DNA of 64,000 nt from Labrenzia sp. OB1 (GTDB taxonomy: Bacteria > Pseudomonadota > Alphaproteobacteria > Rhizobiales > Stappiaceae): the NCBI RefSeq assembly GCF_001624695.1, contig NZ_JSEP01000007.1, positions 186,001 through 250,000 on the forward strand. The letters are read 5' to 3'. Both the position numbers and the translations under genes were made by a program. Every line of letters starts with the position of its first letter. Positions within the stretch are counted from its first letter, which is position 1. Below, piece by piece: positions 1 to 64,000 of the stretch. Below the pieces are notes generated by a model that was not told the DNA's origin, searched no databases, and saw only the letters and a program-made list of their open reading frames with translations.

Positions 1-1
1 T

Positions 2-1291
2 CTGACGCGGACCGCAGATCCGGACGCCGACCAGCGCTTCCTGCGCATTCTGGCAAGATGGGCGACACGTTATTGCCCCTGGGTGGGGCTCGACGGCCGG
101 GACGGGCTTTTTCTGGACGTCACCGGCTCGGCCCATCTTCTGGGCGGCGAGGAGCCGCTTCTGGGCGACATCCGCGCCCGGCTGGCGCGTGCCGGTCTTT
201 CCGCCCGCCTCGGCCTTGCCGGAACGCCGGGGGCAGCCTGGGCGCTGTCACGCTTTTGCGAAGGCATCGCGCCGCCCGGCGAGAACCTGTCGCGCATCGG
301 CCCGCTGCCATTATCGGCCCTGCGCCTTGCCGACCAGACCTGCACCAGCCTGGAGCGGCTCGGCATCGCGACGGTGTCCGACCTTCACAACCTGCCCCGG
401 GCCACCGTCGCCCGGCGCTATGATCCCGATGTGCTGCGCCGTCTCGACCAGGCGCTCGGCGCGGTCGGGGAACAGATCTCCCCCCTGCAGGACGCGCCGG
501 GCTTCGCGGCCCGCCTCACCCTGCCCGACCCCATCGGCCTTCTGGACGATGTGATGGCCGGCGCCCGGCGCCTGATCGGCCATATGTGCACCCAGCTGGA
601 CGCGACGCAGAAGGGCGCGCGCATGCTGCGGCTGACCTTCCACCGGGTGGACCAGGAAAACCGCTCGGTCGAATTGCGCCTTGCCCGGCCGATGCGCGAT
701 CCGGTTCGCATCGCCGCACTGTTCGAGCGCGGCGTCGGCGCGGTGGATGCCGGCTACGGCATCGACATGATCCGCCTGGAAGCGGTGGAGATCGAGGCGC
801 TCGGCATGCGCCAGCTCGACCGCGCCCAGAACCGGGAAAAGGACAGTCTCGACGATCTCGTCACCCAGCTCGGCAACCGGCTGGGGCTGGACAACATCCT
901 GCGCTTCCAGCCTGTCGACAGCCATATTCCGGAGCGCAGCTTCACGCTCGTGCCCGCCGCCGGGAGCCGCCCCGCCCCGGCCTGGCCGAGCCGCCGCCCC
1001 CGCCCCCTCAGGCTGTTTGCACCCGAACCGGTGATCGCCTCCGGCGGCGGGAGCCGCCAGGGACTGGAACCGCCGCCCCGCTTCCGCTGGCGCGGCAGCT
1101 TTCTGACAACCATCGGCGCCGAGGGCCCGGAACGCATCACCCCGGCCTGGTGGGAAAACGACGCCGGCTGGCGCGGCGGCCTGCGCGATTACTGGCGCGT
1201 GGAAACCGGCGAGGGCCGCCGCCTCTGGCTGTTCCACACGCCCCAGGCACCGCGGCCCCGGGGATGGTTCGTGCAAGGGGAGTTCGCCTGA
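2..1291 (+). CDS. imuB: ImuB, Y-family polymerase-like mutagenesis protein (5' truncated)
   Basis: The reading frame is open from base 2 and runs off the left edge, so the N-terminus is missing; 429 residues are visible. ImuB is a catalytically inactive Y-family polymerase homologue that links DnaE2 to the sliding clamp during SOS-induced translesion synthesis. The visible part has the typical segment RYCPWVGLDG followed by GLFLDVTGSAHLLGG, then the helix-hairpin-helix-like region (LERLGIATVSDLHNLPRA) and the little-finger region, ending in a Pro/Arg-rich tail. The next gene is dnaE2 on the same strand, the usual imuA-imuB-dnaE2 order; imuA should lie just outside the window. Any LexA site would also lie outside. 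Confidence 0.93.
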   Translation: MTRTADPDADQRFLRILARWATRYCPWVGLDGRDGLFLDVTGSAHLLGGEEPLLGDIRARLARAGLSARLGLAGTPGAAWALSRFCEGIAPPGENLSRIGPLPLSALRLADQTCTSLERLGIATVSDLHNLPRATVARRYDPDVLRRLDQALGAVGEQISPLQDAPGFAARLTLPDPIGLLDDVMAGARRLIGHMCTQLDATQKGARMLRLTFHRVDQENRSVELRLARPMRDPVRIAALFERGVGAVDAGYGIDMIRLEAVEIEALGMRQLDRAQNREKDSLDDLVTQLGNRLGLDNILRFQPVDSHIPERSFTLVPAAGSRPAPAWPSRRPRPLRLFAPEPVIASGGGSRQGLEPPPRFRWRGSFLTTIGAEGPERITPAWWENDAGWRGGLRDYWRVETGEGRRLWLFHTPQAPRPRGWFVQGEFA

Positions 1292-1320
1292 TGCCTTTCT
1301 CCTTCGCCGCTTGCGCATTC

Positions 1321-1462
1321 TCTCCCCCCTTGAGAGGGAGATGTCCCCGCAGGGGACAGAGGGGGGTATCGGCCTGCCGGCAGACGCAGCCTTTCAGAAT
1401 GCGCCGCACCGCTTCCCCCCCCTCTGTCAGCAGAGCTGACATCTCCCCCTCAAGGGGGGAGA
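1321..1462. repeat. long inverted repeat between imuB and dnaE2
   Basis: Two 46-bp arms (1321-1366 and 1417-1462) are near-perfect reverse complements. They share a C-run, then TTGAG(G/A)GGGAGATGTC, then ACAGAGGGGGG, and enclose a roughly 50-bp centre. GC-rich palindromes of this kind, with CTCCCCCTCAAGGGGGGAG ends, are dispersed intergenic repeats in Hyphomicrobiales genomes (knowledge from memory). It fills most of the 268-bp gap between imuB and dnaE2, which in related genomes are often nearly contiguous. The transcript could fold into a very stable stem-loop between the two cistrons. Confidence 0.8.
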
Positions 1463-1559
1463 GTGGTGTTCGCCGCGCGGCCAGGAAAATAAAACCGGGT
1501 GGAGAAAGGCTGTCTTTCGGCACCGCCTCCCGGCCCATGCGGCGGGACGGAGGTCGGCG

Positions 1560-4500
1560 ATGAGTTCCCTGCCCTCCCCCGGCACGTTCCGCGTCGAGCC
1601 TGCGCGCTATGCGGAGCTGTGTGTGACGTCGAACTTCACCTTCCTGACGGGTGCCTCCCATCCGGAGGAGCTGGTGACGCGGGCGGCGGCGCTGGGGCTG
1701 GAGGCGATTGCCATTACCGACCGCAATTCGCTGGCCGGCGTGGTGCGGGCGTTTTCGGCACTGAAGGAGATCAAACGCGCGGCGGCGGAAGAAGGTGTGG
1801 CCGTGCGTTCGCATGCGCAGACGGATCCCTCCTCCCGCCAGGTCACTACCGCCGCGCCGCCGCTTGCCCTCACCCTGCCCGCGCCGCAAGACCCGGCTGG
1901 AACCGCTTCCGAAACCGCCAGCAGTGCTGCCTGTGAGGCCCACTCCGCGACCACGCTCCGCGCCCCCCCGCACTCCGGTCCCCTGAAACTGCCCAGACTG
2001 ATCGTCGGCGCGCGGCTGGTGCTGCGCGACAGCCCGGTGGAGTGGGTGGCGCTGCCGAGCGACCGGGCGGCCTATGAACGGCTCAGCCAGCTGCTGACCC
2101 TCGGCAAGCGGCGGGCGGAAAAGGGCGACTGCCATCTCGATTTCGCCGATCTTGTGACCGCCGCCGCCGGACTGATCCTGATCGCGCTGCCGCAGGTGTC
2201 CGGTCCCGTGCATGAATTTTGTAAGACGGCTAAGGATCATATCCGCCGGCTGCGCGAAGCCGTTCCGGGGCATGTGTTTCTGGGTGCCGCACCGCGCTAT
2301 GACGGTACGGACCAGGCGTGGTTTCGCACCTGCGCCCGGGCCGCTCACTCTCTGGCCGCGCCGATGGTCGCCGTCGGCGACGTGCTGATGCACCATGCCG
2401 GGCGGCGGCGGCTGGCCGACGTGCTGACCTGCCTGCGCGAGGGCTGCAGCATCGATCAGATCGGCACCCGTGCCCTGCCCAATGGCGAGCGGCGGCTGAA
2501 ATCGCCGGCCGACATGGCCCGGCTCTACCGCCACTACCCGGCGGCGCTGCGGCGGAGCATCGAGATCGCCACCCGCTGCAGCTTCGACCTGTCGGAACTT
2601 TCCTATGAATATCCGGACGAGATCACCGGCGACGAAAGCCCGCAGGAGCGGCTGGAACGGCTGACGCGGGAGGGCCTGGAGCGGCGCTACCCGCAGGGCG
2701 TGCCGGCAAGTGCCGAGGCGCTGGCGGAAAAGGAACTGGCGCTGATCCGCAAACTGAAATTCGCCGCCTATTTCCTCACCGTGCACGACATCATCCAGTT
2801 CGCCCGCAGCCGGTACATCCTGTGCCAGGGGCGCGGCTCGGCGGCCAATTCGATCATCTGCTACGCGCTCGGCATAACCGATGTGGGACCGGAGACGATC
2901 ACCATGGTCTCCGAGCGCTTCATCTCCGAGCACAGGGGCGAGCCGCCGGACATCGATGTCGATTTCGAACATGAGCGCCGCGAGGAGGTGATCCAGTATA
3001 TCTACGAGCGCTACGGCCGCCACCGGGCGGGGCTGTGCGCCACCGTCATCCATTTCCGCTCGCGCGCGGCGACCCGCGAAGTCGGCAAGGTGATGGGGCT
3101 GAACGCCGATGTCACCGCCGCCCTCACCGGGCAGATCTGGGGCAGCTCGAACACCGGTCCGGAGGAGACCCGGGTGAAGGAGATTGGCCTCGACCTCACC
3201 AACCCGCGCATTATCCAGACCATCGAGCTGATCCGCGAGATCATCGGCTTTCCGCGCCATCTCAGCCAGCATGTCGGCGGCTTCGTGATCACCCAGGGAC
3301 GGCTCGACGCGCTGTGCCCGATCGAGAACGCCGCCATGGAAAACCGCACGGTGATCGAATGGGACAAGGACGACATCGACGCGCTCGGCATTCTCAAGGT
3401 CGATGTTCTCAGCCTCGGCATGCTGACCTGCATCCGCAAGTGCTTCGACCTCCTGAAGGACCATCACGACCGCGAGCTGACGCTGGCGAGCGTGCCGCAG
3501 CACGACACGCCCACCTATGACATGCTGTGCGTGGCCGACGCTGTCGGCGTCTTTCAGGTGGAAAGCCGGGCGCAGATGAACTTCCTGCCGCGCATGCGAC
3601 CGCGCGTCTTCTACGATCTGGTGATCGAGGTGGCGATCGTGCGGCCCGGACCGATCCAGGGCGGGATGGTGCACCCTTACATCAACCGCCGCCAGGGCAA
3701 GGAGAAGATCACCTTTCCCTCCAGAGAGCTGGAGGAGGTGCTCGGCAAGACACTCGGCGTGCCTCTGTTCCAGGAACAGGCGATGCAGATCGCCGTGGTC
3801 GCCGCCGGTTTCACCCCGTCGGAGGCGGATAAACTGCGCCGCTCCATGGCGACCTTCCGGCGCATGGGCACCATCGGCCAATTGAAGGAAAAATTCATCA
3901 CCGGCATGCTGGAGCGCGGCTACCAGCTCGAGTTCGCGCAGAACTGCTTCGGCCAGATCGAGGGGTTCGGCGAATACGGCTTTCCGGAAAGCCACGCGGC
4001 GGCCTTCGCCATGCTCGCCTATGTCTCGGCCTATCTGAAATGCCACTTCCCGGCGGAGTTCGCCTGCGCGCTGCTCAACTCCCAGCCGATGGGCTTTTAC
4101 GCCCCGGCGCAGATCGTGCGCGACGCGCGCGATCACCAGGTGGAGGTGCGGCCCGTGTGCGTCAACACCAGCTCCTGGGACTGCACGCTGGAGCGGCGCG
4201 GCGACGGCGCGCTGGCGCTCAGGCTCGGCTTTCGCCAGATCAAGGGTCTGCGCGAGGAAGACGCCGCCTGGATCGTCGCGGCGCGCGGCAACGGCTATCC
4301 GGACCCGGAATCTCTCTGGCTGCGCACCGGCGTCGCGCCGGCGACCTTGGAACGCCTTGCCGAGGCCGACGCCTTCGCCGGCATGGGCCTGAGCCGCCGC
4401 GCGGCGCTGTGGCAGGTGAAGACCATCCGCAGCCCGAAGCCGCTGCCGCTGTTCAACGATCCCATCGACGGCGAGGCGATCTTCGAGCCGCAGGTCACCC

Positions 4501-5054
4501 TGCCGGCCATGCATCTGGGCCAGGAGGTGGTGGAGGATTATCTCTCGACACGCCTGACCCTGCGCGCCCACCCGATGGAGCTGCTGCGCCCGCATATCGC
4601 GCAGCTCACCCCGCACGACCGGCTGGCCGCGCTCTCTTCGCGTGAGGCGCGCCGGGTCTCCGTCTGCGGGCTGGTGATCACCCGCCAGCGGCCGGGCACG
4701 GCGTCAGGCGTGATCTTCCTGACGCTGGAGGACGAGACCGGCGTTTCCAACGTGGTCGTCTGGCCGAAAATCTACGAAAAATACCGCCCCACCGTCCTCG
4801 GCGGGCGCCTCGTCAAGGTCACCGGCCGTCTGGAACGCGAGGGCCAGGTCGTGCATCTGATCGCCGACACCATAGAAGACCGCTCCGCCGACCTCTCCCT
4901 GCTCGGCCACCCGAACGGCAACGTGCTGGGACAGACGACCGCCAAGACCGACGACGTCCCCGCCCACATGAAACCACCGCCAGCCCCAAAGCCCCGGGCG
5001 ATGCATCCGCGGGATCAGGCGAAGCGGCTGTTTCCGAGCCGGGATTTTCATTGA
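1560..5054 (+). CDS. dnaE2: DnaE2 error-prone DNA polymerase III alpha subunit
   Basis: Alpha subunit of the SOS-inducible error-prone polymerase (ImuC), 1164 aa. The ATG at 1560 has a GGAGG ribosome site 6 bp upstream. Domains in order: PHP (residues about 15-260), palm with the catalytic PDIDVDF motif (463-469), fingers and tandem HhH (to about 960), then a C-terminal OB fold (about 1030-1110) and a basic tail ending FPSRDFH. Odd feature: roughly residues 72-143, inside the PHP domain before LIVGARL, are an Ala/Pro/Ser/Thr-rich low-complexity stretch where family members usually have a short linker. The last 79 codons are duplicated at 8397-8633. Works with ImuA/ImuB in damage-induced mutagenesis. 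Confidence 0.97.
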   Translation: MSSLPSPGTFRVEPARYAELCVTSNFTFLTGASHPEELVTRAAALGLEAIAITDRNSLAGVVRAFSALKEIKRAAAEEGVAVRSHAQTDPSSRQVTTAAPPLALTLPAPQDPAGTASETASSAACEAHSATTLRAPPHSGPLKLPRLIVGARLVLRDSPVEWVALPSDRAAYERLSQLLTLGKRRAEKGDCHLDFADLVTAAAGLILIALPQVSGPVHEFCKTAKDHIRRLREAVPGHVFLGAAPRYDGTDQAWFRTCARAAHSLAAPMVAVGDVLMHHAGRRRLADVLTCLREGCSIDQIGTRALPNGERRLKSPADMARLYRHYPAALRRSIEIATRCSFDLSELSYEYPDEITGDESPQERLERLTREGLERRYPQGVPASAEALAEKELALIRKLKFAAYFLTVHDIIQFARSRYILCQGRGSAANSIICYALGITDVGPETITMVSERFISEHRGEPPDIDVDFEHERREEVIQYIYERYGRHRAGLCATVIHFRSRAATREVGKVMGLNADVTAALTGQIWGSSNTGPEETRVKEIGLDLTNPRIIQTIELIREIIGFPRHLSQHVGGFVITQGRLDALCPIENAAMENRTVIEWDKDDIDALGILKVDVLSLGMLTCIRKCFDLLKDHHDRELTLASVPQHDTPTYDMLCVADAVGVFQVESRAQMNFLPRMRPRVFYDLVIEVAIVRPGPIQGGMVHPYINRRQGKEKITFPSRELEEVLGKTLGVPLFQEQAMQIAVVAAGFTPSEADKLRRSMATFRRMGTIGQLKEKFITGMLERGYQLEFAQNCFGQIEGFGEYGFPESHAAAFAMLAYVSAYLKCHFPAEFACALLNSQPMGFYAPAQIVRDARDHQVEVRPVCVNTSSWDCTLERRGDGALALRLGFRQIKGLREEDAAWIVAARGNGYPDPESLWLRTGVAPATLERLAEADAFAGMGLSRRAALWQVKTIRSPKPLPLFNDPIDGEAIFEPQVTLPAMHLGQEVVEDYLSTRLTLRAHPMELLRPHIAQLTPHDRLAALSSREARRVSVCGLVITRQRPGTASGVIFLTLEDETGVSNVVVWPKIYEKYRPTVLGGRLVKVTGRLEREGQVVHLIADTIEDRSADLSLLGHPNGNVLGQTTAKTDDVPAHMKPPPAPKPRAMHPRDQAKRLFPSRDFH

Positions 5055-5080
5055 GGGGGAAGTTCTAAAACGAGCGGGAA
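4818..5080 (+). repeat. direct repeat, copy A (3' end of dnaE2)
   Basis: The final 237 bp of dnaE2 (4818-5054) align without gaps to 8397-8633, with 17 mismatches counted by eye (about 93% identity). Weaker similarity continues about 26 bp past the stop codon. The two copies bracket 3.3 kb of unrelated genes. This copy is fused in frame to the intact polymerase; the other is a detached fragment. Confidence 0.92.
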
Positions 5081-5247
5081 ATTGACTTTCGCTGCGCTCC
5101 GAACCAACGGCGACACAGCGGGAACTTTGCCGACTTTCGCTGCATGTGTGCCAATGTCCGGTTCAGAGATATGTTCAAAAGCGGGCGGTTTTTTTGGGGG
5201 CCATGCTAGCGCCAGAAGCCGCAGCATGGAGCTGTTTTGCCACTCGG

Positions 5248-5285
5248 TTGACAAAAACAGCTCCCTTATTTAGTTATCATGATAA
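5248..5285 (+). promoter_or_regulatory. promoter with palindromic operator for the monooxygenase-marR operon
   Basis: A consensus -35 hexamer TTGACA (5248-5253) is followed by an AT-rich stretch containing the perfect 12-bp palindrome TTATCATGATAA (5274-5285). The ABM gene starts 19 bp downstream, after an AAGGG ribosome site. A palindrome at the start region of an operon encoding a MarR protein is the expected place for autoregulation. The exact -10 (TAGTTA or TATCAT) is uncertain. Confidence 0.55.
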
Positions 5286-5304
5286 TCAAATAAGGGAAAA
5301 TCCA

Positions 5305-5598
5305 ATGCCAAGCTCATTATTCATTTTTGCTGAAATCAAACCAAAGCCAGAACACTTCAAGGATGCCCAGAAAGCCATCATCGGCATTCTGGATCAAACC
5401 CGGGCTGAAAGTGGTTGCCGCTCGTTCAAGCTATTCGAAGCGCCAGATCAGGATACTTTGTATCTTTTCGAGGAATGGCAAGATCAGGACGCGCTCGATC
5501 AGCATCATGCGCAGCCTTACACGTCCGCAGTTTTCAAAGCCTACGAAGGATGGTTGGCGCAACCACCCCATATTCTACCTTTGCATGGCGTGAAATAG
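5305..5598 (+). CDS. putative quinol/antibiotic-biosynthesis-type monooxygenase (ABM domain)
   Basis: Small 97-aa protein with the ABM dimeric alpha/beta-barrel pattern: an IFAEIKPKPEHF strand start, ESGCRSFKLFEAPD in the middle, and LFEEWQDQDALDQHH with the conserved E-W and H residues. Relatives are YgiN-like quinol monooxygenases. I chose the ATG at 5305 because TAAGGG lies just upstream and the palindromic operator precedes it; longer in-frame starts would run through the promoter. First gene of a three-gene operon with a MarR regulator and a small membrane protein, an arrangement typical of reactive-electrophile or quinone response. Substrate unknown. Confidence 0.8.
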   Translation: MPSSLFIFAEIKPKPEHFKDAQKAIIGILDQTRAESGCRSFKLFEAPDQDTLYLFEEWQDQDALDQHHAQPYTSAVFKAYEGWLAQPPHILPLHGVK

Positions 5599-5602
5599 CG
5601 GC

Positions 5603-6043
5603 ATGTTTTTTCTTCGGGAACTGCCCACAAGGATGATGATCGACCGATACGTTTCGGCGTCTGGTGTGGGTGACACGGATACCGTGGCGCAAGCGCTATC
5701 CATGATGCGCGAAGCAAGCCAACTGGGGCGCATTTTGGACGCTTACTTTAGCAACTATAACCTTTCGCAGTTGAAGTTTCATATTCTCATCGTGATAGAC
5801 CGGGAGCCGAATACGGACAGTCTTCGTCAAAGCGAAATCAATCAGCGACTGGATGTTTCCAAGCCAGTTCTGCACCGGACAGTGGCTTCGTTGCTGGACG
5901 AAGGGTTTCTCGTGCGTAATGACGATACCCAAGACTCACGTGCCCATCGTCTGGCCCTGACAGATGCAGGCAAGACCATGCTTGCTGCGATTCTCCCCGG
6001 CTATTTTGAGACCATTTCCGACTACATGGAGAAAAAGCCATGA
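5603..6043 (+). CDS. MarR family transcriptional regulator
   Basis: 146-aa winged-helix protein. The HTH lies around residues 70-100 (LRQSEINQRLDVSKPVLHRTVASLLDEGFL) and the wing at RNDDTQDSRAHRLALTDAG, the usual D-x-R-D/S signature of MarR proteins. It begins 4 bp after the ABM gene, and its 3' end overlaps the next ORF by an ATGA junction. An alternative ATG at 5633 directly follows AAGG and could be the true start. The palindrome TTATCATGATAA upstream of the operon is the natural candidate operator. The effector is not predictable. Confidence 0.88.
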   Translation: MFFLRELPTRMMIDRYVSASGVGDTDTVAQALSMMREASQLGRILDAYFSNYNLSQLKFHILIVIDREPNTDSLRQSEINQRLDVSKPVLHRTVASLLDEGFLVRNDDTQDSRAHRLALTDAGKTMLAAILPGYFETISDYMEKKP

Positions 6044-6249
6044 CGAGGTTCTTAAATGTCTTCTTCGTATGGTTGGCCGTTTATGTGGCGGTCACTGCTA
6101 CGTTGACAGGATTTCAGTGGGCGGGCCTGGATATGCCCCTGCCAGCTCAAACATTCGTCCTTTCAGCTGTTCTGGTGCCAACGATGATCTTCATCATTGG
6201 GCCGTTTACAGCAAATCTTGCACAGTATTTGGTAAGTAAGTTTGGATAG
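6040..6249 (+). CDS. small two-helix membrane protein of unknown function
   Basis: 69 aa starting with an ATGA overlap of the marR stop codon, so it is probably translationally coupled. Two hydrophobic helices are visible: about residues 6-24 (VFFVWLAVYVAVTATLTGF) and about 36-62 (AQTFVLSAVLVPTMIFIIGPFTANLA). There is no signal peptide cleavage site and I recognise no family. The coupling suggests it belongs to the same stress response as the ABM protein and the regulator. Confidence 0.6.
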   Translation: MTRFLNVFFVWLAVYVAVTATLTGFQWAGLDMPLPAQTFVLSAVLVPTMIFIIGPFTANLAQYLVSKFG

Positions 6250-6537
6250 GCAGATGACCTATCCGTCAGGCCGTTCCAAAGATCCATTCAAACCCAGTCT
6301 TTTCTGGAAGTTTTTCAGCTGGCTCATGAAGCAGACATCCGTGCATCATGCAGCATCGGTGACATTGGGCCCGGGGCTGACTTATACCAACCGCAATAAA
6401 CAAGAACCTATTGGATGGCTTGTTCAGGCCCGTCTGCAAGGCGCGGCACGCAGATCGGCCTGGTTGGCCGGTCCACACCAGAAGTTTCGCAGCGATCCAC
6501 AAAAGACACCCAAGCTGTTCAGTCAGCGACGCGAACC
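6250..6537. other. gene-free stretch between convergent genes
   Basis: This 288-bp gap separates the 3' ends of the small membrane protein gene and the SRPBCC gene. Open frames of 90-130 codons exist on both strands, but they have no recognisable motif, ribosome site or codon bias. I see no clear hairpin with a T-tract. Confidence 0.4.
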
Positions 6538-7443
6538 TCACTTAGGTGGTTTCGTGTGCCCGGCTTCCTGCTGCATACGCACGGCCCAAGCATCGGCAAG
6601 ATCGATCAGAATGGCCTTGAACTGAGGTTTTGCCATTGTCGCGAACAACCATTTCGACAAGGCGTTGCCTTTCAGCGTGGCGATAATCTCGATGTCGAAC
6701 TCCGATCCCAGCGGATGCTCCTTGACCCTCCAGCGGCCAGACAATTCCGCAAACGGATAGGGATAGTCATCGGCCTCCGTGTGGATGCGAAACCCGTAGG
6801 CGTGGCCCGGCTCGAAGAGATCGCAGGTTTCCTCCCAGTTCTCGCCTTTCGGACCAAAGCACCGGCGCTTCATACCCAAGCCGTCGCCTGACAGGACTTC
6901 GACTTTCGCGATGTTGTCTGCAACATCCGCGTAGGCCGGGTGGTCCGTCATGACGTTCCAGACTGTTTCCGGCGGCGCCTTTACGGTTCGTTTGACGGTT
7001 GCGAAAAGCTTGCCGTCCGTAGCTTCGACACGCGCGACAGGCACTGGCTTTTCGATTTTGGCCGCGGCGGCAAACTGGGACACGGCGAAAAACGCCACGA
7101 CCATCGCGACTACAGACACTGCAACGATGCCCTGTGTCGTGAAAATGTCTCCCATGAAAGCGATAAGCACGACGCTGCCCACAACCCATAAAGCGTCGAG
7201 CAGGACAATCTCATTGACTACTTTGCGCGACACGAACCTGTGCCTGGACAGAACATAGAGAAGCACGGCAAAGCCCAGCAAACCGACCCCGAGAGCGCGC
7301 AGACCGGGGGCGGCCCAATCGACCGGATTGGAAAGCAACAGGGGCGCGATCAAACCGGCTGCGAGCAGCAAGCTGACGCCATTGAGCGCTGAAAACTGAC
7401 TGTTCAGTTTGAGAAAGATGCGGGCGGATGCTGAGCGTGGCAT
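6538..7443 (-). CDS. membrane-anchored SRPBCC (START-like) domain protein
   Basis: 301 aa. The N-terminal half has four hydrophobic helices (about residues 19-37, 45-66, 75-97 and 100-124), like small DoxX-type or DUF-type membrane modules. The C-terminal half (about 140-290) is a polyketide-cyclase/START-like SRPBCC fold: FATVKRTVKAPPETVWNVMTDHPAYADV, then a central WEETCDLFEPG, then a long final helix. I chose the ATG at 7443 because GGAGGT sits 6 bp upstream; the longer frame has no ribosome site. It diverges from the XRE regulator gene across a 112-bp gap containing a palindrome. Probably binds a hydrophobic ligand at the membrane; function unknown. Confidence 0.7.
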   Translation of the reverse strand: MPRSASARIFLKLNSQFSALNGVSLLLAAGLIAPLLLSNPVDWAAPGLRALGVGLLGFAVLLYVLSRHRFVSRKVVNEIVLLDALWVVGSVVLIAFMGDIFTTQGIVAVSVVAMVVAFFAVSQFAAAAKIEKPVPVARVEATDGKLFATVKRTVKAPPETVWNVMTDHPAYADVADNIAKVEVLSGDGLGMKRRCFGPKGENWEETCDLFEPGHAYGFRIHTEADDYPYPFAELSGRWRVKEHPLGSEFDIEIIATLKGNALSKWLFATMAKPQFKAILIDLADAWAVRMQQEAGHTKPPK

Positions 7444-7510
7444 AATGTACCTCCGATGGTTTGTTCCGTTTCGACCATCACTCCCACCCGGGGCCCCGCC
7501 TCTCAATTAC

Positions 7511-7527
7511 TTCTTACGTAATAAGAA
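7511..7527. promoter_or_regulatory. palindromic operator between the SRPBCC and XRE genes
   Basis: TTCTTA-CGTAA-TAAGAA forms an inverted repeat with the inner palindrome TTACGTAA (7514-7521). It lies 28 bp upstream of the XRE gene and 67 bp upstream of the divergent SRPBCC gene. This is a suitable position for the XRE protein to control both genes. Confidence 0.5.
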
Positions 7528-7555
7528 CGCAGACAGGCAGGTGCGATAGGGAGAT

Positions 7556-8353
7556 ATGACACTCTTGATGAACAGACCTCAGGATGCATTTGGTCCGCTG
7601 CTCAAATCATGGCGGAACAGGAGGCATGTAAGCCAACTCGACCTTGCGATGGATGCCGGCATGTCGCAGCGCCATATCAGTTTCCTCGAAACCGGCCGTT
7701 CCAGCCCAAGCCGATATGCGGTCAGGCAAATCTGCGAAGCCCTTGAAATGCCGGCGGCGGAACAGGACGTCATGCTGGTCTCAGCGGGGTTCGCGCCGCG
7801 GTCCAGCACGGCAAGTTGGAGCGCTGACGTTCGCGCTGCGGTGGACATCTCGATAGATCATGTGTTGGCGGGCCATGAACCATACCCCGCTGTCTCCATC
7901 GATCGTATCTGGAACCTTCAAAAGGCGAACGAAGGGGCGCTGGCGTTCTTTGCCGTTGCAGGCGGTACGGGGCAACCGAACCTGCTTCGGGACGTGTTTT
8001 CGCCCGGACGGCTCCGCAATAACATTCGGAACTGGTCAGAGGTGACCCGCGCCCTTTTTCGACTGCTTGACCTTGAGGTGGCGCGGCGGCCCCATGATGA
8101 AGACGGAAAGAACCTGCTGGAAGACCTGAAGTCGCTTCCAGGTGTTGCCGATGCAATCGCGGAGCGCCCGCAGGAGCATCCAGCGCCGGTCTTGTCAATC
8201 GAGTTCCTCATTGACGGCACCGAATTGAAACTCTTTTCACTGATTGCCACCGTGGGGATGAGCATGGATGCAAACCTCGATGATTTGCGGATCGAAACCT
8301 TGCTTCCGGCCAACGAGCAAACCCGGCAGTGGTTCGCAAGTTTCAGATCATAG
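7556..8353 (+). CDS. XRE family regulator with MmyB-like ligand-binding domain
   Basis: 265 aa. The N-terminal lambda-repressor-type HTH (residues about 10-65) contains LKSWRNRRHVSQLDLAMDAGMSQRHISFLETGRS. The C-terminal domain (about 100-262) matches the MmyB-like ligand-binding family of actinobacterial and proteobacterial regulators: a PYPAVSIDRIWNLQKANEGALAFF opening, NLLRDVFSPG in the middle, and a terminal LPANEQTRQWF. Known MmyB-like domains bind fatty-acid-like ligands, which would fit the divergent SRPBCC protein. A second ATG lies 12 bp downstream. Confidence 0.9.
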   Translation: MTLLMNRPQDAFGPLLKSWRNRRHVSQLDLAMDAGMSQRHISFLETGRSSPSRYAVRQICEALEMPAAEQDVMLVSAGFAPRSSTASWSADVRAAVDISIDHVLAGHEPYPAVSIDRIWNLQKANEGALAFFAVAGGTGQPNLLRDVFSPGRLRNNIRNWSEVTRALFRLLDLEVARRPHDEDGKNLLEDLKSLPGVADAIAERPQEHPAPVLSIEFLIDGTELKLFSLIATVGMSMDANLDDLRIETLLPANEQTRQWFASFRS

Positions 8354-8396
8354 AATGAGGGCGTGCATCCGGTTCGCAATGCAAAAAAGCCTCGAC

Positions 8397-8633
8397 GTCA
8401 CAGGCCGTCCGGAACGCGAGGGCCAGGTCGTGCATCTCATCGCCGACACCATCAAAGACCGCTCCGTCGACCTCTCCCTGCTCGGCCACCCGAACGGCAA
8501 CGTTCTGGGACAGACGACGCCCAAGACCGACGAGGTGCCCGCCCACATGAAACCGCAGCCAGCCCCGAAGCCCCGGGCGATGCATCCGCGGGATCAGGCG
8601 AAGATGCTGTTTCCGAGCAGGGATTTTCATTGA
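8397..8633 (+). pseudogene. detached 3' fragment of dnaE2 (direct repeat, copy B)
   Basis: This 237-bp segment encodes the end of the DnaE2 OB fold and the C-terminal tail (from VTGRPEREGQVV to FPSRDFH). It is gap-free against 4818-5054 with 17 differences. Weaker similarity continues to about 8659. It has no start codon of its own; upstream it is joined to unrelated sequence following the XRE gene. Most substitutions are synonymous or conservative, which suggests the fragment came from a functional dnaE2 of a related strain rather than decaying in place. Confidence 0.9.
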
Positions 8634-8659
8634 GGGGGAAATTCTGGAATGGGCGGGGA

Positions 8660-8858
8660 GCGGACGATTAATGCGGTTTGTAGGAATGACCATAAGGGGG
8701 TCGAGAGGGGACTGGCGAATTTTGGCGGATAAAATGGCAAATGCGCCATTAAGAGAAAACATAGAATGATTCTCGTCTCGCCATTCCGTTTAAACTAAAT
8801 TCTACCCTACAATTAATTTGCAGCTTCTTGACAAGAAATTGCATCTAACTTCTTCTAA
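8660..8858. other. AT-rich gap upstream of the ABC-3C genes with a possible promoter
   Basis: No gene is visible. The stretch is clearly richer in A and T than the flanking dnaE2 fragment. TTGACA at 8828-8833 could be a -35 element for the ABC-3C operon, but no convincing -10 lies 16-18 bp downstream, so this is tentative. Confidence 0.3.
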
Positions 8859-10034
8859 ACCGATGATAGGGAAGAGGCTAATTCTAGAAGTTCTGCGGTT
8901 GGGCCTGCAGCGGGTTACTTTTACCAACTGCGGTATGGCCTGCTAAGGGCATTAGAAGTATTTCCGAAACACCCTACATCAATCATTTCAATAGAGACTT
9001 TGGACGACGTTTCAATCGAGGGTGAAAATCTCACGGTAGACAGCCAGCTGAAGCACAGCGTTGATATTCAAAAAAAGATATCAAAGTTCAGTCCGGCGAT
9101 TTGGAGGACTTTGGCTATCTGGATGGCGCGTTTGCGCCTGGGTGTCGAAGATCATCACGAATTCCACTTCGTCACCACTGGCGAGGTAGAAGATGACAAC
9201 CCCTTACATTTCCTTCGACCGACACCGAACGACTTAGAGGTCAACGCGGTGCTTCAGGGCCTAGAAGTGGCTGCGAAGAGTTCGTCAAACGCCATTACAG
9301 CGAATGACAGGGCGGCATTTTTGGCCGCTTCAGCTGGAGAGCGACTTTCGCTCGTGCGCCGCATTCGGCTTGCAGACACAAGCCCAAATCTCGAAGCGAT
9401 TGGAAGCGAGATCGAACACGAAATCCGCTACGCCTGCGAAGCGGAACAAGTTGCCTCCTTCCGCAGAGATCTCGAGGGTTGGTGGATCGGACGCGTTTTC
9501 GACAAATGGATAGCTGATGGTGGCGCACAAATCGAACTCGAGGAACTCGGGGCGCAAGTGAGTTTTCTAAAGGAACGCTATAAACCGAGTGAACTTCCAC
9601 TCGATGTCCCTGAACAAGAATGCGAGGACCTGATGGAAGACAGCGTCTTCATCAAACAGATCCGCGCTGTGACTGAAAGCGAACGGCGCTTGAGAAACGC
9701 CCAAAGGGCGTTTTTGCGAGCCAAGGTGCAACGATCAAAATGGGTTCGCGAGCACCGTATCGATCCGCGCGAACTCGAGAGCTTTGATGATGCTCTCAAG
9801 GATCGATGGGAAGCCCATCATGCGGGCGAGTGTGATTCACTTTCGACCGCCTCGACGCCGGATGAAAAAGTCACTGTGGGGAAGAACGTTTTGAGGTGGG
9901 CTGAAACCAGTGAAGTGCCCATCAGATCGACCCGAAGCGTCTACCTCACAAGCGGCTCCTACCACGCCTTGGCTGACACGCTGGAGATCGGTTGGCATCC
10001 AGAATTCCCCGATCTGTTTGGACCTCAGGAATGA
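8859..10034 (+). CDS. ABC-3C effector: PD-(D/E)XK-like nuclease domain plus C-terminal domain; start codon unclear
   Basis: The frame is open from 8859. Counting codons from there, the N-terminal part has GYFYQ (19-23), IETLDDV (45-51) and SQLKH (62-66). This is the pattern of the DUF4297/dsDNA-nuclease-like PD-(D/E)XK domain, with E46/D49 and Q63-x-K65 as the probable active site. The remaining roughly 300 residues would be the ABC-3C C-terminal adaptor. Odd: there is no ATG or GTG in frame before these motifs. The first conventional start is TTG 9000, which falls inside IETLDDV and would delete half the active site. A non-standard start, a frameshift or a lost start codon must be considered. 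It overlaps the next gene by ATGA. Lower GC than its neighbours suggests transfer. Confidence 0.65.
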   Translation, partial: TDDREEANSRSSAVGPAAGYFYQLRYGLLRALEVFPKHPTSIISIETLDDVSIEGENLTVDSQLKHSVDIQKKISKFSPAIWRTLAIWMARLRLGVEDHHEFHFVTTGEVEDDNPLHFLRPTPNDLEVNAVLQGLEVAAKSSSNAITANDRAAFLAASAGERLSLVRRIRLADTSPNLEAIGSEIEHEIRYACEAEQVASFRRDLEGWWIGRVFDKWIADGGAQIELEELGAQVSFLKERYKPSELPLDVPEQECEDLMEDSVFIKQIRAVTESERRLRNAQRAFLRAKVQRSKWVREHRIDPRELESFDDALKDRWEAHHAGECDSLSTASTPDEKVTVGKNVLRWAETSEVPIRSTRSVYLTSGSYHALADTLEIGWHPEFPDLFGPQE

Positions 10035-10513
10035 CCCCTGAAACCCTACGCCTTCTGAACCCAGCATTTCTCGCCACCGTGATAGGACATGCTGCAACTG
10101 GCTATGCCGAGCATCGGGACCAAGGCCTTCCATTCGCCCTTACATTCATCGTACCACCATTGGTGCTTCACAAAGACACACGTATCGTACTGCCCAAGAT
10201 GATCACCTCAAAACTGCCAGATTGGGCTCACAAAAATTCTGCCGAACTCGCCTTTCTTCCGAATCATGCTCGTGAACTTCAACCGGCGGTCAGAAGCGCA
10301 ATCCTGATCGGGGTGCACTTCGACATCATACAATTTGATGAAGAGGCACGAGTACGCGCATCCTCGCAGTTCAACCCCAAGGCAGCCCAGAAAGAACTCA
10401 ATAAATCGGACGAAGTCGGAGAAATCATGAAAAAGAGTCAATTCATCGGGCGGTGGCTATCCGTGTCAGGCAACCAGCCAACCGTTCTCAGTATTCTTGG
10501 AATTGGCATTTGA
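10031..10513 (+). CDS. ABC-three-component system middle component
   Basis: 160 aa starting in an ATGA overlap with the upstream effector gene. The opening LRLLNPAFLATVIGHAATGY is the hallmark of ABC-3C middle components (RLLNPAF followed by an alanine-rich helix and GY). The helical/winged body has FALTFIVPPLVLHKDTR and ends with GRWLSVSGNQPTVLSILGI, resembling the C-terminal helix-strand of this group. In the proposed systems the small middle component bridges the SMC-like ATPase and the effector. Only one base separates it from the ATPase gene, so the three genes should be one transcript. Confidence 0.75.
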   Translation: MTPETLRLLNPAFLATVIGHAATGYAEHRDQGLPFALTFIVPPLVLHKDTRIVLPKMITSKLPDWAHKNSAELAFLPNHARELQPAVRSAILIGVHFDIIQFDEEARVRASSQFNPKAAQKELNKSDEVGEIMKKSQFIGRWLSVSGNQPTVLSILGIGI

Positions 10514-10514
10514 T

Positions 10515-12425
10515 ATGCGCATCGGCGAGATCCTCGTTTACAGCCATGATGGTCAGCAACGGAAAATTGGCTTCGCGCCGAGTGGGTTAAACATCATCAC
10601 CGGCGAATCTAATTCCGGTAAATCCGCGATCATCCATATTCTTGACTACTGTCTCGGGTCAAAGAATTGTCACATCCCGCTTGGGATCATCAGGGAGAAG
10701 GTTGCTTGGTACGCTGTCAGGCTAATCCTTGATGACGGCGAACTTTTCGTGGCGCGAAAGAACCCAGCCGCCGATAAGAAGACATCCTATGAGATCTTCC
10801 TTGACACCCAACCTGAGACTTCGCCGGGATCGCACGATGAACTAGAAGCTAATTCCAACTTGGACGGACTCCGCAAGGTCTTGTCGTCGGCGGTTGGCAT
10901 TGGTGAGAATCTTCACGTCCCAGGTGAGGGACAGACGCGTGATCCATTGGAAGCGAATTTCCGTCACTCCTTAATCTACAGCTTTCAAGACCAGAGCGTG
11001 ATCGACAATAAGAACCAACTATTTTTCTCCCAGAATGATTCCTTCGTGGAGTTGGCCATTCGCGACACGCTCCCATATTTTCTCGGGGCAGTAGATAAGG
11101 ACGAACTGCTGAACCAGAATCGTCTGGCGAGTCTGAAAAGACGACTTAAACAGCTGGAGAAGCAACTGACTGTCGCCATAAGTTGGCAGGACGCATCGAT
11201 CGACCGCGCACAATCATTCCTCGCGGAAGCCCGCCAAGTAAGGCTCATTGGCCCAGAACAACGTCCAGTCTCGCCCGACACCGTTTTCGAGCTCCTTGCG
11301 GACGTTCCGTCGATGACCTTGGAAGATCCTGAGTTTATGGACACCGATGACGAGCTCGAAAAGCTGGAGGACGTCAGGGATAGCTTGCGGGATGAGTATT
11401 TTGCAATCGGAAAACGCATAGACGACGCGTTGAACCTTTCCGTCAGCCGCAAGGAATATGGCAAGGAGCTACTGGAACAGCGCGCTCGGCTTTCTCTCCT
11501 ACCGGAGAACGACCAGGAAGCCGTAGTCTGTCCGCTCTGCCACAAAATCGACGAAGCCAGCCAAGAGTTGCTCCAACTCCTGAGTGGCGAGATTTCGGAC
11601 GTTTCGGACCGAATAGCGGAACTGCAGATTCACGGCCCGCGCCTCCAAGCCCATATCTCGCGCTTGGAGAAGCGTCAGACTGAGCTGCGCGAACAGATCT
11701 CAAGTAGTCAGGCACAGATCAACAGTATCCTCGCGCAAGCGGAGAAGCTCCGTGAAATACGTAATCTGCAGGCGAGACGTGCTCGCGTGCAGGGCCGCAT
11801 AAGCGCATTTCTCGAGCAGCAGAGTTCTTCTGAAGAACGCGATGAGCTGGAATTGAAAGCAGAAGAGCTAAGGCGCTCAATCGCTCAGATCGAATCCAAT
11901 ATCGATGGTGATAACTTTTTCGCTCGGCTCCGAAACGCAGAGGCCAATCTCGAGCGGCTTATGACCGAGTATGCACGCGATCTACTGCTGGAACATTCGG
12001 ATGGGCAAACACGGCTCGATACACGGCGGCTCACAGTGGTTTCAGAGACGCAATACGGGTCGATTCCCCTCGAAGACATGGGAAGTGGCGACAATTGGGT
12101 TGGCTGTCATGTTATCTCCCACATGGCGTTGCACGATTGGTTTAGAGCAAAAAATAGGCCTGTCCCGGCCTTCGTCGTTTTCGATCAACCATCAAAGGCC
12201 CATTACCCACCCGAGATTGATGATCTAAGCGGCATGGATGACGATGACCGGAAATCCGTAGTCCGCTTGTTTCGCTTTATGTACGAAAAAAGCGAGATGG
12301 ACCGCCCGTTTCAAACCATTGTGCTGGACCACGCAGACGAGAAAGAAGAATGGTTCCAGGCAAGCGTCATAGAGCGTTGGCGGGAAGGTGTGAAACTCGT
12401 TCCCGACGTATGGCCGTCGCGATAA
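10515..12425 (+). CDS. DUF3732-type SMC/RecF-like ABC ATPase of an ABC-3C system
   Basis: 636 aa. Walker A is GESNSGKS (30-37), followed by HILDYCLGS, typical of DUF3732. A long central coiled coil (about 195-330 and 350-490) is interrupted by a CPLC zinc-hook-like motif (339-342). A signature-like MGSGDNW and a Walker B VVFDQP (about 554-559) close the ATPase. This is the Rad50/SMC-like architecture used in nucleoprotein sensing. ATG 10515 follows the previous stop codon by one base; an in-frame TTG at 10497 would give six more residues. Expected role, from family analyses, is sensing invader DNA and licensing the effector encoded first in the operon. Confidence 0.88.
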   Translation: MRIGEILVYSHDGQQRKIGFAPSGLNIITGESNSGKSAIIHILDYCLGSKNCHIPLGIIREKVAWYAVRLILDDGELFVARKNPAADKKTSYEIFLDTQPETSPGSHDELEANSNLDGLRKVLSSAVGIGENLHVPGEGQTRDPLEANFRHSLIYSFQDQSVIDNKNQLFFSQNDSFVELAIRDTLPYFLGAVDKDELLNQNRLASLKRRLKQLEKQLTVAISWQDASIDRAQSFLAEARQVRLIGPEQRPVSPDTVFELLADVPSMTLEDPEFMDTDDELEKLEDVRDSLRDEYFAIGKRIDDALNLSVSRKEYGKELLEQRARLSLLPENDQEAVVCPLCHKIDEASQELLQLLSGEISDVSDRIAELQIHGPRLQAHISRLEKRQTELREQISSSQAQINSILAQAEKLREIRNLQARRARVQGRISAFLEQQSSSEERDELELKAEELRRSIAQIESNIDGDNFFARLRNAEANLERLMTEYARDLLLEHSDGQTRLDTRRLTVVSETQYGSIPLEDMGSGDNWVGCHVISHMALHDWFRAKNRPVPAFVVFDQPSKAHYPPEIDDLSGMDDDDRKSVVRLFRFMYEKSEMDRPFQTIVLDHADEKEEWFQASVIERWREGVKLVPDVWPSR

Positions 12426-12509
12426 AGTATCTAAACTGATGTATTGGGGGCAAGAAGCAGATGTTGGCCCCAAAATTGATGAATGGCAAATCCGGGCCGA
12501 AAGAAGTCG

Positions 12510-12700
12510 TCTTCTTGTCACCAAAGCTCGCCTGAAAACTCGTCGCCGTCAGCGCAACATGCGCCTCCAGCGGTGGGCGCAGTTCGAAGGCCTTGGGAGC
12601 GCGGGCTAATTCGTAGAGGCGGAAGAGGTACCAGTCGTCGCGATGGGCCTCGGCCTCCTCCAGTTCGTTGCGCGAGATGTGGAAGGGTTCTGGCTTCCCC
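12510..12700 (-). pseudogene. remnant of a DUF3883-domain protein
   Basis: On the minus strand, about 12690-12523 encode PFHISRNELEEAEAHRDDWY and then LFRLYELARAPKAFELR. This closely matches the C-terminal half of DUF3883 (the usual form is PFFVSxNEL...YxLYRVFDFxRAPxLF), a nuclease-fold domain common in defence-island proteins. The preceding catalytic part (the EVKTT region) and any start codon are absent; the sequence is cut off just before the aldo-keto reductase gene. It marks the right-hand edge of the accessory zone. Confidence 0.6.
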
Positions 12701-12767
12701 CCTTCCAGCGCCCAAGCCAATGGCTTAAGAAAGACCTCGTCAGATTTTGCAAGACGTCGAGGGTAAC

Positions 12768-13766
12768 ATGGAACAACGCAGACTGGGTGCAAACGGACCG
12801 GAAATCGGCGCGATCGGCTATGGGGCGATGTCCTTTTCCGACATGTACGGGCCGACGAACGAGACGGAAAGCCACGCGATCCTCGATGCCTGCCGCGACC
12901 TTGGCGTCACGCATCTGGACACGGCAAATGTCTATGGCATGGGCAAATCGGAAAACGCCATCGGGACCTATCTGAAAGCCGATCCGGGCGCGCGGGACGA
13001 CTTCATCATCGCGACAAAGGCCGCGATCAAGCGCGATGCGGACGGCAACCGCGGCTATGACAATTCGGCGGAGCACCTTGAATCCGAGCTGGACAAGTCG
13101 TTGCAACGGCTCGGTCTGGAGTGTGTCGATCTCTTCTACGCCCACCGCCGCGATCCGCGCTTCACCCCGGAGGAAACGGCGGCCAATCTTGGCCGGCTGG
13201 TCGAAAAAGGCAAGGCCCGCGCGATCGGTCTTTCGGAAGTCGCGCCCTCGACCCTGCGGCGCGCCATGAAGGCCTTTCCCGTCGCCGCCGTTCAATCGGA
13301 ATATTCGCTCGCCACGCGCGCGCCCGATCTCGGACTGGTGCAGGCCTGCGCCGAACTCGGTGTCGCCATGGTGGCCTTTTCGCCCCTGGGCCGCTCGCTG
13401 CTGACGGACACCCCGATCCCGCGCGAGCGGATCGCCGATCTGCCGTTCCTCGCCGCAAACCCGCGTTTCACGGAACCGAACCTGAGCGAAAACCTGCGCA
13501 TCATGGAAGGCTTCCGCAAACTCGCGGCGGAGATGGGCACGACGGCGGCAGGGCTGGCGAATGCCTGGCTGCTGAGCCGCGGACCGCATGTGATCCCGAT
13601 CCCGGGCACGCGCTCGGTGGATCACCTGCGCGAGTGCATCTCGGGCGCGGCCCTGACCCTCACGGCAGAGGATCTGGAGCGTATCGAGGCCGTGCTGCCG
13701 GTCGGCTGGACCCACGGCGACCGGTACTCGGAGGCACAATGGGCCGGCCCCGAGCGCTATTGCTGA
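12768..13766 (+). CDS. aldo/keto reductase
   Basis: 332-aa NAD(P)H-dependent AKR of the YghZ/perakine-reductase type. The catalytic tetrad is visible: D51 and Y56 in LDTANVYG, K84 in IATKAAI, and H126 in YAHRRDP. The late GTRSVDHLRECISG segment supplies the cofactor phosphate site. The ATG at 12768 follows CGAGGG; an upstream in-frame ATG (12747) lacks a ribosome site. It converges with the livM gene 13 bp away. Substrate is not predictable; it has no evident link to the ABC-3C genes or the catabolic locus. Confidence 0.92.
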   Translation: MEQRRLGANGPEIGAIGYGAMSFSDMYGPTNETESHAILDACRDLGVTHLDTANVYGMGKSENAIGTYLKADPGARDDFIIATKAAIKRDADGNRGYDNSAEHLESELDKSLQRLGLECVDLFYAHRRDPRFTPEETAANLGRLVEKGKARAIGLSEVAPSTLRRAMKAFPVAAVQSEYSLATRAPDLGLVQACAELGVAMVAFSPLGRSLLTDTPIPRERIADLPFLAANPRFTEPNLSENLRIMEGFRKLAAEMGTTAAGLANAWLLSRGPHVIPIPGTRSVDHLRECISGAALTLTAEDLERIEAVLPVGWTHGDRYSEAQWAGPERYC

Positions 13767-13779
13767 AAGCTTCTCGCCG

Positions 13780-14850
13780 TCAGCGTGCCGTGTACTCCGA
13801 CGGCGAGAGCCGTTCGACGGCCTTGCCGCGCGGCGTGCTGCCGCCTTTGCGCCTCTTTGCCCGCCAGCGGTCGAGCCCGTGAATTGCCTCGCCGACAAGG
13901 CCGCGGGGCAAGAACATGACGCTGACAATGAAGAGCCCGCCGAGCAGGAGAAGCCATGTGTCTCCAAACACGGATGACAAGTTGCTTTCAAGAACCCTTA
14001 CGAGGATCGCGCCGGCACAGGCGGCAACCAGCATGCCGCGTCCTCCCAGAGCCACCCAGATCAAGACCTCGGCCGAGAGGCCGAACCCGATCAGGGACGG
14101 CGAGACGAAGCCGAACTGCACGACGAACAAGGCTCCGGCCAGACCGGCTATGGCGGCCCCGATGGAAAAGGCCGTCGTCTTGTAGTGTGCCGTATCGTAT
14201 CCGAGACTCTTGGTGCGCATTTCGTGAGACGCGACCGCCTTGAGCGCAAGTCCCCATCGGGACCGCATGAGCGCGGCAAGGACGCTGAAGCCGAGAACGA
14301 GAACAAAGAGTGCGGCGTAATAGAGCGGAACGGCTTCCCATAGCTCGTAGCCGTCGCCATTGAGCCCCAGGACAATGGGGGGCACATTCATCAGGCCGTT
14401 CAGGCCGCCGACAAAGTCCCAGTTGATGAACAGGCGCTCGACGATGAATGCCACGGCCAGGGTGACGATCCCGAAGAACGCTCCCTGCAATCCCTGCGCA
14501 TGGAACAGGAAACGGCCGAGCAGCTGTGCGGCAAGGGCCGGAACCGCGATTGCCGCGGCAAAGCCGAGCCAGGTGGAGACCATACCCTCCACGCCGGGCA
14601 CCATACCGAGGGTCACCAGGCTCATGGCATAAGCGCCAAGGCCGAAAAAGACCGCCTGTCCCAGGCACAAGAGCCCGCAGTGCCCCCAGACAAAGGCAAG
14701 ACTGGCGGCAAAAAGAGCGTAGGAAAAATAGATCGAAAGATCACTCAGGAGCCAGCTTGAAGCGCCCAGGGGCAAGAGCAGCAGGACAACCAGCAGGATC
14801 CCGGCAACGAGACTTTCGGTTTTCATGTGTGACAAAGCTGTCCGGATCAT
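13780..14850 (-). CDS. livM: branched-chain amino acid/urea-type ABC permease (LivM/UrtC-like)
   Basis: 356-aa inner-membrane permease with about nine to ten hydrophobic helices. It carries the LivM-type segments LCLGQAVFFGLGAYAMSLV near the N-terminus and the EAA-like loop around ASHEMRTKSLGYDTAHYKT. Starts with an ATGA overlap of the livH stop; AAGAGG lies upstream. It is the last gene of the livK-G-F-H-M unit transcribed leftward from 18357. The partner binding protein is of the amide/urea type, so the cargo is probably an amide or amino-acid-like compound rather than leucine. Confidence 0.92.
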   Translation of the reverse strand: MIRTALSHMKTESLVAGILLVVLLLLPLGASSWLLSDLSIYFSYALFAASLAFVWGHCGLLCLGQAVFFGLGAYAMSLVTLGMVPGVEGMVSTWLGFAAAIAVPALAAQLLGRFLFHAQGLQGAFFGIVTLAVAFIVERLFINWDFVGGLNGLMNVPPIVLGLNGDGYELWEAVPLYYAALFVLVLGFSVLAALMRSRWGLALKAVASHEMRTKSLGYDTAHYKTTAFSIGAAIAGLAGALFVVQFGFVSPSLIGFGLSAEVLIWVALGGRGMLVAACAGAILVRVLESNLSSVFGDTWLLLLGGLFIVSVMFLPRGLVGEAIHGLDRWRAKRRKGGSTPRGKAVERLSPSEYTAR

Positions 14851-15710
14851 GTCTGGCGCCTCTTCTTGCCCAGCAGCCCGCCTGGCGCCAGGCGAATGAC
14901 CAGAACCGCCGTGATGAACACAATCAGTTGGGCGTAGACGGGAGAAAGAAAGGTCGCGGCGAGGTTTTCGGTCACGCCGACACCGGCGGCGCCCACAACC
15001 GGCGCCATGATGCTGCCCAGCCCGCCCACGAGGATCGCCAGAAAGGCCGGCACCAGATAGCCAAGCCCCAAATGCGGATCGAGCGAAATCAGCGGCGCAA
15101 TGACGGCGCCCGCCAGACCAGCCAGGGCGGCGCCCAGCGAAAACGTCATCCGGTCAAGATTGCGGGTATTGATCCCGAGACATGCCGCCATGTTGCGGTT
15201 TGCAATGACGCCCCGGGCGGCCAGACCAATGCGCGTCTTGAAAAAGAACAGAAAGGTCGCTGTCACCACCAGCAGCGAGATCGCCATGATGAACAACCGG
15301 TAAGCGGGATAGGGCGCGCCGAAGATCATGACCGATGCCGATATCGGGTCCTCGATTGAATGAGATCCCGGACCGAAAACCAGCACGATGGACTGTTTGA
15401 GCAGAAGGGACAGCCCCCAGGTGGCCAGAATAGTGTCCAGAACCCGATGATAAACGCGCCGGATCACGACCTCTTCAATCACGAGGCCAAACAGTCCGAC
15501 CGCAAGCGGTGCCGCGATCAGACCCAGCCAGAACGGCCCGCCGGCCATCTGGATCGACAGCACGGTGTAAGCGCCCAGCATCAGGAACTCTCCGTGCGCC
15601 AGATTGATGACGTTCATCAGCCCGAAGATGATGGCGAGACCAAGCGCGATCAGCAGAAGGATCAGCGCGTAGTTGCTCGCATCAAGTACGATTGTTGCAA
15701 CGCTACTCAT
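14847..15710 (-). CDS. livH: branched-chain amino acid/urea-type ABC permease (LivH/UrtB-like)
   Basis: 287-aa inner-membrane permease with the LivH signature near the N-terminus (GLAIIFGLMNVINLAHGEFLM) and AALAGLAGAVIAPL in the second half. ATG 15710 lies 2 bp after the livF stop; an in-frame TTG two codons upstream is possible. It overlaps livM by 4 bp. Together with LivM it forms the transmembrane channel of transporter 1. Confidence 0.93.
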   Translation of the reverse strand: MSSVATIVLDASNYALILLLIALGLAIIFGLMNVINLAHGEFLMLGAYTVLSIQMAGGPFWLGLIAAPLAVGLFGLVIEEVVIRRVYHRVLDTILATWGLSLLLKQSIVLVFGPGSHSIEDPISASVMIFGAPYPAYRLFIMAISLLVVTATFLFFFKTRIGLAARGVIANRNMAACLGINTRNLDRMTFSLGAALAGLAGAVIAPLISLDPHLGLGYLVPAFLAILVGGLGSIMAPVVGAAGVGVTENLAATFLSPVYAQLIVFITAVLVIRLAPGGLLGKKRRQT

Positions 15711-15712
15711 CG

Positions 15713-16417
15713 TCAAAAGGCCATGTATTTGTTCAGCAATGCGGGACTCTCAAGCAATTGAGCCGCCGGAACGGACGTGGCAATCCGGCCGCCTTCCAGG
15801 AAAACAACCCGGTCACAGCACTGGGTAATCATGTCCATATTCTGCTCCACGAGCATGATCGTCATGCCTTTTTCCGCCGAGACCTGCTTCAAGGTGGTTC
15901 CGATTTCGCGAACGATCGAAGGCTGGATGCCTTCCGAGGGTTCATCGAGAACGAGCAGCGCGGGGCGACCGATCAACGCGCGGGCAATAGCGAGTTGCTG
16001 TTGCTGTCCGCCCGACAGGCTTCCACCAGTGGCGCGCGCGCGTTCCCGCAGTACGGGAAACAGGTCCATTGCGGCGTCGATGTCGTCGTTCCGGGCTTTC
16101 AGGTTTCCCATAATGAGGTTCTGCCGAATGGTGAAATCGGGGAAGACCTCGCGTCCTTGCGGCACATAGCCAACCCCTGCCGCGGCGACGCGATAAGACG
16201 GCGCATTGGTGAGATCATGGCCGGAGAAGGTCAGCCTGCCGCTGCGAACCTTGAGAAGCCCCATGAGCGTCTTGAGCAGGGTCGACTTGCCGACGCCGTT
16301 GCGGCCCATGATCCCCAGGACCTCGCCGCGATCAACGGTCAAAGACAGGTCCTGCAAGACGAGGCCCGTGCCGTAGCCGGCTGAAATACCATCGAGTTCG
16401 AGCACCGGCTTATCCAA
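15713..16417 (-). CDS. livF: BCAA-type ABC transporter ATP-binding protein (LivF-like)
   Basis: 234-aa ATPase. Walker A is GRNGVGKST, the signature is LSGGQQQQLAIARAL, and Walker B is LLVLDEPSEG, the last being typical of LivF. The start is a TTG at 16417 with a perfect AAGGAGG 6 bp upstream; it overlaps the livG stop by 8 bp. The longer frame from 16447 has no ribosome site. Couples ATP hydrolysis to transporter 1. Confidence 0.92.
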   Translation of the reverse strand: MDKPVLELDGISAGYGTGLVLQDLSLTVDRGEVLGIMGRNGVGKSTLLKTLMGLLKVRSGRLTFSGHDLTNAPSYRVAAAGVGYVPQGREVFPDFTIRQNLIMGNLKARNDDIDAAMDLFPVLRERARATGGSLSGGQQQQLAIARALIGRPALLVLDEPSEGIQPSIVREIGTTLKQVSAEKGMTIMLVEQNMDMITQCCDRVVFLEGGRIATSVPAAQLLESPALLNKYMAF

Positions 16418-17153
16418 GGTAGGCCTCCTTGACCATGTCCAGCTCACGCACAGTGTCGTAGTCTCCCTTGGCGATCACCTGACCCTGCATCATGACCGCC
16501 ACCGCGCACTTCAGGGTTTCAACGAACCACATGTCATGTTCAATCAGGATCACGGCGACGCCCTGCTCGCGGTTCATGGCCTGCACCAGTTGCGCGGTTC
16601 GCTCGGTTTCCTGCCGGGTCATTCCCGCCGTCGGCTCGTCAAGCAGGATCAGGTCGGGACCGGTCGCAAGAACCATCCCGATCTCCAGCCATTGGCGCTG
16701 TCCGTGGGACAAATGTCCGGCCGGCGCTCCCGCTAGCTCCTCCAGGCCGATGAGACCGATGAGGTTGGCAAGCCGGCGATCGTTTCCGGTCCTTGACGTG
16801 AAAAGACCGCCCAGCCCTTTGCGCCCAGGTTCCGCGAAGTCCGCAACGGCGAGATTTTCCGAAACGCTCAGGTCCTCGTAAATCGAGGGCACCTGAAATT
16901 TCCGGCCGATGCCGCTACGTGCGACAAGATGAGGGGCCATGCCCGTGATTTCGGCCCCCTTGAACTGTATGGAGCCAAACGATGGGCGCAAGTGGCCCGA
17001 AATCAGGTTGAAGAGGGTGGTCTTGCCGCAGCCGTTGGGGCCAATGATGCAAAGCAGTTCATCGGCCCCAATCCGCAAATCGAACCCGGCGACGGCTTGA
17101 ACGCCGCCGAAGCTCCTGGACAGACCGGAAATCTTCAGGAGATCTCCTGGCAT
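16410..17153 (-). CDS. livG: BCAA-type ABC transporter ATP-binding protein (LivG-like)
   Basis: 247-aa ATPase. Walker A is GPNGCGKTT, the signature is LSHGQRQWLEIGMVLA, and Walker B is LILLDEPTAGM followed by TERTAQLV, as in LivG/UrtD. I prefer ATG 17153 because AGGAA lies 6 bp upstream; ATG 17168 has no ribosome site. It follows the binding-protein gene by 25 bp, so the five genes form one operon. Confidence 0.9.
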   Translation of the reverse strand: MPGDLLKISGLSRSFGGVQAVAGFDLRIGADELLCIIGPNGCGKTTLFNLISGHLRPSFGSIQFKGAEITGMAPHLVARSGIGRKFQVPSIYEDLSVSENLAVADFAEPGRKGLGGLFTSRTGNDRRLANLIGLIGLEELAGAPAGHLSHGQRQWLEIGMVLATGPDLILLDEPTAGMTRQETERTAQLVQAMNREQGVAVILIEHDMWFVETLKCAVAVMMQGQVIAKGDYDTVRELDMVKEAYLG

Positions 17154-17178
17154 GTGGTTTCCTGACATGGGAGGGAAA

Positions 17179-18357
17179 TCAGGAGCAACCGGCCTCGGGC
17201 ACAATGCTCCCAAGATCTTCGACAACGGAGAGACCGGCGCCTTCCGTTTTTGCAAGGTACATGTTCATGGTCACATGATGATCCACCGCGCCGATTTCCG
17301 CCGGTCCGGTCGGCGTGCTGATCGTAAGGCCCTGCATGGAGTCCATCAGCGCATCCTTGTCGACGGCGCCTGCCTTTTCCAAGGCGTCCTTGACGGCCAT
17401 CAGCGCGTTGTAGTGGGTCATCACATAGTGGGACACGGGAACGTCGGATCCCGCCTGAGCACGAATTTTCTGAACGAATTTCTGGGCGCCGGGCGTCTGA
17501 AGGGATTCCGCGAAAGGAACCGCAACCCACATGTTCTGGGCCTTGCCTTCGCCGAATGCTCCAAGATATGTCTCGGCAAAGCCGAGGAAACCGACCGTCA
17601 CGTCTTCCAGAAGGCCAAGGTCTTCAGCCTGTTTGATGAAGGTAATGCCGTCAGCTCCAGGCAGCGCGAACAGCAGCACCTTGGCACCTGACTCCTTGAT
17701 GCGGCGAATGACCGGCGCAAATTCCTTGACACCCCAGGGGGTGAATTCGACCCCGGCAACCGTCCCCCCTTCACTTTCGACAAGGGATTTGGCGGTCTCA
17801 AACATTTTCTGCGGCCAGACATAGTCGGCGCCGAACATGTAGAAGGAGTCGCCGGCCTCTTTTTTCAGGGCAGGTACAAGCTTTTCAAGTTCCTGGTTCG
17901 GAACCGTGTTGAAGCAGAATACCTCCCGGCTGCATGCACCGCCTTCGTAGTTGGTTGCATACAGAAGCGGTGTTTTCATGCGTTTGATCGTCGGGGCCAT
18001 GGCATCGCGGGCGTTCGACGTGATCGGGCCGGTCAGCGCAAGAACTTCGTCGCGCCGGATCAGCGATGTCGCCCGTTCAACGGATGTCTTCGGATCGGTC
18101 TTGTTGTCCTCATAGAGCACCTCGATTTTCTCACCGAGGATGCCGCCGCCTCCGTTTATTTCCGAGACCGCAAGGTCCAGTCCGAGCCTGGCCTGGTTTC
18201 CATAAAGCTCAAGGCCACCGGAAAAAGGCAGGACCGCGCCAACCTTGATCGTGCCCCCGGAAGCAAGGGCCGGAAGCGACAGTGATGAAGATGCGGCGAT
18301 ACCGCCGGCAACAGCTGCTGCTGAACCAAGGAACTTACGCCGTGTTATGCTGGTCAT
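17179..18357 (-). CDS. periplasmic substrate-binding protein, amide/urea type, Tat-exported
   Basis: 392 aa with a twin-arginine-like leader (TRRKFLGSAAAVAGG) ending near PALASGG. The body is a type I periplasmic-binding fold. Segments such as NYEGGACSREVFCFN and FYMFGADYVWPQKMFETA resemble the UrtA/AmiC (Peripla_BP_5) branch rather than LivK. ATG 18357 follows GAGGGGA; the frame 18 bp longer lacks one. First gene of the transporter 1 operon and divergent from pncA, with a shared operator at 18428. Likely binds an amide or pyridine-carboxamide-like ligand (inference). Confidence 0.9.
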   Translation of the reverse strand: MTSITRRKFLGSAAAVAGGIAASSSLSLPALASGGTIKVGAVLPFSGGLELYGNQARLGLDLAVSEINGGGGILGEKIEVLYEDNKTDPKTSVERATSLIRRDEVLALTGPITSNARDAMAPTIKRMKTPLLYATNYEGGACSREVFCFNTVPNQELEKLVPALKKEAGDSFYMFGADYVWPQKMFETAKSLVESEGGTVAGVEFTPWGVKEFAPVIRRIKESGAKVLLFALPGADGITFIKQAEDLGLLEDVTVGFLGFAETYLGAFGEGKAQNMWVAVPFAESLQTPGAQKFVQKIRAQAGSDVPVSHYVMTHYNALMAVKDALEKAGAVDKDALMDSMQGLTISTPTGPAEIGAVDHHVTMNMYLAKTEGAGLSVVEDLGSIVPEAGCS

Positions 18358-18427
18358 GATGAATATTCCCCTCATTTTCAGTTCGAGCGTGAAGCTGTTT
18401 TTTATTGTATGGACACGCCGCCAAATT

Positions 18428-18444
18428 CATATGTACACTAACAA
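18428..18444 (-). promoter_or_regulatory. regulon operator, site 5 (TTGTTAGTGTACATATG)
   Basis: Read on the minus strand this is TTGTTAGTGTACATATG, matching the motif upstream of three other units of the catabolic locus (TTGTTAGTATRCAAA). It lies between the divergent binding-protein gene (start 18357) and pncA (start 18522), positioned to control both. Confidence 0.6.
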
Positions 18445-18521
18445 TAATGCTTATAAATAGGCAATAGCTATATCTGCCTTCTTTTTCACCACGCGATAGT
18501 CATCTTGGGAGCAAATCGACG

Positions 18522-19145
18522 ATGATTAACAATGAAACCGATGCGTTTGTGATCATTGACGTTCAGAATGATTTTTGCCCGGGGGGCGCACTTGCCGTTG
18601 AGGACGGTCATGCTGTTGTCGCGCCGATCAATGCGCTTTCGAAAAAATTCGACCATCGAATCCTGACCCAGGACTGGCACCCGGCCGGTCATTCCTCTTT
18701 CGCAAGTTCACACGAAGCCGGGGTGCCCTTCGCGCTCACGCAAATGCCGTATGGACCTCAAACCCTGTGGCCGGATCATTGTGTTCAGGGAAGCGACGGT
18801 GCGGAGTTTCACCCGGACCTTGAGGTGACCGGTGCCGGGATCATCATTCGCAAGGGCTTCCGGAGCAACGTGGATTCATACTCGGCGTTTTTCGAAAACG
18901 ACCAGACGACCCCAACCGGGCTGACCGGTTATTTGCGCGAACGCGGCTTTACACGGGTGTTTGTCGCCGGTCTTGCAACAGACTTCTGTGTGGCGTTTTC
19001 TGCCATCGACGCCAGCCGTCAGGGCTTCACGACCTTCGTGATCGAGGATGCGAGCCGTGCGATCGATATGGCGGGCTCCCTTGCAGCCGCCCATGAGAAA
19101 ATGGTGGATGCGGACGTCACGATCATCCAGAGTACCGATCTCTAG
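18522..19145 (+). CDS. pncA: nicotinamidase/pyrazinamidase
   Basis: 207-aa isochorismatase-fold amidohydrolase that converts nicotinamide to nicotinate and ammonia. The catalytic triad is D13 (IIDVQNDFCPGG), K111 (IIRKGF) and C156 (GLATDFCV). The metal ligands D51 and H53 (TQDWHPAGHSSF) and H86 (LWPDHCVQG) are intact, and the length equals E. coli PncA. A GGGAG ribosome site precedes the ATG. In this context, next to a NicR-like regulator and a 6-hydroxynicotinate-reductase homologue, it probably feeds nicotinate into catabolism as well as, or instead of, NAD salvage. Confidence 0.95.
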   Translation: MINNETDAFVIIDVQNDFCPGGALAVEDGHAVVAPINALSKKFDHRILTQDWHPAGHSSFASSHEAGVPFALTQMPYGPQTLWPDHCVQGSDGAEFHPDLEVTGAGIIIRKGFRSNVDSYSAFFENDQTTPTGLTGYLRERGFTRVFVAGLATDFCVAFSAIDASRQGFTTFVIEDASRAIDMAGSLAAAHEKMVDADVTIIQSTDL

Positions 19146-19175
19146 AGTATGTCCCGGTCACGCGGATTGATGGTT

Positions 19176-19231
19176 TCAGGAGGCCGCCCGAGGCCGCGTT
19201 TGTATTGCAAAGGCGGTCGGGCCGTTCCTGA
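19176..19231. terminator. hairpin between convergent pncA and marR
   Basis: An imperfect stem pairs 19176-19191 (TCAGGAGGCCGCCCGA) with 19217-19231 (TCGGGCCGTTCCTGA). On the plus strand a TTTTT run follows a few bases later. It fills the short gap between the two stop codons, so it probably serves pncA and may serve both genes. Confidence 0.5.
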
Positions 19232-19233
19232 AG

Positions 19234-19722
19234 TCACAAGATTTTTCTCAGGATCTTGATAAGGGATCTCTGCTCCGACGGTGTGAGGGGGGCAAGCGTT
19301 TCGGCACTCACCTCCAGCCCCTGCTTTGCCTTCTGCGTGAAGCAATCCCAGCCGTCCTCGGTCAGCGAGATCAGTTGACGGCGTCTGTCACTGGGGGATG
19401 GCAGGCTCTTGACAAGCCCGCGGGCAAGAAGCCTGTCGACGACACCCTTCGTTGTCGCAACATCCAGCCCGACTGTGCGGCCAAGCTGATTTTGCGAAAC
19501 ATTGCTGAGTTCCGTCAGGCGGGCCATGACCGCAAATTGTGTCGGCGTCAGATCCTGGATTTTTTCAGAAAACAGGACAGCATTGCGCTGATACGCCTTT
19601 CGCAGAAGATATCCGATCTGATCATTGAGCACATACTCCGGCTCGAGTATCTGGCTCCGAGTCTCGTTCTCTTGATCGTCCAAGTTCTTTTCCTTGCGAA
19701 AGGTGGTCCGTTCCTTGTCCAT
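19234..19722 (-). CDS. MarR family regulator, NicR/BpsR-like
   Basis: 162 aa with a winged HTH at about residues 68-120. The sequence pattern VLNDQIGYLLRKAYQRN, then LTPTQFAVMARL, then SQNQLGRTVGLDVATTKGVV, resembles the NicR/BpsR regulators of aerobic nicotinate degradation (recognised from memory). It lies 130 bp downstream of, and on the same strand as, the operon that starts at 29196, and is convergent with pncA. ATG 19722 lacks a ribosome site; TTG 19683, 7 bp after AAGGA, is an alternative start. It is the only regulator gene inside the catabolic locus and so the best candidate to bind the repeated TTAGTATACAAA sites. Confidence 0.85.
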   Translation of the reverse strand: MDKERTTFRKEKNLDDQENETRSQILEPEYVLNDQIGYLLRKAYQRNAVLFSEKIQDLTPTQFAVMARLTELSNVSQNQLGRTVGLDVATTKGVVDRLLARGLVKSLPSPSDRRRQLISLTEDGWDCFTQKAKQGLEVSAETLAPLTPSEQRSLIKILRKIL

Positions 19723-19818
19723 TTGGCCACGCGTATATCACAGGTCAGAAGAACGTCTACAGCGATGCCCGGTTTCTGCTGATGCCCCGGCCCGGCCCCT
19801 GCCCCTGCCTCTGCCCCT

Positions 19819-19833
19819 GGAGGCGGGGCCTCC
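19819..19833. terminator. GC-rich hairpin downstream of the livF2 gene
   Basis: GGAGGC-GGG-GCCTCC is a perfect 6-bp stem within an unusual CCCCTGCC-repeat stretch (about 19790-19818), 20 bp past the end of the second livF. There is no T-tract, so it may only weaken transcription into marR. Confidence 0.35.
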
Positions 19834-19852
19834 GGGCCGCCCTGTCGATCAG

Positions 19853-20554
19853 CTAGATTGACAGATACGCATCGCGAACCTGCGGATCCTCCTCGAGGTC
19901 TTGAAAAGTACCATCGAATTTTTTGGCGCCCCCCTCAATAATCACCGCCCGATCAGCGACCATTTTTGCGAAATGGAGGTTTTGCTCGGAAATGACAACA
20001 GTCAACCCATCTGCCTTGAACTTGAGGATCGTCTTGGCCATCTGTTCGACGATCACGGGCGCAATGCCTTCCGAGGGTTCATCCAGAAGCAAAAGGCTTG
20101 GATTGCCCATAAGCGTTCGGGCGATCGTCAGCATCTGCTGCTCTCCTCCTGACAGAGCCTTGCCCCGATTGTTCCTGCGTTCTTCAAGGTTGGGGAACAG
20201 TTCGAACAAGGCCTCAATCGTCCAGCTCGGTGTCTGCGCGCGAGGCGATTGGCGGCCGACCTCCAGGTTTTCCAGTATGGTCAAATCCGTGAAAATGCGG
20301 CGTTCTTCGGGTACGTAGCCGAGACCGAGACGCGCGACCTTGTGCGCCGGCAGACCAGTGATGTCGGTTCCCGCGAAAGACACCGAACCGGAGCGCGGCC
20401 GCACCAGCTGCATGATCGATTTCATCGTCGTGGTCTTGCCCGCACCGTTACGCCCCAGCAGTGCAACGACTTCGCCTCGGGCGACCGAGAAGCTCATGTC
20501 GTTGAGAATATGCGCCTTGCCGTAGAAACTGTGAATCCCGTCGATCTCAAGCAT
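19853..20554 (-). CDS. livF: BCAA-type ABC transporter ATP-binding protein (second LivF)
   Basis: 233-aa ATPase with Walker A GRNGAGKTT, signature LSGGEQQMLTIARTLMG and Walker B LLLLDEPSEG. ATG 20554 has GGAGGG 6 bp upstream and overlaps the livG2 stop by 8 bp. Last transporter gene of the nine-gene unit that starts at 29196. Confidence 0.93.
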   Translation of the reverse strand: MLEIDGIHSFYGKAHILNDMSFSVARGEVVALLGRNGAGKTTTMKSIMQLVRPRSGSVSFAGTDITGLPAHKVARLGLGYVPEERRIFTDLTILENLEVGRQSPRAQTPSWTIEALFELFPNLEERRNNRGKALSGGEQQMLTIARTLMGNPSLLLLDEPSEGIAPVIVEQMAKTILKFKADGLTVVISEQNLHFAKMVADRAVIIEGGAKKFDGTFQDLEEDPQVRDAYLSI

Positions 20555-21320
20555 GGGAACCCTCCGCAGCATAGAGCGTTCCACCGCCCAGATAGACTTC
20601 CTGCACGCGGGCGTTGGCGCGCACTTCGCTCGCGGTCCCGTCGGCGATCAGTTCGCCCCTGTTGAGCACCATGATGTGATGGGCATGGGCAAACACCACG
20701 TCCATATCGTGCTCGGTGAAAAGAACGCTGATCCCGCGATCGCGCACAATGTCGGAGGTCAGCTGCATCAGGTTGATCCGCTCTTTCGGCGCCATGCCCG
20801 CGGTTGGTTCATCCATCAGCAAAAGCATCGGATCGTTGCTGAGTGCGATTGCAAGTTCCAGACGTTTCAGGTCGCCATAGGCCAGGATGGCGCAGGACCT
20901 GTCGGCCTGATCAGCCATGCCGACGACATCCAGAAGGGCCAAAGCTTCCTCGCGGAACAAACGGTAAGCATAAGGCAGCAGCGAAAAGAGTTTCCTGTGA
21001 TGGGACATCAGCGCCATCTGCACATTCTCAGCCACGGTCATGCTTTGGTAGGTGCCGGTGATCTGGAAGGTCCGCCCGACGCCCTTCCGCCAGATCACGC
21101 GCGGTGGCAGGCCGGTGATCTGTTCCCCCTTCAGATAAACCTTTCCCGCCGAAGGCATAAGCTGGCCCATGAGCATATTGAAGCAGGTCGATTTTCCGGC
21201 GCCATTCGGACCGATCAACGCCTTCAATTCGCCGGGGGCGACTTCGAAATCGACCCCATTGACGGCTTTCACGCCACCAAAGGATTTCGACAGGCCTTCG
21301 ACCTTCAGGACAGCGGTCAT
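20547..21320 (-). CDS. livG: BCAA-type ABC transporter ATP-binding protein (second LivG)
   Basis: 257-aa ATPase with Walker A GPNGAGKST, signature LAYGDLKRLELAIALS and Walker B LLLMDEPTAGM followed by KERINLM. The ATGA junction with the upstream permease gene indicates translational coupling. Powers transporter 2. Confidence 0.93.
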   Translation of the reverse strand: MTAVLKVEGLSKSFGGVKAVNGVDFEVAPGELKALIGPNGAGKSTCFNMLMGQLMPSAGKVYLKGEQITGLPPRVIWRKGVGRTFQITGTYQSMTVAENVQMALMSHHRKLFSLLPYAYRLFREEALALLDVVGMADQADRSCAILAYGDLKRLELAIALSNDPMLLLMDEPTAGMAPKERINLMQLTSDIVRDRGISVLFTEHDMDVVFAHAHHIMVLNRGELIADGTASEVRANARVQEVYLGGGTLYAAEGSHA

Positions 21321-23179
21321 CGCATGCTCTCCTGTTCTTTCAGAAGTCCTATCCGCTCGCCCAGCTTTCGCAAGGAGCCGACAATTCCGTCCGGTGCGAT
21401 GATGACCACACCGATGATCACCAGCCCGAGGATCAGGCGCCAGTATTCAAGCCGGGTCAGCCAGTCCTTGATGCTCTCCATGAAGACGGCGCCGACAACA
21501 CCTCCCGAAAGGGTCTTCACGCCCCCCAGGAAAACGACGATCAATGCATCGAAGCTTTTGCCGATTTCCAGTTCATTGGGAAAGATCGAGCCCTTGGAGA
21601 ACACAAACAGCCCACCGGCCAGACCTGCCATTGTGCCGGCAAGCGCAAAGGCGAGCCATTGGACCCTCTTGACATCAATGCCGGTTGCTTCGGCCTGCCG
21701 GGCGCTGTCGCGTGTCGCCCGCAAGGTGTATCCGAAAGGCGAGTGGATGATGTGACGCAGCACCAGAATACCGCCCACGCCGACAGCAAGCGTGAAATAG
21801 TAATAGGCCGTGGTTCCGGAGAGCCATGCTGACGGCCAGATGTTGACCAGACCGTCGTCACCTCCAGTGACGGCACCCCACTGATACACCAGCGACCACA
21901 CCAGTTGACTGAAGGCAAGCGTGAGCATGGCGAAATACACCCCGCTCAGGCGAATGCAGAACCAGCCGATACCAAGTGCCAGAAGGCCGGCGCCCAAGGG
22001 CGCACACAGCAGCGCAAGTTCCATCGGCGTATCGGCGTAGGTGACCAGAAGAGCCGCTGCATAGGCGCCGCCGCCGAAAAAGACCGCATGGCCAAAGCTG
22101 ACGAGACCGCCGGAGCTGAGAATGAACTGCAGGGAGGCCGCGAAGAGGCAGAAAATCAGGATATCGGTAATCAGGACCTGGAGAAAGGAAGAGCCGACAA
22201 AGGGAACGCAAGCCAGCACAACAAGCAACACGAAGACAAACGCGCGGCCCCTGGTGCCCACAGGCCGTATCGGACGTTCCACTTCTCCGACCTGGCCGTG
22301 CTCTCCGGCCTTCTCCTCGCGGCCCAACAGGCCATAGGGGCGGACCGTCAGAACAACAGCCATGACCACATAAATGAGGACGAGCGTGCTTTGCGGAATA
22401 TAGGCGACGCCAAAGACGTTGAGCACAGAGATGAGCACAGACGCAATAAACGCTCCCGGGATTGAGCCCATGCCGCCGATGACAACGACCACGAAGACCG
22501 CCGAAATGATGTTCAGGTCCATGAGCAGATCGGCGCCGCCCTTGGGCAACTGGATGGCTCCGCCGAGGCCCGCCAGCGCGGCTCCAAGAAAGAAAACCCC
22601 CGTGAAAAGCCAGGACTGGTTGACGCCCAGGGCACCGACCATCTCGCGGTCCTGGGTTGCCGCACGCACCAGGATGCCTATGCGTGTCCTGGTTATGAAC
22701 CACCATAGCGCGAACAGGATGAAGGGTGTGATGGCGATCAGCGCCAGATCGTACTGGGGAACCGGCTCGCCCAGAATTCGGACAACGGATTTCAGACCCG
22801 GCGCGCGCGGACCAAGACGGTCTTCAGCGCCCCAGATCATCAGCGCCAGGTCCTGGATCACCAGGATAACGCCAAAGGTCGCCACCAGTTGGAACAGTTC
22901 CGGGGCGCGATAGATCGGCCGAAGGACACAGATTTCAATCAGGATGCCAATCAGACCGACGACCAGGCCGGCCAGCACGATCGAACCCCAAAATCCGAAA
23001 GCGCCCGGCAGGGTGTTCATCAGCGTCAGGCCAACATAGGCGCCCAGCATGTAGAGGGAGCCATGCGCAAAGTTCACGATCCGGGTGACACCGAAGATAA
23101 GCGAAAGCCCGGAGGCGACGAGAAACAGCGCCGCTGCATTTGCAAGCCCGGTCAAGAGCTGCGCCACGAATAGACCCAT
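21317..23179 (-). CDS. fused BCAA-type ABC permease (LivH-LivM)
   Basis: 620-aa inner-membrane protein joining both permease subunits in one chain. Residues about 1-290 are LivH-like (SLIFGVTRIVNFAHGSLYMLGAYVG near the N-terminus), then a charged linker (GREEKAGEHGQVGEVERP). Residues about 320-610 are LivM-like (SSGGLVSFGHAVFFGGGAYAA and GYTLRATRDSARQAEATGID). About 16-18 hydrophobic helices are expected. The start is ATG 23179, or TTG three codons upstream. Such fusions occur sporadically and imply a pseudo-dimer encoded by one gene. Confidence 0.92.
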   Translation of the reverse strand: MGLFVAQLLTGLANAAALFLVASGLSLIFGVTRIVNFAHGSLYMLGAYVGLTLMNTLPGAFGFWGSIVLAGLVVGLIGILIEICVLRPIYRAPELFQLVATFGVILVIQDLALMIWGAEDRLGPRAPGLKSVVRILGEPVPQYDLALIAITPFILFALWWFITRTRIGILVRAATQDREMVGALGVNQSWLFTGVFFLGAALAGLGGAIQLPKGGADLLMDLNIISAVFVVVVIGGMGSIPGAFIASVLISVLNVFGVAYIPQSTLVLIYVVMAVVLTVRPYGLLGREEKAGEHGQVGEVERPIRPVGTRGRAFVFVLLVVLACVPFVGSSFLQVLITDILIFCLFAASLQFILSSGGLVSFGHAVFFGGGAYAAALLVTYADTPMELALLCAPLGAGLLALGIGWFCIRLSGVYFAMLTLAFSQLVWSLVYQWGAVTGGDDGLVNIWPSAWLSGTTAYYYFTLAVGVGGILVLRHIIHSPFGYTLRATRDSARQAEATGIDVKRVQWLAFALAGTMAGLAGGLFVFSKGSIFPNELEIGKSFDALIVVFLGGVKTLSGGVVGAVFMESIKDWLTRLEYWRLILGLVIIGVVIIAPDGIVGSLRKLGERIGLLKEQESMR

Positions 23180-23214
23180 AGCGATCAAAACATCCGATTA
23201 TCAGGAGAATAGGG

Positions 23215-23244
23215 CCGGCGGCACCCTGTGTCGGGTGCCGCCGG
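23215..23244. terminator. strong hairpin between the binding-protein and permease genes
   Basis: A perfect 12-bp stem (CCGGCGGCACCC, 23215-23226, paired with 23233-23244) has a 6-nt loop and lies 20 bp after the end of the binding-protein gene. There is no T-tract, so it more likely protects the 3' end of the binding-protein mRNA or partly attenuates, raising binding protein over permease. Confidence 0.6.
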
Positions 23245-23263
23245 ATGTTTGGATTGCCAGTAC

Positions 23264-24460
23264 CTATTCCGCGGGCCGCATGGACTTGATCTCTTCGTCG
23301 CTGGGCATGTAGGCCTCAGGATCCTTGTAGGTCCAGTCGACCATGACGCCTGCGCCATCCTTCAGGGCAGTCGTCCCGATGAAAGCCCCCATGGTGGACT
23401 GATGGTCGACGTCCCGGTAGGAGATTTCGCCCAGAGGCGTTTCCACCTTGAGGCCCGGGAAGGCTCCCAGAAGTGCGGAGGTCTCTGTCGATCCAGCCTT
23501 GGTGATGAGGGCCGCAATGGACTGAACCGTCATGTAACCGACAAGGCTGCCGATTTTCGGCGTTTCGCCGGTTTCGGCCTCATAGGCCTTGACGAAATCG
23601 AGCCCCGGCCCCGCAGGAATGTCATACCAGGGATAGCCGGTGACCACCCAGCCTTCCGGAGCTTCCTCGCCAAGCGGTTCGAGATATTCGGGCTCGCCAG
23701 TCAACAGGCCATAGACATTGCGGTCGTCGAAAAGGCCCCGGGTCGTGCCTTCGCGAACGAATTTGGCAAGATCCGGCCCAAAGGTGACATTGTAGATCGC
23801 GTCGGGCTTGGCGGCCTCAATTGCCTGGACTTCGGCACCCGCGTCGATCTTGAAGAGGGCCGGCCACTGTTCCGTGACGAATTCGACCTCGGGCTTCAGT
23901 TTCTTCAGGTTGACCTTGAACGCCTCAACCGCATCTTTGCCATATGCATAGTTCGGCGCGATGGTTGCATATTTGAGCGCGTCCGTTTTGGCGGCAGCCT
24001 CCGCCAACATGGCAGCCTGAACGAAGGTCGAGGTGCGCAGGCGGAAGGTGTAAGGGTTTCCGGCGCTCCACACGAGCGCGTCGGCCAGCGGTTCCGCTGC
24101 CAGGTAGACGTAGCCTTTTTCAGCTGCGAACGAGGAGATGGCCAGGCCGACATTCGACAGGATTGTTCCTGTCAGCATGACCGCGCCATCGCGGGTCATC
24201 AGCTCTTCGGCGATCTTGATCGCCTCACCGGGCTTGCCCTGATCGTCACGAAAAATGAACTCCAGCGGCTTTCCAAGAACGCCACCGGATGCATTCACTT
24301 CCTTGAGACCCAGCTCGATGCCCTTTTTGTAGGGTTCAGCGAAAGCCGCCAGGCGTTTGTAATGGTTGATTTCGCCAATCTTGATCGTGTCGGCCGCGTG
24401 GGCCGCTGTCGCCGAGATAGCCAGGGCCGCAGCGGCCACCAATGTCTTTACTGTTTTCAT
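23264..24460 (-). CDS. periplasmic substrate-binding protein of transporter 2
   Basis: 398 aa with a Sec signal peptide (MKTVKTLVAAAALAISATA, cut near AHA-AD) and a Peripla_BP_6 (LivK-like) fold: IKIGEINHYKR, then GIELGLKEVNASGGVLGKPL, the usual opening of this family. GAGGGA precedes the ATG. It sits between the Rieske oxygenase gene and the fused permease in one operon, so its ligand is probably the substrate of that enzyme set rather than a branched-chain amino acid (inference). Confidence 0.92.
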   Translation of the reverse strand: MKTVKTLVAAAALAISATAAHAADTIKIGEINHYKRLAAFAEPYKKGIELGLKEVNASGGVLGKPLEFIFRDDQGKPGEAIKIAEELMTRDGAVMLTGTILSNVGLAISSFAAEKGYVYLAAEPLADALVWSAGNPYTFRLRTSTFVQAAMLAEAAAKTDALKYATIAPNYAYGKDAVEAFKVNLKKLKPEVEFVTEQWPALFKIDAGAEVQAIEAAKPDAIYNVTFGPDLAKFVREGTTRGLFDDRNVYGLLTGEPEYLEPLGEEAPEGWVVTGYPWYDIPAGPGLDFVKAYEAETGETPKIGSLVGYMTVQSIAALITKAGSTETSALLGAFPGLKVETPLGEISYRDVDHQSTMGAFIGTTALKDGAGVMVDWTYKDPEAYMPSDEEIKSMRPAE

Positions 24461-24529
24461 ATTTCCCTCATTTGATTGGAAGTTGGCCGGCTTTGCCGGT
24501 CCGTTTTTTAGACCTTGCCGGTCCTTTTT

Positions 24530-25597
24530 TTAGTCGTGATAGACGAACGCGGGACTGGGATCGGAGGCCACATCGTGTATCCTCTCCCGTTCCAGCAACT
24601 CGTTTATGCGCTTGCGATAGACCATCGGTCCCTTGTCGATGGCGATGCGCAGCGGGCGCCGTTTTGCCGGTCTTTCCTCTTCCTGCTGAACCGCTTCCAG
24701 GATTGCCTTGTCCTCGGCAAATGCGATCCGGAACATTGCGTCCATGTTCGCGGCCGCGTCCTCATCGCCAAGCGCCGTATTGCGCAAATGCATCCAGCGG
24801 TCGATCGTGTGTCCTCCGGTGACCGGCGTCATGAAATGCAACGCGAAAATGCGAACGCCCTTGTTGCGTTCCTCTTCCGCAATCGCGTCTGCGGTGGGTG
24901 CGCTGCCAAAATCAATGACAGCCGTGCAGGGCATATGAAGATAGTAGTAGTGCCAGCGATCGACATTGCCTTTGAAGTCGCCGAATTTCTTGAAGAAACC
25001 AATCGGCTCCGCGTCGCGTATCCATCGCCAGGCGACGATCGTCTCGCCTTCCGTCGACACATGCACAGGCACATTCTCGGACGCGGAATTGCCGAGTGTC
25101 GTCGGGTGGACAAAGGAGACATGGGCCGGGTCGACCAGGTTTTCCGCGACGTTGAGATAATTGGACTTCAGGTGAAGCGCGTCCCCTTGATGAGCCTCCC
25201 AGGCGGGATCCGTGAATTCCGGCATGTCGAAGATTTCGGATGGATCGGCTTTTTCCGTGTCGCCCATCCAGATCCAGACGATGTTGTGTCGTTCGACAAT
25301 GGGATAGGCATCCACATAGGCGGAAGCGGGCAGGTTGTTCTGCCCTGGCACCCGGACACATTTGCCGCTGCAGTCAAAGGTCAGACCGTGATAGCCGCAC
25401 TGGATGTTGTCACCGATGCGCTTGCCTTTTGAGAGCGGGAGAAGCCGGTGCGGACATCTATCTTCAAGGCCGACAACAGAGCCGTCCTGCCTGCGATAGA
25501 GGACAATATGGTCGTCAAGAATGGTGAACCGCCTCAGTTCCTGGTCGATTTCCGATGACCAGCCCGCGACGTACCAGGCGTTTCTGATGAATTCCAC
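24530..25597 (-). CDS. Rieske non-heme iron oxygenase (VanA-like demethylase/hydroxylase)
   Basis: 355 aa starting at a GTG (25597) with AAGGGAG upstream. The Rieske cluster ligands are C48, H50, C67 and H70 (CPH...CGYH). The mononuclear iron site is D156-x2-H159-x4-H164 (NLVDPAHVSFVH). Size and motifs place it with VanA/PobA-type O- and N-demethylases and related hydroxylases. It follows two DUF1185 genes in the operon headed by the hydroxynicotinate-reductase-like gene. Electrons could come from the FNR-type reductase encoded at 29330. Possible reactions are N-demethylation of a pyridinium or amine, or ring oxygenation; the substrate is not known. Confidence 0.9.
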   Translation of the reverse strand: MEFIRNAWYVAGWSSEIDQELRRFTILDDHIVLYRRQDGSVVGLEDRCPHRLLPLSKGKRIGDNIQCGYHGLTFDCSGKCVRVPGQNNLPASAYVDAYPIVERHNIVWIWMGDTEKADPSEIFDMPEFTDPAWEAHQGDALHLKSNYLNVAENLVDPAHVSFVHPTTLGNSASENVPVHVSTEGETIVAWRWIRDAEPIGFFKKFGDFKGNVDRWHYYYLHMPCTAVIDFGSAPTADAIAEEERNKGVRIFALHFMTPVTGGHTIDRWMHLRNTALGDEDAAANMDAMFRIAFAEDKAILEAVQQEEERPAKRRPLRIAIDKGPMVYRKRINELLERERIHDVASDPSPAFVYHD

Positions 25598-25618
25598 GGC
25601 AGCTCTCCCTTCCGTTCG

Positions 25619-26203
25619 TTATCTCAAACCATCTTCGCGCTTTGCCGTCTCATGCGTTAAGCCGCCAACACGCGGCAGGGGGCGTCCATTGGTCGAAAGC
25701 GCAATGGCAACGACGATTTCGTTTGCACCCGGTGCGTCGGGACACTGCAATTCCATGGCGTCAAAATGGGATCGCACATAGGCCGCGTCCTTGTGGCCAA
25801 GAGGGATGTCGAGGGTTTGCCCCGCAGACCCCATTTTCTTCGCGGAGGGAACCAGCGCCTTGCCGCCGCCGAGCACATCGCGCAAAGGGGCTCCAAGACG
25901 CGGATGCAGGATCGCAGCAGCATGTTCCAGTTCCCCGTTTTCGCCGACCATGGCGGCCTTGCCGAAACTCTGGACGGAAGCGGCTTGTGCGCCCAGCGCT
26001 GCCAGGCATCGATTTGTCAGAACCGCGCCGAGGTCCGCGCCCATCGCCATCAGGTCTTCGAGATCCGCAACATAGGTTCCCGCGTGAGGATTGGTGATCA
26101 CGGCAGCGGCAAGGGCACGGCGCGCCGGTGGCGACACCTCCTGCCCCATTTCAAGCCGGGTTTCCTCAACCAGGGTCATGATCTTGCGGATCTTAGCCTT
26201 CAT
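25619..26203 (-). CDS. DUF1185 'amino acid synthesis' family protein, copy 2
   Basis: 194 aa of Pfam AA_synth (DUF1185), a family with a chorismate-mutase-like fold variant, proposed to act in amino-acid metabolism but without an assigned reaction. Conserved stretches seen: the AAAVITNPHAGTYVADL opening, a GKAAMVGENGELEHAAA core, LGHKDAAYVRSHFD, and the GxLTHETAKREDGLR end. It is paralogous to the adjacent gene (shared EDGLR C-terminus and HxxAxYVRSHFDAxE) and overlaps it by ATGA. The two may form a heteromer. Confidence 0.85.
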   Translation of the reverse strand: MKAKIRKIMTLVEETRLEMGQEVSPPARRALAAAVITNPHAGTYVADLEDLMAMGADLGAVLTNRCLAALGAQAASVQSFGKAAMVGENGELEHAAAILHPRLGAPLRDVLGGGKALVPSAKKMGSAGQTLDIPLGHKDAAYVRSHFDAMELQCPDAPGANEIVVAIALSTNGRPLPRVGGLTHETAKREDGLR

Positions 26204-26784
26204 CGCAGGCCGTCCTCGCCTTTGACGTCCGATGCCTTCAAACCGCCAACGCGTGCATGGATGCGCGGACCTGTGGTCATCACAAGGACCAGCAGGATCT
26301 CATCCGCCCTGGGAGCGTCGTTCAGACCCACTTCGATGGCGTCGAAATGCGAGCGCACATAAGACGCATTGCAGTGGGTAATCGGAACATCCAGACGGGT
26401 TCCGGGCCCGCCGATTTTCTTCGTCGAAGGAACGATTGCCGCAGAGGATGGCAGAATCTCGCGCATGGAATAGCCGCCTGGCACATGCCAAAGCGCGCCG
26501 TGTTCCAATTCGCCGGCCGATCCCACAATCGCGCCTTTGCCGTAGCCTTCAACAACACTTGCATCGCCGCCAAGTGCCTTGACCAGGTCGGCGGCCATCT
26601 CAACGCCAAGCGGTTTCAGGTCATCCATGAAGCCTTCGATTTCTTCGACATAACCGCCGGCAAACGGATTCTTGATAACGACAATCGCAGCCGCCCTGCG
26701 CAGCGGGTGTTCTGCGACGGGGCCGCCTTCGTGGAAGATCTCTTCAACAAGAACCGCCTTCTTGCGGATAATGGGATCAGGCAT
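26200..26784 (-). CDS. DUF1185 'amino acid synthesis' family protein, copy 1
   Basis: 194 aa, same length as its neighbour. Landmarks are RAAAIVVIKNPFAGGYVEEIEG, the GKGAIVGSAGELEHGAL core, THCNASYVRSHFDAIEVGL, and a C-terminal GGLKASDVKGEDGLR. The side-by-side pair, translationally coupled, suggests paired subunits or consecutive related steps. It overlaps the UPF0280 gene by 8 bp. Function inferred only from context: processing an intermediate of N-heterocycle breakdown. Confidence 0.85.
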   Translation of the reverse strand: MPDPIIRKKAVLVEEIFHEGGPVAEHPLRRAAAIVVIKNPFAGGYVEEIEGFMDDLKPLGVEMAADLVKALGGDASVVEGYGKGAIVGSAGELEHGALWHVPGGYSMREILPSSAAIVPSTKKIGGPGTRLDVPITHCNASYVRSHFDAIEVGLNDAPRADEILLVLVMTTGPRIHARVGGLKASDVKGEDGLR

Positions 26785-27679
26785 GGGCTGCGTTCCTCGG
26801 CGCTATTGTTTTTGTCTGATGTTGGGTAACCGTCACGCGCTTTCCGGCGAGCGCAAGATAAGCAGCGGATATCAGGCCGCGCTCCAGATAGTCTTCCGCC
26901 TTGCGCAGGCCAAGTCCAAGCGCGGCTTGAATTTCGGCCGGATCGAGTGCGCCGACATCCGTTGTGACGAGCCGGTCACCGAGATCGCTATCCAGTGACA
27001 GCGCGCTGGCGGCACAACGGGAAACTCGTGGCGAGAAAGGCACATCGACAGCATTGGCAATCAGCGTGGCGGCCGCGTCGGCTGCGGCCGCTGAACCGGC
27101 CAGAACCGTGACCGCATCGGCAATGCCGAGAGAGTGAGACCGGCCGCGCCAGCCACTGGTGGCGATACCGCCAATGCCGTCTTCAGGGTGAATGTCGACA
27201 AGACCGCCAGATTCGCCTGAAACGGGATCATCGCAGATCCCGATCCGGAAGCTCCCGTCGGTCAAATGCAACGCGATATCGCCGCCGTTGTTCACGTAAG
27301 CACGCGTCAGCGACCGTCCCGCGATCATCCGGGCGAGCACGTGATCGGCAACACTTCCGGCGACCGCCGCCATCGGCGTGATAAACTCGGGCACAAAAGG
27401 TCTGGTGGCGTCATACATGAGCCGCGCGGCTGCCCCCGCCGGTGGCACACCATGTTGCCTCCGCAGGCGCGGCAGTTCTCTCACCAAGTCGTCCAGGACA
27501 GGTTCGAACGCGTCCCGCGCTTGATTGTAAGCCTGATTTATCTCGTCTGCAGGCCCGCTTGCGCCAATCACAAGATCAATGGGGCCATATTGCAGGTGCA
27601 GCCGTTGCCCGTCCGGCAGCATGGTTGCCAAGGCCCCCATTGCTTTGCGGTTTTCTGAAGACGGGCGCAGCGCAGTCAT
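26777..27679 (-). CDS. UPF0280 family protein
   Basis: 300 aa matching UPF0280 (from memory placed in the ApbE-like superfamily; no known reaction). Seen here: PDGQRLHLQYGPIDLVIGASG, a central FVTPMAAVAGSVADHVLA-like segment (EFITPMAAVAGSVADHVL), AYVNNGGDIALHL, and ATSGWRGRSHSLGIADAVTV, the last two recalling the ApbE nucleotide/metal site (NxGGD, T/S-SG). It overlaps both neighbours, so the four genes from 29196 are tightly coupled. A flavin- or cofactor-related role for the reductase encoded upstream is conceivable. Confidence 0.82.
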   Translation of the reverse strand: MTALRPSSENRKAMGALATMLPDGQRLHLQYGPIDLVIGASGPADEINQAYNQARDAFEPVLDDLVRELPRLRRQHGVPPAGAAARLMYDATRPFVPEFITPMAAVAGSVADHVLARMIAGRSLTRAYVNNGGDIALHLTDGSFRIGICDDPVSGESGGLVDIHPEDGIGGIATSGWRGRSHSLGIADAVTVLAGSAAAADAAATLIANAVDVPFSPRVSRCAASALSLDSDLGDRLVTTDVGALDPAEIQAALGLGLRKAEDYLERGLISAAYLALAGKRVTVTQHQTKTIAPRNAAHA

Positions 27680-29196
27680 TCGGTGAATTTCCTCCAGGGA
27701 TAGTTGTCGGAGCCTGCGGGCCAGGGATTTCCGGAGGAGGAGGAGATCGAACGGCGGCCTTTCAATATGTGGTCGTTCTGCCGCCCTGTCTTGCCTTTCA
27801 AGGCGTCACCAAGAGGCATGACGTAGTCCATATGCCCCCCGAGTGAGCGATAATCTTCAGCGCGCATTGTGAATTCAAGGGGAGCGACCAAAGCGGGCGT
27901 CGGTACATAACCGAAGGCGTTCCGGGGCAGGCGCGTGACATCGGCCATGAATGTGATGCCGCCGCCGGGCCAGGTGTAAACCGGCGCCCCGCCGCAACTG
28001 ACATAGGTGAGCGAGTTCTGGACCGAGCGGGTCAGTCCAACCGGGTGCTCCGTCACACCTGAACGCAAGGACCCGCCGGCACCGGCCATAAACAAGATCG
28101 ATGTCAGGGCCGGCTCGCAGTTTTCCTCGATCCGGTGGACGGATGGCAGAAGGCGGTCCGGCATGTCCATCTGGACCGGCGTCAGCTCTTCATCGAGTTC
28201 ATAATAGGCTGAATGCTCGCCCGTGGTGGAAACCATGAGAAGACTCAATCCAGGACGGGCAACCTTCCCATTGAACGGTCCAATGATGGCAAGTGGATCG
28301 GTCAGGTTCGTGCCACCCCAGCCGGTTCCAGGTTCCGCAACCTGAAAATAACGTCCCGGGGTCGAGCGGCGGCCATTGATCTTGATGCCGGTCGGCTCCC
28401 ACCCGATGACCTTCCCTGCCTGGTGTTCGGACATGACGCCGGTAATATGATCATCGACCACGACAACTTCGTCGACGAGGTCTTTCCATTGCGCGGCGAA
28501 CATTCCAACCGTCGCGGAACCGCAGCCAACGCGCATCCGTTCTTCCAGAGCGCCATTGATAACCGGGGCCTTGCCTGCCTGAACCGTCAAGTCCGCGCCA
28601 CCATCGATTGTCAGGTCGGCTGTCTCGCCATTGCACAGCGCCAGCATGGTGGCGCACGTAACCCGGCCCTCCTTCTTCGACCCGCCTGTCAGATGATGAA
28701 CACCGCCAAGTGACAACATCTGACTGCCGTACTCAGAGGTGGTTACATGGCCGATTGCTTCGCCGTCGGAGCGCACAACGGCGCATTCGTCGCCCAGGTG
28801 CCGATCGGTATCGATCTTCAGTTTGACGCCGCAATAGCTGAAAATGCCCTCGGTCACGACGGTCACCATATCGACACCATCAACCTGCGAGGCGACAATG
28901 AAGGGGGCAGGCTTGTAATCCGGATAGGTCGTTCCCGCGCCGATGGCGGTCACGAAGGTTTCCGGACCCGGAACAATGTCGCCGTCCCACTCACGTTCCA
29001 GAAACGGAACGACAGACCCTTCGCTGCCCGCGGCGTCACGCCGGCTTTCCAGAATGGTCAGTGGATCGAGCCGGACCAGATTGCCATTGTCATTCGCATA
29101 GCGATCGCAAGCGCCCGAACGACCTTCGGCGATGTAGCACATCACCGGACAGGCGTCGCAACGGATCTTTTCTGGTTTGCCATCGGTCGCAGTCAA
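27676..29196 (-). CDS. 6-hydroxynicotinate reductase-like iron-sulfur protein
   Basis: 506 aa. The N-terminus has four cysteines in the pattern C13-x2-C16-x3-C20-x9-C30 (CDACPVMC), a probable Fe-S cluster site. The remainder (GTTYPDYKPAPFIVASQVDG, VTVVTEGIFSYCGVKLKIDTD) matches proteins named 6-hydroxynicotinate reductase after the Eubacterium barkeri Hnr enzyme, which reduces 6-hydroxynicotinate to 1,4,5,6-tetrahydro-6-oxonicotinate. It heads an operon with UPF0280, two DUF1185 proteins and a Rieske oxygenase. The operator TTGTTAGTATGCAAAC lies 31-48 bp upstream. The name rests on remembered homology, so the substrate may be another hydroxylated N-heterocycle. Confidence 0.7.
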   Translation of the reverse strand: MTATDGKPEKIRCDACPVMCYIAEGRSGACDRYANDNGNLVRLDPLTILESRRDAAGSEGSVVPFLEREWDGDIVPGPETFVTAIGAGTTYPDYKPAPFIVASQVDGVDMVTVVTEGIFSYCGVKLKIDTDRHLGDECAVVRSDGEAIGHVTTSEYGSQMLSLGGVHHLTGGSKKEGRVTCATMLALCNGETADLTIDGGADLTVQAGKAPVINGALEERMRVGCGSATVGMFAAQWKDLVDEVVVVDDHITGVMSEHQAGKVIGWEPTGIKINGRRSTPGRYFQVAEPGTGWGGTNLTDPLAIIGPFNGKVARPGLSLLMVSTTGEHSAYYELDEELTPVQMDMPDRLLPSVHRIEENCEPALTSILFMAGAGGSLRSGVTEHPVGLTRSVQNSLTYVSCGGAPVYTWPGGGITFMADVTRLPRNAFGYVPTPALVAPLEFTMRAEDYRSLGGHMDYVMPLGDALKGKTGRQNDHILKGRRSISSSSGNPWPAGSDNYPWRKFTE

Positions 29197-29226
29197 CGTC
29201 GGGGCTCCTCATTGCCAAACCGGCAA

Positions 29227-29244
29227 TTGTTAGTATGCAAACAT
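29227..29244 (+). promoter_or_regulatory. regulon operator, site 1 (TTGTTAGTATGCAAACAT)
   Basis: Lies 31 bp upstream of the hydroxynicotinate-reductase-like gene. It differs from sites 3 and 4 only at one or two positions (G for A in the centre). It should control the operon from 29196 to at least 19853. Confidence 0.65.
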
Positions 29245-29329
29245 ATTTCAAGGTTCTGTCAACGGAGTTCGAGATTCTGCCTCGCTGATTTGCTGGGCAG
29301 GACAGGTGAAAATCGAGGCAAATTCCCGC

Positions 29330-30163
29330 TCAATCGACAAAGGCTCTTTCGACAACGAATTCACCTGGCTTGTTGTTCGCACCCTCGCTCATGCCGTGAT
29401 CCAAGCAGAGGTCCTTGGTGTCGCGGAGCATGGCCATGGAGCCGCAGATCATCGCGCGGTCTTCTTCCGGCCCCATGGGTTGCAACCCGAGGTCTTCAAA
29501 AAGCTTGCCTGACGTTATCAGGTCGGTAATGCGGCCTTGCCTCGGGTGATCTTCCCGGGTCACGGTGGTGTAGTGGAGCAGCTTTCCATCGACCATCTCG
29601 CCTATCAACGGATCGTCCTTGAGCGCGGCGACCAGATCCTCGCCGTATTTGAGTTCCGCCACTGTGCGGCAGCCATGAACCAGAACGATCGTCTGAAACT
29701 TGTCATAGGTTTCCGGGTCCCGAACCAGACTGGCAAAAGGAGCAAGTCCCGTTCCGGTGGCAAACATCCAGACGCGTTTGCCGGGCAAAAGGGCATCGTT
29801 GACCAGCGTCCCCGTCGCCTTTTTCCGCATGATCACCGTATCGCCGGGCTGGATCTTCTGCAGGTGCTCGGTCAAGGGACCGTCCGGAACCTTGATCGAA
29901 TAGAATTCAAGCTCTTCATCCCAGGACGGACTTGCGACAGAATAGGCTCGAAATACCGGCTTGTCTGAATTTGGCAGGCCGATCATTACAAACTCGCCGG
30001 AGCGAAAACGAAATTCCTGCGGTCGCGTGACGCGAAACCGGAACAAGGTGTCGGTATAGTGCTGAACGTCGGTTACCGTCAGAGCGTAACAACCTTTGGG
30101 TACACAAAATGGCGACGGCGCTCCGGCCAGGATGGGTGTCTCGATGGTCATCGCGTCCTGCAT
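29330..30163 (-). CDS. fpr: ferredoxin--NADP reductase (FNR/Fpr type)
   Basis: 277-aa FAD enzyme of the bacterial FPR class: RPQEFRFRSGEFVMIGL, the FAD motif RAYSVAS, the NADP-binding MFATGTGLAPFASLVRD, and the C-terminal VERAFVD. AAGGA precedes the ATG at 30163. It moves electrons between NADPH and ferredoxin or flavodoxin. Its position between the reductase/Rieske operon and the molybdo-hydroxylase genes, with a regulon-like site upstream, suggests a dedicated electron supply for the Rieske oxygenase or the hydroxynicotinate-reductase-like enzyme. No ferredoxin gene is visible in the locus. Confidence 0.92.
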   Translation of the reverse strand: MQDAMTIETPILAGAPSPFCVPKGCYALTVTDVQHYTDTLFRFRVTRPQEFRFRSGEFVMIGLPNSDKPVFRAYSVASPSWDEELEFYSIKVPDGPLTEHLQKIQPGDTVIMRKKATGTLVNDALLPGKRVWMFATGTGLAPFASLVRDPETYDKFQTIVLVHGCRTVAELKYGEDLVAALKDDPLIGEMVDGKLLHYTTVTREDHPRQGRITDLITSGKLFEDLGLQPMGPEEDRAMICGSMAMLRDTKDLCLDHGMSEGANNKPGEFVVERAFVD

Positions 30164-30213
30164 TCGGGTGTTCCTTCGTGAAATTCAATTCGGCATAACG
30201 CTGACAAAAAATT

Positions 30214-30229
30214 CGTTTGCATGCAAATG
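30214..30229. promoter_or_regulatory. palindromic operator-like site 2 upstream of fpr
   Basis: CGTTTGCATGCAAATG contains the perfect palindrome TTTGCATGCAAA, 51 bp upstream of fpr. It shares the GCAAA(C/T) half with site 1 and resembles the regulon motif, but lacks the TTAGTAT half. Confidence 0.45.
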
Positions 30230-30326
30230 AAAATTAGCGCCCGCTGCAAATTTGGTTTGCCTGATTAGAATTTGCGCAGATGCGAAGGGATGCGCTGCTT
30301 GACAGTTGATCCAATTCGATTCAGTT

Positions 30327-30343
30327 TTGTTAGTATACAAATG
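30327..30343 (+). promoter_or_regulatory. regulon operator, site 3 (TTGTTAGTATACAAATG)
   Basis: Ends 19 bp before the start of the FAD-subunit gene of the molybdo-hydroxylase. It is nearly identical to the sites at 29227 and 34008. Confidence 0.65.
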
Positions 30344-30362
30344 AAATGCGTTGAGGACGCCG

Positions 30363-31205
30363 ATGCAATTCTATCAGCCTGAGACTTTGGAAGACGCGAT
30401 TGCCTTGCTCGCGGAGAGCGGTGGACGCTTGCTTGCCGGCGGCACGGACTTCTATCCGGGTTTGATGGATGCGCCTGTATCCGGACCGGTTGTCGACCTG
30501 GGGCGGCTTTCAGCCCTGCGCGGGATCAGGCGGAAGGAGGCCGGCTGGCGGATCGGGGCAACGGCAACCTGGCGGGATGTTTCGCGCGCGGACTTGCCGG
30601 CACTTTTCGATGGCCTGAAACTGGCGGCACGCGAAGTCGGGTCAATCCAGATTCAAAATGCCGGCACGATTGCAGGCAATATCTGCAACGCATCTCCGGC
30701 CGCCGATGGCGTTCCGGCCCTGCTGACATTGGATGCGGTCGTTGAAATCGCCGGCCCCTCGGGCCTGCGTGAAGTGACGCTTCAAGAGTTCATAACCGGT
30801 GTGCGCCAAACAGGGCTTCTTCCAGGCGAAATCGTAACGGCTGTTGTTGTTCCCGATTGCGAGAATGGGGTTTCGAGTTTCCTGAAGCTCGGCGCGCGCA
30901 AATACCTGGTGATTTCGATTGCCATGGTCGCGGCTACCATTGTGCTTGATCCGGCGGGCGCAATCTCACAGGCCCGGCTTGCGGTTGGCGCTTGTTCGGC
31001 GGTTGCCCGGCGGCTGCCGGATCTGGAAGCGGCCCTGGTTGGCATTCGGCCTGAAGGCGCGGCGCTCCGGGATCTCCTGACCAAGACCGAGCTGAAAGAG
31101 CTGACGCCATTGAGCGACGTGCGTGCAAGCGCGGATTACCGGCTCGAGGCTGCCCGTGAGTTGATTTGTCGTTCCATTTTGATGGCAGTAGAGGGAGGTG
31201 CCTGA
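30363..31205 (+). CDS. xanthine dehydrogenase family FAD-binding subunit
   Basis: 280 aa, the medium (FAD) subunit of a molybdenum hydroxylase. FAD-site motifs AGGTD (25-29) and TIAGN (102-106) are present, with the CO-dehydrogenase-flavoprotein C-terminal domain after about residue 180. ATG 30363 follows GAGG; an in-frame ATG at 30351 lacks a ribosome site. It is followed after 2 bp by a gene fusing the other two subunits. It passes electrons from the [2Fe-2S] centres to the final acceptor. Confidence 0.92.
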   Translation: MQFYQPETLEDAIALLAESGGRLLAGGTDFYPGLMDAPVSGPVVDLGRLSALRGIRRKEAGWRIGATATWRDVSRADLPALFDGLKLAAREVGSIQIQNAGTIAGNICNASPAADGVPALLTLDAVVEIAGPSGLREVTLQEFITGVRQTGLLPGEIVTAVVVPDCENGVSSFLKLGARKYLVISIAMVAATIVLDPAGAISQARLAVGACSAVARRLPDLEAALVGIRPEGAALRDLLTKTELKELTPLSDVRASADYRLEAARELICRSILMAVEGGA

Positions 31206-31207
31206 TC

Positions 31208-33949
31208 ATGGCTCTTTTGGATGTAGACGATCAGGCAGTGATCTCGTTTGATCTCAATGGCGTTGCCGTGAACCTTCAGGCGCCCCCCGCCGAGCGCCTG
31301 TCAACCGCGCTGCGTGAGCGCGCCGGATCGAAGGATGTCAAGGTCGGCTGCAATGCGGGCGACTGCGGGGCCTGTACGGTCCTCGTCGATGGATTGGCTG
31401 TCTGTTCCTGCACCACCGCTGTCGCCCAGGTTCAGGATGCGAAAGTCGAAACCCTGACCGGTCTGGTTGAAAGCGATCCTCATGCGAAAACGCTGGTCCG
31501 TTCTTTCCAGCGCCATCAGGCCGCCCAATGCGGCATCTGCACACCCGGCATGATGGTGTCTGCGGTTGCCCTGCTGCGCGAAAGCGAAGAGCTGGAAGAG
31601 GCAGAGGTTCTCGATGCGCTTGGCGGCGTTCTGTGTCGCTGTACCGGCTATCGCAAGATCATCGATGCCGTGATGGATGCGGGCCTCGACACACTGCCGG
31701 AGAGCGGCGGCGTCGGGTCTGCCATGGCGCGGATCGACGGATTTGCCAAGGTCACCGGCACGGAACTGTTCGGCGATGACGCGGCGCCTGCAAATGCGCT
31801 TGGACTGCGGGTGATCCGCTCTCCCTATCATCGCGCGGCTTTCAGCCTCGGCGACCTTGAAGCATATCGGGCCCGATACGGTCTGGATCTGGTTCTGACC
31901 GCCGCGGATGTACCCGGTGAGAATATCTTTGGTGTCATACCCGGTTTCGAAGACCAGCCGATGTTTGCCGAGACCGCGGTCAAGTTCAAGGGGGAAGCGG
32001 TTGCCGCCGTCGTCGGTGTGCAGGAAATCGTGAATTCGCTCGATCTTTCGCTGTTTCCCGTCGACTGGTCTCCCCTGCCGGAGGCTCTCGTTCCGGCCAC
32101 TGCCGACGGGATAGATGACCTGCACGCGGGCCGCGATGAAAACATCATGTGCCGTGGTCTGGTTCGTCGCGGCGAGCCGGAACAGGCGCTTGAAAATGCG
32201 GCGGTCGTCGTTGAAGGCACCTTCTCGACCGGGTTCATCGAGCATGGCTATATCGAGCCGGAAGCCGCCTTCGCCCAGATGGTCGGCGGGCGCGTCGAGG
32301 TGCATTGCTGCACGCAGGCCCCTTTCATGAACCTGTCAAGCATCGCCCGATTGCTGGATTTGCCCACGAGCGATGTCCGCATCGTTCCTACGGCGACCGG
32401 CGGAGGCTTCGGTTCCAAGCTGGATCTTTCCGCGCAGCCCTATGTCGCCCTGGCCGCCTTGAAGCTGAACAAACCGGTCCGGGTCACCTACACACGCACG
32501 GAATCCCTGATGTCCACGACAAAGCGGCATCCCTCCGAGATTGCCATGCGCATTGGCGCGGATGCGGAGGGGGCCATCGTGGGGGCCGTGTTTGACGGAA
32601 CATTCAACACGGGAGCCTATGCAAGCTGGGGTCCGACGGTGGCCAATCGCGTGCCGATCCATGCATCCGGTCCGTATCGAACCCCGAACTATGTGGCGCG
32701 AAGTGCCGGCGTGCATACCAATTGCGCGCCTGCCGGAGCGTTTCGCGGATTTGGCGTGCCGCAATCAGCGCTCGCCCAGGAGCCGCTTTATGATGATCTG
32801 GCCAATGCACTCGGCATGGATCGGCTGGAATTCCGGCGTCGCAATGCCTTGCGCAACGGCGACCCCACGGTCACGGGTCAGGTATTCGAAACAGGCATGG
32901 GAATTGTCGAGTGTTTTGAAAGTCTGAAGCCGCATTGGGAAAAAGCCCTTGAATCTGCCACTAAATTCAACACTTCAAGTGAAACCGTAAAGCACGGTGT
33001 CGGGATTGCCGGTGGCTGGTACGGCTGTGGCAACACGTCCCTCTCGAACCCTTCAACGATAAAGGCCGGCATCACGGCTGAAGGTCGCTTGATGCTGCAT
33101 CAGGGAGCCGTGGATATCGGTCAGGGGTCCAACACGGTCATCGCCCAGATTTTTGCAACCGCGCTGGGAATTCCGGTCGACCGGATCGAATTGATCGGCC
33201 CGGATACCGACGTGACACCGGATGCGGGCAAGACATCCGCAAGCCGGCAAACCTTCATCACCGGGAATGCTGCACGGTTTTGCGGTGAAGCGCTCAGAGC
33301 CAAGATCCTTCGTCTCGGCAACGTTTCATCCGCGGCATCAATCGACATTGCGGACGGCGGAATCCGGTTGATCGAGGATGGCGTGGAGAGCATCATTTCC
33401 CTGGCTTCTCTCAGTCCTGAAAGCGGCGGGGCTTACGTTCTGGAGGCGACCGAGAGCTATGATCCGCCGACACAGCCCCTCGATGAGAACGGACAGGGCG
33501 AACCCTATGCGGTGTTCGGCACGACGGCGCAAATGGCCGAAGTCGAGGTCGACCTGGCGCTTGGGACGGTCAAATTGTTGAAAATCACCGCAGCGCATGA
33601 CGTCGGCAAGGCGATCAATCCCTTGCTGGTGGAAGGTCAGGTACAGGGCGGTGTGGCGCAAGGCATCGGCCTGGCGATGATGGAGGAGTTCCTTCCCGGG
33701 CGGACGGAAAACCTGCATGACTATCTGATCCCGACGATCGGCGACGTGCCTCCCATTGAAACCATCATCATCGAGAGTGGCGATCCCCATGGCCCCTATG
33801 GTGCCAAGGGGCTCGGCGAGCACTGCCTGATCCCGACAGCCCCGGCGATCCTGAACGCCATCAAGGATGCTTCTGGAGCTCGTGTCTGCAACCTTCCGGC
33901 AACGCCGGACAAGGTGCGTGCTGCAATCCGGGCATTGAGCGCCAACTGA
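31208..33949 (+). CDS. fused [2Fe-2S] and molybdopterin subunit of a xanthine dehydrogenase-family hydroxylase
   Basis: 913 aa. Residues about 10-165 are the small subunit: cluster C48/C53/C56/C68 (CNAGDCGAC) and cluster C108/C111/C143/C145 (CGIC...CRC). Residues about 175-910 are the molybdopterin subunit, with [19 protein letters not shown] and the catalytic Glu E871 in GAKGLGE. Such enzymes hydroxylate N-heterocycles or aldehydes with water. Fusion of the small and large subunits, with a separate FAD subunit upstream, differs from the usual three-gene layout. In this locus a nicotinate-like pyridine is the plausible substrate. A terminator-like hairpin follows. Confidence 0.93.
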
Positions 33950-33953
33950 CAGT

Positions 33954-33994
33954 CGAAAACCGGCAGGAACCCAGCGTGGCTCAGCCGGTTTTCG
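33954..33994 (+). terminator. intrinsic terminator-like hairpin after the molybdo-hydroxylase
   Basis: The perfect 11-bp arms CGAAAACCGGC (33954-33964) and GCCGGTTTTCG (33984-33994) are followed by ATCTTT. It separates the hydroxylase genes from hyuA, which has its own operator. Confidence 0.65.
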
Positions 33995-34007
33995 ATCTTT
34001 AGACTCA

Positions 34008-34023
34008 TTAGTATACAAACATT
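34008..34023 (+). promoter_or_regulatory. regulon operator, site 4 (TTAGTATACAAACATT)
   Basis: TTAGTATACAAAC lies 25-40 bp upstream of hyuA, directly after the terminator hairpin. It shares the 12-bp core TTAGTATACAAA with site 3. Confidence 0.65.
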
Positions 34024-34047
34024 AGAAACCAGCGAGACCTAATCTCC

Positions 34048-36156
34048 ATGAATGGTTCCAACGCCCGCCCATCGTCGCATACAGACACTTCAGCCTTGGA
34101 CAGCCTCGTTGCCGGTGTGGATGTCGGGGGCACCTTTACAGACCTGGTGCTGTTTGATGCCGGTGCCCGCAAGGTTCGCCTCGCCAAGACGCCGACAACC
34201 CTGGACAATCAGGCGTTCGGAGTTCTGAATGCCCTGCATGCAGCCGAGACGAACCTGGCGGCGGTGGATTTGATCGTTCACGGCACGACGACCACGACAA
34301 ATGCGGTTCTGGAACGCAATCTTTGCAAAACCGGGCTCGTCACCACCCGGGGCTTCCGTGACATCCTGGAACTTGGCCGGCGGACACGGCCTCAGCCTTA
34401 CGGGATGAAGGGTGAGTTCCGGCCGATCATTCCGCGCAATCTGCGGCTTGAAGTGCCCGAGCGACTCAATGCCTTTGGCGAGGAACTCGTGCCGCTGGAC
34501 GAGACGGCCTTGCGTGACGCGCTCAAGGCGCTGATCGATGCCGGCTGTGAATCTCTCGTGATCCATTTTCTGCACTCCTATGCCAACCCGGCCCATGAGG
34601 TGCGGGCAGGCGAGATCGCCGCCGAGATTTGGCCAAATGAGAACATCACCCTTGGGCACGCGCTCCTGTCCGAAAGCCGCGAGTTCGAGCGCGGCGTGAC
34701 TGCCGCCATCAACGCATCCGTTCAACCGCTGTTGCGCCGTTATGTGGAACGCCTGGCGGATCACCTCGCGCGTGAGGGCTATCGTCACGACGTTCTGGTG
34801 ATGAACGGCAATGGAGGCATGGTGTCGGCGCGCCGGGTCGCCCGGGAGGCGGCCAAGACGGTGATGTCCGGTCCCGCGTCCGGTGTCATGGCAGCCGCCT
34901 ACACCGGGCGGCGGGCGAAAATTCCGAACCTGCTGACCTATGACATGGGTGGGACCTCGACCGATGTCGCCCTGATCCGCGGCGCCGAGCCGGCAGTCTC
35001 CAACGAGATAGAGATCGAATATGCCATGCCGATCCATGTGCCTATGGTCGATGTGCGCACCGTCGGCGCCGGCGGCGGGTCCATTGCGCGGGTCACCGAT
35101 GCCGGTCTCCTGCAGGTCGGCCCGGAAAGTGCCGGCTCGAGCCCGGGACCGGTCTGCTATGGCCGTGGCGGCACCCAGCCGACCATCTCCGATGCCAATC
35201 TCCTGCTGGGGCGGATGAACCCGGACAAGCTGAATTCCGTCGCCAACAAGATTTCCCTTGAAGATATCGAGGCGATTTTCTCCGAAAAACTGGGCTTGCC
35301 GCTCGGCCTTTCAGCGAATGAAGCGGCCGCGGCCGTGTTGCGGATCGCCAATGCGCGGATGTCTGATGCGGTTCGCATGGTGTCCATAAGTCTCGGCGAG
35401 GATCCGCGTGACTTCGCCCTGTTTGCCTTTGGCGGGGCGGGTCCGCTGCATGCAACGGCGATTGCGAGAGAGTTGGGCGTCCCCAGAGTGCTCGTGCCGT
35501 CCCGCCCCGGCATCACAAATGCCCTGGGCTGCGTGGTCGCCGATCTGCGCCACGATTTCGTCAATACGGTCAATCGGCCGCTCGATGCCGTCGACATGGA
35601 TGCGGTGCACGCGCTTTTCGATCAGCAATCCGCGGAAGGGCGCGGTTTGATCGACAAGGAAAGCGTGCCGATTGAGGAATTGAAGGAGATCCGTTCGGTC
35701 GACATGCAGTTCATCGGCCAGACACATGTTCTCCGGGTTCCGCTCGAGACGCCCAGACCAAGCCGCGAGGACCTTCAGGACCTGTTCGAGAAAGCCTATT
35801 TCAGCCGGTTCCATGTGGAGCTGCCGGAGATCCGCGCGAGCCTTGTAAATGTCAACACATCGGTCATCGGGCGCCGCCAGGAGATCGACCTGTCCATGCT
35901 GATCGATCCGGCAGGCCGGCGGGAAACCCCGGACCAGGCCGTGACGGACCATCGCAAGGTCTGGTTCGACGGCTGGACCGATACGCCCATTTACTGGCGG
36001 GATTTTCTTCCGCTCGACGCGGTGATCGAAGGTCCGGCGATTGTCGAACAGATGGACACCACGATTGTCATCGAACCCGGAGATGTCGCGGCGCAGGACC
36101 ACGATGGCAACATCATCATCACGCTTGCATCTGAAAACGGCGGAGAAAACGCATGA
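34048..36156 (+). CDS. hyuA: hydantoinase/oxoprolinase subunit A (HyuA-like)
   Basis: 702 aa. The N-terminal GVDVGGTFTDLVL (23-35) is the actin-like phosphate-binding motif. Further landmarks are VHGTTTTTNAVLERN, LTYDMGGTSTDVALI and GPLHATAIARELGVP. HyuA-type subunits use ATP to activate cyclic amide bonds in 5-oxoproline, N-methylhydantoin and related lactams, or carboxylate acetone and acetophenone. ATG 34048 is the first Met after the operator. It overlaps hyuB by 4 bp. Given the upstream ring-hydroxylating and ring-reducing enzymes, ATP-driven opening of a lactam is the likely task. Confidence 0.92.
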   Translation: MNGSNARPSSHTDTSALDSLVAGVDVGGTFTDLVLFDAGARKVRLAKTPTTLDNQAFGVLNALHAAETNLAAVDLIVHGTTTTTNAVLERNLCKTGLVTTRGFRDILELGRRTRPQPYGMKGEFRPIIPRNLRLEVPERLNAFGEELVPLDETALRDALKALIDAGCESLVIHFLHSYANPAHEVRAGEIAAEIWPNENITLGHALLSESREFERGVTAAINASVQPLLRRYVERLADHLAREGYRHDVLVMNGNGGMVSARRVAREAAKTVMSGPASGVMAAAYTGRRAKIPNLLTYDMGGTSTDVALIRGAEPAVSNEIEIEYAMPIHVPMVDVRTVGAGGGSIARVTDAGLLQVGPESAGSSPGPVCYGRGGTQPTISDANLLLGRMNPDKLNSVANKISLEDIEAIFSEKLGLPLGLSANEAAAAVLRIANARMSDAVRMVSISLGEDPRDFALFAFGGAGPLHATAIARELGVPRVLVPSRPGITNALGCVVADLRHDFVNTVNRPLDAVDMDAVHALFDQQSAEGRGLIDKESVPIEELKEIRSVDMQFIGQTHVLRVPLETPRPSREDLQDLFEKAYFSRFHVELPEIRASLVNVNTSVIGRRQEIDLSMLIDPAGRRETPDQAVTDHRKVWFDGWTDTPIYWRDFLPLDAVIEGPAIVEQMDTTIVIEPGDVAAQDHDGNIIITLASENGGENA

Positions 36157-37844
36157 GTATCGATCCGATCACCCTCAGCGTTATCCAATCCGGCCTGCAG
36201 CAGGTTTGCGATGAAATGGATCTCAGCTTTTCACGCGCCGCCTTTTCGCCGGTCATCGCGGAAGCCAATGATCGCTCCGACGGAATTTACTCTGCGGAAG
36301 ACGGCTCCTTGATTGCCCAGGGCGCCGGCGGTTTGCCGGTCTTCGTCGGCACCATGCAGTATTCCACCAGAACCCTGATCGACATGATCCGATCGGGAAC
36401 GGTTGCTGCGCCGAAACCGGGCGACATCTATATCGTCAACGATCCATATCTCGGCGGCACGCATTTGATGGATGTGCGCTTTGCCATGCCGTTTTACCGC
36501 GATGACAAGATCGTCTGCTGGCTGTCCAACACCGGGCACTGGCCCGACACCGGCGGCGCGGTTCCAGGTGGATTTTCGGCCTCCGCCACGTCTGTCGAGC
36601 AGGAAGGCTTGCGCCTGCCACCCGTGCGGCTGTTCAAGCAAGGCGAGCTCGATACGGAGATCTATTCGATCATCTGTTCCAATATTCGCGTCTCCGAACA
36701 AAGGATCGGCGATGTGAAGGCCCAGGCGGCAGCACTTCTCGTCGGCGCCGAACGCCTCACCCGGATTCTGGATCGCTACGGTGACGATGTGGTCTTTGAG
36801 GCGATCGGGGAATTGCGCCGCAGGGCCAGCGAGCAAATGCGGGCGAATATCGCGCTGATCCCCAATGGCGTTTATCGATCGGTCGCCTATGTCGACAGCG
36901 ATGGCGTCGTCAATGAACCGCTGGAAATTCGCCTTGCGGTGACTTCCAGGGACGGCATCCTGGAATTCGACTTCACCGGATCTTCAGAGCCGTGCATCGG
37001 ACCGATGAATTCGGTTCTGGCGACAACCCTGTCTTCGGTCTATCTGGCGATGCGCCATATTTTTCCGGACGTTCCGATCAGCGCGGGCGCCTTCGAGCCG
37101 CTGCATGTGAAGACGCCCGTGGGCACGTTCCTGGATGCCCATTATCCGCGTCCCGTCTCCGGTTGTGCCGCGGAAGTCAGCCAACGCATTGCCGAGGCCG
37201 TTTTTGCGACCCTGGTGGAGCCATTGCCGGATCTGGTGACGGCAGCACCGGCGGGGAGTTCCGGAAATTTCGCGCTTGGGGGATATGATCCCGAGCGGGG
37301 CCGGAACTTCGTCATGTATCAGATTTCCGGCGGCGGTTACGGCGGCAACAGCGATCATGACGGTCTGGCGAACGGTTGCTCGACCATCGGTATTTCCAAG
37401 GCGCCACCGGTTGAGATCATGGAGCAACAGTTCCCCGTGCTCTACCATCGATATGCCCTGCGCGAAGGCTCTGGCGGCGCCGGAAAACATCGCGGCGGCT
37501 TCGGTCTCGATTATGAAATCGAGTTGCTGCGCGGTCACGCCACGGCGAGCTTCGTGATGGATCACGGCCGGTTCGGTCCCCAGGGCGCTCTTGGCGGCTC
37601 GGACGGGCAGCCGAATTCGGTGAGAATCCTGAAAGATGGCAAGACGATCATCCCTGAACATCTGTCGAAGGCGCAGGACATACCGCTGAAACCCGGTGAC
37701 CGGGTGCGCGTCGGCACGCCTGGCGGTGGCGGCTACGGGGACCCGAAAGAGCGGGATCCCGAGCTGATCGCCGAAGACCTGCGTTTGGGGCGCTATGACA
37801 AAGAACAAACCGTTGAGATGTTCGGGGAAGGTAAAGCCGGCTGA
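36153..37844 (+). CDS. hyuB: hydantoinase/oxoprolinase subunit B (HyuB-like)
   Basis: 563 aa, starting in an ATGA overlap with hyuA. Typical features: DITLSVIQSGLQQVCDEM-like start (DPITLSVIQSGLQQVCDEMD), GDIYIVNDPYLGGTHLMDV, a central GSSGNFALGGYDP, and the C-terminal glycine loop GTPGGGGYGDP. With HyuA it forms the alpha/beta complex that hydrolyses or carboxylates an activated cyclic substrate. A hairpin with a T-rich tail follows the gap. Confidence 0.93.
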   Translation: MSIDPITLSVIQSGLQQVCDEMDLSFSRAAFSPVIAEANDRSDGIYSAEDGSLIAQGAGGLPVFVGTMQYSTRTLIDMIRSGTVAAPKPGDIYIVNDPYLGGTHLMDVRFAMPFYRDDKIVCWLSNTGHWPDTGGAVPGGFSASATSVEQEGLRLPPVRLFKQGELDTEIYSIICSNIRVSEQRIGDVKAQAAALLVGAERLTRILDRYGDDVVFEAIGELRRRASEQMRANIALIPNGVYRSVAYVDSDGVVNEPLEIRLAVTSRDGILEFDFTGSSEPCIGPMNSVLATTLSSVYLAMRHIFPDVPISAGAFEPLHVKTPVGTFLDAHYPRPVSGCAAEVSQRIAEAVFATLVEPLPDLVTAAPAGSSGNFALGGYDPERGRNFVMYQISGGGYGGNSDHDGLANGCSTIGISKAPPVEIMEQQFPVLYHRYALREGSGGAGKHRGGFGLDYEIELLRGHATASFVMDHGRFGPQGALGGSDGQPNSVRILKDGKTIIPEHLSKAQDIPLKPGDRVRVGTPGGGGYGDPKERDPELIAEDLRLGRYDKEQTVEMFGEGKAG

Positions 37845-37990
37845 TACCAACCGTTACCGACAGCGACCCGAACGGCAACGCTCCGGGTGCCCCTTTTCTA
37901 CCGAGCCCTGCCAGCGGATGGTTGGAACGCAATCAGCCCCGCCAGTGGTGTCCGGCGGGGCTGCCGCCAACCGTCATACGGTTGAACGAA

Positions 37991-38036
37991 CCTGCAGGCC
38001 GGAAGGCTGCTTTCCAAGCCTGCAGGCTGAATTGAT
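37991..38036. terminator. terminator hairpin between convergent hyuB and the aminotransferase
   Basis: CCTGCAGGC (37991-37999) pairs with GCCTGCAGG (38018-38026), with extra pairing inside (GGAA...TTCC). On the plus strand it is followed by TTGATCGTTTTATTT. The rest of the 196-bp gap (37845-37990) shows nothing recognisable. Confidence 0.6.
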
Positions 38037-38040
38037 CGTT

Positions 38041-39249
38041 TTATTTCAACAGGCTGCAGGCCTTTTCAATCCGCTTGCAGGCCTCTTCGATGACTTCCGT
38101 ACTGGTCGCGATGGACAGGCGGAAATAGGGCGACATGCCGTAGGCCGCGCCATGGATGGAGGCGACACCGACTTCTTCCAGCAGGTATATGACGAAGTCG
38201 AGGTCGGAGGTCAGAACCTGGCCCGATGGAGTGGTCTTGCCCATGACGCCAGCACAGCAGGGATAGAGGTAGAAGGCGCCATCCGGTGCGAGACACGACA
38301 ATCCGGGGATTGCGTTCAACCGGGCAACGGCCAGATCGGCCCGTTCGCGGTAAACGGAGACGCTTTCGGTGACGAAATCCTGCGGGCCGGTCAGAGCTTC
38401 GGCCGCCGCAGCCTGGCTGATGGACGACGGGCAGGATGACATTTGCGACTGCAGCTTGTTGATCGCATCGATCAAGGGCTGCGGTCCCGCGGCATAGCCG
38501 ATCCGCCAGCCCGTCATGGCGTAGGATTTGGAAACGCCGTTGACGATCAGGGTCCGGTCCGCGATTGCCGGAACAACGGCGGAGATCGTTTTGGCAGAAC
38601 CGGACGTGTACCAGATCTGGTCGTAGATCTCGTCGCACAGAACCCAGACCTGCGGATGCCGCAAGAGCACCTCTCCAAGCGCAACAAGCTCGGCTTCCGT
38701 GTAAGCCGCGCCTGTCGGATTGGACGGCGAGTTCAAGACCAGCCAGCGGGTGGCGGGGGTGATGGCGGCTTCCAGAGTGGCGGGGTTCAGCTTGAAACCG
38801 TCCTCTTCAGCACATTTGACAACAACCGGCTTGCCGCCATTGGCGATCACCATGTCCGGGTAGGACACCCAATAGGGGGCTGGAATGATGACTTCACTTC
38901 CGGCTTCGACGGAGCTCATCAGAGCCAGGAAAAGGATCTGTTTTCCGCCGCCTCCGACACAGATCTGGCTGGACGTGAAGTCGAGACCCAAACGCCGCCT
39001 GAAGTCATGCTGTACCGCATCGCGCAGGGCGGGTGTGCCATTGACGGGCGTGTATTTCGTCTCTCCGGCCCTGATCGCCGCAATGCCGGCAGCCTTGACG
39101 GTTTCCGGCGTATCGAAGTCCGGCTCGCCGACGGTCATGTCGACGATATCCTTGCCGGCATTGCGCAGATCGCGCGCCTTCTGGGCTGCCGCCGTGCTGG
39201 GAGAGATGCTGATGTCGGAGACACGGCGTGCTGGAACAAAGGTTGACAT
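38041..39249 (-). CDS. PLP-dependent aminotransferase (aspartate aminotransferase family, class I)
   Basis: 402 aa. PLP-lysine is K241 in NGVSKSYAMTGWR. Other class I landmarks are YTPVNGTPALRDAV (66-79), LNSPSNPTGAAY (172-183), LCDEIYDQI and the FRLSIATS end. Strongest resemblance is to the AspC/AatA Ibeta subgroup of alphaproteobacteria. I chose ATG 39249 (MSTFVPARR); the longer frame has no support. It lies downstream of a terminator that ends the accBC-pxp-SDR operon, so it probably has its own promoter. May transaminate the amino acid released by ring opening (inference). Confidence 0.9.
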   Translation of the reverse strand: MSTFVPARRVSDISISPSTAAAQKARDLRNAGKDIVDMTVGEPDFDTPETVKAAGIAAIRAGETKYTPVNGTPALRDAVQHDFRRRLGLDFTSSQICVGGGGKQILFLALMSSVEAGSEVIIPAPYWVSYPDMVIANGGKPVVVKCAEEDGFKLNPATLEAAITPATRWLVLNSPSNPTGAAYTEAELVALGEVLLRHPQVWVLCDEIYDQIWYTSGSAKTISAVVPAIADRTLIVNGVSKSYAMTGWRIGYAAGPQPLIDAINKLQSQMSSCPSSISQAAAAEALTGPQDFVTESVSVYRERADLAVARLNAIPGLSCLAPDGAFYLYPCCAGVMGKTTPSGQVLTSDLDFVIYLLEEVGVASIHGAAYGMSPYFRLSIATSTEVIEEACKRIEKACSLLK

Positions 39250-39292
39250 GGTCAACTCCGGAGTCTGGGGTTCTTCAAAATAATTCCGCACC

Positions 39293-39323
39293 ATAAAACG
39301 CAGCCCGAGAGGTCAGGCTGCGT
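39293..39323 (-). terminator. intrinsic terminator after the SDR gene
   Basis: Read on the minus strand, ACGCAGCC and GGCTGCGT form a perfect 8-bp stem with a 10-nt loop, followed by TTTTATG. It lies 10 bp past the SDR stop codon and separates that operon from the aminotransferase. Confidence 0.75.
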
Positions 39324-39332
39324 CTTGTCTGG

Positions 39333-40094
39333 TCACAGGATGACGGTGTCGCCATCGCGTTTGGCAGTGCGAAGCCCGCCGGGAACCTGGAGCGTCGGCA
39401 TCAGCTCGATCATGCCGATGTTGACGTATTGCGGGGCGTCGATGGCATAATTGACGGCGTCAGCGATGTCTGACGGCTGCGGCATTTCGAAACCTTCGAA
39501 GTATTTCTTCTTGGCCAGCGCCGGATCGATCTTCTCGACCTTGGCGAAGATGTCGGTTTCAACGCGGCCCGGAGAGATCTCGGTGACGCGAACCCGGCGT
39601 CCAAAGGCGTCCGTACGCAACTGGCGGGACACCGTGTGCATGGCTGCCTTGGTCGCGTGATAGACCGTATGACCGCTGAACTCATAATGACCGGCGATAG
39701 AGGTAATGTTGATGATATGGCCCTTGTCGCGCTCCATCATGCCGGGCAGCAGGAGGCGGGACAGGTGCAACGCGGCACGCAGGTTGACGTCGATTTGCTC
39801 ATCGACATCGAAGGCATCGGAAGACAACAGGTTGCCGGGGCGTGAAACGCCGGCATTGTTGACGAGAATGTCGATTTCCAGGCCATTGAGCAATTCGGTG
39901 ACGGCGTTTGTGTCCGAGACATCGATTGCATGGGGAATGACGCCGCAGTGCTTTTCCAGATCGGCGAGCTTGTCAGCGTTCCGGGCCAGCGCATGCACGG
40001 TGATGCCATTGGTCCGCAGGCGCTCGGCAATGGCCCAGCCCATTCCGGCGGAGGCCCCGGTGACAATCGCTGTCTTGTAATCTGAGAATGGCAT
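39333..40094 (-). CDS. short-chain dehydrogenase/reductase
   Basis: 253-aa classical SDR of the YdfG/serine-dehydrogenase-like branch. The cofactor motif is TGASAGMG (12-19), NNAG is 79-82, and the catalytic triad is S132, Y145 and K149. Asp at the end of strand 2 is not evident (HALARNADKL), which favours NADP. ATG 40094 lies one base after the pxpA stop, so it belongs to the accB-accC-pxpB-pxpC-carrier-pxpA-SDR operon. It may oxidise a 3-hydroxy acid formed from the opened ring; substrate unknown. Confidence 0.92.
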   Translation of the reverse strand: MPFSDYKTAIVTGASAGMGWAIAERLRTNGITVHALARNADKLADLEKHCGVIPHAIDVSDTNAVTELLNGLEIDILVNNAGVSRPGNLLSSDAFDVDEQIDVNLRAALHLSRLLLPGMMERDKGHIINITSIAGHYEFSGHTVYHATKAAMHTVSRQLRTDAFGRRVRVTEISPGRVETDIFAKVEKIDPALAKKKYFEGFEMPQPSDIADAVNYAIDAPQYVNIGMIELMPTLQVPGGLRTAKRDGDTVIL

Positions 40095-40095
40095 T

Positions 40096-40902
40096 TTAGT
40101 CCTTCCTGAAGAGTGTTTGTCCGGAGGAACCGGACCTTTGGCTGTCTTGCGACAGCGGTGTGATTGTGCCGCCGGCCCGGGCAATCGCGTCGCGTAGCGT
40201 CTGCGCCAGCCTTACCGCTCCGGCGGTGTCTGAGTGGATGAGGATGGATTGCACCGGCATATCGATTGCCGTCCCGTCAATGGCTTCGACCGTTGCCGTC
40301 TCGATCACCTTGAGGACGCGGCTGACAACAGCGTCCGGGTCGTGAATGACGGCTCCCTGCCGGGAGCGTGGAGCAAGCTGTCCATCGGGTGTGTAGCCAC
40401 GATCCGCCAGGAACAGCCTCACGGTGCGGCTGCCCGCAGCCAGCGCCGCACGATCCAGAGCGCTGCCAGGCAGAACGAGAAAGGCGATTTCCGGATCAAA
40501 GGATCGCGTGGCGCGGACGAGCGCTTCCGCCGTCGCCGGATCCGCGCTGGCCAGATTCCCGAGCGCCCCGTGGGGGTTCATGTGGGTGACCTTGTGATCA
40601 GCGCGGGCGGCAAGTCCGGCGAGCGCACCAAGCTGGTAAAGGACGTGAGCCTCCAGCTCGGGCAACGCCATATCGATCCGGCGGCGGCCAAAACCCATTC
40701 TGTCCGGGTAGCTCACATGGGCGCCAAGATCGACGCCGTGGTCTTTTGCCAGCCGGATGGTCCGGTCCATGATGACGGGGTCACCCGCATGATAACCGCA
40801 GGCGACATTCGCGGAGCTTACCAGACCCATGAGCGCAGCATCGTCGGCAATCTGATAAGGACCAAAGCCTTCGCCCATGTCGGAGTTCAGGTCGATGTTC
40901 AT
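40096..40902 (-). CDS. pxpA: 5-oxoprolinase subunit PxpA (LamB/YcsF family)
   Basis: 268 aa with the family start IDLNSDMGEGFG and SANVACGYHAGDP, then VDLGAHVSYPDRMGFGRR. In characterised bacteria PxpABC hydrolyses 5-oxoproline to glutamate with ATP. Here pxpA is separated from pxpBC by a small carrier-like gene and follows accB and accC, an arrangement linking lactam hydrolysis or carboxylation with biotin. Starts in an ATGA overlap with the carrier gene. Confidence 0.93.
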   Translation of the reverse strand: MNIDLNSDMGEGFGPYQIADDAALMGLVSSANVACGYHAGDPVIMDRTIRLAKDHGVDLGAHVSYPDRMGFGRRRIDMALPELEAHVLYQLGALAGLAARADHKVTHMNPHGALGNLASADPATAEALVRATRSFDPEIAFLVLPGSALDRAALAAGSRTVRLFLADRGYTPDGQLAPRSRQGAVIHDPDAVVSRVLKVIETATVEAIDGTAIDMPVQSILIHSDTAGAVRLAQTLRDAIARAGGTITPLSQDSQRSGSSGQTLFRKD

Positions 40903-41300
40903 GGACGCACTTCCAAAGTCATGAGGATGTCGCCATATCCGGTGATCCGGCCGGTACCGGGCAGTTCGCCAACCAGTGTGCCGGCAACAGGCGCGATCAC
41001 GGCGTGCCGTGCGGACCCCTGAGCGACATAGCCGAGTATCTCGCCGTTGATGACAGCCCGATCCATGGCGATGGGCTCAAGCCCGTCCTCCAGGCCCCTT
41101 GGCGAAAAGGTTCCGATTCCGGGACTTCTGACCGGGATCCGGGCGGGTTCCGGAACGCTCGGCGGTGCGGCGTTGACCGGTCCCGTGCTGCCGTCCGGAA
41201 GGACCAGCCGCAAGGTGAGCTCCGGTGCCTCGACGATCATCGACGAGACGGCATTGGCCCGCATGGCCGTGACGAGTTGATCGAGATCTTCCGATGTCAT
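40899..41300 (-). CDS. biotinyl/lipoyl-domain-like protein lacking the biotin-acceptor lysine
   Basis: 133 aa. Its domain layout copies AccB: an N-terminal helix (MTSEDLDQLVTAMRANAVSS), a Pro-rich linker (about 55-75) and a C-terminal hammerhead-like beta domain with AVIAPVAGTLVGEL and YGDILMTLEVRP. The position where AccB has EAMKM contains no Met-Lys pair and there is no lysine anywhere in that domain, so it cannot be biotinylated. ATG 41300 lies 2 bp from the pxpC stop. It may be a structural or scaffolding carrier for the PxpABC-AccBC assembly, or a degenerate paralogue of the accB gene at 44293. Confidence 0.65.
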   Translation of the reverse strand: MTSEDLDQLVTAMRANAVSSMIVEAPELTLRLVLPDGSTGPVNAAPPSVPEPARIPVRSPGIGTFSPRGLEDGLEPIAMDRAVINGEILGYVAQGSARHAVIAPVAGTLVGELPGTGRITGYGDILMTLEVRP

Positions 41301-41302
41301 GA

Positions 41303-42280
41303 CTATCTCCACCCCTGTTGCAGGCCATGCCATGCCTTGCGGTCGTTGGTCAGCTTGTCGAACAGCCCCTGCAGCTCACGCTCTGCGGCGCGCGCGCCGT
41401 CCAGGTCCGTTCTCACGAACCGCAGGCGGTCGCCTGGCACGGTTTGCCCCAACCGCCAGAGGTCGGCACTGATCACGGCGGCAATCTTGGGATAGCCGCC
41501 CATGGTCGCTGAATCAGCCAGCTGGATGATCGGCTGACCGCCGCCCGGAACCTGTACGATGCCGGGTATGATCCCGTGTGAGCGCAGTTCTCCCGCCTGG
41601 TCGCGGCGAAGATCCGGTCCCTGAAGACGGTAGCCCTGGCGGTTGCTTTGCGGCGTTATCCGATAAGTTTCAGACCAGAAGGAAGACCTTGCAGCCTCCG
41701 TGAAGCTCTCGTGCTCCGCCGCAGGCAGGGCTCTGAGTTCAATCGTCTCGCCATGCGGCCGGGTGAGTTCCGGAACGGCAAGGCTGACGCCATTTGCCGG
41801 GAAATCCTCAGAGGTTGCCAGTTCCGGCTTCAAGACATCGCCAGTGCGCAGGATACGACCTTTGAACCCGCCAAACCCTTCACGCAGCTGGGTGCTTCGC
41901 GAACCGAGGATTTCAGGCACATCGATGCCGCCACTCAGGGCAAGATAGACGCGTCCACCGTTCCGGAACGGCCCGAGATGCAATTCCTGACCGGCCCTGG
42001 CCATGCCGGCCCACGTCTTGGGGAGCAGGACATCATCCAGCCTTGCGCCGCAGGCCGCACCCGCCAGGGCGAATGCCTGATCCTGGCCGAACCGGAAGCT
42101 GGCCGGGCTGAGGGGTATTTCCAAGGCTGCTGCGCCCGGCTCATTGCCGAGCATCAGGTTTGCCAGCTTCAATGCCACCGGATCCATGGCCCCGGCACGT
42201 CCGAGGCCCTGGAACCAATGATGGTCCCGACCCAGATCTTGCACCGTCGCGAGCGGAGGTATGCTCAGGATCTCGATCAT
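41303..42280 (-). CDS. pxpC: 5-oxoprolinase subunit PxpC / biotin-dependent carboxyltransferase-like
   Basis: 325 aa of the KipA/PxpC family (carboxyltransferase domain, subdomain 2, as in urea amidolyase). Landmarks are PPLATVQDLGRDHHWFQGLGRAGAMDP-type start, NLMLGNEPGAAALE, and the C-terminal GGGQPIIQLADSATMGGYPKIA. ATG 42280 overlaps the pxpB stop by ATGA; the much longer frame upstream is pxpB read in the wrong frame. Forms a complex with PxpB. Confidence 0.92.
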   Translation of the reverse strand: MIEILSIPPLATVQDLGRDHHWFQGLGRAGAMDPVALKLANLMLGNEPGAAALEIPLSPASFRFGQDQAFALAGAACGARLDDVLLPKTWAGMARAGQELHLGPFRNGGRVYLALSGGIDVPEILGSRSTQLREGFGGFKGRILRTGDVLKPELATSEDFPANGVSLAVPELTRPHGETIELRALPAAEHESFTEAARSSFWSETYRITPQSNRQGYRLQGPDLRRDQAGELRSHGIIPGIVQVPGGGQPIIQLADSATMGGYPKIAAVISADLWRLGQTVPGDRLRFVRTDLDGARAAERELQGLFDKLTNDRKAWHGLQQGWR

Positions 42281-42936
42281 CGGTTCATCGCCAGCGGTGT
42301 GAATTTGATCCTGTCGCCAGGGCACAAGAGCGAGGCCGGACTGCGCAGGGGATCGAAGAACGTCACGTCGGCGGTGCCGATGGTGTTCCAGCCGCTGGGC
42401 CCCGCGGACGCGGAAACGCCCGTTTGCATGCCGGCCAGGGAGAGGGAGCCACCCGGAAGATTGGTCAACGGCACCTTGCGGCGCGGTGTTTCCAGCCGGG
42501 GATCCAGACCACCAAGATAGCAATAGCCCGCATGGCTGCCGACAGCATAAACCGTGTATTCCGGCTCCGAGTGGAGATGCACCACCTCTTCCACACTGAG
42601 GCCGGTCATTGTGGCCACCTCATCCAGATGCGGCCCGCCTTCCCCACCGTAGTGGATGCCAACTTCCAGCAGTTTGCCGTCGACGACCTTGCGAATACCG
42701 CTTTCCCAGGCTTCGCAGAGTTGCGCGGCCAAGGCATCCAGATCCTGTGGAATGCTATCAAGCAGAAGCGTGAGGTTGGTCATCCCGGGAACGGCTTCCC
42801 GGACATCGGACCATTGTGCCGCCCTGTCGGCCAAGGCCCAGATCCGCTGCTGATCCTCAAGGTCGAACGGGCAATCGGGCGTGAACAGGACAGCATGGCT
42901 GCCAAGCATGGAAACGCGCGCGGCTTCAGGCTGCAT
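42277..42936 (-). CDS. pxpB: 5-oxoprolinase subunit PxpB (KipI-like)
   Basis: 219 aa, KipI/PxpB family (carboxyltransferase domain, subdomain 1). Motifs are DVREAVPGMTNLTLLLD, VGIHYGGEGGPHLDEVA (usual form YGGExGPDLxxVA), and YAVGSHAGYCYLGGLDPRLxTPRR. The GSHAGY/LGG part is the substrate loop shared with urea amidolyase. It overlaps accC by 11 bp. Confidence 0.92.
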   Translation of the reverse strand: MQPEAARVSMLGSHAVLFTPDCPFDLEDQQRIWALADRAAQWSDVREAVPGMTNLTLLLDSIPQDLDALAAQLCEAWESGIRKVVDGKLLEVGIHYGGEGGPHLDEVATMTGLSVEEVVHLHSEPEYTVYAVGSHAGYCYLGGLDPRLETPRRKVPLTNLPGGSLSLAGMQTGVSASAGPSGWNTIGTADVTFFDPLRSPASLLCPGDRIKFTPLAMNR

Positions 42937-44296
42937 TGTCGCCCTCCCGCGTCTTGAGCCAGCTTTCCATGTGATGGATGCTCACGCCGCCGGCGCAAAA
43001 CTCCGGTTCAGCCATTATTTGACGGTGCAGCGGGATATTGGTCAGCACGCCCTCGACCTGCATTTCGGCAAGTGCGCTACGCGCGCGCGCCAGCGCCTCG
43101 TCCCTGGTCTGGCCAAAGGTAATGACCTTGGCGATCATCGAATCGTAGAACGGCGAAACCGTCATGCCGGCCACAGCGTGGGTGTCGACCCGCACACCGG
43201 GACCACCGGGAAGACGCAGGCCGGTGATTGTCCCTGCGCTCGATACAAAGCTGGACGGATCTTCGGCATTGATCCGGCATTCAATCGCATGACCGGTCGT
43301 GCGGACCTGGTCCTGGGTCACCGCGAGGGCCGCGCCTCGGGCGACATCAATCTGCATTGCAACAATGTCGAGGCCCGTCACCATCTCGGTCACGGGATGC
43401 TCGACTTGAACGCGGGTGTTCATCTCGATGAAGAAGAACTGGCCGTCCTCATAGAGAAATTCGAATGTTCCGGCACCCACATAGCCGATCTCCCGGCAGG
43501 ATGCGGCACAACGGGCACCGATTTCCGCGATCAGCCCACGATCGATCCCGGGAGCCGGCGCCTCTTCGACAACCTTCTGGTGCCGCCGTTGCATGGAGCA
43601 ATCCCGGTCGCCGAGCCAGATGGCGTTGCCATGGCTATCAGCCAGGATCTGGATCTCGACATGCCGCGGCCTGGCAAGATACTTTTCCATGTAGATATCG
43701 GACTGACCGAAGAACCTGCCCGCTTCCTGACGGGTGAGCATGGCAGCTTCGATCAGTTCCGATGGGTTCGTGACGACGCGCATGCCGCGTCCGCCGCCGC
43801 CGCCGGCAGCCTTCATGATCACCGGGTAACCGATATCCTCAGCGATGGCCGCTATGACCGCCGGATCTTCCGGGAGGGTTGCGTCCGGTCCCGGCACACA
43901 GGGTACGCCGTGGGCGACCATGGCACGTTTCGCCGAAACCTTGTCGCCCATCATTCTCATGACGTCGGCGCTCGGTCCGATAAAAGTGAGCCCCGCCGCG
44001 GCGACCGCCTCTGCAAATTCGGCGCTTTCGGACAGGAAGCCATAACCCGGATGGATCATGTCGGCGCCGAGCGTCCTGGCGGCGGCCAGAAGGGCCGGGA
44101 TGTTCAGATAGCTCTTCGCGGCAGCGGCAGGGCCGATGCAGATGGTCTCGTCAGCTGCCTTCAGATATGGCGCATCGCGGTCTGCTTCGGAATGTGCGCA
44201 GACGACACGCAGCCCCAGGTACCGGCAGGCGCGGATGATCCTGAGGGCAATTTCGCCGCGGTTCGCGACGAGGACGGTTTGAGGCGCGGCCGTCAT
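42926..44296 (-). CDS. accC: biotin carboxylase (AccC family)
   Basis: 456-aa ATP-grasp enzyme that carboxylates biotin on the carrier protein. Features: VLVANRGEIALRIIRAC at the N-terminus, MIHPGYGFLSESAEFAE, the ATP-binding glycine loop AAGGGGGRGMR, and the catalytic EMNTRVQVEHPVTE. It overlaps accB by ATGA. A housekeeping accBC pair is normally elsewhere with a fatty-acid context; here it is wired to PxpBC. The pair probably serves a dedicated carboxylase or lactamase reaction, as in the split urea-amidolyase-like systems. Confidence 0.93.
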   Translation of the reverse strand: MTAAPQTVLVANRGEIALRIIRACRYLGLRVVCAHSEADRDAPYLKAADETICIGPAAAAKSYLNIPALLAAARTLGADMIHPGYGFLSESAEFAEAVAAAGLTFIGPSADVMRMMGDKVSAKRAMVAHGVPCVPGPDATLPEDPAVIAAIAEDIGYPVIMKAAGGGGGRGMRVVTNPSELIEAAMLTRQEAGRFFGQSDIYMEKYLARPRHVEIQILADSHGNAIWLGDRDCSMQRRHQKVVEEAPAPGIDRGLIAEIGARCAASCREIGYVGAGTFEFLYEDGQFFFIEMNTRVQVEHPVTEMVTGLDIVAMQIDVARGAALAVTQDQVRTTGHAIECRINAEDPSSFVSSAGTITGLRLPGGPGVRVDTHAVAGMTVSPFYDSMIAKVITFGQTRDEALARARSALAEMQVEGVLTNIPLHRQIMAEPEFCAGGVSIHHMESWLKTREGDNAA

Positions 44297-44721
44297 GCCG
44301 ACATCCTGAAAAGCGGTGTGCCCGGCTGGACCTGATCGCCATTGCCGATCAGGATCTCCTCCACCGTGCCGGCCGCCTTCGCGCCGACTGAAGTCATCAC
44401 CTTCATGGCTTCAATCACATAGAGCGTCTGGCCAGGGGACACCGGATCGCTAACCTGTACGAAGGGGGCTGACCCGGGATCGGGCGTGAGATGGCACAGG
44501 CCCGACATTTCCGCCATGATCGTCAACGCGTCCTGCTCAGGCCCGGAAGCCGCCAGGGAGGACGAGGGCCGAGTTGCCGGGATTGCACCGACTGCCGACG
44601 GGACATTCTCATGCCGGACAATCTGGATCCTGACGCCGTTTTCGGTCAGGTCCAGCTCCTTCACACTCTGTGCTGACATCCATTCCATGATCGAGGTCAG
44701 ATGTGCGGCATCGACGGTCAT
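44293..44721 (-). CDS. accB: biotin carboxyl carrier protein (AccB family)
   Basis: 142 aa. The N-terminal helix-strand segment (SVKELDLTENGVRIQIVRHE) and an Ala/Pro/Ser linker precede the biotinyl domain, with acceptor lysine K107 in VIEAMKVM. I chose ATG 44721 (MTVDAAH); the longer frame extends into the promoter region. First gene of a seven-gene operon ending at 39333. It diverges from the RraA-type aldolase gene across a 245-bp gap with a perfect inverted repeat. Confidence 0.9.
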   Translation of the reverse strand: MTVDAAHLTSIMEWMSAQSVKELDLTENGVRIQIVRHENVPSAVGAIPATRPSSSLAASGPEQDALTIMAEMSGLCHLTPDPGSAPFVQVSDPVSPGQTLYVIEAMKVMTSVGAKAAGTVEEILIGNGDQVQPGTPLFRMSA

Positions 44722-44831
44722 TGCGCGGCCTAATTCCTTGTTTTCTGTGCGTTGAGTGCAGCGCTGCTCCTGCCCGATTTTTAGCATGAGCAGAAATTGA
44801 TGATGTCAGACTGGATTGGAATGACCGGCTT

Positions 44832-44848
44832 CCGATGCGTTGCATCGG
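44832..44848. promoter_or_regulatory. inverted repeat in the accB/rraA divergent promoter region
   Basis: CCGATGC-GTT-GCATCGG is a perfect 7-bp inverted repeat. It lies 111 bp upstream of accB and 119 bp upstream of the aldolase gene, so it is a candidate operator for either or both. The motif TTAGTATACAAA is absent here, suggesting control separate from the upstream catabolic units. Confidence 0.4.
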
Positions 44849-44966
44849 GAACTGAAATCACGTCAGAGCGAACGGCTCTTATCGCGGTTTCCGGTGGTTC
44901 TTTATGATCGACGATCACGGCAGTGGGACACTTGCCGGAGATCAGGACATCATTGGGAGTATGCCG

Positions 44967-45641
44967 ATGCCACATATCATCACCAAAATCGAACGTGCAA
45001 AACCGGAAGACTGCGCGGCGCTGGGAAAATTCGGCAGCGCGACCATTCATGAAGCACAGGGGCGTCTGGGGGCGCTCAACTCCCGGATCAAGCCGATCGA
45101 CCGGTCCATGTCGGTCTGCGGTCCTGCTTTCACCGTCGTCAGCGCACCGCGCGACAACATCATGCTTCAACTGGCCATCCATTACGCTCAGCCCGGCGAT
45201 GTGATCGTCGTTTCGGCCGGCGAATACGAAGAAGCCGGAAGTTTCGGTGATGTGCTCGGCAATGCCTGCGTTGCCAAGGGGATTGCGGGTGTGGTCACCG
45301 ATACTGGTGTTCGTGATACGGCGGAACTCATCAAGCTGGGTCTGCCGGTTTTCTCGTTGAGCGTCAGCATCAAGGGGACCGTCAAGGAAACCCTCGGGCA
45401 GATCAACGGCAACATCATTATTGGCGGCGTAGAGGTTCGTCCGGGAGATGTGATCCGGGGCGATGCGGACGGTCTTGTCACCGTGTTGCGCGAGGATGCT
45501 GCCGAAGTGGCAAACAAATCGCAGGCCCGGGAAGATGCGGAGGCCGGCTTTATCGCGGCTTACAAGGCAGGGCGCACAATCATCGACGTCTGCAATCTGG
45601 AAAAGGTTCTTGCCGAAAAGGGTCTGACAACGGATCTTTGA
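44967..45641 (+). CDS. RraA family aldolase (4-carboxy-4-hydroxy-2-oxoadipate/HMG aldolase-like)
   Basis: 224 aa. RraA/HMG-aldolase fold with the GSFGDVLGNACVAKG loop (91-105) and the conserved TDTGVRD (111-117, R116 and D117 for substrate and metal). Members cleave 4-hydroxy-4-carboxy- or methyl-2-oxo acids to pyruvate or oxaloacetate and also decarboxylate oxaloacetate. GGGAG lies 8 bp before ATG 44967; another ATG is two codons upstream. A final-cleavage role in aromatic or heterocycle breakdown would fit the context. Confidence 0.88.
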   Translation: MPHIITKIERAKPEDCAALGKFGSATIHEAQGRLGALNSRIKPIDRSMSVCGPAFTVVSAPRDNIMLQLAIHYAQPGDVIVVSAGEYEEAGSFGDVLGNACVAKGIAGVVTDTGVRDTAELIKLGLPVFSLSVSIKGTVKETLGQINGNIIIGGVEVRPGDVIRGDADGLVTVLREDAAEVANKSQAREDAEAGFIAAYKAGRTIIDVCNLEKVLAEKGLTTDL

Positions 45642-45664
45642 TCCGGCAAGCCTCTTGTTGACCG

Positions 45665-45700
45665 GAAAAGCCCCTGCTCCTCACGGAACAGGGGCTTTTC
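45665..45700. terminator. bidirectional terminator between rraA and dctM
   Basis: Perfect 12-bp arms GAAAAGCCCCTG (45665-45676) and CAGGGGCTTTTC (45689-45700), 12-nt loop, with A- and T-rich flanks. The stop codons of the convergent genes lie 24 and 12 bp away. Confidence 0.9.
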
Positions 45701-45711
45701 CTTGTCATGCG

Positions 45712-47016
45712 TTATCCCAGAAGCAAGTCGGGCAGGAAGGTGACGATCCCGGGAAACAGTGCCAGTAGGATGACAAATCCGATCATGATCAACAGGAAGG
45801 GAAACGTAACACGTGCGATGAATGCCGTACTGCGTCCCGTGATGTTCTGGATGATCGCGAAGTTGAAGGCAACCGGCGGCGTGATCTGAGCCATCTCGAC
45901 AACGAGCACGATGAAGATGCCGAACCATACCTTGTCGAAACCGGCCGCTTCGACCAGCGGCAGCACGACCGGCAGGGTTGTTGCGATCATCGAGAAGCCT
46001 TCAAGGGCCGTTCCCAGTATCAGGTAAAGCACGATCAGGGCCAGGATCAGGACAATCGGCGACAGGTTCCACTCGGTGACCGTGCTGGCCACGGCTGCCG
46101 GAATTCCGAGAATCGAGGTTATGTTTCCGAGAACGGAAGCCCCCAGGATGATGACGCCCATCACGGAACAGGTCTGAACGGCCCCGAGCAGGATATCGCG
46201 CAGGCCACGCAAGGTCAGGGCCCCTTGCGACAGGGAGACGGCGAAAGCGCCGAGAACGCCAAGCGCGGCGGCCTCCGACGGCGTTGCCAGGCCGCCATAC
46301 ATGGAGCCCAGAACGCAGACAATCAGAAACAGCGCAGGCGCGAGGTCCTTGAGGGCGGCAATCCGATCCCGCAACGGCATGTGGCGCATCGCCCGTTCGC
46401 TCTCGGGCACCAGTTCCGGTTTCAGCGTTGTCCGGAGCATGATCCAGGCCCCGAAGACGGCGGACAGAAGCAGGCCGGGAATGAAACCGGCTGTAAACAG
46501 CCTGAGAACGGATTCATTCGCCAGCACCCCATACATGATCATGACCGTGGACGGCGGGATGAGAAAGCCTAGCGTGCCTGCGCCGGCCAGACTGCCAATG
46601 GCAATCTCCGGCGAATAGCCGCGCGCCAGCAGTTCTTTCAGCGTCATGCGTCCGACCACCTGCGTCGTTGCCGCAGACGACCCGGAAATCGCCGCGAAGA
46701 TCGAGCAGCCGACCACATTCACATGAAGCAGACGCCCCGGAAGCAGTCCGGCCCACGGCGCGAGACCGGTGAACAGCGCTTCCGACAGTTTCGTCCTGAA
46801 CAGGAATTCGCCCATCAGGATAAACAGGGGCAGGGCTACCAGATCCGGGGTTGTGAGGATGTTGAAGATATATTGCGGAAACAGCTTGTCGATCGGGATT
46901 CCGGTGAAGAACCACCCCAGGCCTATGGCGGTTGTCAGAAGGGCGATGCCTATCCATGCGCCAAGGGCCAGCGTACCAAACAAGAATGCAAACAGACTGG
47001 CGACAATGGCACCCAT
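45712..47016 (-). CDS. dctM: TRAP transporter large permease (DctM)
   Basis: 434-aa inner-membrane protein with about 12 helices. DctM landmarks are GIPIDKLFPQYIF, the LPLFILMGEFLFRT segment, GCSIFAAISGSSAATTQVVGRM, and LIPPSTVMIMYGVL. It carries Na+-coupled uptake together with DctQ and DctP. Last gene of dctP-dctQ-dctM. Substrate would be an organic acid delivered by DctP, possibly a product or side substrate of the neighbouring catabolic locus (inference). Confidence 0.95.
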   Translation of the reverse strand: MGAIVASLFAFLFGTLALGAWIGIALLTTAIGLGWFFTGIPIDKLFPQYIFNILTTPDLVALPLFILMGEFLFRTKLSEALFTGLAPWAGLLPGRLLHVNVVGCSIFAAISGSSAATTQVVGRMTLKELLARGYSPEIAIGSLAGAGTLGFLIPPSTVMIMYGVLANESVLRLFTAGFIPGLLLSAVFGAWIMLRTTLKPELVPESERAMRHMPLRDRIAALKDLAPALFLIVCVLGSMYGGLATPSEAAALGVLGAFAVSLSQGALTLRGLRDILLGAVQTCSVMGVIILGASVLGNITSILGIPAAVASTVTEWNLSPIVLILALIVLYLILGTALEGFSMIATTLPVVLPLVEAAGFDKVWFGIFIVLVVEMAQITPPVAFNFAIIQNITGRSTAFIARVTFPFLLIMIGFVILLALFPGIVTFLPDLLLG

Positions 47017-47067
47017 TCTGGTTCCTTCCTATAGAGGGAAAAGATGAATTCGAAGCGGCAAACGCGG

Positions 47068-47655
47068 CTACTCGATCGCGCTTGCGGCGCCCAGACTGCT
47101 CCGATTGACGGGGTGTCCGGCAAGGCATGTGACCAAACGGGCAACCATCTGAAAAGCCAGGACAGCCGCACCGATAGCCAGCACCAGCTGTGGAATCCAG
47201 AGAGGCGTGTAGCTGTCCTGAGACACTTCCCCATAGCTGTAGGTGCGGTAGCAAAACCGCGCGAGCCAAAGCGCGAGCGGCACCGTGACCGCAACGCCCA
47301 GCGCCGCCGACAAGCCTTCGAAAAAGCGTGTCATGCGACCACCCAGCGATGACATCAGCACTTCGACCCTCAGCTGCAACCCGGCACGAAGCGTCATGCC
47401 GGAGCCAAGCAGGAAAGAGGATCCCATCAGGTAAGCACTGTATTCCCAGCCTATCCCCGTGCTGGTTGGCACCGAAGGCATAAAGCCTGAAAAGAAGGCC
47501 AGGAAGATATCGAGCAGAACCAACAGTGTCAGCAACAAGATACAGATGCCTGCCGCCCACGCCGCCCCGAGCGACACCATGTCTGCGGCCCCTTGCAGGG
47601 CCGCAGCAGGTCCGCGCGGTTCCGAAAATTCGGTCGAGCGAGACGGTTCATTCAT
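47068..47655 (-). CDS. dctQ: TRAP transporter small permease (DctQ)
   Basis: 195 aa with four hydrophobic helices. The second carries GIGWEYSAYLMGSSFLLGSGMTLR, typical of DctQ (W-E, then G-x-x-x-x-RxGxHxR-like loop). I chose ATG 47655 (MNEPSRS), 1 bp after the dctP stop; upstream in-frame codons overlap dctP. Pairs with DctM. Confidence 0.9.
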   Translation of the reverse strand: MNEPSRSTEFSEPRGPAAALQGAADMVSLGAAWAAGICILLLTLLVLLDIFLAFFSGFMPSVPTSTGIGWEYSAYLMGSSFLLGSGMTLRAGLQLRVEVLMSSLGGRMTRFFEGLSAALGVAVTVPLALWLARFCYRTYSYGEVSQDSYTPLWIPQLVLAIGAAVLAFQMVARLVTCLAGHPVNRSSLGAASAIE

Positions 47656-47656
47656 G

Positions 47657-48658
47657 TCAGTTTTTCCCGAGAGACGCGCGATAGGCCTCAACGATCGGGA
47701 GGGCTGCAGGAACGCGCTCGAAGAAGACATCCTGAACGGTTTTGGCGCGCTCAGCGATCTCTGCCTTCAGGTCGTCGGAGAGCGGAACGACAACCATTCC
47801 GTTTTCAGTCATGGTCTGGATGCTCGCCAGATCGCCCTCACGTGAAATGTCCCAGAAGCCCGGCTCCAGATCGGCAGCGACTTTCTCGATCGCGGCCCGG
47901 TCTTCGGCCGAAAGGCTGTTCCACGTGTCGAGATTGATCGTCACGGCGTTGGAACCCCAGGTGTGGTTGGTCGGGTAGATGTATTCCAGGAACTCCCAGA
48001 ACTTGCCGTCAACGCCGGACGTTGCAGATGTGGCAACGCCTTTGACGCGCCCGGACGCCAGGGCGGGCAACAGTTCACCCCACGGAACGACCACACCGGC
48101 CATGCCGATCGACGTGATGATGTCGACTGTATTCTTGTCCGCACCCCGAACGATAATGCCACGGAAGCCTTCGATGTCATCCACCTTTTCGTTGAGATAG
48201 ACATACTGCGCGGGCGAGGGAACCATATAAAGGATTTTCTGGTTGTTCTGCTCAGCGAGTTTTTCGAATTCCGGACGCAGGAAAGCATGGTAGTCGCGCA
48301 GCTCGTCCATGGAACTGACCAGGAACGGCACCCCTTCCGCGCCAAACAGCGGATTGATCCCAACCTGCTGACTGATGTTGATGTCAGCCATGTCGACCAG
48401 GCCGTCCCGGACTGCGCCGAGCTGGTCCGGGCCTTTGAAACCGAGCGAGCCGGATGCGCCGACGGTGATGACAACTTCTCCGTCGGTGGCTTCTTTGACA
48501 GCTTCTGCGAAGGTAATGGCGTTTTTCACCATGAAGTTGCTGTCGGGCAGAACGTCTGAAAGACGCAGCTGTGTCTCGGCAGCGGCAGGTTGGGCAATGC
48601 CTCCGGCCAGAATCGCCAAGGAAGCGGCGCCAAGGATCCAATTCGTGAATTTTTTCAT
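47657..48658 (-). CDS. dctP: TRAP transporter solute-binding protein (DctP)
   Basis: 333 aa with a Sec signal peptide (MKKFTNWILGAASLAILAGG, cut near PAAA-ET) and a DctP fold: LRLSDVLPDSNFMVKNAITFAEAV, then DMADINISQQVG and GFRGIIVRGADKNTVDII. The conserved ligand Arg would be in RGIIVRGAD. GAGGGGA precedes the ATG. It diverges from a LysR gene, the usual arrangement for a regulator controlling a transporter. Confidence 0.94.
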   Translation of the reverse strand: MKKFTNWILGAASLAILAGGIAQPAAAETQLRLSDVLPDSNFMVKNAITFAEAVKEATDGEVVITVGASGSLGFKGPDQLGAVRDGLVDMADINISQQVGINPLFGAEGVPFLVSSMDELRDYHAFLRPEFEKLAEQNNQKILYMVPSPAQYVYLNEKVDDIEGFRGIIVRGADKNTVDIITSIGMAGVVVPWGELLPALASGRVKGVATSATSGVDGKFWEFLEYIYPTNHTWGSNAVTINLDTWNSLSAEDRAAIEKVAADLEPGFWDISREGDLASIQTMTENGMVVVPLSDDLKAEIAERAKTVQDVFFERVPAALPIVEAYRASLGKN

Positions 48659-48800
48659 GTGTTCAGTTCCCCTCTTTACGCCCCGGCTTATTGTCGCTAC
48701 TCAGAATTATAATAAGCTGCGCAAGTCTGTTCCGATTGGACGTAACATCTGTTGCGCCCAGCAGCCTAGCCAGTCGCCCGGTGACGGCAAAAGAACACTT

Positions 48801-48818
48801 CGCTCTGATATGATAGCG
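48801..48818. promoter_or_regulatory. candidate LysR box between dctP and lysR
   Basis: CGCT-CTGATATGAT-AGCG is an inverted repeat with a T-N11-A-like AT-rich centre, in the 284-bp divergent gap. A second short palindrome, ATTATAAT, lies near 48706. No other feature is visible in the gap. Confidence 0.4.
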
Positions 48819-48942
48819 TTTGCTTATGTATCTTCCCTTCCGGCGCTGATTGTTCGTAAGTTCAGCAAGAATAGTGTTTTGAATGCAGAAACTTCGCGGA
48901 GCATCGCTGCATCGTTAAAACCGGTTGGAAAGGACCGATTTC

Positions 48943-49860
48943 GTGGACATTAGACGGCTTCATGCCTTTGTGAAAATCGTTGATATCGGCAGCATCACCC
49001 GCGCATCGTCCATCTTGCATATCGCGCAACCGGCGTTGAGCCAGCAAATTGCAGCGCTGGAAGCCCAATTCGGCAAACCCTTGTTGTTGCGCTCCAAACG
49101 CGGCGTGACCCCGACAGAGGCGGGCAAGCTCCTGTATCGCCACAGCCAGCAGATCCTGAAGCAAATGGATCAGGCGCAGATCGATATCGGTAACAGCTCG
49201 GCAGACATTTCAGGGTTCGTGTCTGTTGCTCTTGCGCCCCTGAGCCTCGGGTCGCTCCTTGCGTCGCGCGTATTGCAGACCGTCCGGGCCCAGCATCCCG
49301 GCATTATCTTGCACATCAATGAAAACGTCGGGGCCGTGATCAGCGAGATGGTCATGATGGGCAAGGTCGATATCGCCCTGATCTATGATCCCGGTGAAAC
49401 ACCGGGCCTGGCTTTTGAACCCGTGCTGAGCGAAGAACTCTATTATATCGGAAAAAGAATGGAGGGAGAGGACAGCACCGAAATCGCCTTTTCCGATGCT
49501 GTCGCACAGCCACTGATCCTGCCAAGCCGTATGCATACGGTTCGCAAAGTCATCGACACAGCGCTCACGCGCGTGGGACTTTCGGCGTCCGTTGTTGCGG
49601 AAACCGAGTCCATCTCGTTGATGGTTGATGCCATTCAGAACGGAATCGCGAACTCGATTTTGCCGTTTTCCGCAGCAACCGCCATCAGGTCACAGGTTCA
49701 AGCCGCACACCTTTACAGGATAACCCAGCCAAACCTGAAAACACATATGTCGATGTGTATTTCCGGCCAGTTGCCAATGTCCGAGCCCGCTGACGCAGTG
49801 AACCGCATTCTGTCTGAGTTGGCTCATGAATTTGCACGGGAAATCGAGGGGCAGCACTGA
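48943..49860 (+). CDS. LysR family transcriptional regulator
   Basis: 305 aa. The N-terminal winged HTH (RLHAFVKIVDIGSITRASSILHIAQPALSQQIAALEAQFG) and the C-terminal periplasmic-binding-like domain are complete; the pattern is CatM/NAC-like (LLLRSKRGVTPTEAG). The start is GTG 48943, 8 bp after GGAAAGGA; no in-frame ATG lies near. It is divergent from the TRAP operon, which is its most likely target. Confidence 0.92.
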   Translation: MDIRRLHAFVKIVDIGSITRASSILHIAQPALSQQIAALEAQFGKPLLLRSKRGVTPTEAGKLLYRHSQQILKQMDQAQIDIGNSSADISGFVSVALAPLSLGSLLASRVLQTVRAQHPGIILHINENVGAVISEMVMMGKVDIALIYDPGETPGLAFEPVLSEELYYIGKRMEGEDSTEIAFSDAVAQPLILPSRMHTVRKVIDTALTRVGLSASVVAETESISLMVDAIQNGIANSILPFSAATAIRSQVQAAHLYRITQPNLKTHMSMCISGQLPMSEPADAVNRILSELAHEFAREIEGQH

Positions 49861-50094
49861 GCTGTTGCTCCAGTGGCGGTCTGTTTCCTTGTCCCACAGA
49901 TCGGCGAATACTGGTCTTCACCCAAAGACTTGCCCGAGTTACAAGCAAACGCCTCCCGGGCAATGAGGCGGAGTTCCCCCGCCAATCGAAGCAATGACTT
50001 CCTTCATCGTTTCCGCACTTTCCCAGCCAGGAAAACCGTCGCGGACAATTCTACCCCTTCCAAAGGGCATGTGGGGTGGCACTGCAGCCCCGGA

Positions 50095-51009
50095 TCATAT
50101 CCTGGCGACCTTTTGAAAACCAAGAATGGCGCTTCCAATCAGGCCAGGTTCTATCCTGCAGGCCGCTGGTACAACCAGTGGAGCCTTGAAACGGCGCAAG
50201 GTCTTTTTGCGCGTTTCGCGGTCGATCAGGTCAATCAGGGGCACCGCATTTGAGAGCCCTCCCCCAACCGGAACAACGGAAGCCCCCGTCGTATTGATCA
50301 GAAGCGCCAGGGGTCCTGACAAGATATCGACATAAACGTCAATTGTTTCCTGCGCCTTGGAGGCTCCGGCCTCAAACTCGGCGATGATTTGCTCACTTGT
50401 GAGATCTCGTCCATGCAGATGCTTGTCAATTCGCTCGAGCCCGCGCGCGCTGCAGGCAGCGTCAAGACAGCCCGTCTGACCACATCCGCAGGCAAATCTT
50501 GGAACGTCGCGGGACAGCGGCCCGGCGCGAGTTGCCGAAACAGGCCCATGCCCCCATTCCCCGGCATAGCCGCCGTCCTCGTTGATCAAATGTCCGCGCA
50601 CCACCAGCCCGCCGCCAACCCCAGATCCCAGGATGATGCCGAAGACAACGTCATGGCCCCGGCCTATCCCGAAACCGGCTTCCGCCATGGCGAAACAGTC
50701 CGCATCATTGGCGATAACAACCGGCAGCGATAGTCTTGCGGCCAGTTCTGTTGCCAGATCGATGCCGTGAAGGCAGGGAATGTTAGCTACAATCATGCAC
50801 CGGGTGTCAGGATCGACCACCCCGGCGATTGAGAGCGCCACCACTTTGGTCGGTTCCGGCGCTTCAGAAACGATCCTCGCCAAAACAGCGACAAAAGCCT
50901 CGAAGTCCGCGGTCGGGGTAGGCACCCTGGGCACCTGCGCAATGTCTCCGGGCGCACGTGCATACGCACCCTTGATTGCCGTGCCGCCGATATCGAAACA
51001 GACAATCAT
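50095..51009 (-). CDS. nagK: ROK family kinase, probable N-acetylglucosamine kinase
   Basis: 304 aa. ATP motif FDIGGTAIKGA, central NDADCFAMAEA, then EWGHGP and the zinc-binding CGCGQTGCLDAACSARGLE, the ROK signature with catalytic Asp in NDAD. ATG 51009 overlaps the nagA stop by ATGA. Third gene of a SIS-nagA-nagK operon; phosphorylates free amino sugar so that NagA and the SIS deaminase can act. The exact sugar (GlcNAc, ManNAc or GalNAc) cannot be told. Confidence 0.88.
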   Translation of the reverse strand: MIVCFDIGGTAIKGAYARAPGDIAQVPRVPTPTADFEAFVAVLARIVSEAPEPTKVVALSIAGVVDPDTRCMIVANIPCLHGIDLATELAARLSLPVVIANDADCFAMAEAGFGIGRGHDVVFGIILGSGVGGGLVVRGHLINEDGGYAGEWGHGPVSATRAGPLSRDVPRFACGCGQTGCLDAACSARGLERIDKHLHGRDLTSEQIIAEFEAGASKAQETIDVYVDILSGPLALLINTTGASVVPVGGGLSNAVPLIDLIDRETRKKTLRRFKAPLVVPAACRIEPGLIGSAILGFQKVARI

Positions 51010-52193
51010 CCAGCGCCCCCCTGATGATCCAGCCACTGCCCACCAATGACGCTGGCAAGAATCTCCAGACCTGGCCCAAGAACCAGGAAGTTCGCCTGCG
51101 CATCCGGCAGGAGCAACCCAGCCCCTTCAAGCCCGGCCGCTTCGGCGGGATAGAGGCTTGCCATCCGCAGTGCCTCGTCAACCTGAAGGCCGATTTCAGT
51201 CATCATGAACCGCACACAGGTCAACATGTCGATGTCAGCGCCTGCCAGTGTTCCGTCTTCAAGGGTCAAACGCCCATTCTGGCGAAAGACTTCACGGCCA
51301 TTGAGCCGGAAACTCTGTCCGTGCCAACCGATGGAAGACATTGCGTCGGTTACAAGAAATACCCTGCCCGGCCCCTGTTTGGCCTTCAGAGCAATTCGGA
51401 TTGCAATCGGGTCAACATGATGCCCGTCCGCAATAAGACCACAGCTCAACTCACCAAACCCCAGAGCAGCGCCCACCAGCCCTGGCTCCCGGTGCCGCAA
51501 AGGGCTCATCGCGTTGAAGAGATGCGTGACCATTGAAGCCCCCGCCTCGACAAAAAGCCGGATCGTCTCAATGCCTGCATCGCTATGCCCCAGGCTGACA
51601 ACAGCGCCAGCATCAACCAGCTGACGAACCTGCACCGGCGTCACGCTCTCAGGTGCGAGCGTAACAAGCAATTTCGGCAAGTCACGCGCGGCTTGCAAAA
51701 GCAAAGCCAGATCCTGATTGGTCATCGGCCGGATAAGCTCAGCGGCGTGAGTGCCCTTGCGCGCGATGGATAAGTGAGGTCCCTCAAGGTGCAGGCCCGC
51801 AAAGCCGGAGACGCCCTGTCTGGCCGCTTCAATTCCGGCCTTGATGCCACGTTCGGTGTTTTCCGGCGTATCTGTGATCAAAGTGACAAGCAGCGACGTG
51901 GTGCCAAAAGCGCGATGTGCCTCGCAAATGGTTTCAATTCCCGACACCGTCAGATCATTATTGAACAGCACCCCTCCACCGCCATTGACTTGGAGATCAA
52001 CGAAACCCGGTACAATCCGGCTTCCCTCGGGCACGCGGCGCAGCATCGTCGCAGTATCTGGTTTGCTCTCGGAAAGAGCGCCGATCTTGCCCCGCGTGAC
52101 CGTCAGGGTCTTGCCAGAATGCCAACGCTGGCCGTCAAATATCTGAGCGCCGGCAATCAGAAAATCGCTGGCAGGGTCATCGCTCAACTTCAT
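51006..52193 (-). CDS. nagA: N-acetylglucosamine-6-phosphate deacetylase
   Basis: 395-aa amidohydrolase. Metal- and substrate-site landmarks are VPGFVDLQVNGGGG, GLHLEGPHLS (metal Glu), SLGHSDAG and THLFNAMSPL (metal His residues), LIADGHHVD, and the catalytic Asp in VTDAMSS. It produces glucosamine-6-phosphate and acetate. It overlaps the SIS gene and nagK by 4 bp each. Confidence 0.95.
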   Translation of the reverse strand: MKLSDDPASDFLIAGAQIFDGQRWHSGKTLTVTRGKIGALSESKPDTATMLRRVPEGSRIVPGFVDLQVNGGGGVLFNNDLTVSGIETICEAHRAFGTTSLLVTLITDTPENTERGIKAGIEAARQGVSGFAGLHLEGPHLSIARKGTHAAELIRPMTNQDLALLLQAARDLPKLLVTLAPESVTPVQVRQLVDAGAVVSLGHSDAGIETIRLFVEAGASMVTHLFNAMSPLRHREPGLVGAALGFGELSCGLIADGHHVDPIAIRIALKAKQGPGRVFLVTDAMSSIGWHGQSFRLNGREVFRQNGRLTLEDGTLAGADIDMLTCVRFMMTEIGLQVDEALRMASLYPAEAAGLEGAGLLLPDAQANFLVLGPGLEILASVIGGQWLDHQGGAG

Positions 52194-53215
52194 AGCGTCT
52201 CAGTTACCTTCTGAAGCGCCGGCGGTGCATCCGGATCGAGGTTGCGCCGGAACGACAGGCTCTCAATCATTTTGTAGTACGGCACAATCTGTATAAGCGC
52301 ATCAGTGAGCGGATGGCCTGTCGAAACACGCGGCAATTTCCGCGCCGTTCGCGCGTGCGGCGAGGTCACAAAGACATTGCCACCTTTTCCGGCCAGTTGG
52401 TCAGCAACATCGACCACTGACTGCTCGGCAGCATCGGCGGCTGCGAACACCAGAACCGGGAACCCACCGAAAACCAGCGAGACTGGTCCGTGCAGGACTT
52501 CAGCGGATGAGTAGGCCTCACCGTGGAGTTCACACGTTTCCTTGCACTTCAGTGCTGCTTCTCCTGCAATTGCAAGCGAAGGACCACGGCCCAGGAAATA
52601 GAGGGATTGCGCCGTTTCGAGCTGGTCCGTCAGGTCGCTCCAGTCCAATTCGAACGCCTTTCTGAATTGACCCGGCAGTCCTAGCAGCGCGCTCTTGAGC
52701 GCATCATCCTCGGTCCATTCGGCGACAATGGCCAGACCGGCCACGATCGCATTCACATACGACTTTGTTGCAGCTACAGCCAGTTCCGGACCGGCGGCCA
52801 GCGAGATGGCTGTTGCTGAAGCCTCAGCCAAAGGCGACGGGACTGTGTTCACCAGAGCGACCGAACTTGCGCCAGCATCTGTGACGGAGCGTGCCAAAGC
52901 GACGATATCCGGGCTTTTGCCGGATTGCGAAATGCTGATGGCTGCCGCCTTGCTCACTTTCAGTTGCCGCTGGTAGATGGACGCAAGCGATGGCCCCAGC
53001 GAGGCGACAGGAACGCCTGTCTGCAATTCAATGGCATATTTTAAAAAGCTGGCCGCGTGATCGGACGTGCCGCGTGCAATTGTGACGACAACCGAAGGAT
53101 CGAGTTTCCGGAAGTTTGATCCGCAGGCAGTCAGTGCGGCAGAAGAGTGAGAGAATAACCGGTCGACCGCATCGGGGATCTCCCGGATCTCTTTGAACAT
53201 GTTTGAACTTGTCAT
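52190..53215 (-). CDS. SIS-domain protein, probable glucosamine-6-phosphate deaminase (NagB-II/GlmS-like)
   Basis: 341 aa with two SIS domains: VVTIARGTSDHAASFLKY and SISQSGKSPDIV in the first, YFLGRGPSLAIAGEAALKCKETC and HGPVSL in the second. There is no glutaminase domain, so it matches the NagB-II/AgaS type that deaminates amino-sugar phosphates. ATG 53215 chosen (MTSSNMFKEI), 22 bp after the gntR stop. With NagA and NagK it completes conversion of N-acetylated amino sugar to fructose-6-phosphate. Confidence 0.88.
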   Translation of the reverse strand: MTSSNMFKEIREIPDAVDRLFSHSSAALTACGSNFRKLDPSVVVTIARGTSDHAASFLKYAIELQTGVPVASLGPSLASIYQRQLKVSKAAAISISQSGKSPDIVALARSVTDAGASSVALVNTVPSPLAEASATAISLAAGPELAVAATKSYVNAIVAGLAIVAEWTEDDALKSALLGLPGQFRKAFELDWSDLTDQLETAQSLYFLGRGPSLAIAGEAALKCKETCELHGEAYSSAEVLHGPVSLVFGGFPVLVFAAADAAEQSVVDVADQLAGKGGNVFVTSPHARTARKLPRVSTGHPLTDALIQIVPYYKMIESLSFRRNLDPDAPPALQKVTETL

Positions 53216-53237
53216 GACTTTCCCAGCGTTTGAATCA

Positions 53238-53990
53238 TCAGGCAGGACCAATGATTTGCTCGGCGACAAGATCATAAAGGTCATTTCGATAAAGGGTTTT
53301 CGTCGATTCGATAGCCCGGCCGGACGCAAGATAGGCGATCCGATGAACAGCAAGGCCGGCAGAGCCTTCAGTCACACCCAGCAGCAGAGCCTCGTCAGGC
53401 GTCAGCAGTCTCGCCGAGATTCGCTGAACAGCGCGCACCGGACGGGCATTCAACTGCGCAAGGCGCGCATAAAGAGACACTCCCACGCTCTCGGGGTCCG
53501 GCAGAATATCCGATGGCAGAGTTGCATTTTCCAACGCCACCGGCGCACCGTCGGCAAGACGAAGGCGCTGCAACCGGGCCACTTTTTTGGTCCCTGTCAG
53601 GCCAAGGAGCATCATCTCATCCGAACTGGGCAAATAAAGGGAGCGGTCAAGCCATCTGGATGACGCCACCATACCGCGGCGGGCCATATCCTCGGAAAAG
53701 GACGTTGCACAGGACAGCGGCTGCTCCATGCGCTCCACCGGAGCCGCAACAAAAGTCCCGGAGCCATGACGGCGGACCAGTGCCCCTTCCTCGACAAGTG
53801 CATCGATGGCGCGGCGCACGGTCACACGGGAAACTCCGCAAACCTCTGAAATATCTCTCTCGGACGGCAGAGCATCGCCCTGCTTTAAGCGCCGGGTCTG
53901 AATGAAGGCTTCGAAAGCCAACTTCAGCCGCTTGTACAACGGGCCATCGAAACGGTCTTGAAATCCGCGAAGCCCAACAATGCCGCTCAT
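53238..53990 (-). CDS. GntR family regulator (HutC/UTRA subfamily), probable amino-sugar repressor
   Basis: 250 aa. The N-terminal GntR HTH (LPSERDISEVCGVSRVTVRRAIDALVEEGALVRRHGSGTF) is followed by a UTRA effector domain (about 90-245). ATG 53990 has AGGGG 8 bp upstream. It is the first gene of the regulator-SIS-nagA-nagK unit and divergent from the Gfo/sugar ABC operon. Two pairs of ATACCA/TGGTAT direct repeats in the intergenic region are its likely operators. NagR/NagQ-type members respond to GlcNAc-6-P or GlcN-6-P. Confidence 0.92.
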   Translation of the reverse strand: MSGIVGLRGFQDRFDGPLYKRLKLAFEAFIQTRRLKQGDALPSERDISEVCGVSRVTVRRAIDALVEEGALVRRHGSGTFVAAPVERMEQPLSCATSFSEDMARRGMVASSRWLDRSLYLPSSDEMMLLGLTGTKKVARLQRLRLADGAPVALENATLPSDILPDPESVGVSLYARLAQLNARPVRAVQRISARLLTPDEALLLGVTEGSAGLAVHRIAYLASGRAIESTKTLYRNDLYDLVAEQIIGPA

Positions 53991-54058
53991 ACGCAACGCC
54001 CCTTTGCCAGAATGACTTGCCGCCCCGATCTCGGGATTTATCTCTGAGGCTCAATAAG

Positions 54059-54075
54059 ATACCAAATAAATACCA
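54059..54075. promoter_or_regulatory. tandem ATACCA repeats, candidate GntR operator (gntR side)
   Basis: ATACCAAATAAATACCA holds two ATACCA units exactly 11 bp apart (54059 and 54070), 69 bp upstream of the gntR start. One helical turn of spacing puts both on the same DNA face. Confidence 0.55.
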
Positions 54076-54198
54076 AATCACGATTTGTCTAATTTTTTTT
54101 CAAAAAAACGAGGGCCGAATTTTTGAGCCCGATTAAGCCACTGTACTTATTATATTTTTTACAAAAGTCCATAATCGCAGCGTCAAATGCACTATTTA

Positions 54199-54215
54199 TG
54201 GTATTGCATTGGTAT
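54199..54215. promoter_or_regulatory. tandem TGGTAT repeats, candidate GntR operator (transporter side)
   Basis: TGGTATTGCATTGGTAT holds two TGGTAT units 11 bp apart, in the opposite orientation to the pair at 54059 and 140 bp from it. Two pairs facing each other suggest cooperative binding or looping across the divergent promoters. The 440-bp region 53991-54432 is strongly AT-rich, with several A/T runs and no gene. Confidence 0.55.
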
Positions 54216-54432
54216 CAAAAATTAGCTCTCATTCAACAAGAGCAAAGGCTCGCACAATCGGATGTGACACCATCTCTTGTTAAAGCTCAAATCCCGGTCT
54301 TTAAGTGAGAATATGAAATTTTTTTTCAAAATTAGCGTGATTTGACGGATATAGATTGACCATTTGTCTGATATCGCGCAGTTTGAGAAAATAGATTACG
54401 TAAATAAATTACATAATCAGAAGGCAGCTGGA

Positions 54433-55617
54433 ATGAAGGTTGGCATAATCGGTCTGGGTTTCCGTCTTGGCTATCTTGGGTTCGTGTTCAATCAGATGGA
54501 CCCGGATTTCGAAATTGTTGGCTACGTGGATCCTGCGCCGGCCGGCAAGCCGATGCTTGAGGAAAAAGGCATTTCGGCTGGAAATGCCTATGACACGCCT
54601 CAGGAGCTGATCGAGAACGAGGAGATGGATCTCCTGATGATCGGTTCTCCGAACCATATGCATCTCGATCACATCCGCATTGGCATTGAAGCCGGACTGA
54701 AGGTCTTCAGCGAAAAGCCAATCGTCATGACCGTCGAGCAGAGCCTTGAACTCGCCGCCCTTCTTCACCTTCATGGAAATGAACGTCTGCTGGTTGGCCT
54801 GGTTCTCCGGTATTCACCCCTGTACCAGGATTTGCGCAAGGCGCAGCAGGACGGCCTTCTGGGGGACGTGGTCTCCATTGAGGCATCCGAACACATTCAA
54901 CCCTACCACGGTGCTTTCTTCATGCGCGACTGGCGTCGTTATGAAAGCTATGCCGGAAGCTTCATGCTTGAAAAATGCTGTCACGACCTGGACCTTTACA
55001 ATGGCGTGGTGGGTGCTCGCCCCCGCTATGTCGCCAGCTTTGGCGGACGTAAGAGCTTCACTCCGCAAAACGCCCCAGGAAATGATGGGGTCAACGACCT
55101 CGAGGTCTACCACAGCAAGCCCAGTGGCTGGCTCGGCGCCGACAACGTCTTCGACAGCGATGGCGACATTGTCGATTATCAGACCGCAATCGTTGAGTAT
55201 GACAACGGTGTTTCAGTGGCCTTCCATACAAACCTTAATGTGCCCGACGAGTTCCGCCGGTTTTGCGTCATCGGCGCCAAGGGCATGGCTGAAGGCGATT
55301 TTGTTCGCGGTTTCTTCAATGTTCACAGCGCCCGGAACAACGAGAAGGTCATCGCAAAGACATATCAAGCCCCCAGCGAGACCTCACATCACTACGGCGC
55401 GGATGAACAAATGGCCGAAGATGTGATCAAGCATGTCCGGCACGGAGCTCCTCTCCCGGTTTCAGCTCTGGACGCTCTTGAGGCCGGCATTCTGGCTCTG
55501 TCCATGGACGAGGCGCGCAGGACACGCACAGTCGTCGATTTGTCCCCCGTCTGGCGGCGCTATGACGACGCCCTGAACGGGATGACGTCCGGGCACATCC
55601 CGCTGAAGTCCGCATGA
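54433..55617 (+). CDS. Gfo/Idh/MocA family oxidoreductase
   Basis: 394 aa. Rossmann motif GIIGLGFRLGYLG at the N-terminus, EKPIVMTVEQ (EKP motif) around residues 93-102, and a C-terminal dehydrogenase domain with the catalytic-type KCCHDLDLYNG (H-D-x-D). ATG 54433 follows AAGG in the gap; the frame upstream has only a TTG. First gene of an operon with two sugar permeases, a binding protein and an ATPase, so it probably oxidises or epimerises the imported sugar. Confidence 0.92.
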   Translation: MKVGIIGLGFRLGYLGFVFNQMDPDFEIVGYVDPAPAGKPMLEEKGISAGNAYDTPQELIENEEMDLLMIGSPNHMHLDHIRIGIEAGLKVFSEKPIVMTVEQSLELAALLHLHGNERLLVGLVLRYSPLYQDLRKAQQDGLLGDVVSIEASEHIQPYHGAFFMRDWRRYESYAGSFMLEKCCHDLDLYNGVVGARPRYVASFGGRKSFTPQNAPGNDGVNDLEVYHSKPSGWLGADNVFDSDGDIVDYQTAIVEYDNGVSVAFHTNLNVPDEFRRFCVIGAKGMAEGDFVRGFFNVHSARNNEKVIAKTYQAPSETSHHYGADEQMAEDVIKHVRHGAPLPVSALDALEAGILALSMDEARRTRTVVDLSPVWRRYDDALNGMTSGHIPLKSA

Positions 55618-55624
55618 GGCTACG

Positions 55625-56509
55625 ATGATGAACGCCAAGCGAAGTGCCGTCTTTTTTGCCTGGATGCTCCTGTTACCAGCAGCGCTCTATATTGCGTTCA
55701 TCGTGATCTATCCTCTCATAGATACCGTCAATCTTTCTTTCACCAACGCGTCCTTGCGCAAGACCTATTCTTATGTCGGCTGGGCCAATTACGACAAGAT
55801 CTTCAACGAGACCTTCGCGGCGGTCATCGTCCGAACCTTCATCTGGACGTTCTTCTCTGTCCTGCTCAAGATGATCATCGGCACCTGTGGCGCAATGTTG
55901 CTGAACGCAGCGGTTCCCGGGCGCTCCCTTTTCCGTCTGCTCACCATGCCGCCCTGGATTGTTCCCATGGCAATCGGCATCTTTATGTGGGGCTGGATGT
56001 ACAATGGCCAGTTCGGCATGATCTCCGGACTGCTTCAGAACTTTGGCATCACCGACGGTCCAATCGCGTTCCTTGCCTACGGAAACACGGCCTTCTGGGC
56101 GACCATCATCACGGATGTGTGGATTGGCGTTCCCCTGGTCACGCTCTACATGCTGGCGGCAATCCAGGCCGTGCCGCAGGACCTCTATGAAGCCGCCTGG
56201 ACAGATGGCGCGGGCCGCTTCTACCGGTTCCGGCGGATAACCTTTCCGCTTCTGATCCCCGCCATGATCACCATGTCGATGATCTCGCTGATTGCGACCT
56301 TCAACTCATTCGACATCATCTGGATCCTGACCCAGGGCGGACCGAGCGGCTCGACCACGACGATGATCATCGACACCTACAAGACAGGAATCGGGTCCTA
56401 CAAATACGGCGCTGGTGCCGCGCGCGCGGTTCTGATCTGTCTCTTCCTGTCGCTGTTCTGCTTCTTCTACTTCAAGGCAATCAACCGGCTATCCACGGAG
56501 GCTGTGTGA
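55625..56509 (+). CDS. sugar ABC transporter permease (MalF/UgpA type)
   Basis: 294-aa membrane protein with six helices and the EAA loop YEAAWTDGAGRFYRFRRITFPLL. GAGG lies just upstream; ATG 55625 and 55628 are both possible. It overlaps the next permease gene by one base (TGATG). Forms the channel for the binding protein encoded at 57409. Confidence 0.93.
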   Translation: MMNAKRSAVFFAWMLLLPAALYIAFIVIYPLIDTVNLSFTNASLRKTYSYVGWANYDKIFNETFAAVIVRTFIWTFFSVLLKMIIGTCGAMLLNAAVPGRSLFRLLTMPPWIVPMAIGIFMWGWMYNGQFGMISGLLQNFGITDGPIAFLAYGNTAFWATIITDVWIGVPLVTLYMLAAIQAVPQDLYEAAWTDGAGRFYRFRRITFPLLIPAMITMSMISLIATFNSFDIIWILTQGGPSGSTTTMIIDTYKTGIGSYKYGAGAARAVLICLFLSLFCFFYFKAINRLSTEAV

Positions 56510-57366
56510 TGAGTAAACAGACCGCCATGATCAATCGCTACAAGTGGTACGAGGTCATCTCGATTTACGCGGCGATTGCGGTTTTCCTGTTCTTTGTTCT
56601 GGCGCCTTTCGTCGAAGGCTTCCTGGTCTCGTTGAAACCCTTGAGCCGCCTGTTCTCCTCGCCTTATCGCTTCTGGCCAGAGCACGGGTCCTTTGACGCC
56701 TATTTCACCATGTGGGACAGCGTTCCCAATTTCGGCCTCTACGTTTTCAACTCGATCTTCATCTCCACAGTCGTGACCGTGGTGGTACTGATACTGGTGG
56801 TTCCAGCCGCCTATGCCTTTGCGCGCTTCGAGTTTTCAGGGCGCGGCCCTCTGCTCGCCGCGTTTCTCGCGGTCAACATGTTCTCGGGCGCTGTTCTGCT
56901 CATCCCTCTGTTCCGGCTGATGCGCTCCTTGGGGATCCTCAACACCTACGCCGCAATGATCGTGCCTGGCGCAGCCTTCCTCATTCCCACCGCCATCTGG
57001 CTCTTGCGCACCTATATGATGCGGATCCCAAAAGAACTGGAGGAAGCTGCCTATGTGGATGGCGCCACGCGCCTTTACACCCTGCGGCGGATCATTCTCC
57101 CACTGGCCATGCCCGGCATCACGGTTGTCGCCATCACCACATTCATCGGCGCATATGCACAGCAGTTCATTTACGCGCTGACCTTCAATTCCAAGACGGA
57201 ATTCATGCCTTTGCCGATCGGGCTTTTCGCCTATTTCGGCCGCCAGGAAGTGATCTGGAACGAACTCATGGCCGCCAGCTTTGTCGGTATTGCGCCTGCC
57301 TTGATCGTGATCTTCTTCCTGCAACGTTATCTCGTCAGCGGTCTTACCGCTGGCGCGGTGAAATAA
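56509..57366 (+). CDS. sugar ABC transporter permease (MalG/UgpE type)
   Basis: 285-aa membrane protein with six helices. The EAA loop is LEEAAYVDGATRLYTLRRIILPL. ATG 56509 reuses the last base of the previous stop codon. Partner of the upstream permease. Confidence 0.93.
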   Translation: MSKQTAMINRYKWYEVISIYAAIAVFLFFVLAPFVEGFLVSLKPLSRLFSSPYRFWPEHGSFDAYFTMWDSVPNFGLYVFNSIFISTVVTVVVLILVVPAAYAFARFEFSGRGPLLAAFLAVNMFSGAVLLIPLFRLMRSLGILNTYAAMIVPGAAFLIPTAIWLLRTYMMRIPKELEEAAYVDGATRLYTLRRIILPLAMPGITVVAITTFIGAYAQQFIYALTFNSKTEFMPLPIGLFAYFGRQEVIWNELMAASFVGIAPALIVIFFLQRYLVSGLTAGAVK

Positions 57367-57408
57367 CAAAAAAATCAAAATCCACACCAGAGTATGGGGA
57401 TACAAACT

Positions 57409-58644
57409 ATGAAAATTGAAACTTTGAAATTCGGGGTTTGCGCTCTCGCTCTTGCTGGCGCGACCATTGCCGGTGCTCCGGGCGCACAGGCCGCGGATCA
57501 AGAAATCACCTGGATCTACTGCGGCGACAAGATCGACCCCATCCACGAAAAGTACATCGAGCAATGGGAAGCGGCCAACGAGGGCTGGACCATCGCACCG
57601 GAAGTCGTCGGCTGGGCGCAGTGCCAGGACAAGGCAACCACGCTGGCGGCGGCCGGCTCCCCGGTCGGCATGGCCTATGTCGGCTCGCGCACACTGAAAC
57701 AGTTTGCTGAAAATGATCTCATCGTAGAAGTCCCAATGAGCGATGAAGAAAAAGCAAGCTACTATCCCAACATCGTCGACACGGTCACTTTCGACGGCAC
57801 TCAGTGGGGCGTTCCGATCGCCTTCTCCACCAAGGCACTTTACTGGAACAAGGACCTCTTCGAACAGGCCGGTCTCGATCCGGAAGTTCCGCCAAAGACC
57901 TGGGAAGAAGAGATCGAGTTCTCAAAGATCATCACGGAAAAGACCGGTATCCCCGGATACGGCCTTCCCGCGAAGACCTTCGATAACACCATGCACCAGT
58001 TCCTGCACTGGGTGTACACAAACAACGGTCAAATCATCGACGCCGACGGCAACATCGTAATGGACAGTCCGGAAGTACTGGCTGCCCTTCAGGCCTATAA
58101 GGACATCACTCCCTATTCGGTTGAAGGACCAACCGCTTACGAACAGAACGAAATGCGCGCTATTTGGCTGGATGGCAAGGTCGCCATGATTCAGAACAGC
58201 TCGGGCGCTGCTTCACGTGCACAGGACACTGACCTGAACTGGGGAGTGACAACCCTGCCTCTCGGCCCATCTGCAAAAGGCCCCGGCACGCTGCTTATCA
58301 CCGACAGCCTGGCAGTCTTCAAGGGAACCGGCGTGGAGGAAAAGGCAGTCGAGTTCGCCAAGTTCATTACATCTCCTGGCCCGCAGGGTGAGTATGAATT
58401 GCAAGGCGGCGCCGGACTGACACCGCTTCGGCCATCCGCACAGGTTGATGCATTCGTCGAAAAAGACCCTTACTGGAAGCCGTTCATCGACGGAATTTCC
58501 AATGCGGGTCCCGAGCCCCTGTTCACTGACTACAAGGGCTTGCAGGATGTCATGATCGAGATGGTTCAATCCGTCGTCACTGACAAGGCAGAACCCAAGG
58601 CCGCTCTTGAAAAGGCAACCGCCGATCTTGAGCAGTATAAGTAA
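57409..58644 (+). CDS. extracellular sugar-binding protein (family 1)
   Basis: 411 aa with a Sec signal peptide ([19 protein letters not shown], cut near AQA-AD) and an SBP_bac_1 fold: [34 protein letters not shown], and [16 protein letters not shown] 57409 is preferred over ATG 57394 because the mature signal peptide starts there and GGGGA lies 8 bp upstream. Context (nag genes, Gfo/Idh) suggests an amino sugar or aminosugar-containing oligosaccharide. A stable hairpin follows. Confidence 0.92.
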
Positions 58645-58653
58645 GTCGCGTTG

Positions 58654-58691
58654 ACACGCCGCCGCAGCTCAATGCAGCCGCGGTGGCGTGT
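58654..58691 (+). terminator. hairpin between the sugar-binding protein and ATPase genes
   Basis: ACACGCCGCCGC (58654-58665) pairs with GCGGTGGCGTGT (58680-58691) over 12 bp, with one G-U pair. There is only a short T-run after it. The placement just after a binding-protein gene is typical of partial terminators or RNA-stabilising stems that raise binding-protein output over downstream genes. Confidence 0.6.
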
Positions 58692-58745
58692 TTCGTCCAC
58701 GCCAGATCCCATTGCCGAAGTGGCAATGACGAAAAGAGGTCAGTC

Positions 58746-59870
58746 TTGGGACAACTCCATCTCAACAAGGTCACCAAGTCCTTCGGGGAAATTGACGTAA
58801 TCAATGGGGTGACACTCGACGTGAAAGACGGTGAATTCGTCGTTTTCGTCGGCCCTTCCGGATGTGGAAAATCCACGCTGTTGCGCATCATCGCTGGCCT
58901 GGAGGACGCTACCGAGGGCGGGATCGTTATCGACGGCGTGAAGGTCAATGATCTGGCACCAGTCAAACGCGGCATCGCGATGGTGTTTCAATCCTACGCA
59001 CTCTATCCACACATGTCCGTTTTCGAGAACATCGCGTTTCCGCTGCGCGTGGAAAAGATGCCGGAAGCCGATCTGAAGAAGAAGGTCGAGAGCGTTGCTG
59101 CCGTCCTGAAACTCGACCAAAGGCTGCAGCAAAGGCCGGGTTCCCTGTCAGGCGGCCAACGCCAGCGCGTCGCCATCGGCCGTGCGATCGTACGCGAACC
59201 GAAGATATTCCTGTTCGACGAGCCTCTGTCGAACCTCGACGCGGCTCTGCGCGCCGACATGCGCATCGAGCTGACAAAATTGCATCATGATCTTGCAGCC
59301 ACCATGATCTACGTCACCCACGACCAGATCGAAGCCATGACCATGGCAGATCGTATCGTCGTGCTGAACGGCGGATATATCTCTCAGGTCGGCAAACCAC
59401 TTGAGCTCTATCACAAGCCACAGAACAAGTTCGTTGCGAGCTTTATCGGCAATCCGAAAATGAACTTTCTGCCGGCGACTTGCATCGCAGCCAAACCGGA
59501 AGGCGTGACCGTTGTGTGTGAAGGTCAGACTGTGACGATTCCGGTCGAACCGCGTGACGGTCTGACAGGAGAAAAACTGACCCTCGGCATCCGCCCCGAA
59601 CACATAACCTTGGGCGCGGGTGACGTGAAATTCGACATCGTCCCCTCGGTTGTCGAACGGCTCGGCGTCAACACAATTGTATATGCGTCCGCGTCCGGCG
59701 ATGCGCCCTTCAGCGCTGCCTTTGCGGGTGCAGCCGCGGTTACCGTCGACACACCGGCGACCATCAGCTTCAACGCTGCCGATTGCCATCTCTTCGACGA
59801 TAAGGGCGAGGCTCTCGAGCGGCGCACCGACCTTCATGAAATCGATCTGGAAGCTCTGAACGCAGTATAG
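58746..59870 (+). CDS. ugpC: sugar ABC transporter ATP-binding protein (MalK/UgpC type)
   Basis: 374 aa. Walker [11 protein letters not shown]-loop [14 protein letters not shown], signature [16 protein letters not shown], Walker [13 protein letters not shown]-loop VTHDQ, followed by a TOBE/MOP regulatory domain (about 290-370). The start is TTG 58746 (product begins M-G-Q-L-H), 8 bp after GAGG. An in-frame ATG 21 codons upstream would add an unrelated leader. Last gene of the sugar operon. Confidence 0.93.
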
Positions 59871-59990
59871 AGCACCGACCCGTCAAGGCTGGGCGCCCTT
59901 CAAGAGAGCGTTCAGCAGTTCTTCTGCGCTCACGAAGTCCCGCGCCAGTTCCATGACACGGGACGTTCCATGACAAGTGAAGATTGCGTT

Positions 59991-61106
59991 TTACCAGACG
60001 TGGCCGCGAGCTGCGACGGGCTCCACGCGCGTGACCCTACCACCCTTGTGAAACACCATATGGTCAACCAGATTGGAGACCACGCACGTGTGGTTCGGAA
60101 TGATCCGGATCCTGTCTCCCACTTGCGGCCGCTGGTCTGGATCGCATTTCGAAAGATCCAGAACGCCATGCTCTTCGGACAGGCCCGTGATCGTGGCATC
60201 CGGATAGTCCACGACGTAGCCGAAATCATCGAAGCCCAGCAAATCCGACGTGAGCGCCTTTGATCCTGCATCGATGACCGCCCGCGTCTGTGTCGGACGT
60301 GAGACAACTGTCGTCAGGATTTCCATAGCGCAGTCGTTCAGGCCGCAATGCCCGGCCCTTGCCATGGCCCGGTCGTTATAGACATAGGTTCCTGCCCGGT
60401 ATTCGGTTGCCGAGGGCACCAGATGCGCATTGAACAGGCTGGGTGTCCCGCCACTGCTGACAATGCCGCAGGCAATGCCGCGTGCTTTCAGAAGCGCGAT
60501 GGACCCACTCAGGAATGCTTCTGTCTCCGCTTCGCCATCCGCCCCCGGATAAGTCACAAGCCCGCCGAACGTCAGTCCGGCGCAGTCAGAGATCAACACG
60601 GCGAGGTCTGCCGCTTCGGCCGGCGATTGAACGCCACAGCGCCCGCCGCCGGTGTCGCATTCCACCAGAACCTTCAGAGCCTTGTCCCTGCCGCCAAACA
60701 CGCCGGACAATCCGGACACTGTCGTCGTGCTGTCGGCAACAACTTTCAGGTCACCGATGCGCTCGTTCAGAACTGCCAGTTCTTCCAGTTTCTCCGCGCC
60801 CAGAATGTTGAAGGTGATCAGAATGTCCTGGAAACCGGCGTCAGCGAAGACATCGGCTTCGCTGACCTTCTGACAATTGAGACCCTGGGCACCCGCTGCC
60901 ACCTGACGCTTGGCAATCGCCGGGATCTTGTGGGTTTTGATATGCGGGCGGAACGTCTTTCCGATCTTGTCCATATAGGACTGGACACGGGTAATATTGT
61001 TTTCCAGCCGATCTTCGTCGATCACGGGAATGGGCGTGGAAAGCTCGGAAATGGGCCCACCGACCAGCGGCGCGCCAGGAGCAAGCTTATGCGTTTTCTT
61101 ATCCAT
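59991..61106 (-). CDS. D-threonine aldolase / D-serine dehydratase-like PLP enzyme
   Basis: 371 aa. N-terminal alanine-racemase-type PLP barrel with the cofactor lysine K57 in RPHIKTHK. The C-terminal metal site is H339 and C341 in PNHTC; the H-x-C form is typical of this family (DSD1/DTA). It cleaves D-threonine or related 3-hydroxy-D-amino acids, or dehydrates D-serine. It overlaps the M81 peptidase gene by 8 bp. A 35-codon extension in the same frame follows its TAA stop without another stop codon. Confidence 0.88.
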   Translation of the reverse strand: MDKKTHKLAPGAPLVGGPISELSTPIPVIDEDRLENNITRVQSYMDKIGKTFRPHIKTHKIPAIAKRQVAAGAQGLNCQKVSEADVFADAGFQDILITFNILGAEKLEELAVLNERIGDLKVVADSTTTVSGLSGVFGGRDKALKVLVECDTGGGRCGVQSPAEAADLAVLISDCAGLTFGGLVTYPGADGEAETEAFLSGSIALLKARGIACGIVSSGGTPSLFNAHLVPSATEYRAGTYVYNDRAMARAGHCGLNDCAMEILTTVVSRPTQTRAVIDAGSKALTSDLLGFDDFGYVVDYPDATITGLSEEHGVLDLSKCDPDQRPQVGDRIRIIPNHTCVVSNLVDHMVFHKGGRVTRVEPVAARGHVW

Positions 61107-62556
61107 GAGGCTTCTTCATCATTGGCCAGATATCCTCGCGAGCATACCTGTAGAGCGTGTCGGCAGGAGAGTTCGGGTAGGGGGTGCCCGCCGAACAATA
61201 AAGGATTTGCGAGGCAATCTTGCTGAAAGACGCCTGGAAGTGGTTGGTTGATTTGATAACCAGGATCTTCCTTTGCGCCGGATCTATGCCCATAACGGAA
61301 AACAATGACGGATCAAAGCTCTGGGCTCTTACAGAATTCAGGATGATGTCTATGCCATTCAGGCAGATATGAGCTGCGTCGCCAAAGGGGGCGTAACTTT
61401 CCCCAAAGCGCATCTCGGCATTCCGCACCAGCTTTACGATTGTTACCCGGCCATCCACCGGGCTGCCAGTTCCAGGCGCCGACTTCGCACCGAACCGCAG
61501 GGAGATCTCCGCCCCCTCACCCGCCGCCATGCAGATCTGAACCGCAATCGGGTCCCAGATGGTACCAAAGGCAACCCCGACGCAGCCCCTGTCGATAAAC
61601 TCAGAGAGAAGCACAGTCGCATCCCCGGCGGTTCCACCGCCCGGATTATCCCACATGTCAGCGATAACCGTCGGTCCGTCTGCAGCAGCCATGGCCCGTG
61701 TGACAGCTTCATCAACCGAAAGCTGCTTCATCATGTGACGGCCCCGGTTGGCAAACAGTTCAAGGCCGAGCGAGCGGGCCAGCCGGTCCCCCTTTTCGGC
61801 CTTGCTGTTGGTCACCACGATCATCTTTGTACCCATTTCCGGCACATCGCCCGCCATGAAGCCATGGATCACAGACAAGGACAGGACATCGTTATCGTTG
61901 GCCTCGATGGAGTGAAGCTTGTCGACGAACGAGCGCATCGGTTCCCGCGACGTCGGAAAAACGTCAATCATCCGGCAGTCAAATACAGACATGGTCGGCT
62001 TGACCCGCCCCTCCAGCGTATCGACAGCAATCCGCCAGAGATCCTCAGCCCGATCAACGAAATCCGTATGCGGAAACTCCTTGAAAACAACGAAGAAATC
62101 GGCCGCCGCGACACGCTTTTCAGTCAGATGGCTATGCGGATCCAGTTCCGCACAAACCAGCACATCCGGACCTACCATGTCCCGGATTCGGGCCAGGAGA
62201 TCGCCTTCCGGATCCTGATAGCCATCAGCGACCATTGCCCCATGAAGACCAAGAACCACGCCGTCAACGGGCAATGCCGCACGAAGCTGCTCGAGGATTT
62301 CGTCGCGCAGACTTTCATAGGCCTGACGGTTGACCAGCCCGGCCGGGTCCGCCCAGGCAGCCGTGCCCTCAACCAGGGACCAGCCCTTTTCCGCGCACAC
62401 CCTGCGTCCAACCGTGAGTGGCGCGGAACACAAGGTGGGCGTCGCTGGATGTTCGCCGGGCTTTGCATACAGAGATGCCTCGAACCCGCGCCGATCAATG
62501 CAGATTGGGGAAAAGGTGTTTGTTTCCGTCGCCAGAACTGCGGTAAAGAGCTTCAA
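61099..62556 (-). CDS. M81 family metallopeptidase (MlrC-like)
   Basis: 485 aa. N-terminal ATETNTFSPICIDRRGFE opening, then VLGLHGAMVADGYQDPEGD, LDPHSHLTEKRV and ADMWDNPGGGTAGDATVLL, the zinc-site landmarks of MlrC (microcystinase C). Bacterial relatives far from microcystin degradation are common and of unknown substrate. The start is TTG 62556 with AGGA 8 bp upstream; no in-frame ATG is near. Second gene of an NTF2-M81-aldolase operon, so a small peptide or D-amino-acid derivative is a plausible target. Confidence 0.9.
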   Translation of the reverse strand: MKLFTAVLATETNTFSPICIDRRGFEASLYAKPGEHPATPTLCSAPLTVGRRVCAEKGWSLVEGTAAWADPAGLVNRQAYESLRDEILEQLRAALPVDGVVLGLHGAMVADGYQDPEGDLLARIRDMVGPDVLVCAELDPHSHLTEKRVAAADFFVVFKEFPHTDFVDRAEDLWRIAVDTLEGRVKPTMSVFDCRMIDVFPTSREPMRSFVDKLHSIEANDNDVLSLSVIHGFMAGDVPEMGTKMIVVTNSKAEKGDRLARSLGLELFANRGRHMMKQLSVDEAVTRAMAAADGPTVIADMWDNPGGGTAGDATVLLSEFIDRGCVGVAFGTIWDPIAVQICMAAGEGAEISLRFGAKSAPGTGSPVDGRVTIVKLVRNAEMRFGESYAPFGDAAHICLNGIDIILNSVRAQSFDPSLFSVMGIDPAQRKILVIKSTNHFQASFSKIASQILYCSAGTPYPNSPADTLYRYAREDIWPMMKKPHG

Positions 62557-62591
62557 GGGAAGTGGTCCTGATGTGGAGACCGTGACGGGCC

Positions 62592-63083
62592 TCAGGCTTC
62601 AGCAAATGGGTAAGGCAGATAGCCTGTGAAGCCGGAAATTCTCCAGCGGCCATTTTGCGCCCTGCAATAATAAAGTGTCTGCCATCGCATAACGTCGAAG
62701 TTGCCATCGGAACGCATGATTCCGCCATCGAACTTTTTGCGCACAAGGGCCACGTCTCCCTTGATGTCGATTTCTTCCAGGCGCGTTGCTGTGTGAATTG
62801 CCGAGCGAACGTCTTCGGCGAACTCAACTTCCGCGAACTCGCGCGCCTGACGCAGCCATTCATCGCGGTAGTGCTCAATGGTGGGAAACGCCAGCGACCA
62901 CTCATCCGGGTCGCGCGCCTTGTTGCCGCTGATCCCCAGAAATCCCAAAGCAATGAAATCATCTTCCACCATGGACCAGTCGGCTGTCAGGAAAGCCTCG
63001 ATATCTCGGCTGACCAGCATCTCCCAGATTGATCTGCGTGCTTCGTCCTGCTCCGGAAAGGGATTGAGAAATGGGTCCCGCAT
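62592..63083 (-). CDS. NTF2-like (SnoaL/DUF4440-type) protein
   Basis: 163 aa. The fold pattern is visible: an N-terminal helix (ARRSIWEMLVSRDIEAFLTADWSMVEDDF), a central helix (TIEHYRDEWLRQAREF), then alternating strands (ALVRKKFDGGI, RWQTLYYCRAQNGRWRISGFTGYLP). ATG 63083 follows AGAGG. No catalytic residues can be assigned. First gene of the leftward operon, divergent from ridA. Confidence 0.75.
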   Translation of the reverse strand: MRDPFLNPFPEQDEARRSIWEMLVSRDIEAFLTADWSMVEDDFIALGFLGISGNKARDPDEWSLAFPTIEHYRDEWLRQAREFAEVEFAEDVRSAIHTATRLEEIDIKGDVALVRKKFDGGIMRSDGNFDVMRWQTLYYCRAQNGRWRISGFTGYLPYPFAEA

Positions 63084-63097
63084 CACGTCCTCTATCT

Positions 63098-63179
63098 AAA
63101 TAATTTTCATTTTTCGTGATTTTTCCTAGTCAATTTCCTAACAATATGGTTCCATGTCAATCTGATAAGAAAATTATTT
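63098..63179. promoter_or_regulatory. paired inverted operator sites in the NTF2/ridA gap
   Basis: AAATAATTTTC (63098-63108) recurs exactly in reverse complement as GAAAATTATTT (63169-63179). Each copy lies next to one of the two divergent genes. GAAAATTATTTTC-like sites are usual for RpiR-type regulators, and one is encoded just downstream. Confidence 0.55.
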
Positions 63180-63203
63180 CCATAACAGAGTGTATCAAGC
63201 AGC

Positions 63204-63590
63204 ATGAGCATCAAGAGATACGGAGCCGAGAAATCCGGCGCAGGTGGTCAGAACCTTCCCTTTGCCCGCGCAGTGGAAGCTGACGGCTGGCTGCATGTTT
63301 CCGGCCAGGTCGCCATGGAAGACGGCGAGGTCATCGAAGGCGGCATCATCCCACAGGCCCACAAGGCAATTCAGAACCTGCTTAGTATTCTGGAAGAGGC
63401 CAATTATACAACCGCGGATGTTGTGCGCTGCGGGATTTGGCTGGATGATCCGCGTGACTTCTGGACCTTCAACAAAATCTATCAGAGCTATTTCGGCGAT
63501 GCCCCGCCAGCCCGCGCATGTGTGCAGTCTTCGATGATGGTCGATTGCAAGATCGAAATCGACTGCATAGCCTACAAGTCAAAGACTTGA
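63204..63590 (+). CDS. RidA family protein
   Basis: 128 aa of the YjgF/YER057c/UK114 family: RAVEADGWLHVSGQVAMEDG, GGIIPQAHKAIQNLLSILEEA, and ARACVQSSMMVDCKIEIDC (with the conserved Arg in ARxCVQ). RidA proteins hydrolyse reactive enamine/imine intermediates released by PLP enzymes. The neighbouring D-threonine aldolase/D-serine dehydratase-like enzyme would make such intermediates, so the link is sensible. Confidence 0.92.
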   Translation: MSIKRYGAEKSGAGGQNLPFARAVEADGWLHVSGQVAMEDGEVIEGGIIPQAHKAIQNLLSILEEANYTTADVVRCGIWLDDPRDFWTFNKIYQSYFGDAPPARACVQSSMMVDCKIEIDCIAYKSKT

Positions 63591-63614
63591 TAAGGCAGAC
63601 AGGGCACGCAAAGC

Positions 63615-64000
63615 ATGGACATACTGGCGCGGATACAGAATGAGCAGGGGCAATTTTCGCAGTCTGAAAAGCGCATTGCGGACATTCTCCTCAACGATTT
63701 CGATTTCGCCGTGAATGCGTCCATCGTGGAACTGGCGGAGCGGGCCGAGGTCTCACCTCCGACGGTCACCCGCTTTTGCCGCAGGCTCAACTGCCAGAAC
63801 TATGCGGATTTCAAGGTTCAGCTCGCAAAGACCATGTTTGTGGGCGCGCGCTATCTGAACCCCGGCACCAAGAGCACAGAACCGGCGGATGTGGCCGAGG
63901 ACATCATTACCAAGGCCCAGAACGCCCTGTTCTTGTTTCATCGCGCCTTCGACGCCGCGGCTGCGCAGTCAGTCGCCGATATCCTGTCGAAATCGGCAAT
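63615..64000 (+). CDS. MurR/RpiR family regulator (3' truncated by window end)
   Basis: 128 residues visible from ATG 63615. The N-terminal RpiR-type HTH is complete (SQSEKRIADILLNDFDFAVNASIVELAERAEVSPPTVTRFCRRLNC); the SIS effector domain begins after about residue 105 and is cut off. It follows ridA by 24 bp in the same direction. It probably controls ridA and the divergent NTF2-M81-aldolase operon through the paired AT-rich sites at 63098 and 63169. Confidence 0.92.
   Translation, partial: MDILARIQNEQGQFSQSEKRIADILLNDFDFAVNASIVELAERAEVSPPTVTRFCRRLNCQNYADFKVQLAKTMFVGARYLNPGTKSTEPADVAEDIITKAQNALFLFHRAFDAAAAQSVADILSKSA

Follow-up and report, generated by a model that had tools for sequence, protein, structure and literature searches.

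The operon and its neighbours

The locus described here raises the question of why an operon for what looks like a biotin-dependent enzyme should encode, next to its biotin carrier, a second carrier-shaped protein devoid of lysine. It lies in a 64,000-nucleotide stretch of DNA from Labrenzia sp. OB1 (the whole stretch analysed, hereafter the window), in which seven tightly packed genes, all on the minus strand at 39333-44721, encode AccB, AccC, PxpB, PxpC, the small protein, PxpA and an SDR oxidoreductase. Neighbouring operon genes either share 4-11 bases or are separated by 1-2, with the start codons of all seven being our choice, and the gene positions given in an earlier, sequence-only reading of this DNA hold.

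44293..44721, minus strand: AccB, biotin carboxyl carrier protein, 142 aa; biotinyl Lys107 in VIEAMKV, codon 44401-44403
42926..44296, minus strand: AccC, biotin carboxylase, 456 aa
42277..42936, minus strand: PxpB, KipI-type, carboxyltransferase (CT) subdomains C and D, 219 aa
41303..42280, minus strand: PxpC, KipA-type, CT subdomains A and B, 325 aa
40899..41300, minus strand: lysine-free BCCP paralogue (dead carrier, the small protein), 133 aa; Ser96, codon 41013-41015, opposite AccB Lys107
40096..40902, minus strand: PxpA (LamB/YcsF), 268 aa
39333..40094, minus strand: SDR oxidoreductase, 253 aa
38041..39294, minus strand: class I/II aminotransferase
44904..45641, plus strand: RraA-like (aldolase/RraA family) protein
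45712..48658, minus strand: TRAP transporter genes (DctM-like 45712-47016, DctQ 47068-47730, DctP 47657-48658)
48925..49860, plus strand: LysR-type regulator

The assignments of AccC (TIGR00514, 639.3 bits, cut-off 626.5), PxpB (TIGR00370, 173.6 bits, cut-off 145.55), PxpC (PF02626 and TIGR00724, both above cut-off) and PxpA (NF003814, 331.6 bits, cut-off 226) come from Pfam and NCBIfam, joined for PxpC by a structure model. AccB scores 55.5 bits with Biotin_lipoyl (cut-off 22.1) and 67.9 bits, under the cut-off of 115.2, with TIGR00531; the best NCBIfam match of the SDR is a YdfG-type model, at 155.5 bits and under its cut-off of 411. Neighbours were counted over the 68 loci, out of 80, that bear the small gene and exceed 12.8 kb: the SDR occurs in 61, the RraA-like protein in 49, the aminotransferase in 48 and a DctM-like protein in 11. 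HyuB is found in 0 of these 68, and the HyuAB genes beside the window's operon therefore probably lie outside the system.

A carrier fold without its lysine

The small protein contains no lysine among its 133 residues, and pairwise alignment sets its Ser96 opposite the biotinyl Lys107 of AccB, in an acceptor turn that is polar in the window's protein (AQGSARH) and mostly hydrophobic in its relatives. With no lysine present, biotin or lipoyl attachment to a lysine of this protein is ruled out. Searches with the single sequence gave no Pfam match at E ≤ 1, no NCBIfam match at E ≤ 0.1, chance matches only in the PDB and, by BLASTP, an E of just 1.8 with the window's own AccB, and its carrier nature thus rests on profiles and a model. 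A profile of 61 sequences matches E. coli BCCP (4hr7_B) with an E of 6.5e-22 over 2-131, and in a fold search with the AlphaFold model (pLDDT 91.7) the best solved matches were 1bdo, the biotinyl domain from E. coli (Z 12.7), and 4hr7 (Z 12.5), the search covering residues 50-133 and the N-terminal part of the likeness resting on the profile match. Judged by profile and predicted fold, then, the small protein is homologous to BCCP over its full length, sharing with the AccB/BCCP of acetyl-CoA carboxylase the N-terminal region, the linker and the biotinyl-type barrel, but unlike E. coli BCCP in lacking the biotinyl lysine and in having its acceptor turn, the site of the AMK motif, replaced. An AMK string does occur in two relatives (L083 and L085), where it lies in the N-terminal hairpin and not in the turn. 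The absent lysine, the serine in its place, the BCCP profile match and the confident model together confirm the extra carrier-shaped protein without acceptor lysine that the sequence-only reading had described.

Conservation and gene linkage

Public loci were selected for likeness to the window's PxpC, giving a set of 80 in which many are closely related (15 are from Bradyrhizobium); plasmid records were 8 of 20 listed and 5 from another listing of 12 records, and L148 and L149 were included because of their small gene. The earlier reading had counted a lack of the small protein in homologous operons among the outcomes that would speak against it. That outcome did not occur: the gene is present in all 80 genomes sampled, in 75 of them within the PxpC stretch and in the other 5 elsewhere in the genome, which favours a structural use. 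The biotin lysine is retained in 85 of 85 AccB rows versus 1 of 92 small-protein rows (these including at least three duplicated genes, L084=L014, L089=L048 and L140=L063, and identical rows for L068 and L069); the single exception reads QGK without the motif. A tree of the 126 rows left after thinning on length and word similarity places the small proteins on one side of a branch with support of 100/98, and leaving out 14 columns round the lysine gives the same split at 100/100. The pooled dN/dS over 17 independent pairs is 0.29 for the small protein and 0.27 for AccB, a ratio by which the former is evolving under constraint. Being conserved across related loci, the small protein is more than chance; conservation, dN/dS and tree rule out a pseudogene as well. 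Biotin attachment would have been lost in the small-protein lineage, most simply once, with structural retention thereafter.

A single-sequence search of 151 related genomes yielded 5 matches, the window included, among which L010 is a true relative and L011 and L013 are ordinary AccB; most genomes of the same genus gave no match to the small protein as a single sequence, and the system is therefore accessory. Order-wide searches (with a two-row profile) and phylum searches matched most genomes, mostly through presumed ordinary BCCPs, and served homology and the choice of stretches, not counts.

Gene order across the 75 stretches is PxpC-small-PxpA in 62, AccC-small-PxpB in 10 and otherwise in 3, the small gene keeping to the system although its place in the operon varies. 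AccB or AccC accompanies PxpBC in 70 of the 80 stretches, 69 of these 70 having the small gene. This linkage bears on a reading that we hold to be very improbable, namely that PxpABC alone acts as an ATP-dependent lactamase, with AccBC and the small protein linked for another reason. PxpABC, reportedly the subject of a 2017 paper by Niehaus, is represented in E. coli by YbgJKL, and the window shares homologues of all three subunits; it adds AccB, AccC and the dead carrier, with SDR, aminotransferase and RraA-like neighbours. Among solved structures YbgJ and YbgK are the best matches of the window's PxpB and PxpC (the PxpC model being closest to YbgK, 5dud). The available portions of two papers describe PxpABC alone as an ATP-dependent oxoprolinase whose PxpB/PxpC are thought to phosphorylate the lactam, or were shown to hydrolyse ATP (PMC13274462, PMC8453981), and the former, as far as its accessible text goes, reports that plain PxpABC is needed for, and carries out, 5-oxoproline use in other bacteria. 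Against this stand not only the co-occurrence counts and the overlapping operon genes but also PxpC itself: whereas the window's PxpA and PxpB score above the PxpABC models NF003814 and TIGR00370, PxpC reaches 297.9 bits with the oxoprolinase equivalog NF045499, under its cut-off of 500.

Loci that lack one or the other component delimit the association. Within the fetched stretches, none of 4 plain PxpABC loci had the small gene, and neither did any of 8 loci belonging to a second AccBC-PxpBCA class, which the window's own genome also contains and whose AccB has no N-terminal region; the dead carrier is therefore not needed for every AccBC-PxpBC pairing. This second class, if functional, works without a dead carrier. 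Conversely, Rouxiella, Serratia and Granulosicoccus have PxpB-PxpC-small-PxpA genes with no AccBC within the stretch, so that the dead carrier needs no AccBC of its own; genome searches showed in each one stand-alone AccB-AccC pair, presumed housekeeping, and also fused or urea-carboxylase-size proteins. A genome search of Pantoea L147 gave no stand-alone AccC at E ≤ 1e-60. The Rouxiella, Serratia and Granulosicoccus loci, like L052, L054 and L056, where PxpA-AccB-small lies with a convergent PxpBC and no AccC within 16-kb stretches, would suit a small protein that is an adaptor of PxpBC-PxpA rather than of AccBC, with PxpBC borrowing any biotin carboxylase, dedicated or housekeeping. We think this unlikely, as the small gene adjoins AccC in L153-L155, where PxpBC lies elsewhere, and is missing from the four plain PxpABC stretches.

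A proposed structural role

Plants offer a close parallel. Their analogue BADC, reported in the accessible part of PMC11926652 to be a non-biotinylated glue of BC-BCCP, is like the small protein a BCCP homologue without the biotin (AMK) motif, and both occur alongside a genuine BCCP and a biotin carboxylase that stands alone. The small protein differs in being bacterial and operon-encoded, and in that its partners are PxpA and a carboxyltransferase of KipI/KipA type in place of AccA/AccD. AccA and AccD are absent among the seven operon proteins by Pfam and NCBIfam, with PxpB and PxpC in their place. That related clusters in many bacteria keep the dead copy suggests, by comparison with BADC, a structural building block of the enzyme. 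An inhibitory model has also been proposed for BADC in work cited by the same partly available source, and the small protein, which retains the BCCP N-terminal region, might likewise be a regulator, a lysine-free decoy competing with AccB for AccC or the carboxyltransferase and lowering activity. This we regard as improbable: its gene shares one tightly packed operon with the others, which makes separate variation of its dose unlikely, and a gene present in 80 of 80 sampled genomes looks more like a required part than a modulator.

A further parallel is urea carboxylase/urea amidolyase, which likewise combines BC, BCCP and a KipA/KipI-type CT and is known to carboxylate a nitrogen before hydrolysis. 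The window's system differs in having separate proteins, an extra dead carrier and PxpA instead of allophanate hydrolase, and its PxpC (183.2 bits) and AccC (474.8 bits) fall below the cut-off of 1303.85 for the single-chain urea carboxylase TIGR02712. At the position of Lys1605, the general base of the urea carboxylase CT (PMC5770610), alignment gives Arg in the window's PxpB and Lys in the second class (P0009 of the same genome). In favour of a biotin-dependent assembly, PDB entry 9yx5 combines the mycobacterial AccA3 sequence with chains that bear the names of allophanate hydrolase subunits 1 and 2; the entry is not among the PxpC fold-search matches listed; a study of mycobacterial AccA3 and PII (PMC11001197) has, in its available part, no bearing on the dead-carrier question. 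Literature searches, confined to open-licence papers, brought up no description of PxpBC with a lysine-free carrier.

We thus favour, with reasonable though not high confidence, a BCCP paralogue without biotin attachment that is kept as a structural subunit of a split biotin-dependent amide/lactam enzyme. The small protein would most likely sit beside the true AccB on the biotin carboxylase via its retained N-terminal helix-hairpin, and its altered lysine-free turn and thumb region would provide the contacts by which AccC-AccB stays attached to the PxpB-PxpC carboxyltransferase. Together the subunits would probably form a split, urea-carboxylase-like machine, in which AccC would carboxylate biotin on AccB, PxpBC would transfer the carboxyl group to the nitrogen of an amide or lactam and PxpA would hydrolyse the activated amide. 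Several observations count against this view: the small gene also accompanies PxpBC-PxpA where no AccBC lies nearby, the second AccBC-PxpBCA class does without it, the window's PxpB has Arg at the Lys1605 position, PxpABC is described as an oxoprolinase by itself, the window's turn is polar, the 80 loci were chosen by PxpC likeness and include many close relatives, and the system is accessory. The sequence-only reading, which is partly supported, had offered either a multi-subunit biotin-dependent enzyme for a lactam or amide or a dead carrier domain put to structural use. Such a carrier does exist, is conserved and evolves under selection, and gene linkage is what speaks for the enzyme, which is probably multi-subunit, biotin-dependent and amide/lactam-activating; the two may be true together rather than alternatives. 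A bolder and more tentative proposal is that bacteria, independently of plants, evolved a non-biotinylated BCCP subunit as an obligatory part of a new class of split, biotin-dependent enzymes that carboxylate and hydrolyse lactams or amides (AccB-AccC-dead carrier-PxpB-PxpC-PxpA), with the product passing to the aminotransferase and the RraA-type aldolase; conversion of 4-hydroxylated 5-oxoproline into pyruvate and glyoxylate would fit these neighbours.

Public records name the small protein biotin/lipoyl-containing protein, AccB subunit, biotin carboxyl carrier protein, acetyl-CoA carboxylase or hypothetical protein, and a conserved subunit unable to carry biotin is thus hidden under a carrier's name. 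Its gene sets apart a group of PxpABC-like operons that probably encode something other than a plain 5-oxoprolinase, and provides a bacterial system for testing the question posed by plant BADC: inhibitor or glue.

The operon and its lysine-free carrier

The window falls on contig C68 of the 6.0 Mb genome, and the operon within it comprises seven genes, of which the small gene encodes 133 residues:

44293-44721, minus strand: AccB, in agreement with the family scan
42926-44296, minus strand: AccC, in agreement with the family scan
42277-42936, minus strand: PxpB, in agreement with the family scan
41303-42280, minus strand: PxpC, in agreement with the family scan
40899-41300, minus strand: small protein, 133 aa, no match in family scans
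40096-40902, minus strand: PxpA, in agreement with the family scan
39333-40094, minus strand: SDR, seventh gene of the close-set series

Neighboring genes either share 4-11 bases or are parted by 1-2 bases, which points to a single transcript, and the arrangement bears out the AccBC-PxpBCA operon with an added small protein put forward in the sequence-only reading. Beside the operon, on the plus strand (30351-37844), lie molybdenum hydroxylase genes and, after them, HyuA and HyuB.

A profile of the small-protein family (61 sequences) aligns with Escherichia coli BCCP 4hr7_B (E 6.5e-22, positions 2-131), covering the N-terminal region as well as the biotinyl domain. In the predicted model (pLDDT 91.7), residues 3-15 form a helix and 20-33 a hairpin; a linker then leads to strands between residues 53 and 131. 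The closest solved folds, all matched within residues 50-133, are 1bdo, the biotinyl domain of E. coli (Z 12.7 over 79 residues, rmsd 2.8), 4hr7 (Z 12.5 over 76 residues, rmsd 1.9) and Arabidopsis BCCP1 9a87 (Z 11.7). Profile and model together identify the small protein as a BCCP homologue devoid of a biotin site. Public records (L148, L149, L150, L152, L189, L191) give it five names: biotin/lipoyl-containing protein, hypothetical protein, AccB subunit, biotin carboxyl carrier protein and acetyl-CoA carboxylase.

As had been read from the sequence, the acceptor turn holds no lysine: Ser96 faces AccB Lys107 in the alignment, and the window's small protein contains no lysine at all. Across an alignment of 92 small and 85 AccB rows, lysine occupies the biotin position in every AccB and in one small protein (L075, where it reads QGK and the motif is absent). 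Once the rows are thinned to 69 small and 49 AccB, the turn that reads E-A-M-K-V-F-N in AccB is mostly x-I/V-G-P-L-L-L in the small proteins, with glycine replacing methionine in 59/69 small rows and a hydrophobic residue at +3 in 71% of small versus 2% of AccB rows; the window's turn, A-Q-G-S-A-R-H, retains the glycine but is polar. An HP pair ahead of the second half of the barrel, at the site of the AccB thumb, is found by pattern in 70/92 small rows, the window's protein not among them; HP also occurs within the same half in 8/85 AccB rows. The altered turn may serve as a contact surface.

Conservation, gene position and origin

A PxpC alignment, scanned against the genome collection, yielded 466 confirmed loci, the best 80 of which were taken; by count their titles name 34 genera, 32 of these with the small gene inside the stretch. 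Nearly all are Proteobacteria, next to one possibly contaminated cyanobacterial MAG. The small gene lies inside 75 of the 80 stretches, and in 69 of the 70 that contain AccB or AccC, the exception being L093, whose contig stops shortly past PxpC. All five genomes lacking it in the stretch carry it elsewhere: at the edge of another contig (L093; G825:C45), in separate AccB-AccC-small loci (L155, L153 and L154 for L101, L118 and L136, respectively) or, on a contig of equal length, about 2.3 kb past the end of the fetched stretch (L133). The lysine-free carrier is thus conserved, with the counts speaking for this subfamily rather than for all PxpC, since the loci were picked by likeness to the window PxpC and include many close relatives (15 Bradyrhizobium). 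Among same-genus genomes, a search of limited reach with a single small sequence matched the window's genome and G021 only, and as far as this search reaches the system appears patchy within the genus. Window PxpC shares 58-66% identity with relatives, most of them from Rhodobacterales (L068-L079), but 53% with that of same-genus Roseibium suaedae (L084), which suggests horizontal transfer.

Leaving the SDR aside, the small gene sits between PxpC and PxpA in 62/75 stretches, between AccC and PxpB in 10 and elsewhere in 3; in further genomes it sits between AccC and PxpA (L049, L050) or adjoins AccB with PxpBC convergent (L051, L052, L054, L056). That this company is kept despite changes of position suggests a functional tie to the system. 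Rouxiella, Serratia and Granulosicoccus have PxpB-PxpC-small-PxpA and, besides larger fused proteins, one stand-alone AccB-AccC pair in the genome, so that either the dead carrier recruits this pair or the enzyme there is biotin-independent; a search at E<=1e-60 found no stand-alone AccC in Pantoea L147, perhaps owing to a data gap. In Bradyrhizobium (L092, L096, L099, L103, L104 and others) two PxpB-PxpC pairs face one another, SDR-AccB-AccC-PxpB-PxpC-small lying opposite PxpA-PxpC-PxpB on the other strand. In Pantoea L217, PxpA and small-SDR stand about 3 kb apart, with other sequence in between; in L216, from the enterobacterial MAG of L101, a similar stretch separates PxpC from the small gene.

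In a tree built on few columns, with many forks unresolved, from 69 small rows, 49 AccB rows from operons and 8 from stand-alone AccB (the latter taken as housekeeping), every small row falls on one side of a single branch (support 100/98), a split retained upon removal of 14 columns around the lysine (100/100). A single loss of biotin attachment therefore suffices, provided that the tree is rooted on the side of AccB. Pooled over 17 independent close pairs, dN/dS is 0.29 for small, 0.27 for AccB, 0.09 for AccC, 0.12 for PxpB, 0.14 for PxpC and 0.10 for PxpA (counted only where on the same strand): constraint on the dead carrier is about that on the live carrier and weaker than that on the enzymes.

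Three operon classes

Class I, PxpABC alone (Klebsiella L188, Paracoccus L193, Methylobacterium L194, Salinivibrio L195), has the small gene in none of four stretches. Class II comprises PxpA, an AccB that lacks the N-terminal region (78-97 aa), AccC, a long PxpB and PxpC (L017 from the window's own genome, L165, L183-L187, L192), and none of its eight stretches holds the small gene, a count that covers the stretches themselves (L165 is just 4.3 kb). Class III, that of the window, combines full-length AccB with the dead carrier, the latter present in 7/7 fetched plasmid stretches of this class (L148-L150, L152, L189-L191; L148 and L149 were selected through their small gene). The genomes of the window and of L165 contain both class II and class III. 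At the position of the urea-carboxylase general base Lys1605 (PMC5770610), the own-genome class II PxpB has lysine and window PxpB arginine. L017 (C13:466000-480000) is a second AccBC-PxpBCA operon, with short AccB and long PxpB, and a relative lies on a haloarchaeal plasmid (L186). Bosea plasmid L151 looks like a decayed operon: it has PxpA, a remnant fusing the AccB start to the AccC end (7924-8364), PxpB and PxpC, and of the small gene no more than a trace (13.6 bits).

Putative substrate and mechanism

Within the 68 small-bearing loci above 12.8 kb, SDR is a neighbor in 61, an RraA-like protein in 49, a window-like aminotransferase in 48, TRAP DctM in 11 and HyuB in none. Some annotated plasmid copies have the nitrogen regulator NAC and amino acid ABC or TRAP transporters nearby, and one has PEP carboxylase and D-glycerate dehydrogenase. 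An amino-acid-like lactam serving as nitrogen source would fit as substrate. From the enzyme types of the neighbors, 4-hydroxy-5-oxoproline is our guess; a literature search gave nothing bearing on such a role for this compound.

Biotin on BCCP is loaded by biotin carboxylase. In the operon, AccC and AccB would feed PxpBC, which would carboxylate an amide or lactam nitrogen, after which PxpA would cleave the carboxylated compound. In urea carboxylase, a KipA/KipI-type carboxyltransferase carboxylates urea ahead of hydrolysis (PMC5770610); plain PxpABC opens 5-oxoproline at the expense of ATP, with PxpB/PxpC assumed to phosphorylate it (PMC13274462) or described as ATP-hydrolyzing (PMC8453981). 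By its chain names, AccA3 and allophanate hydrolase subunits 1 and 2, PDB 9yx5 would be a precedent for BC-BCCP joined with PxpBC. BADC is proposed in PMC11926652 as the glue of plant BC-BCCP, a role favored there over an inhibitor model. By analogy with this plant protein, the dead carrier may sit alongside AccB on the biotin carboxylase platform and also bind to PxpBC.
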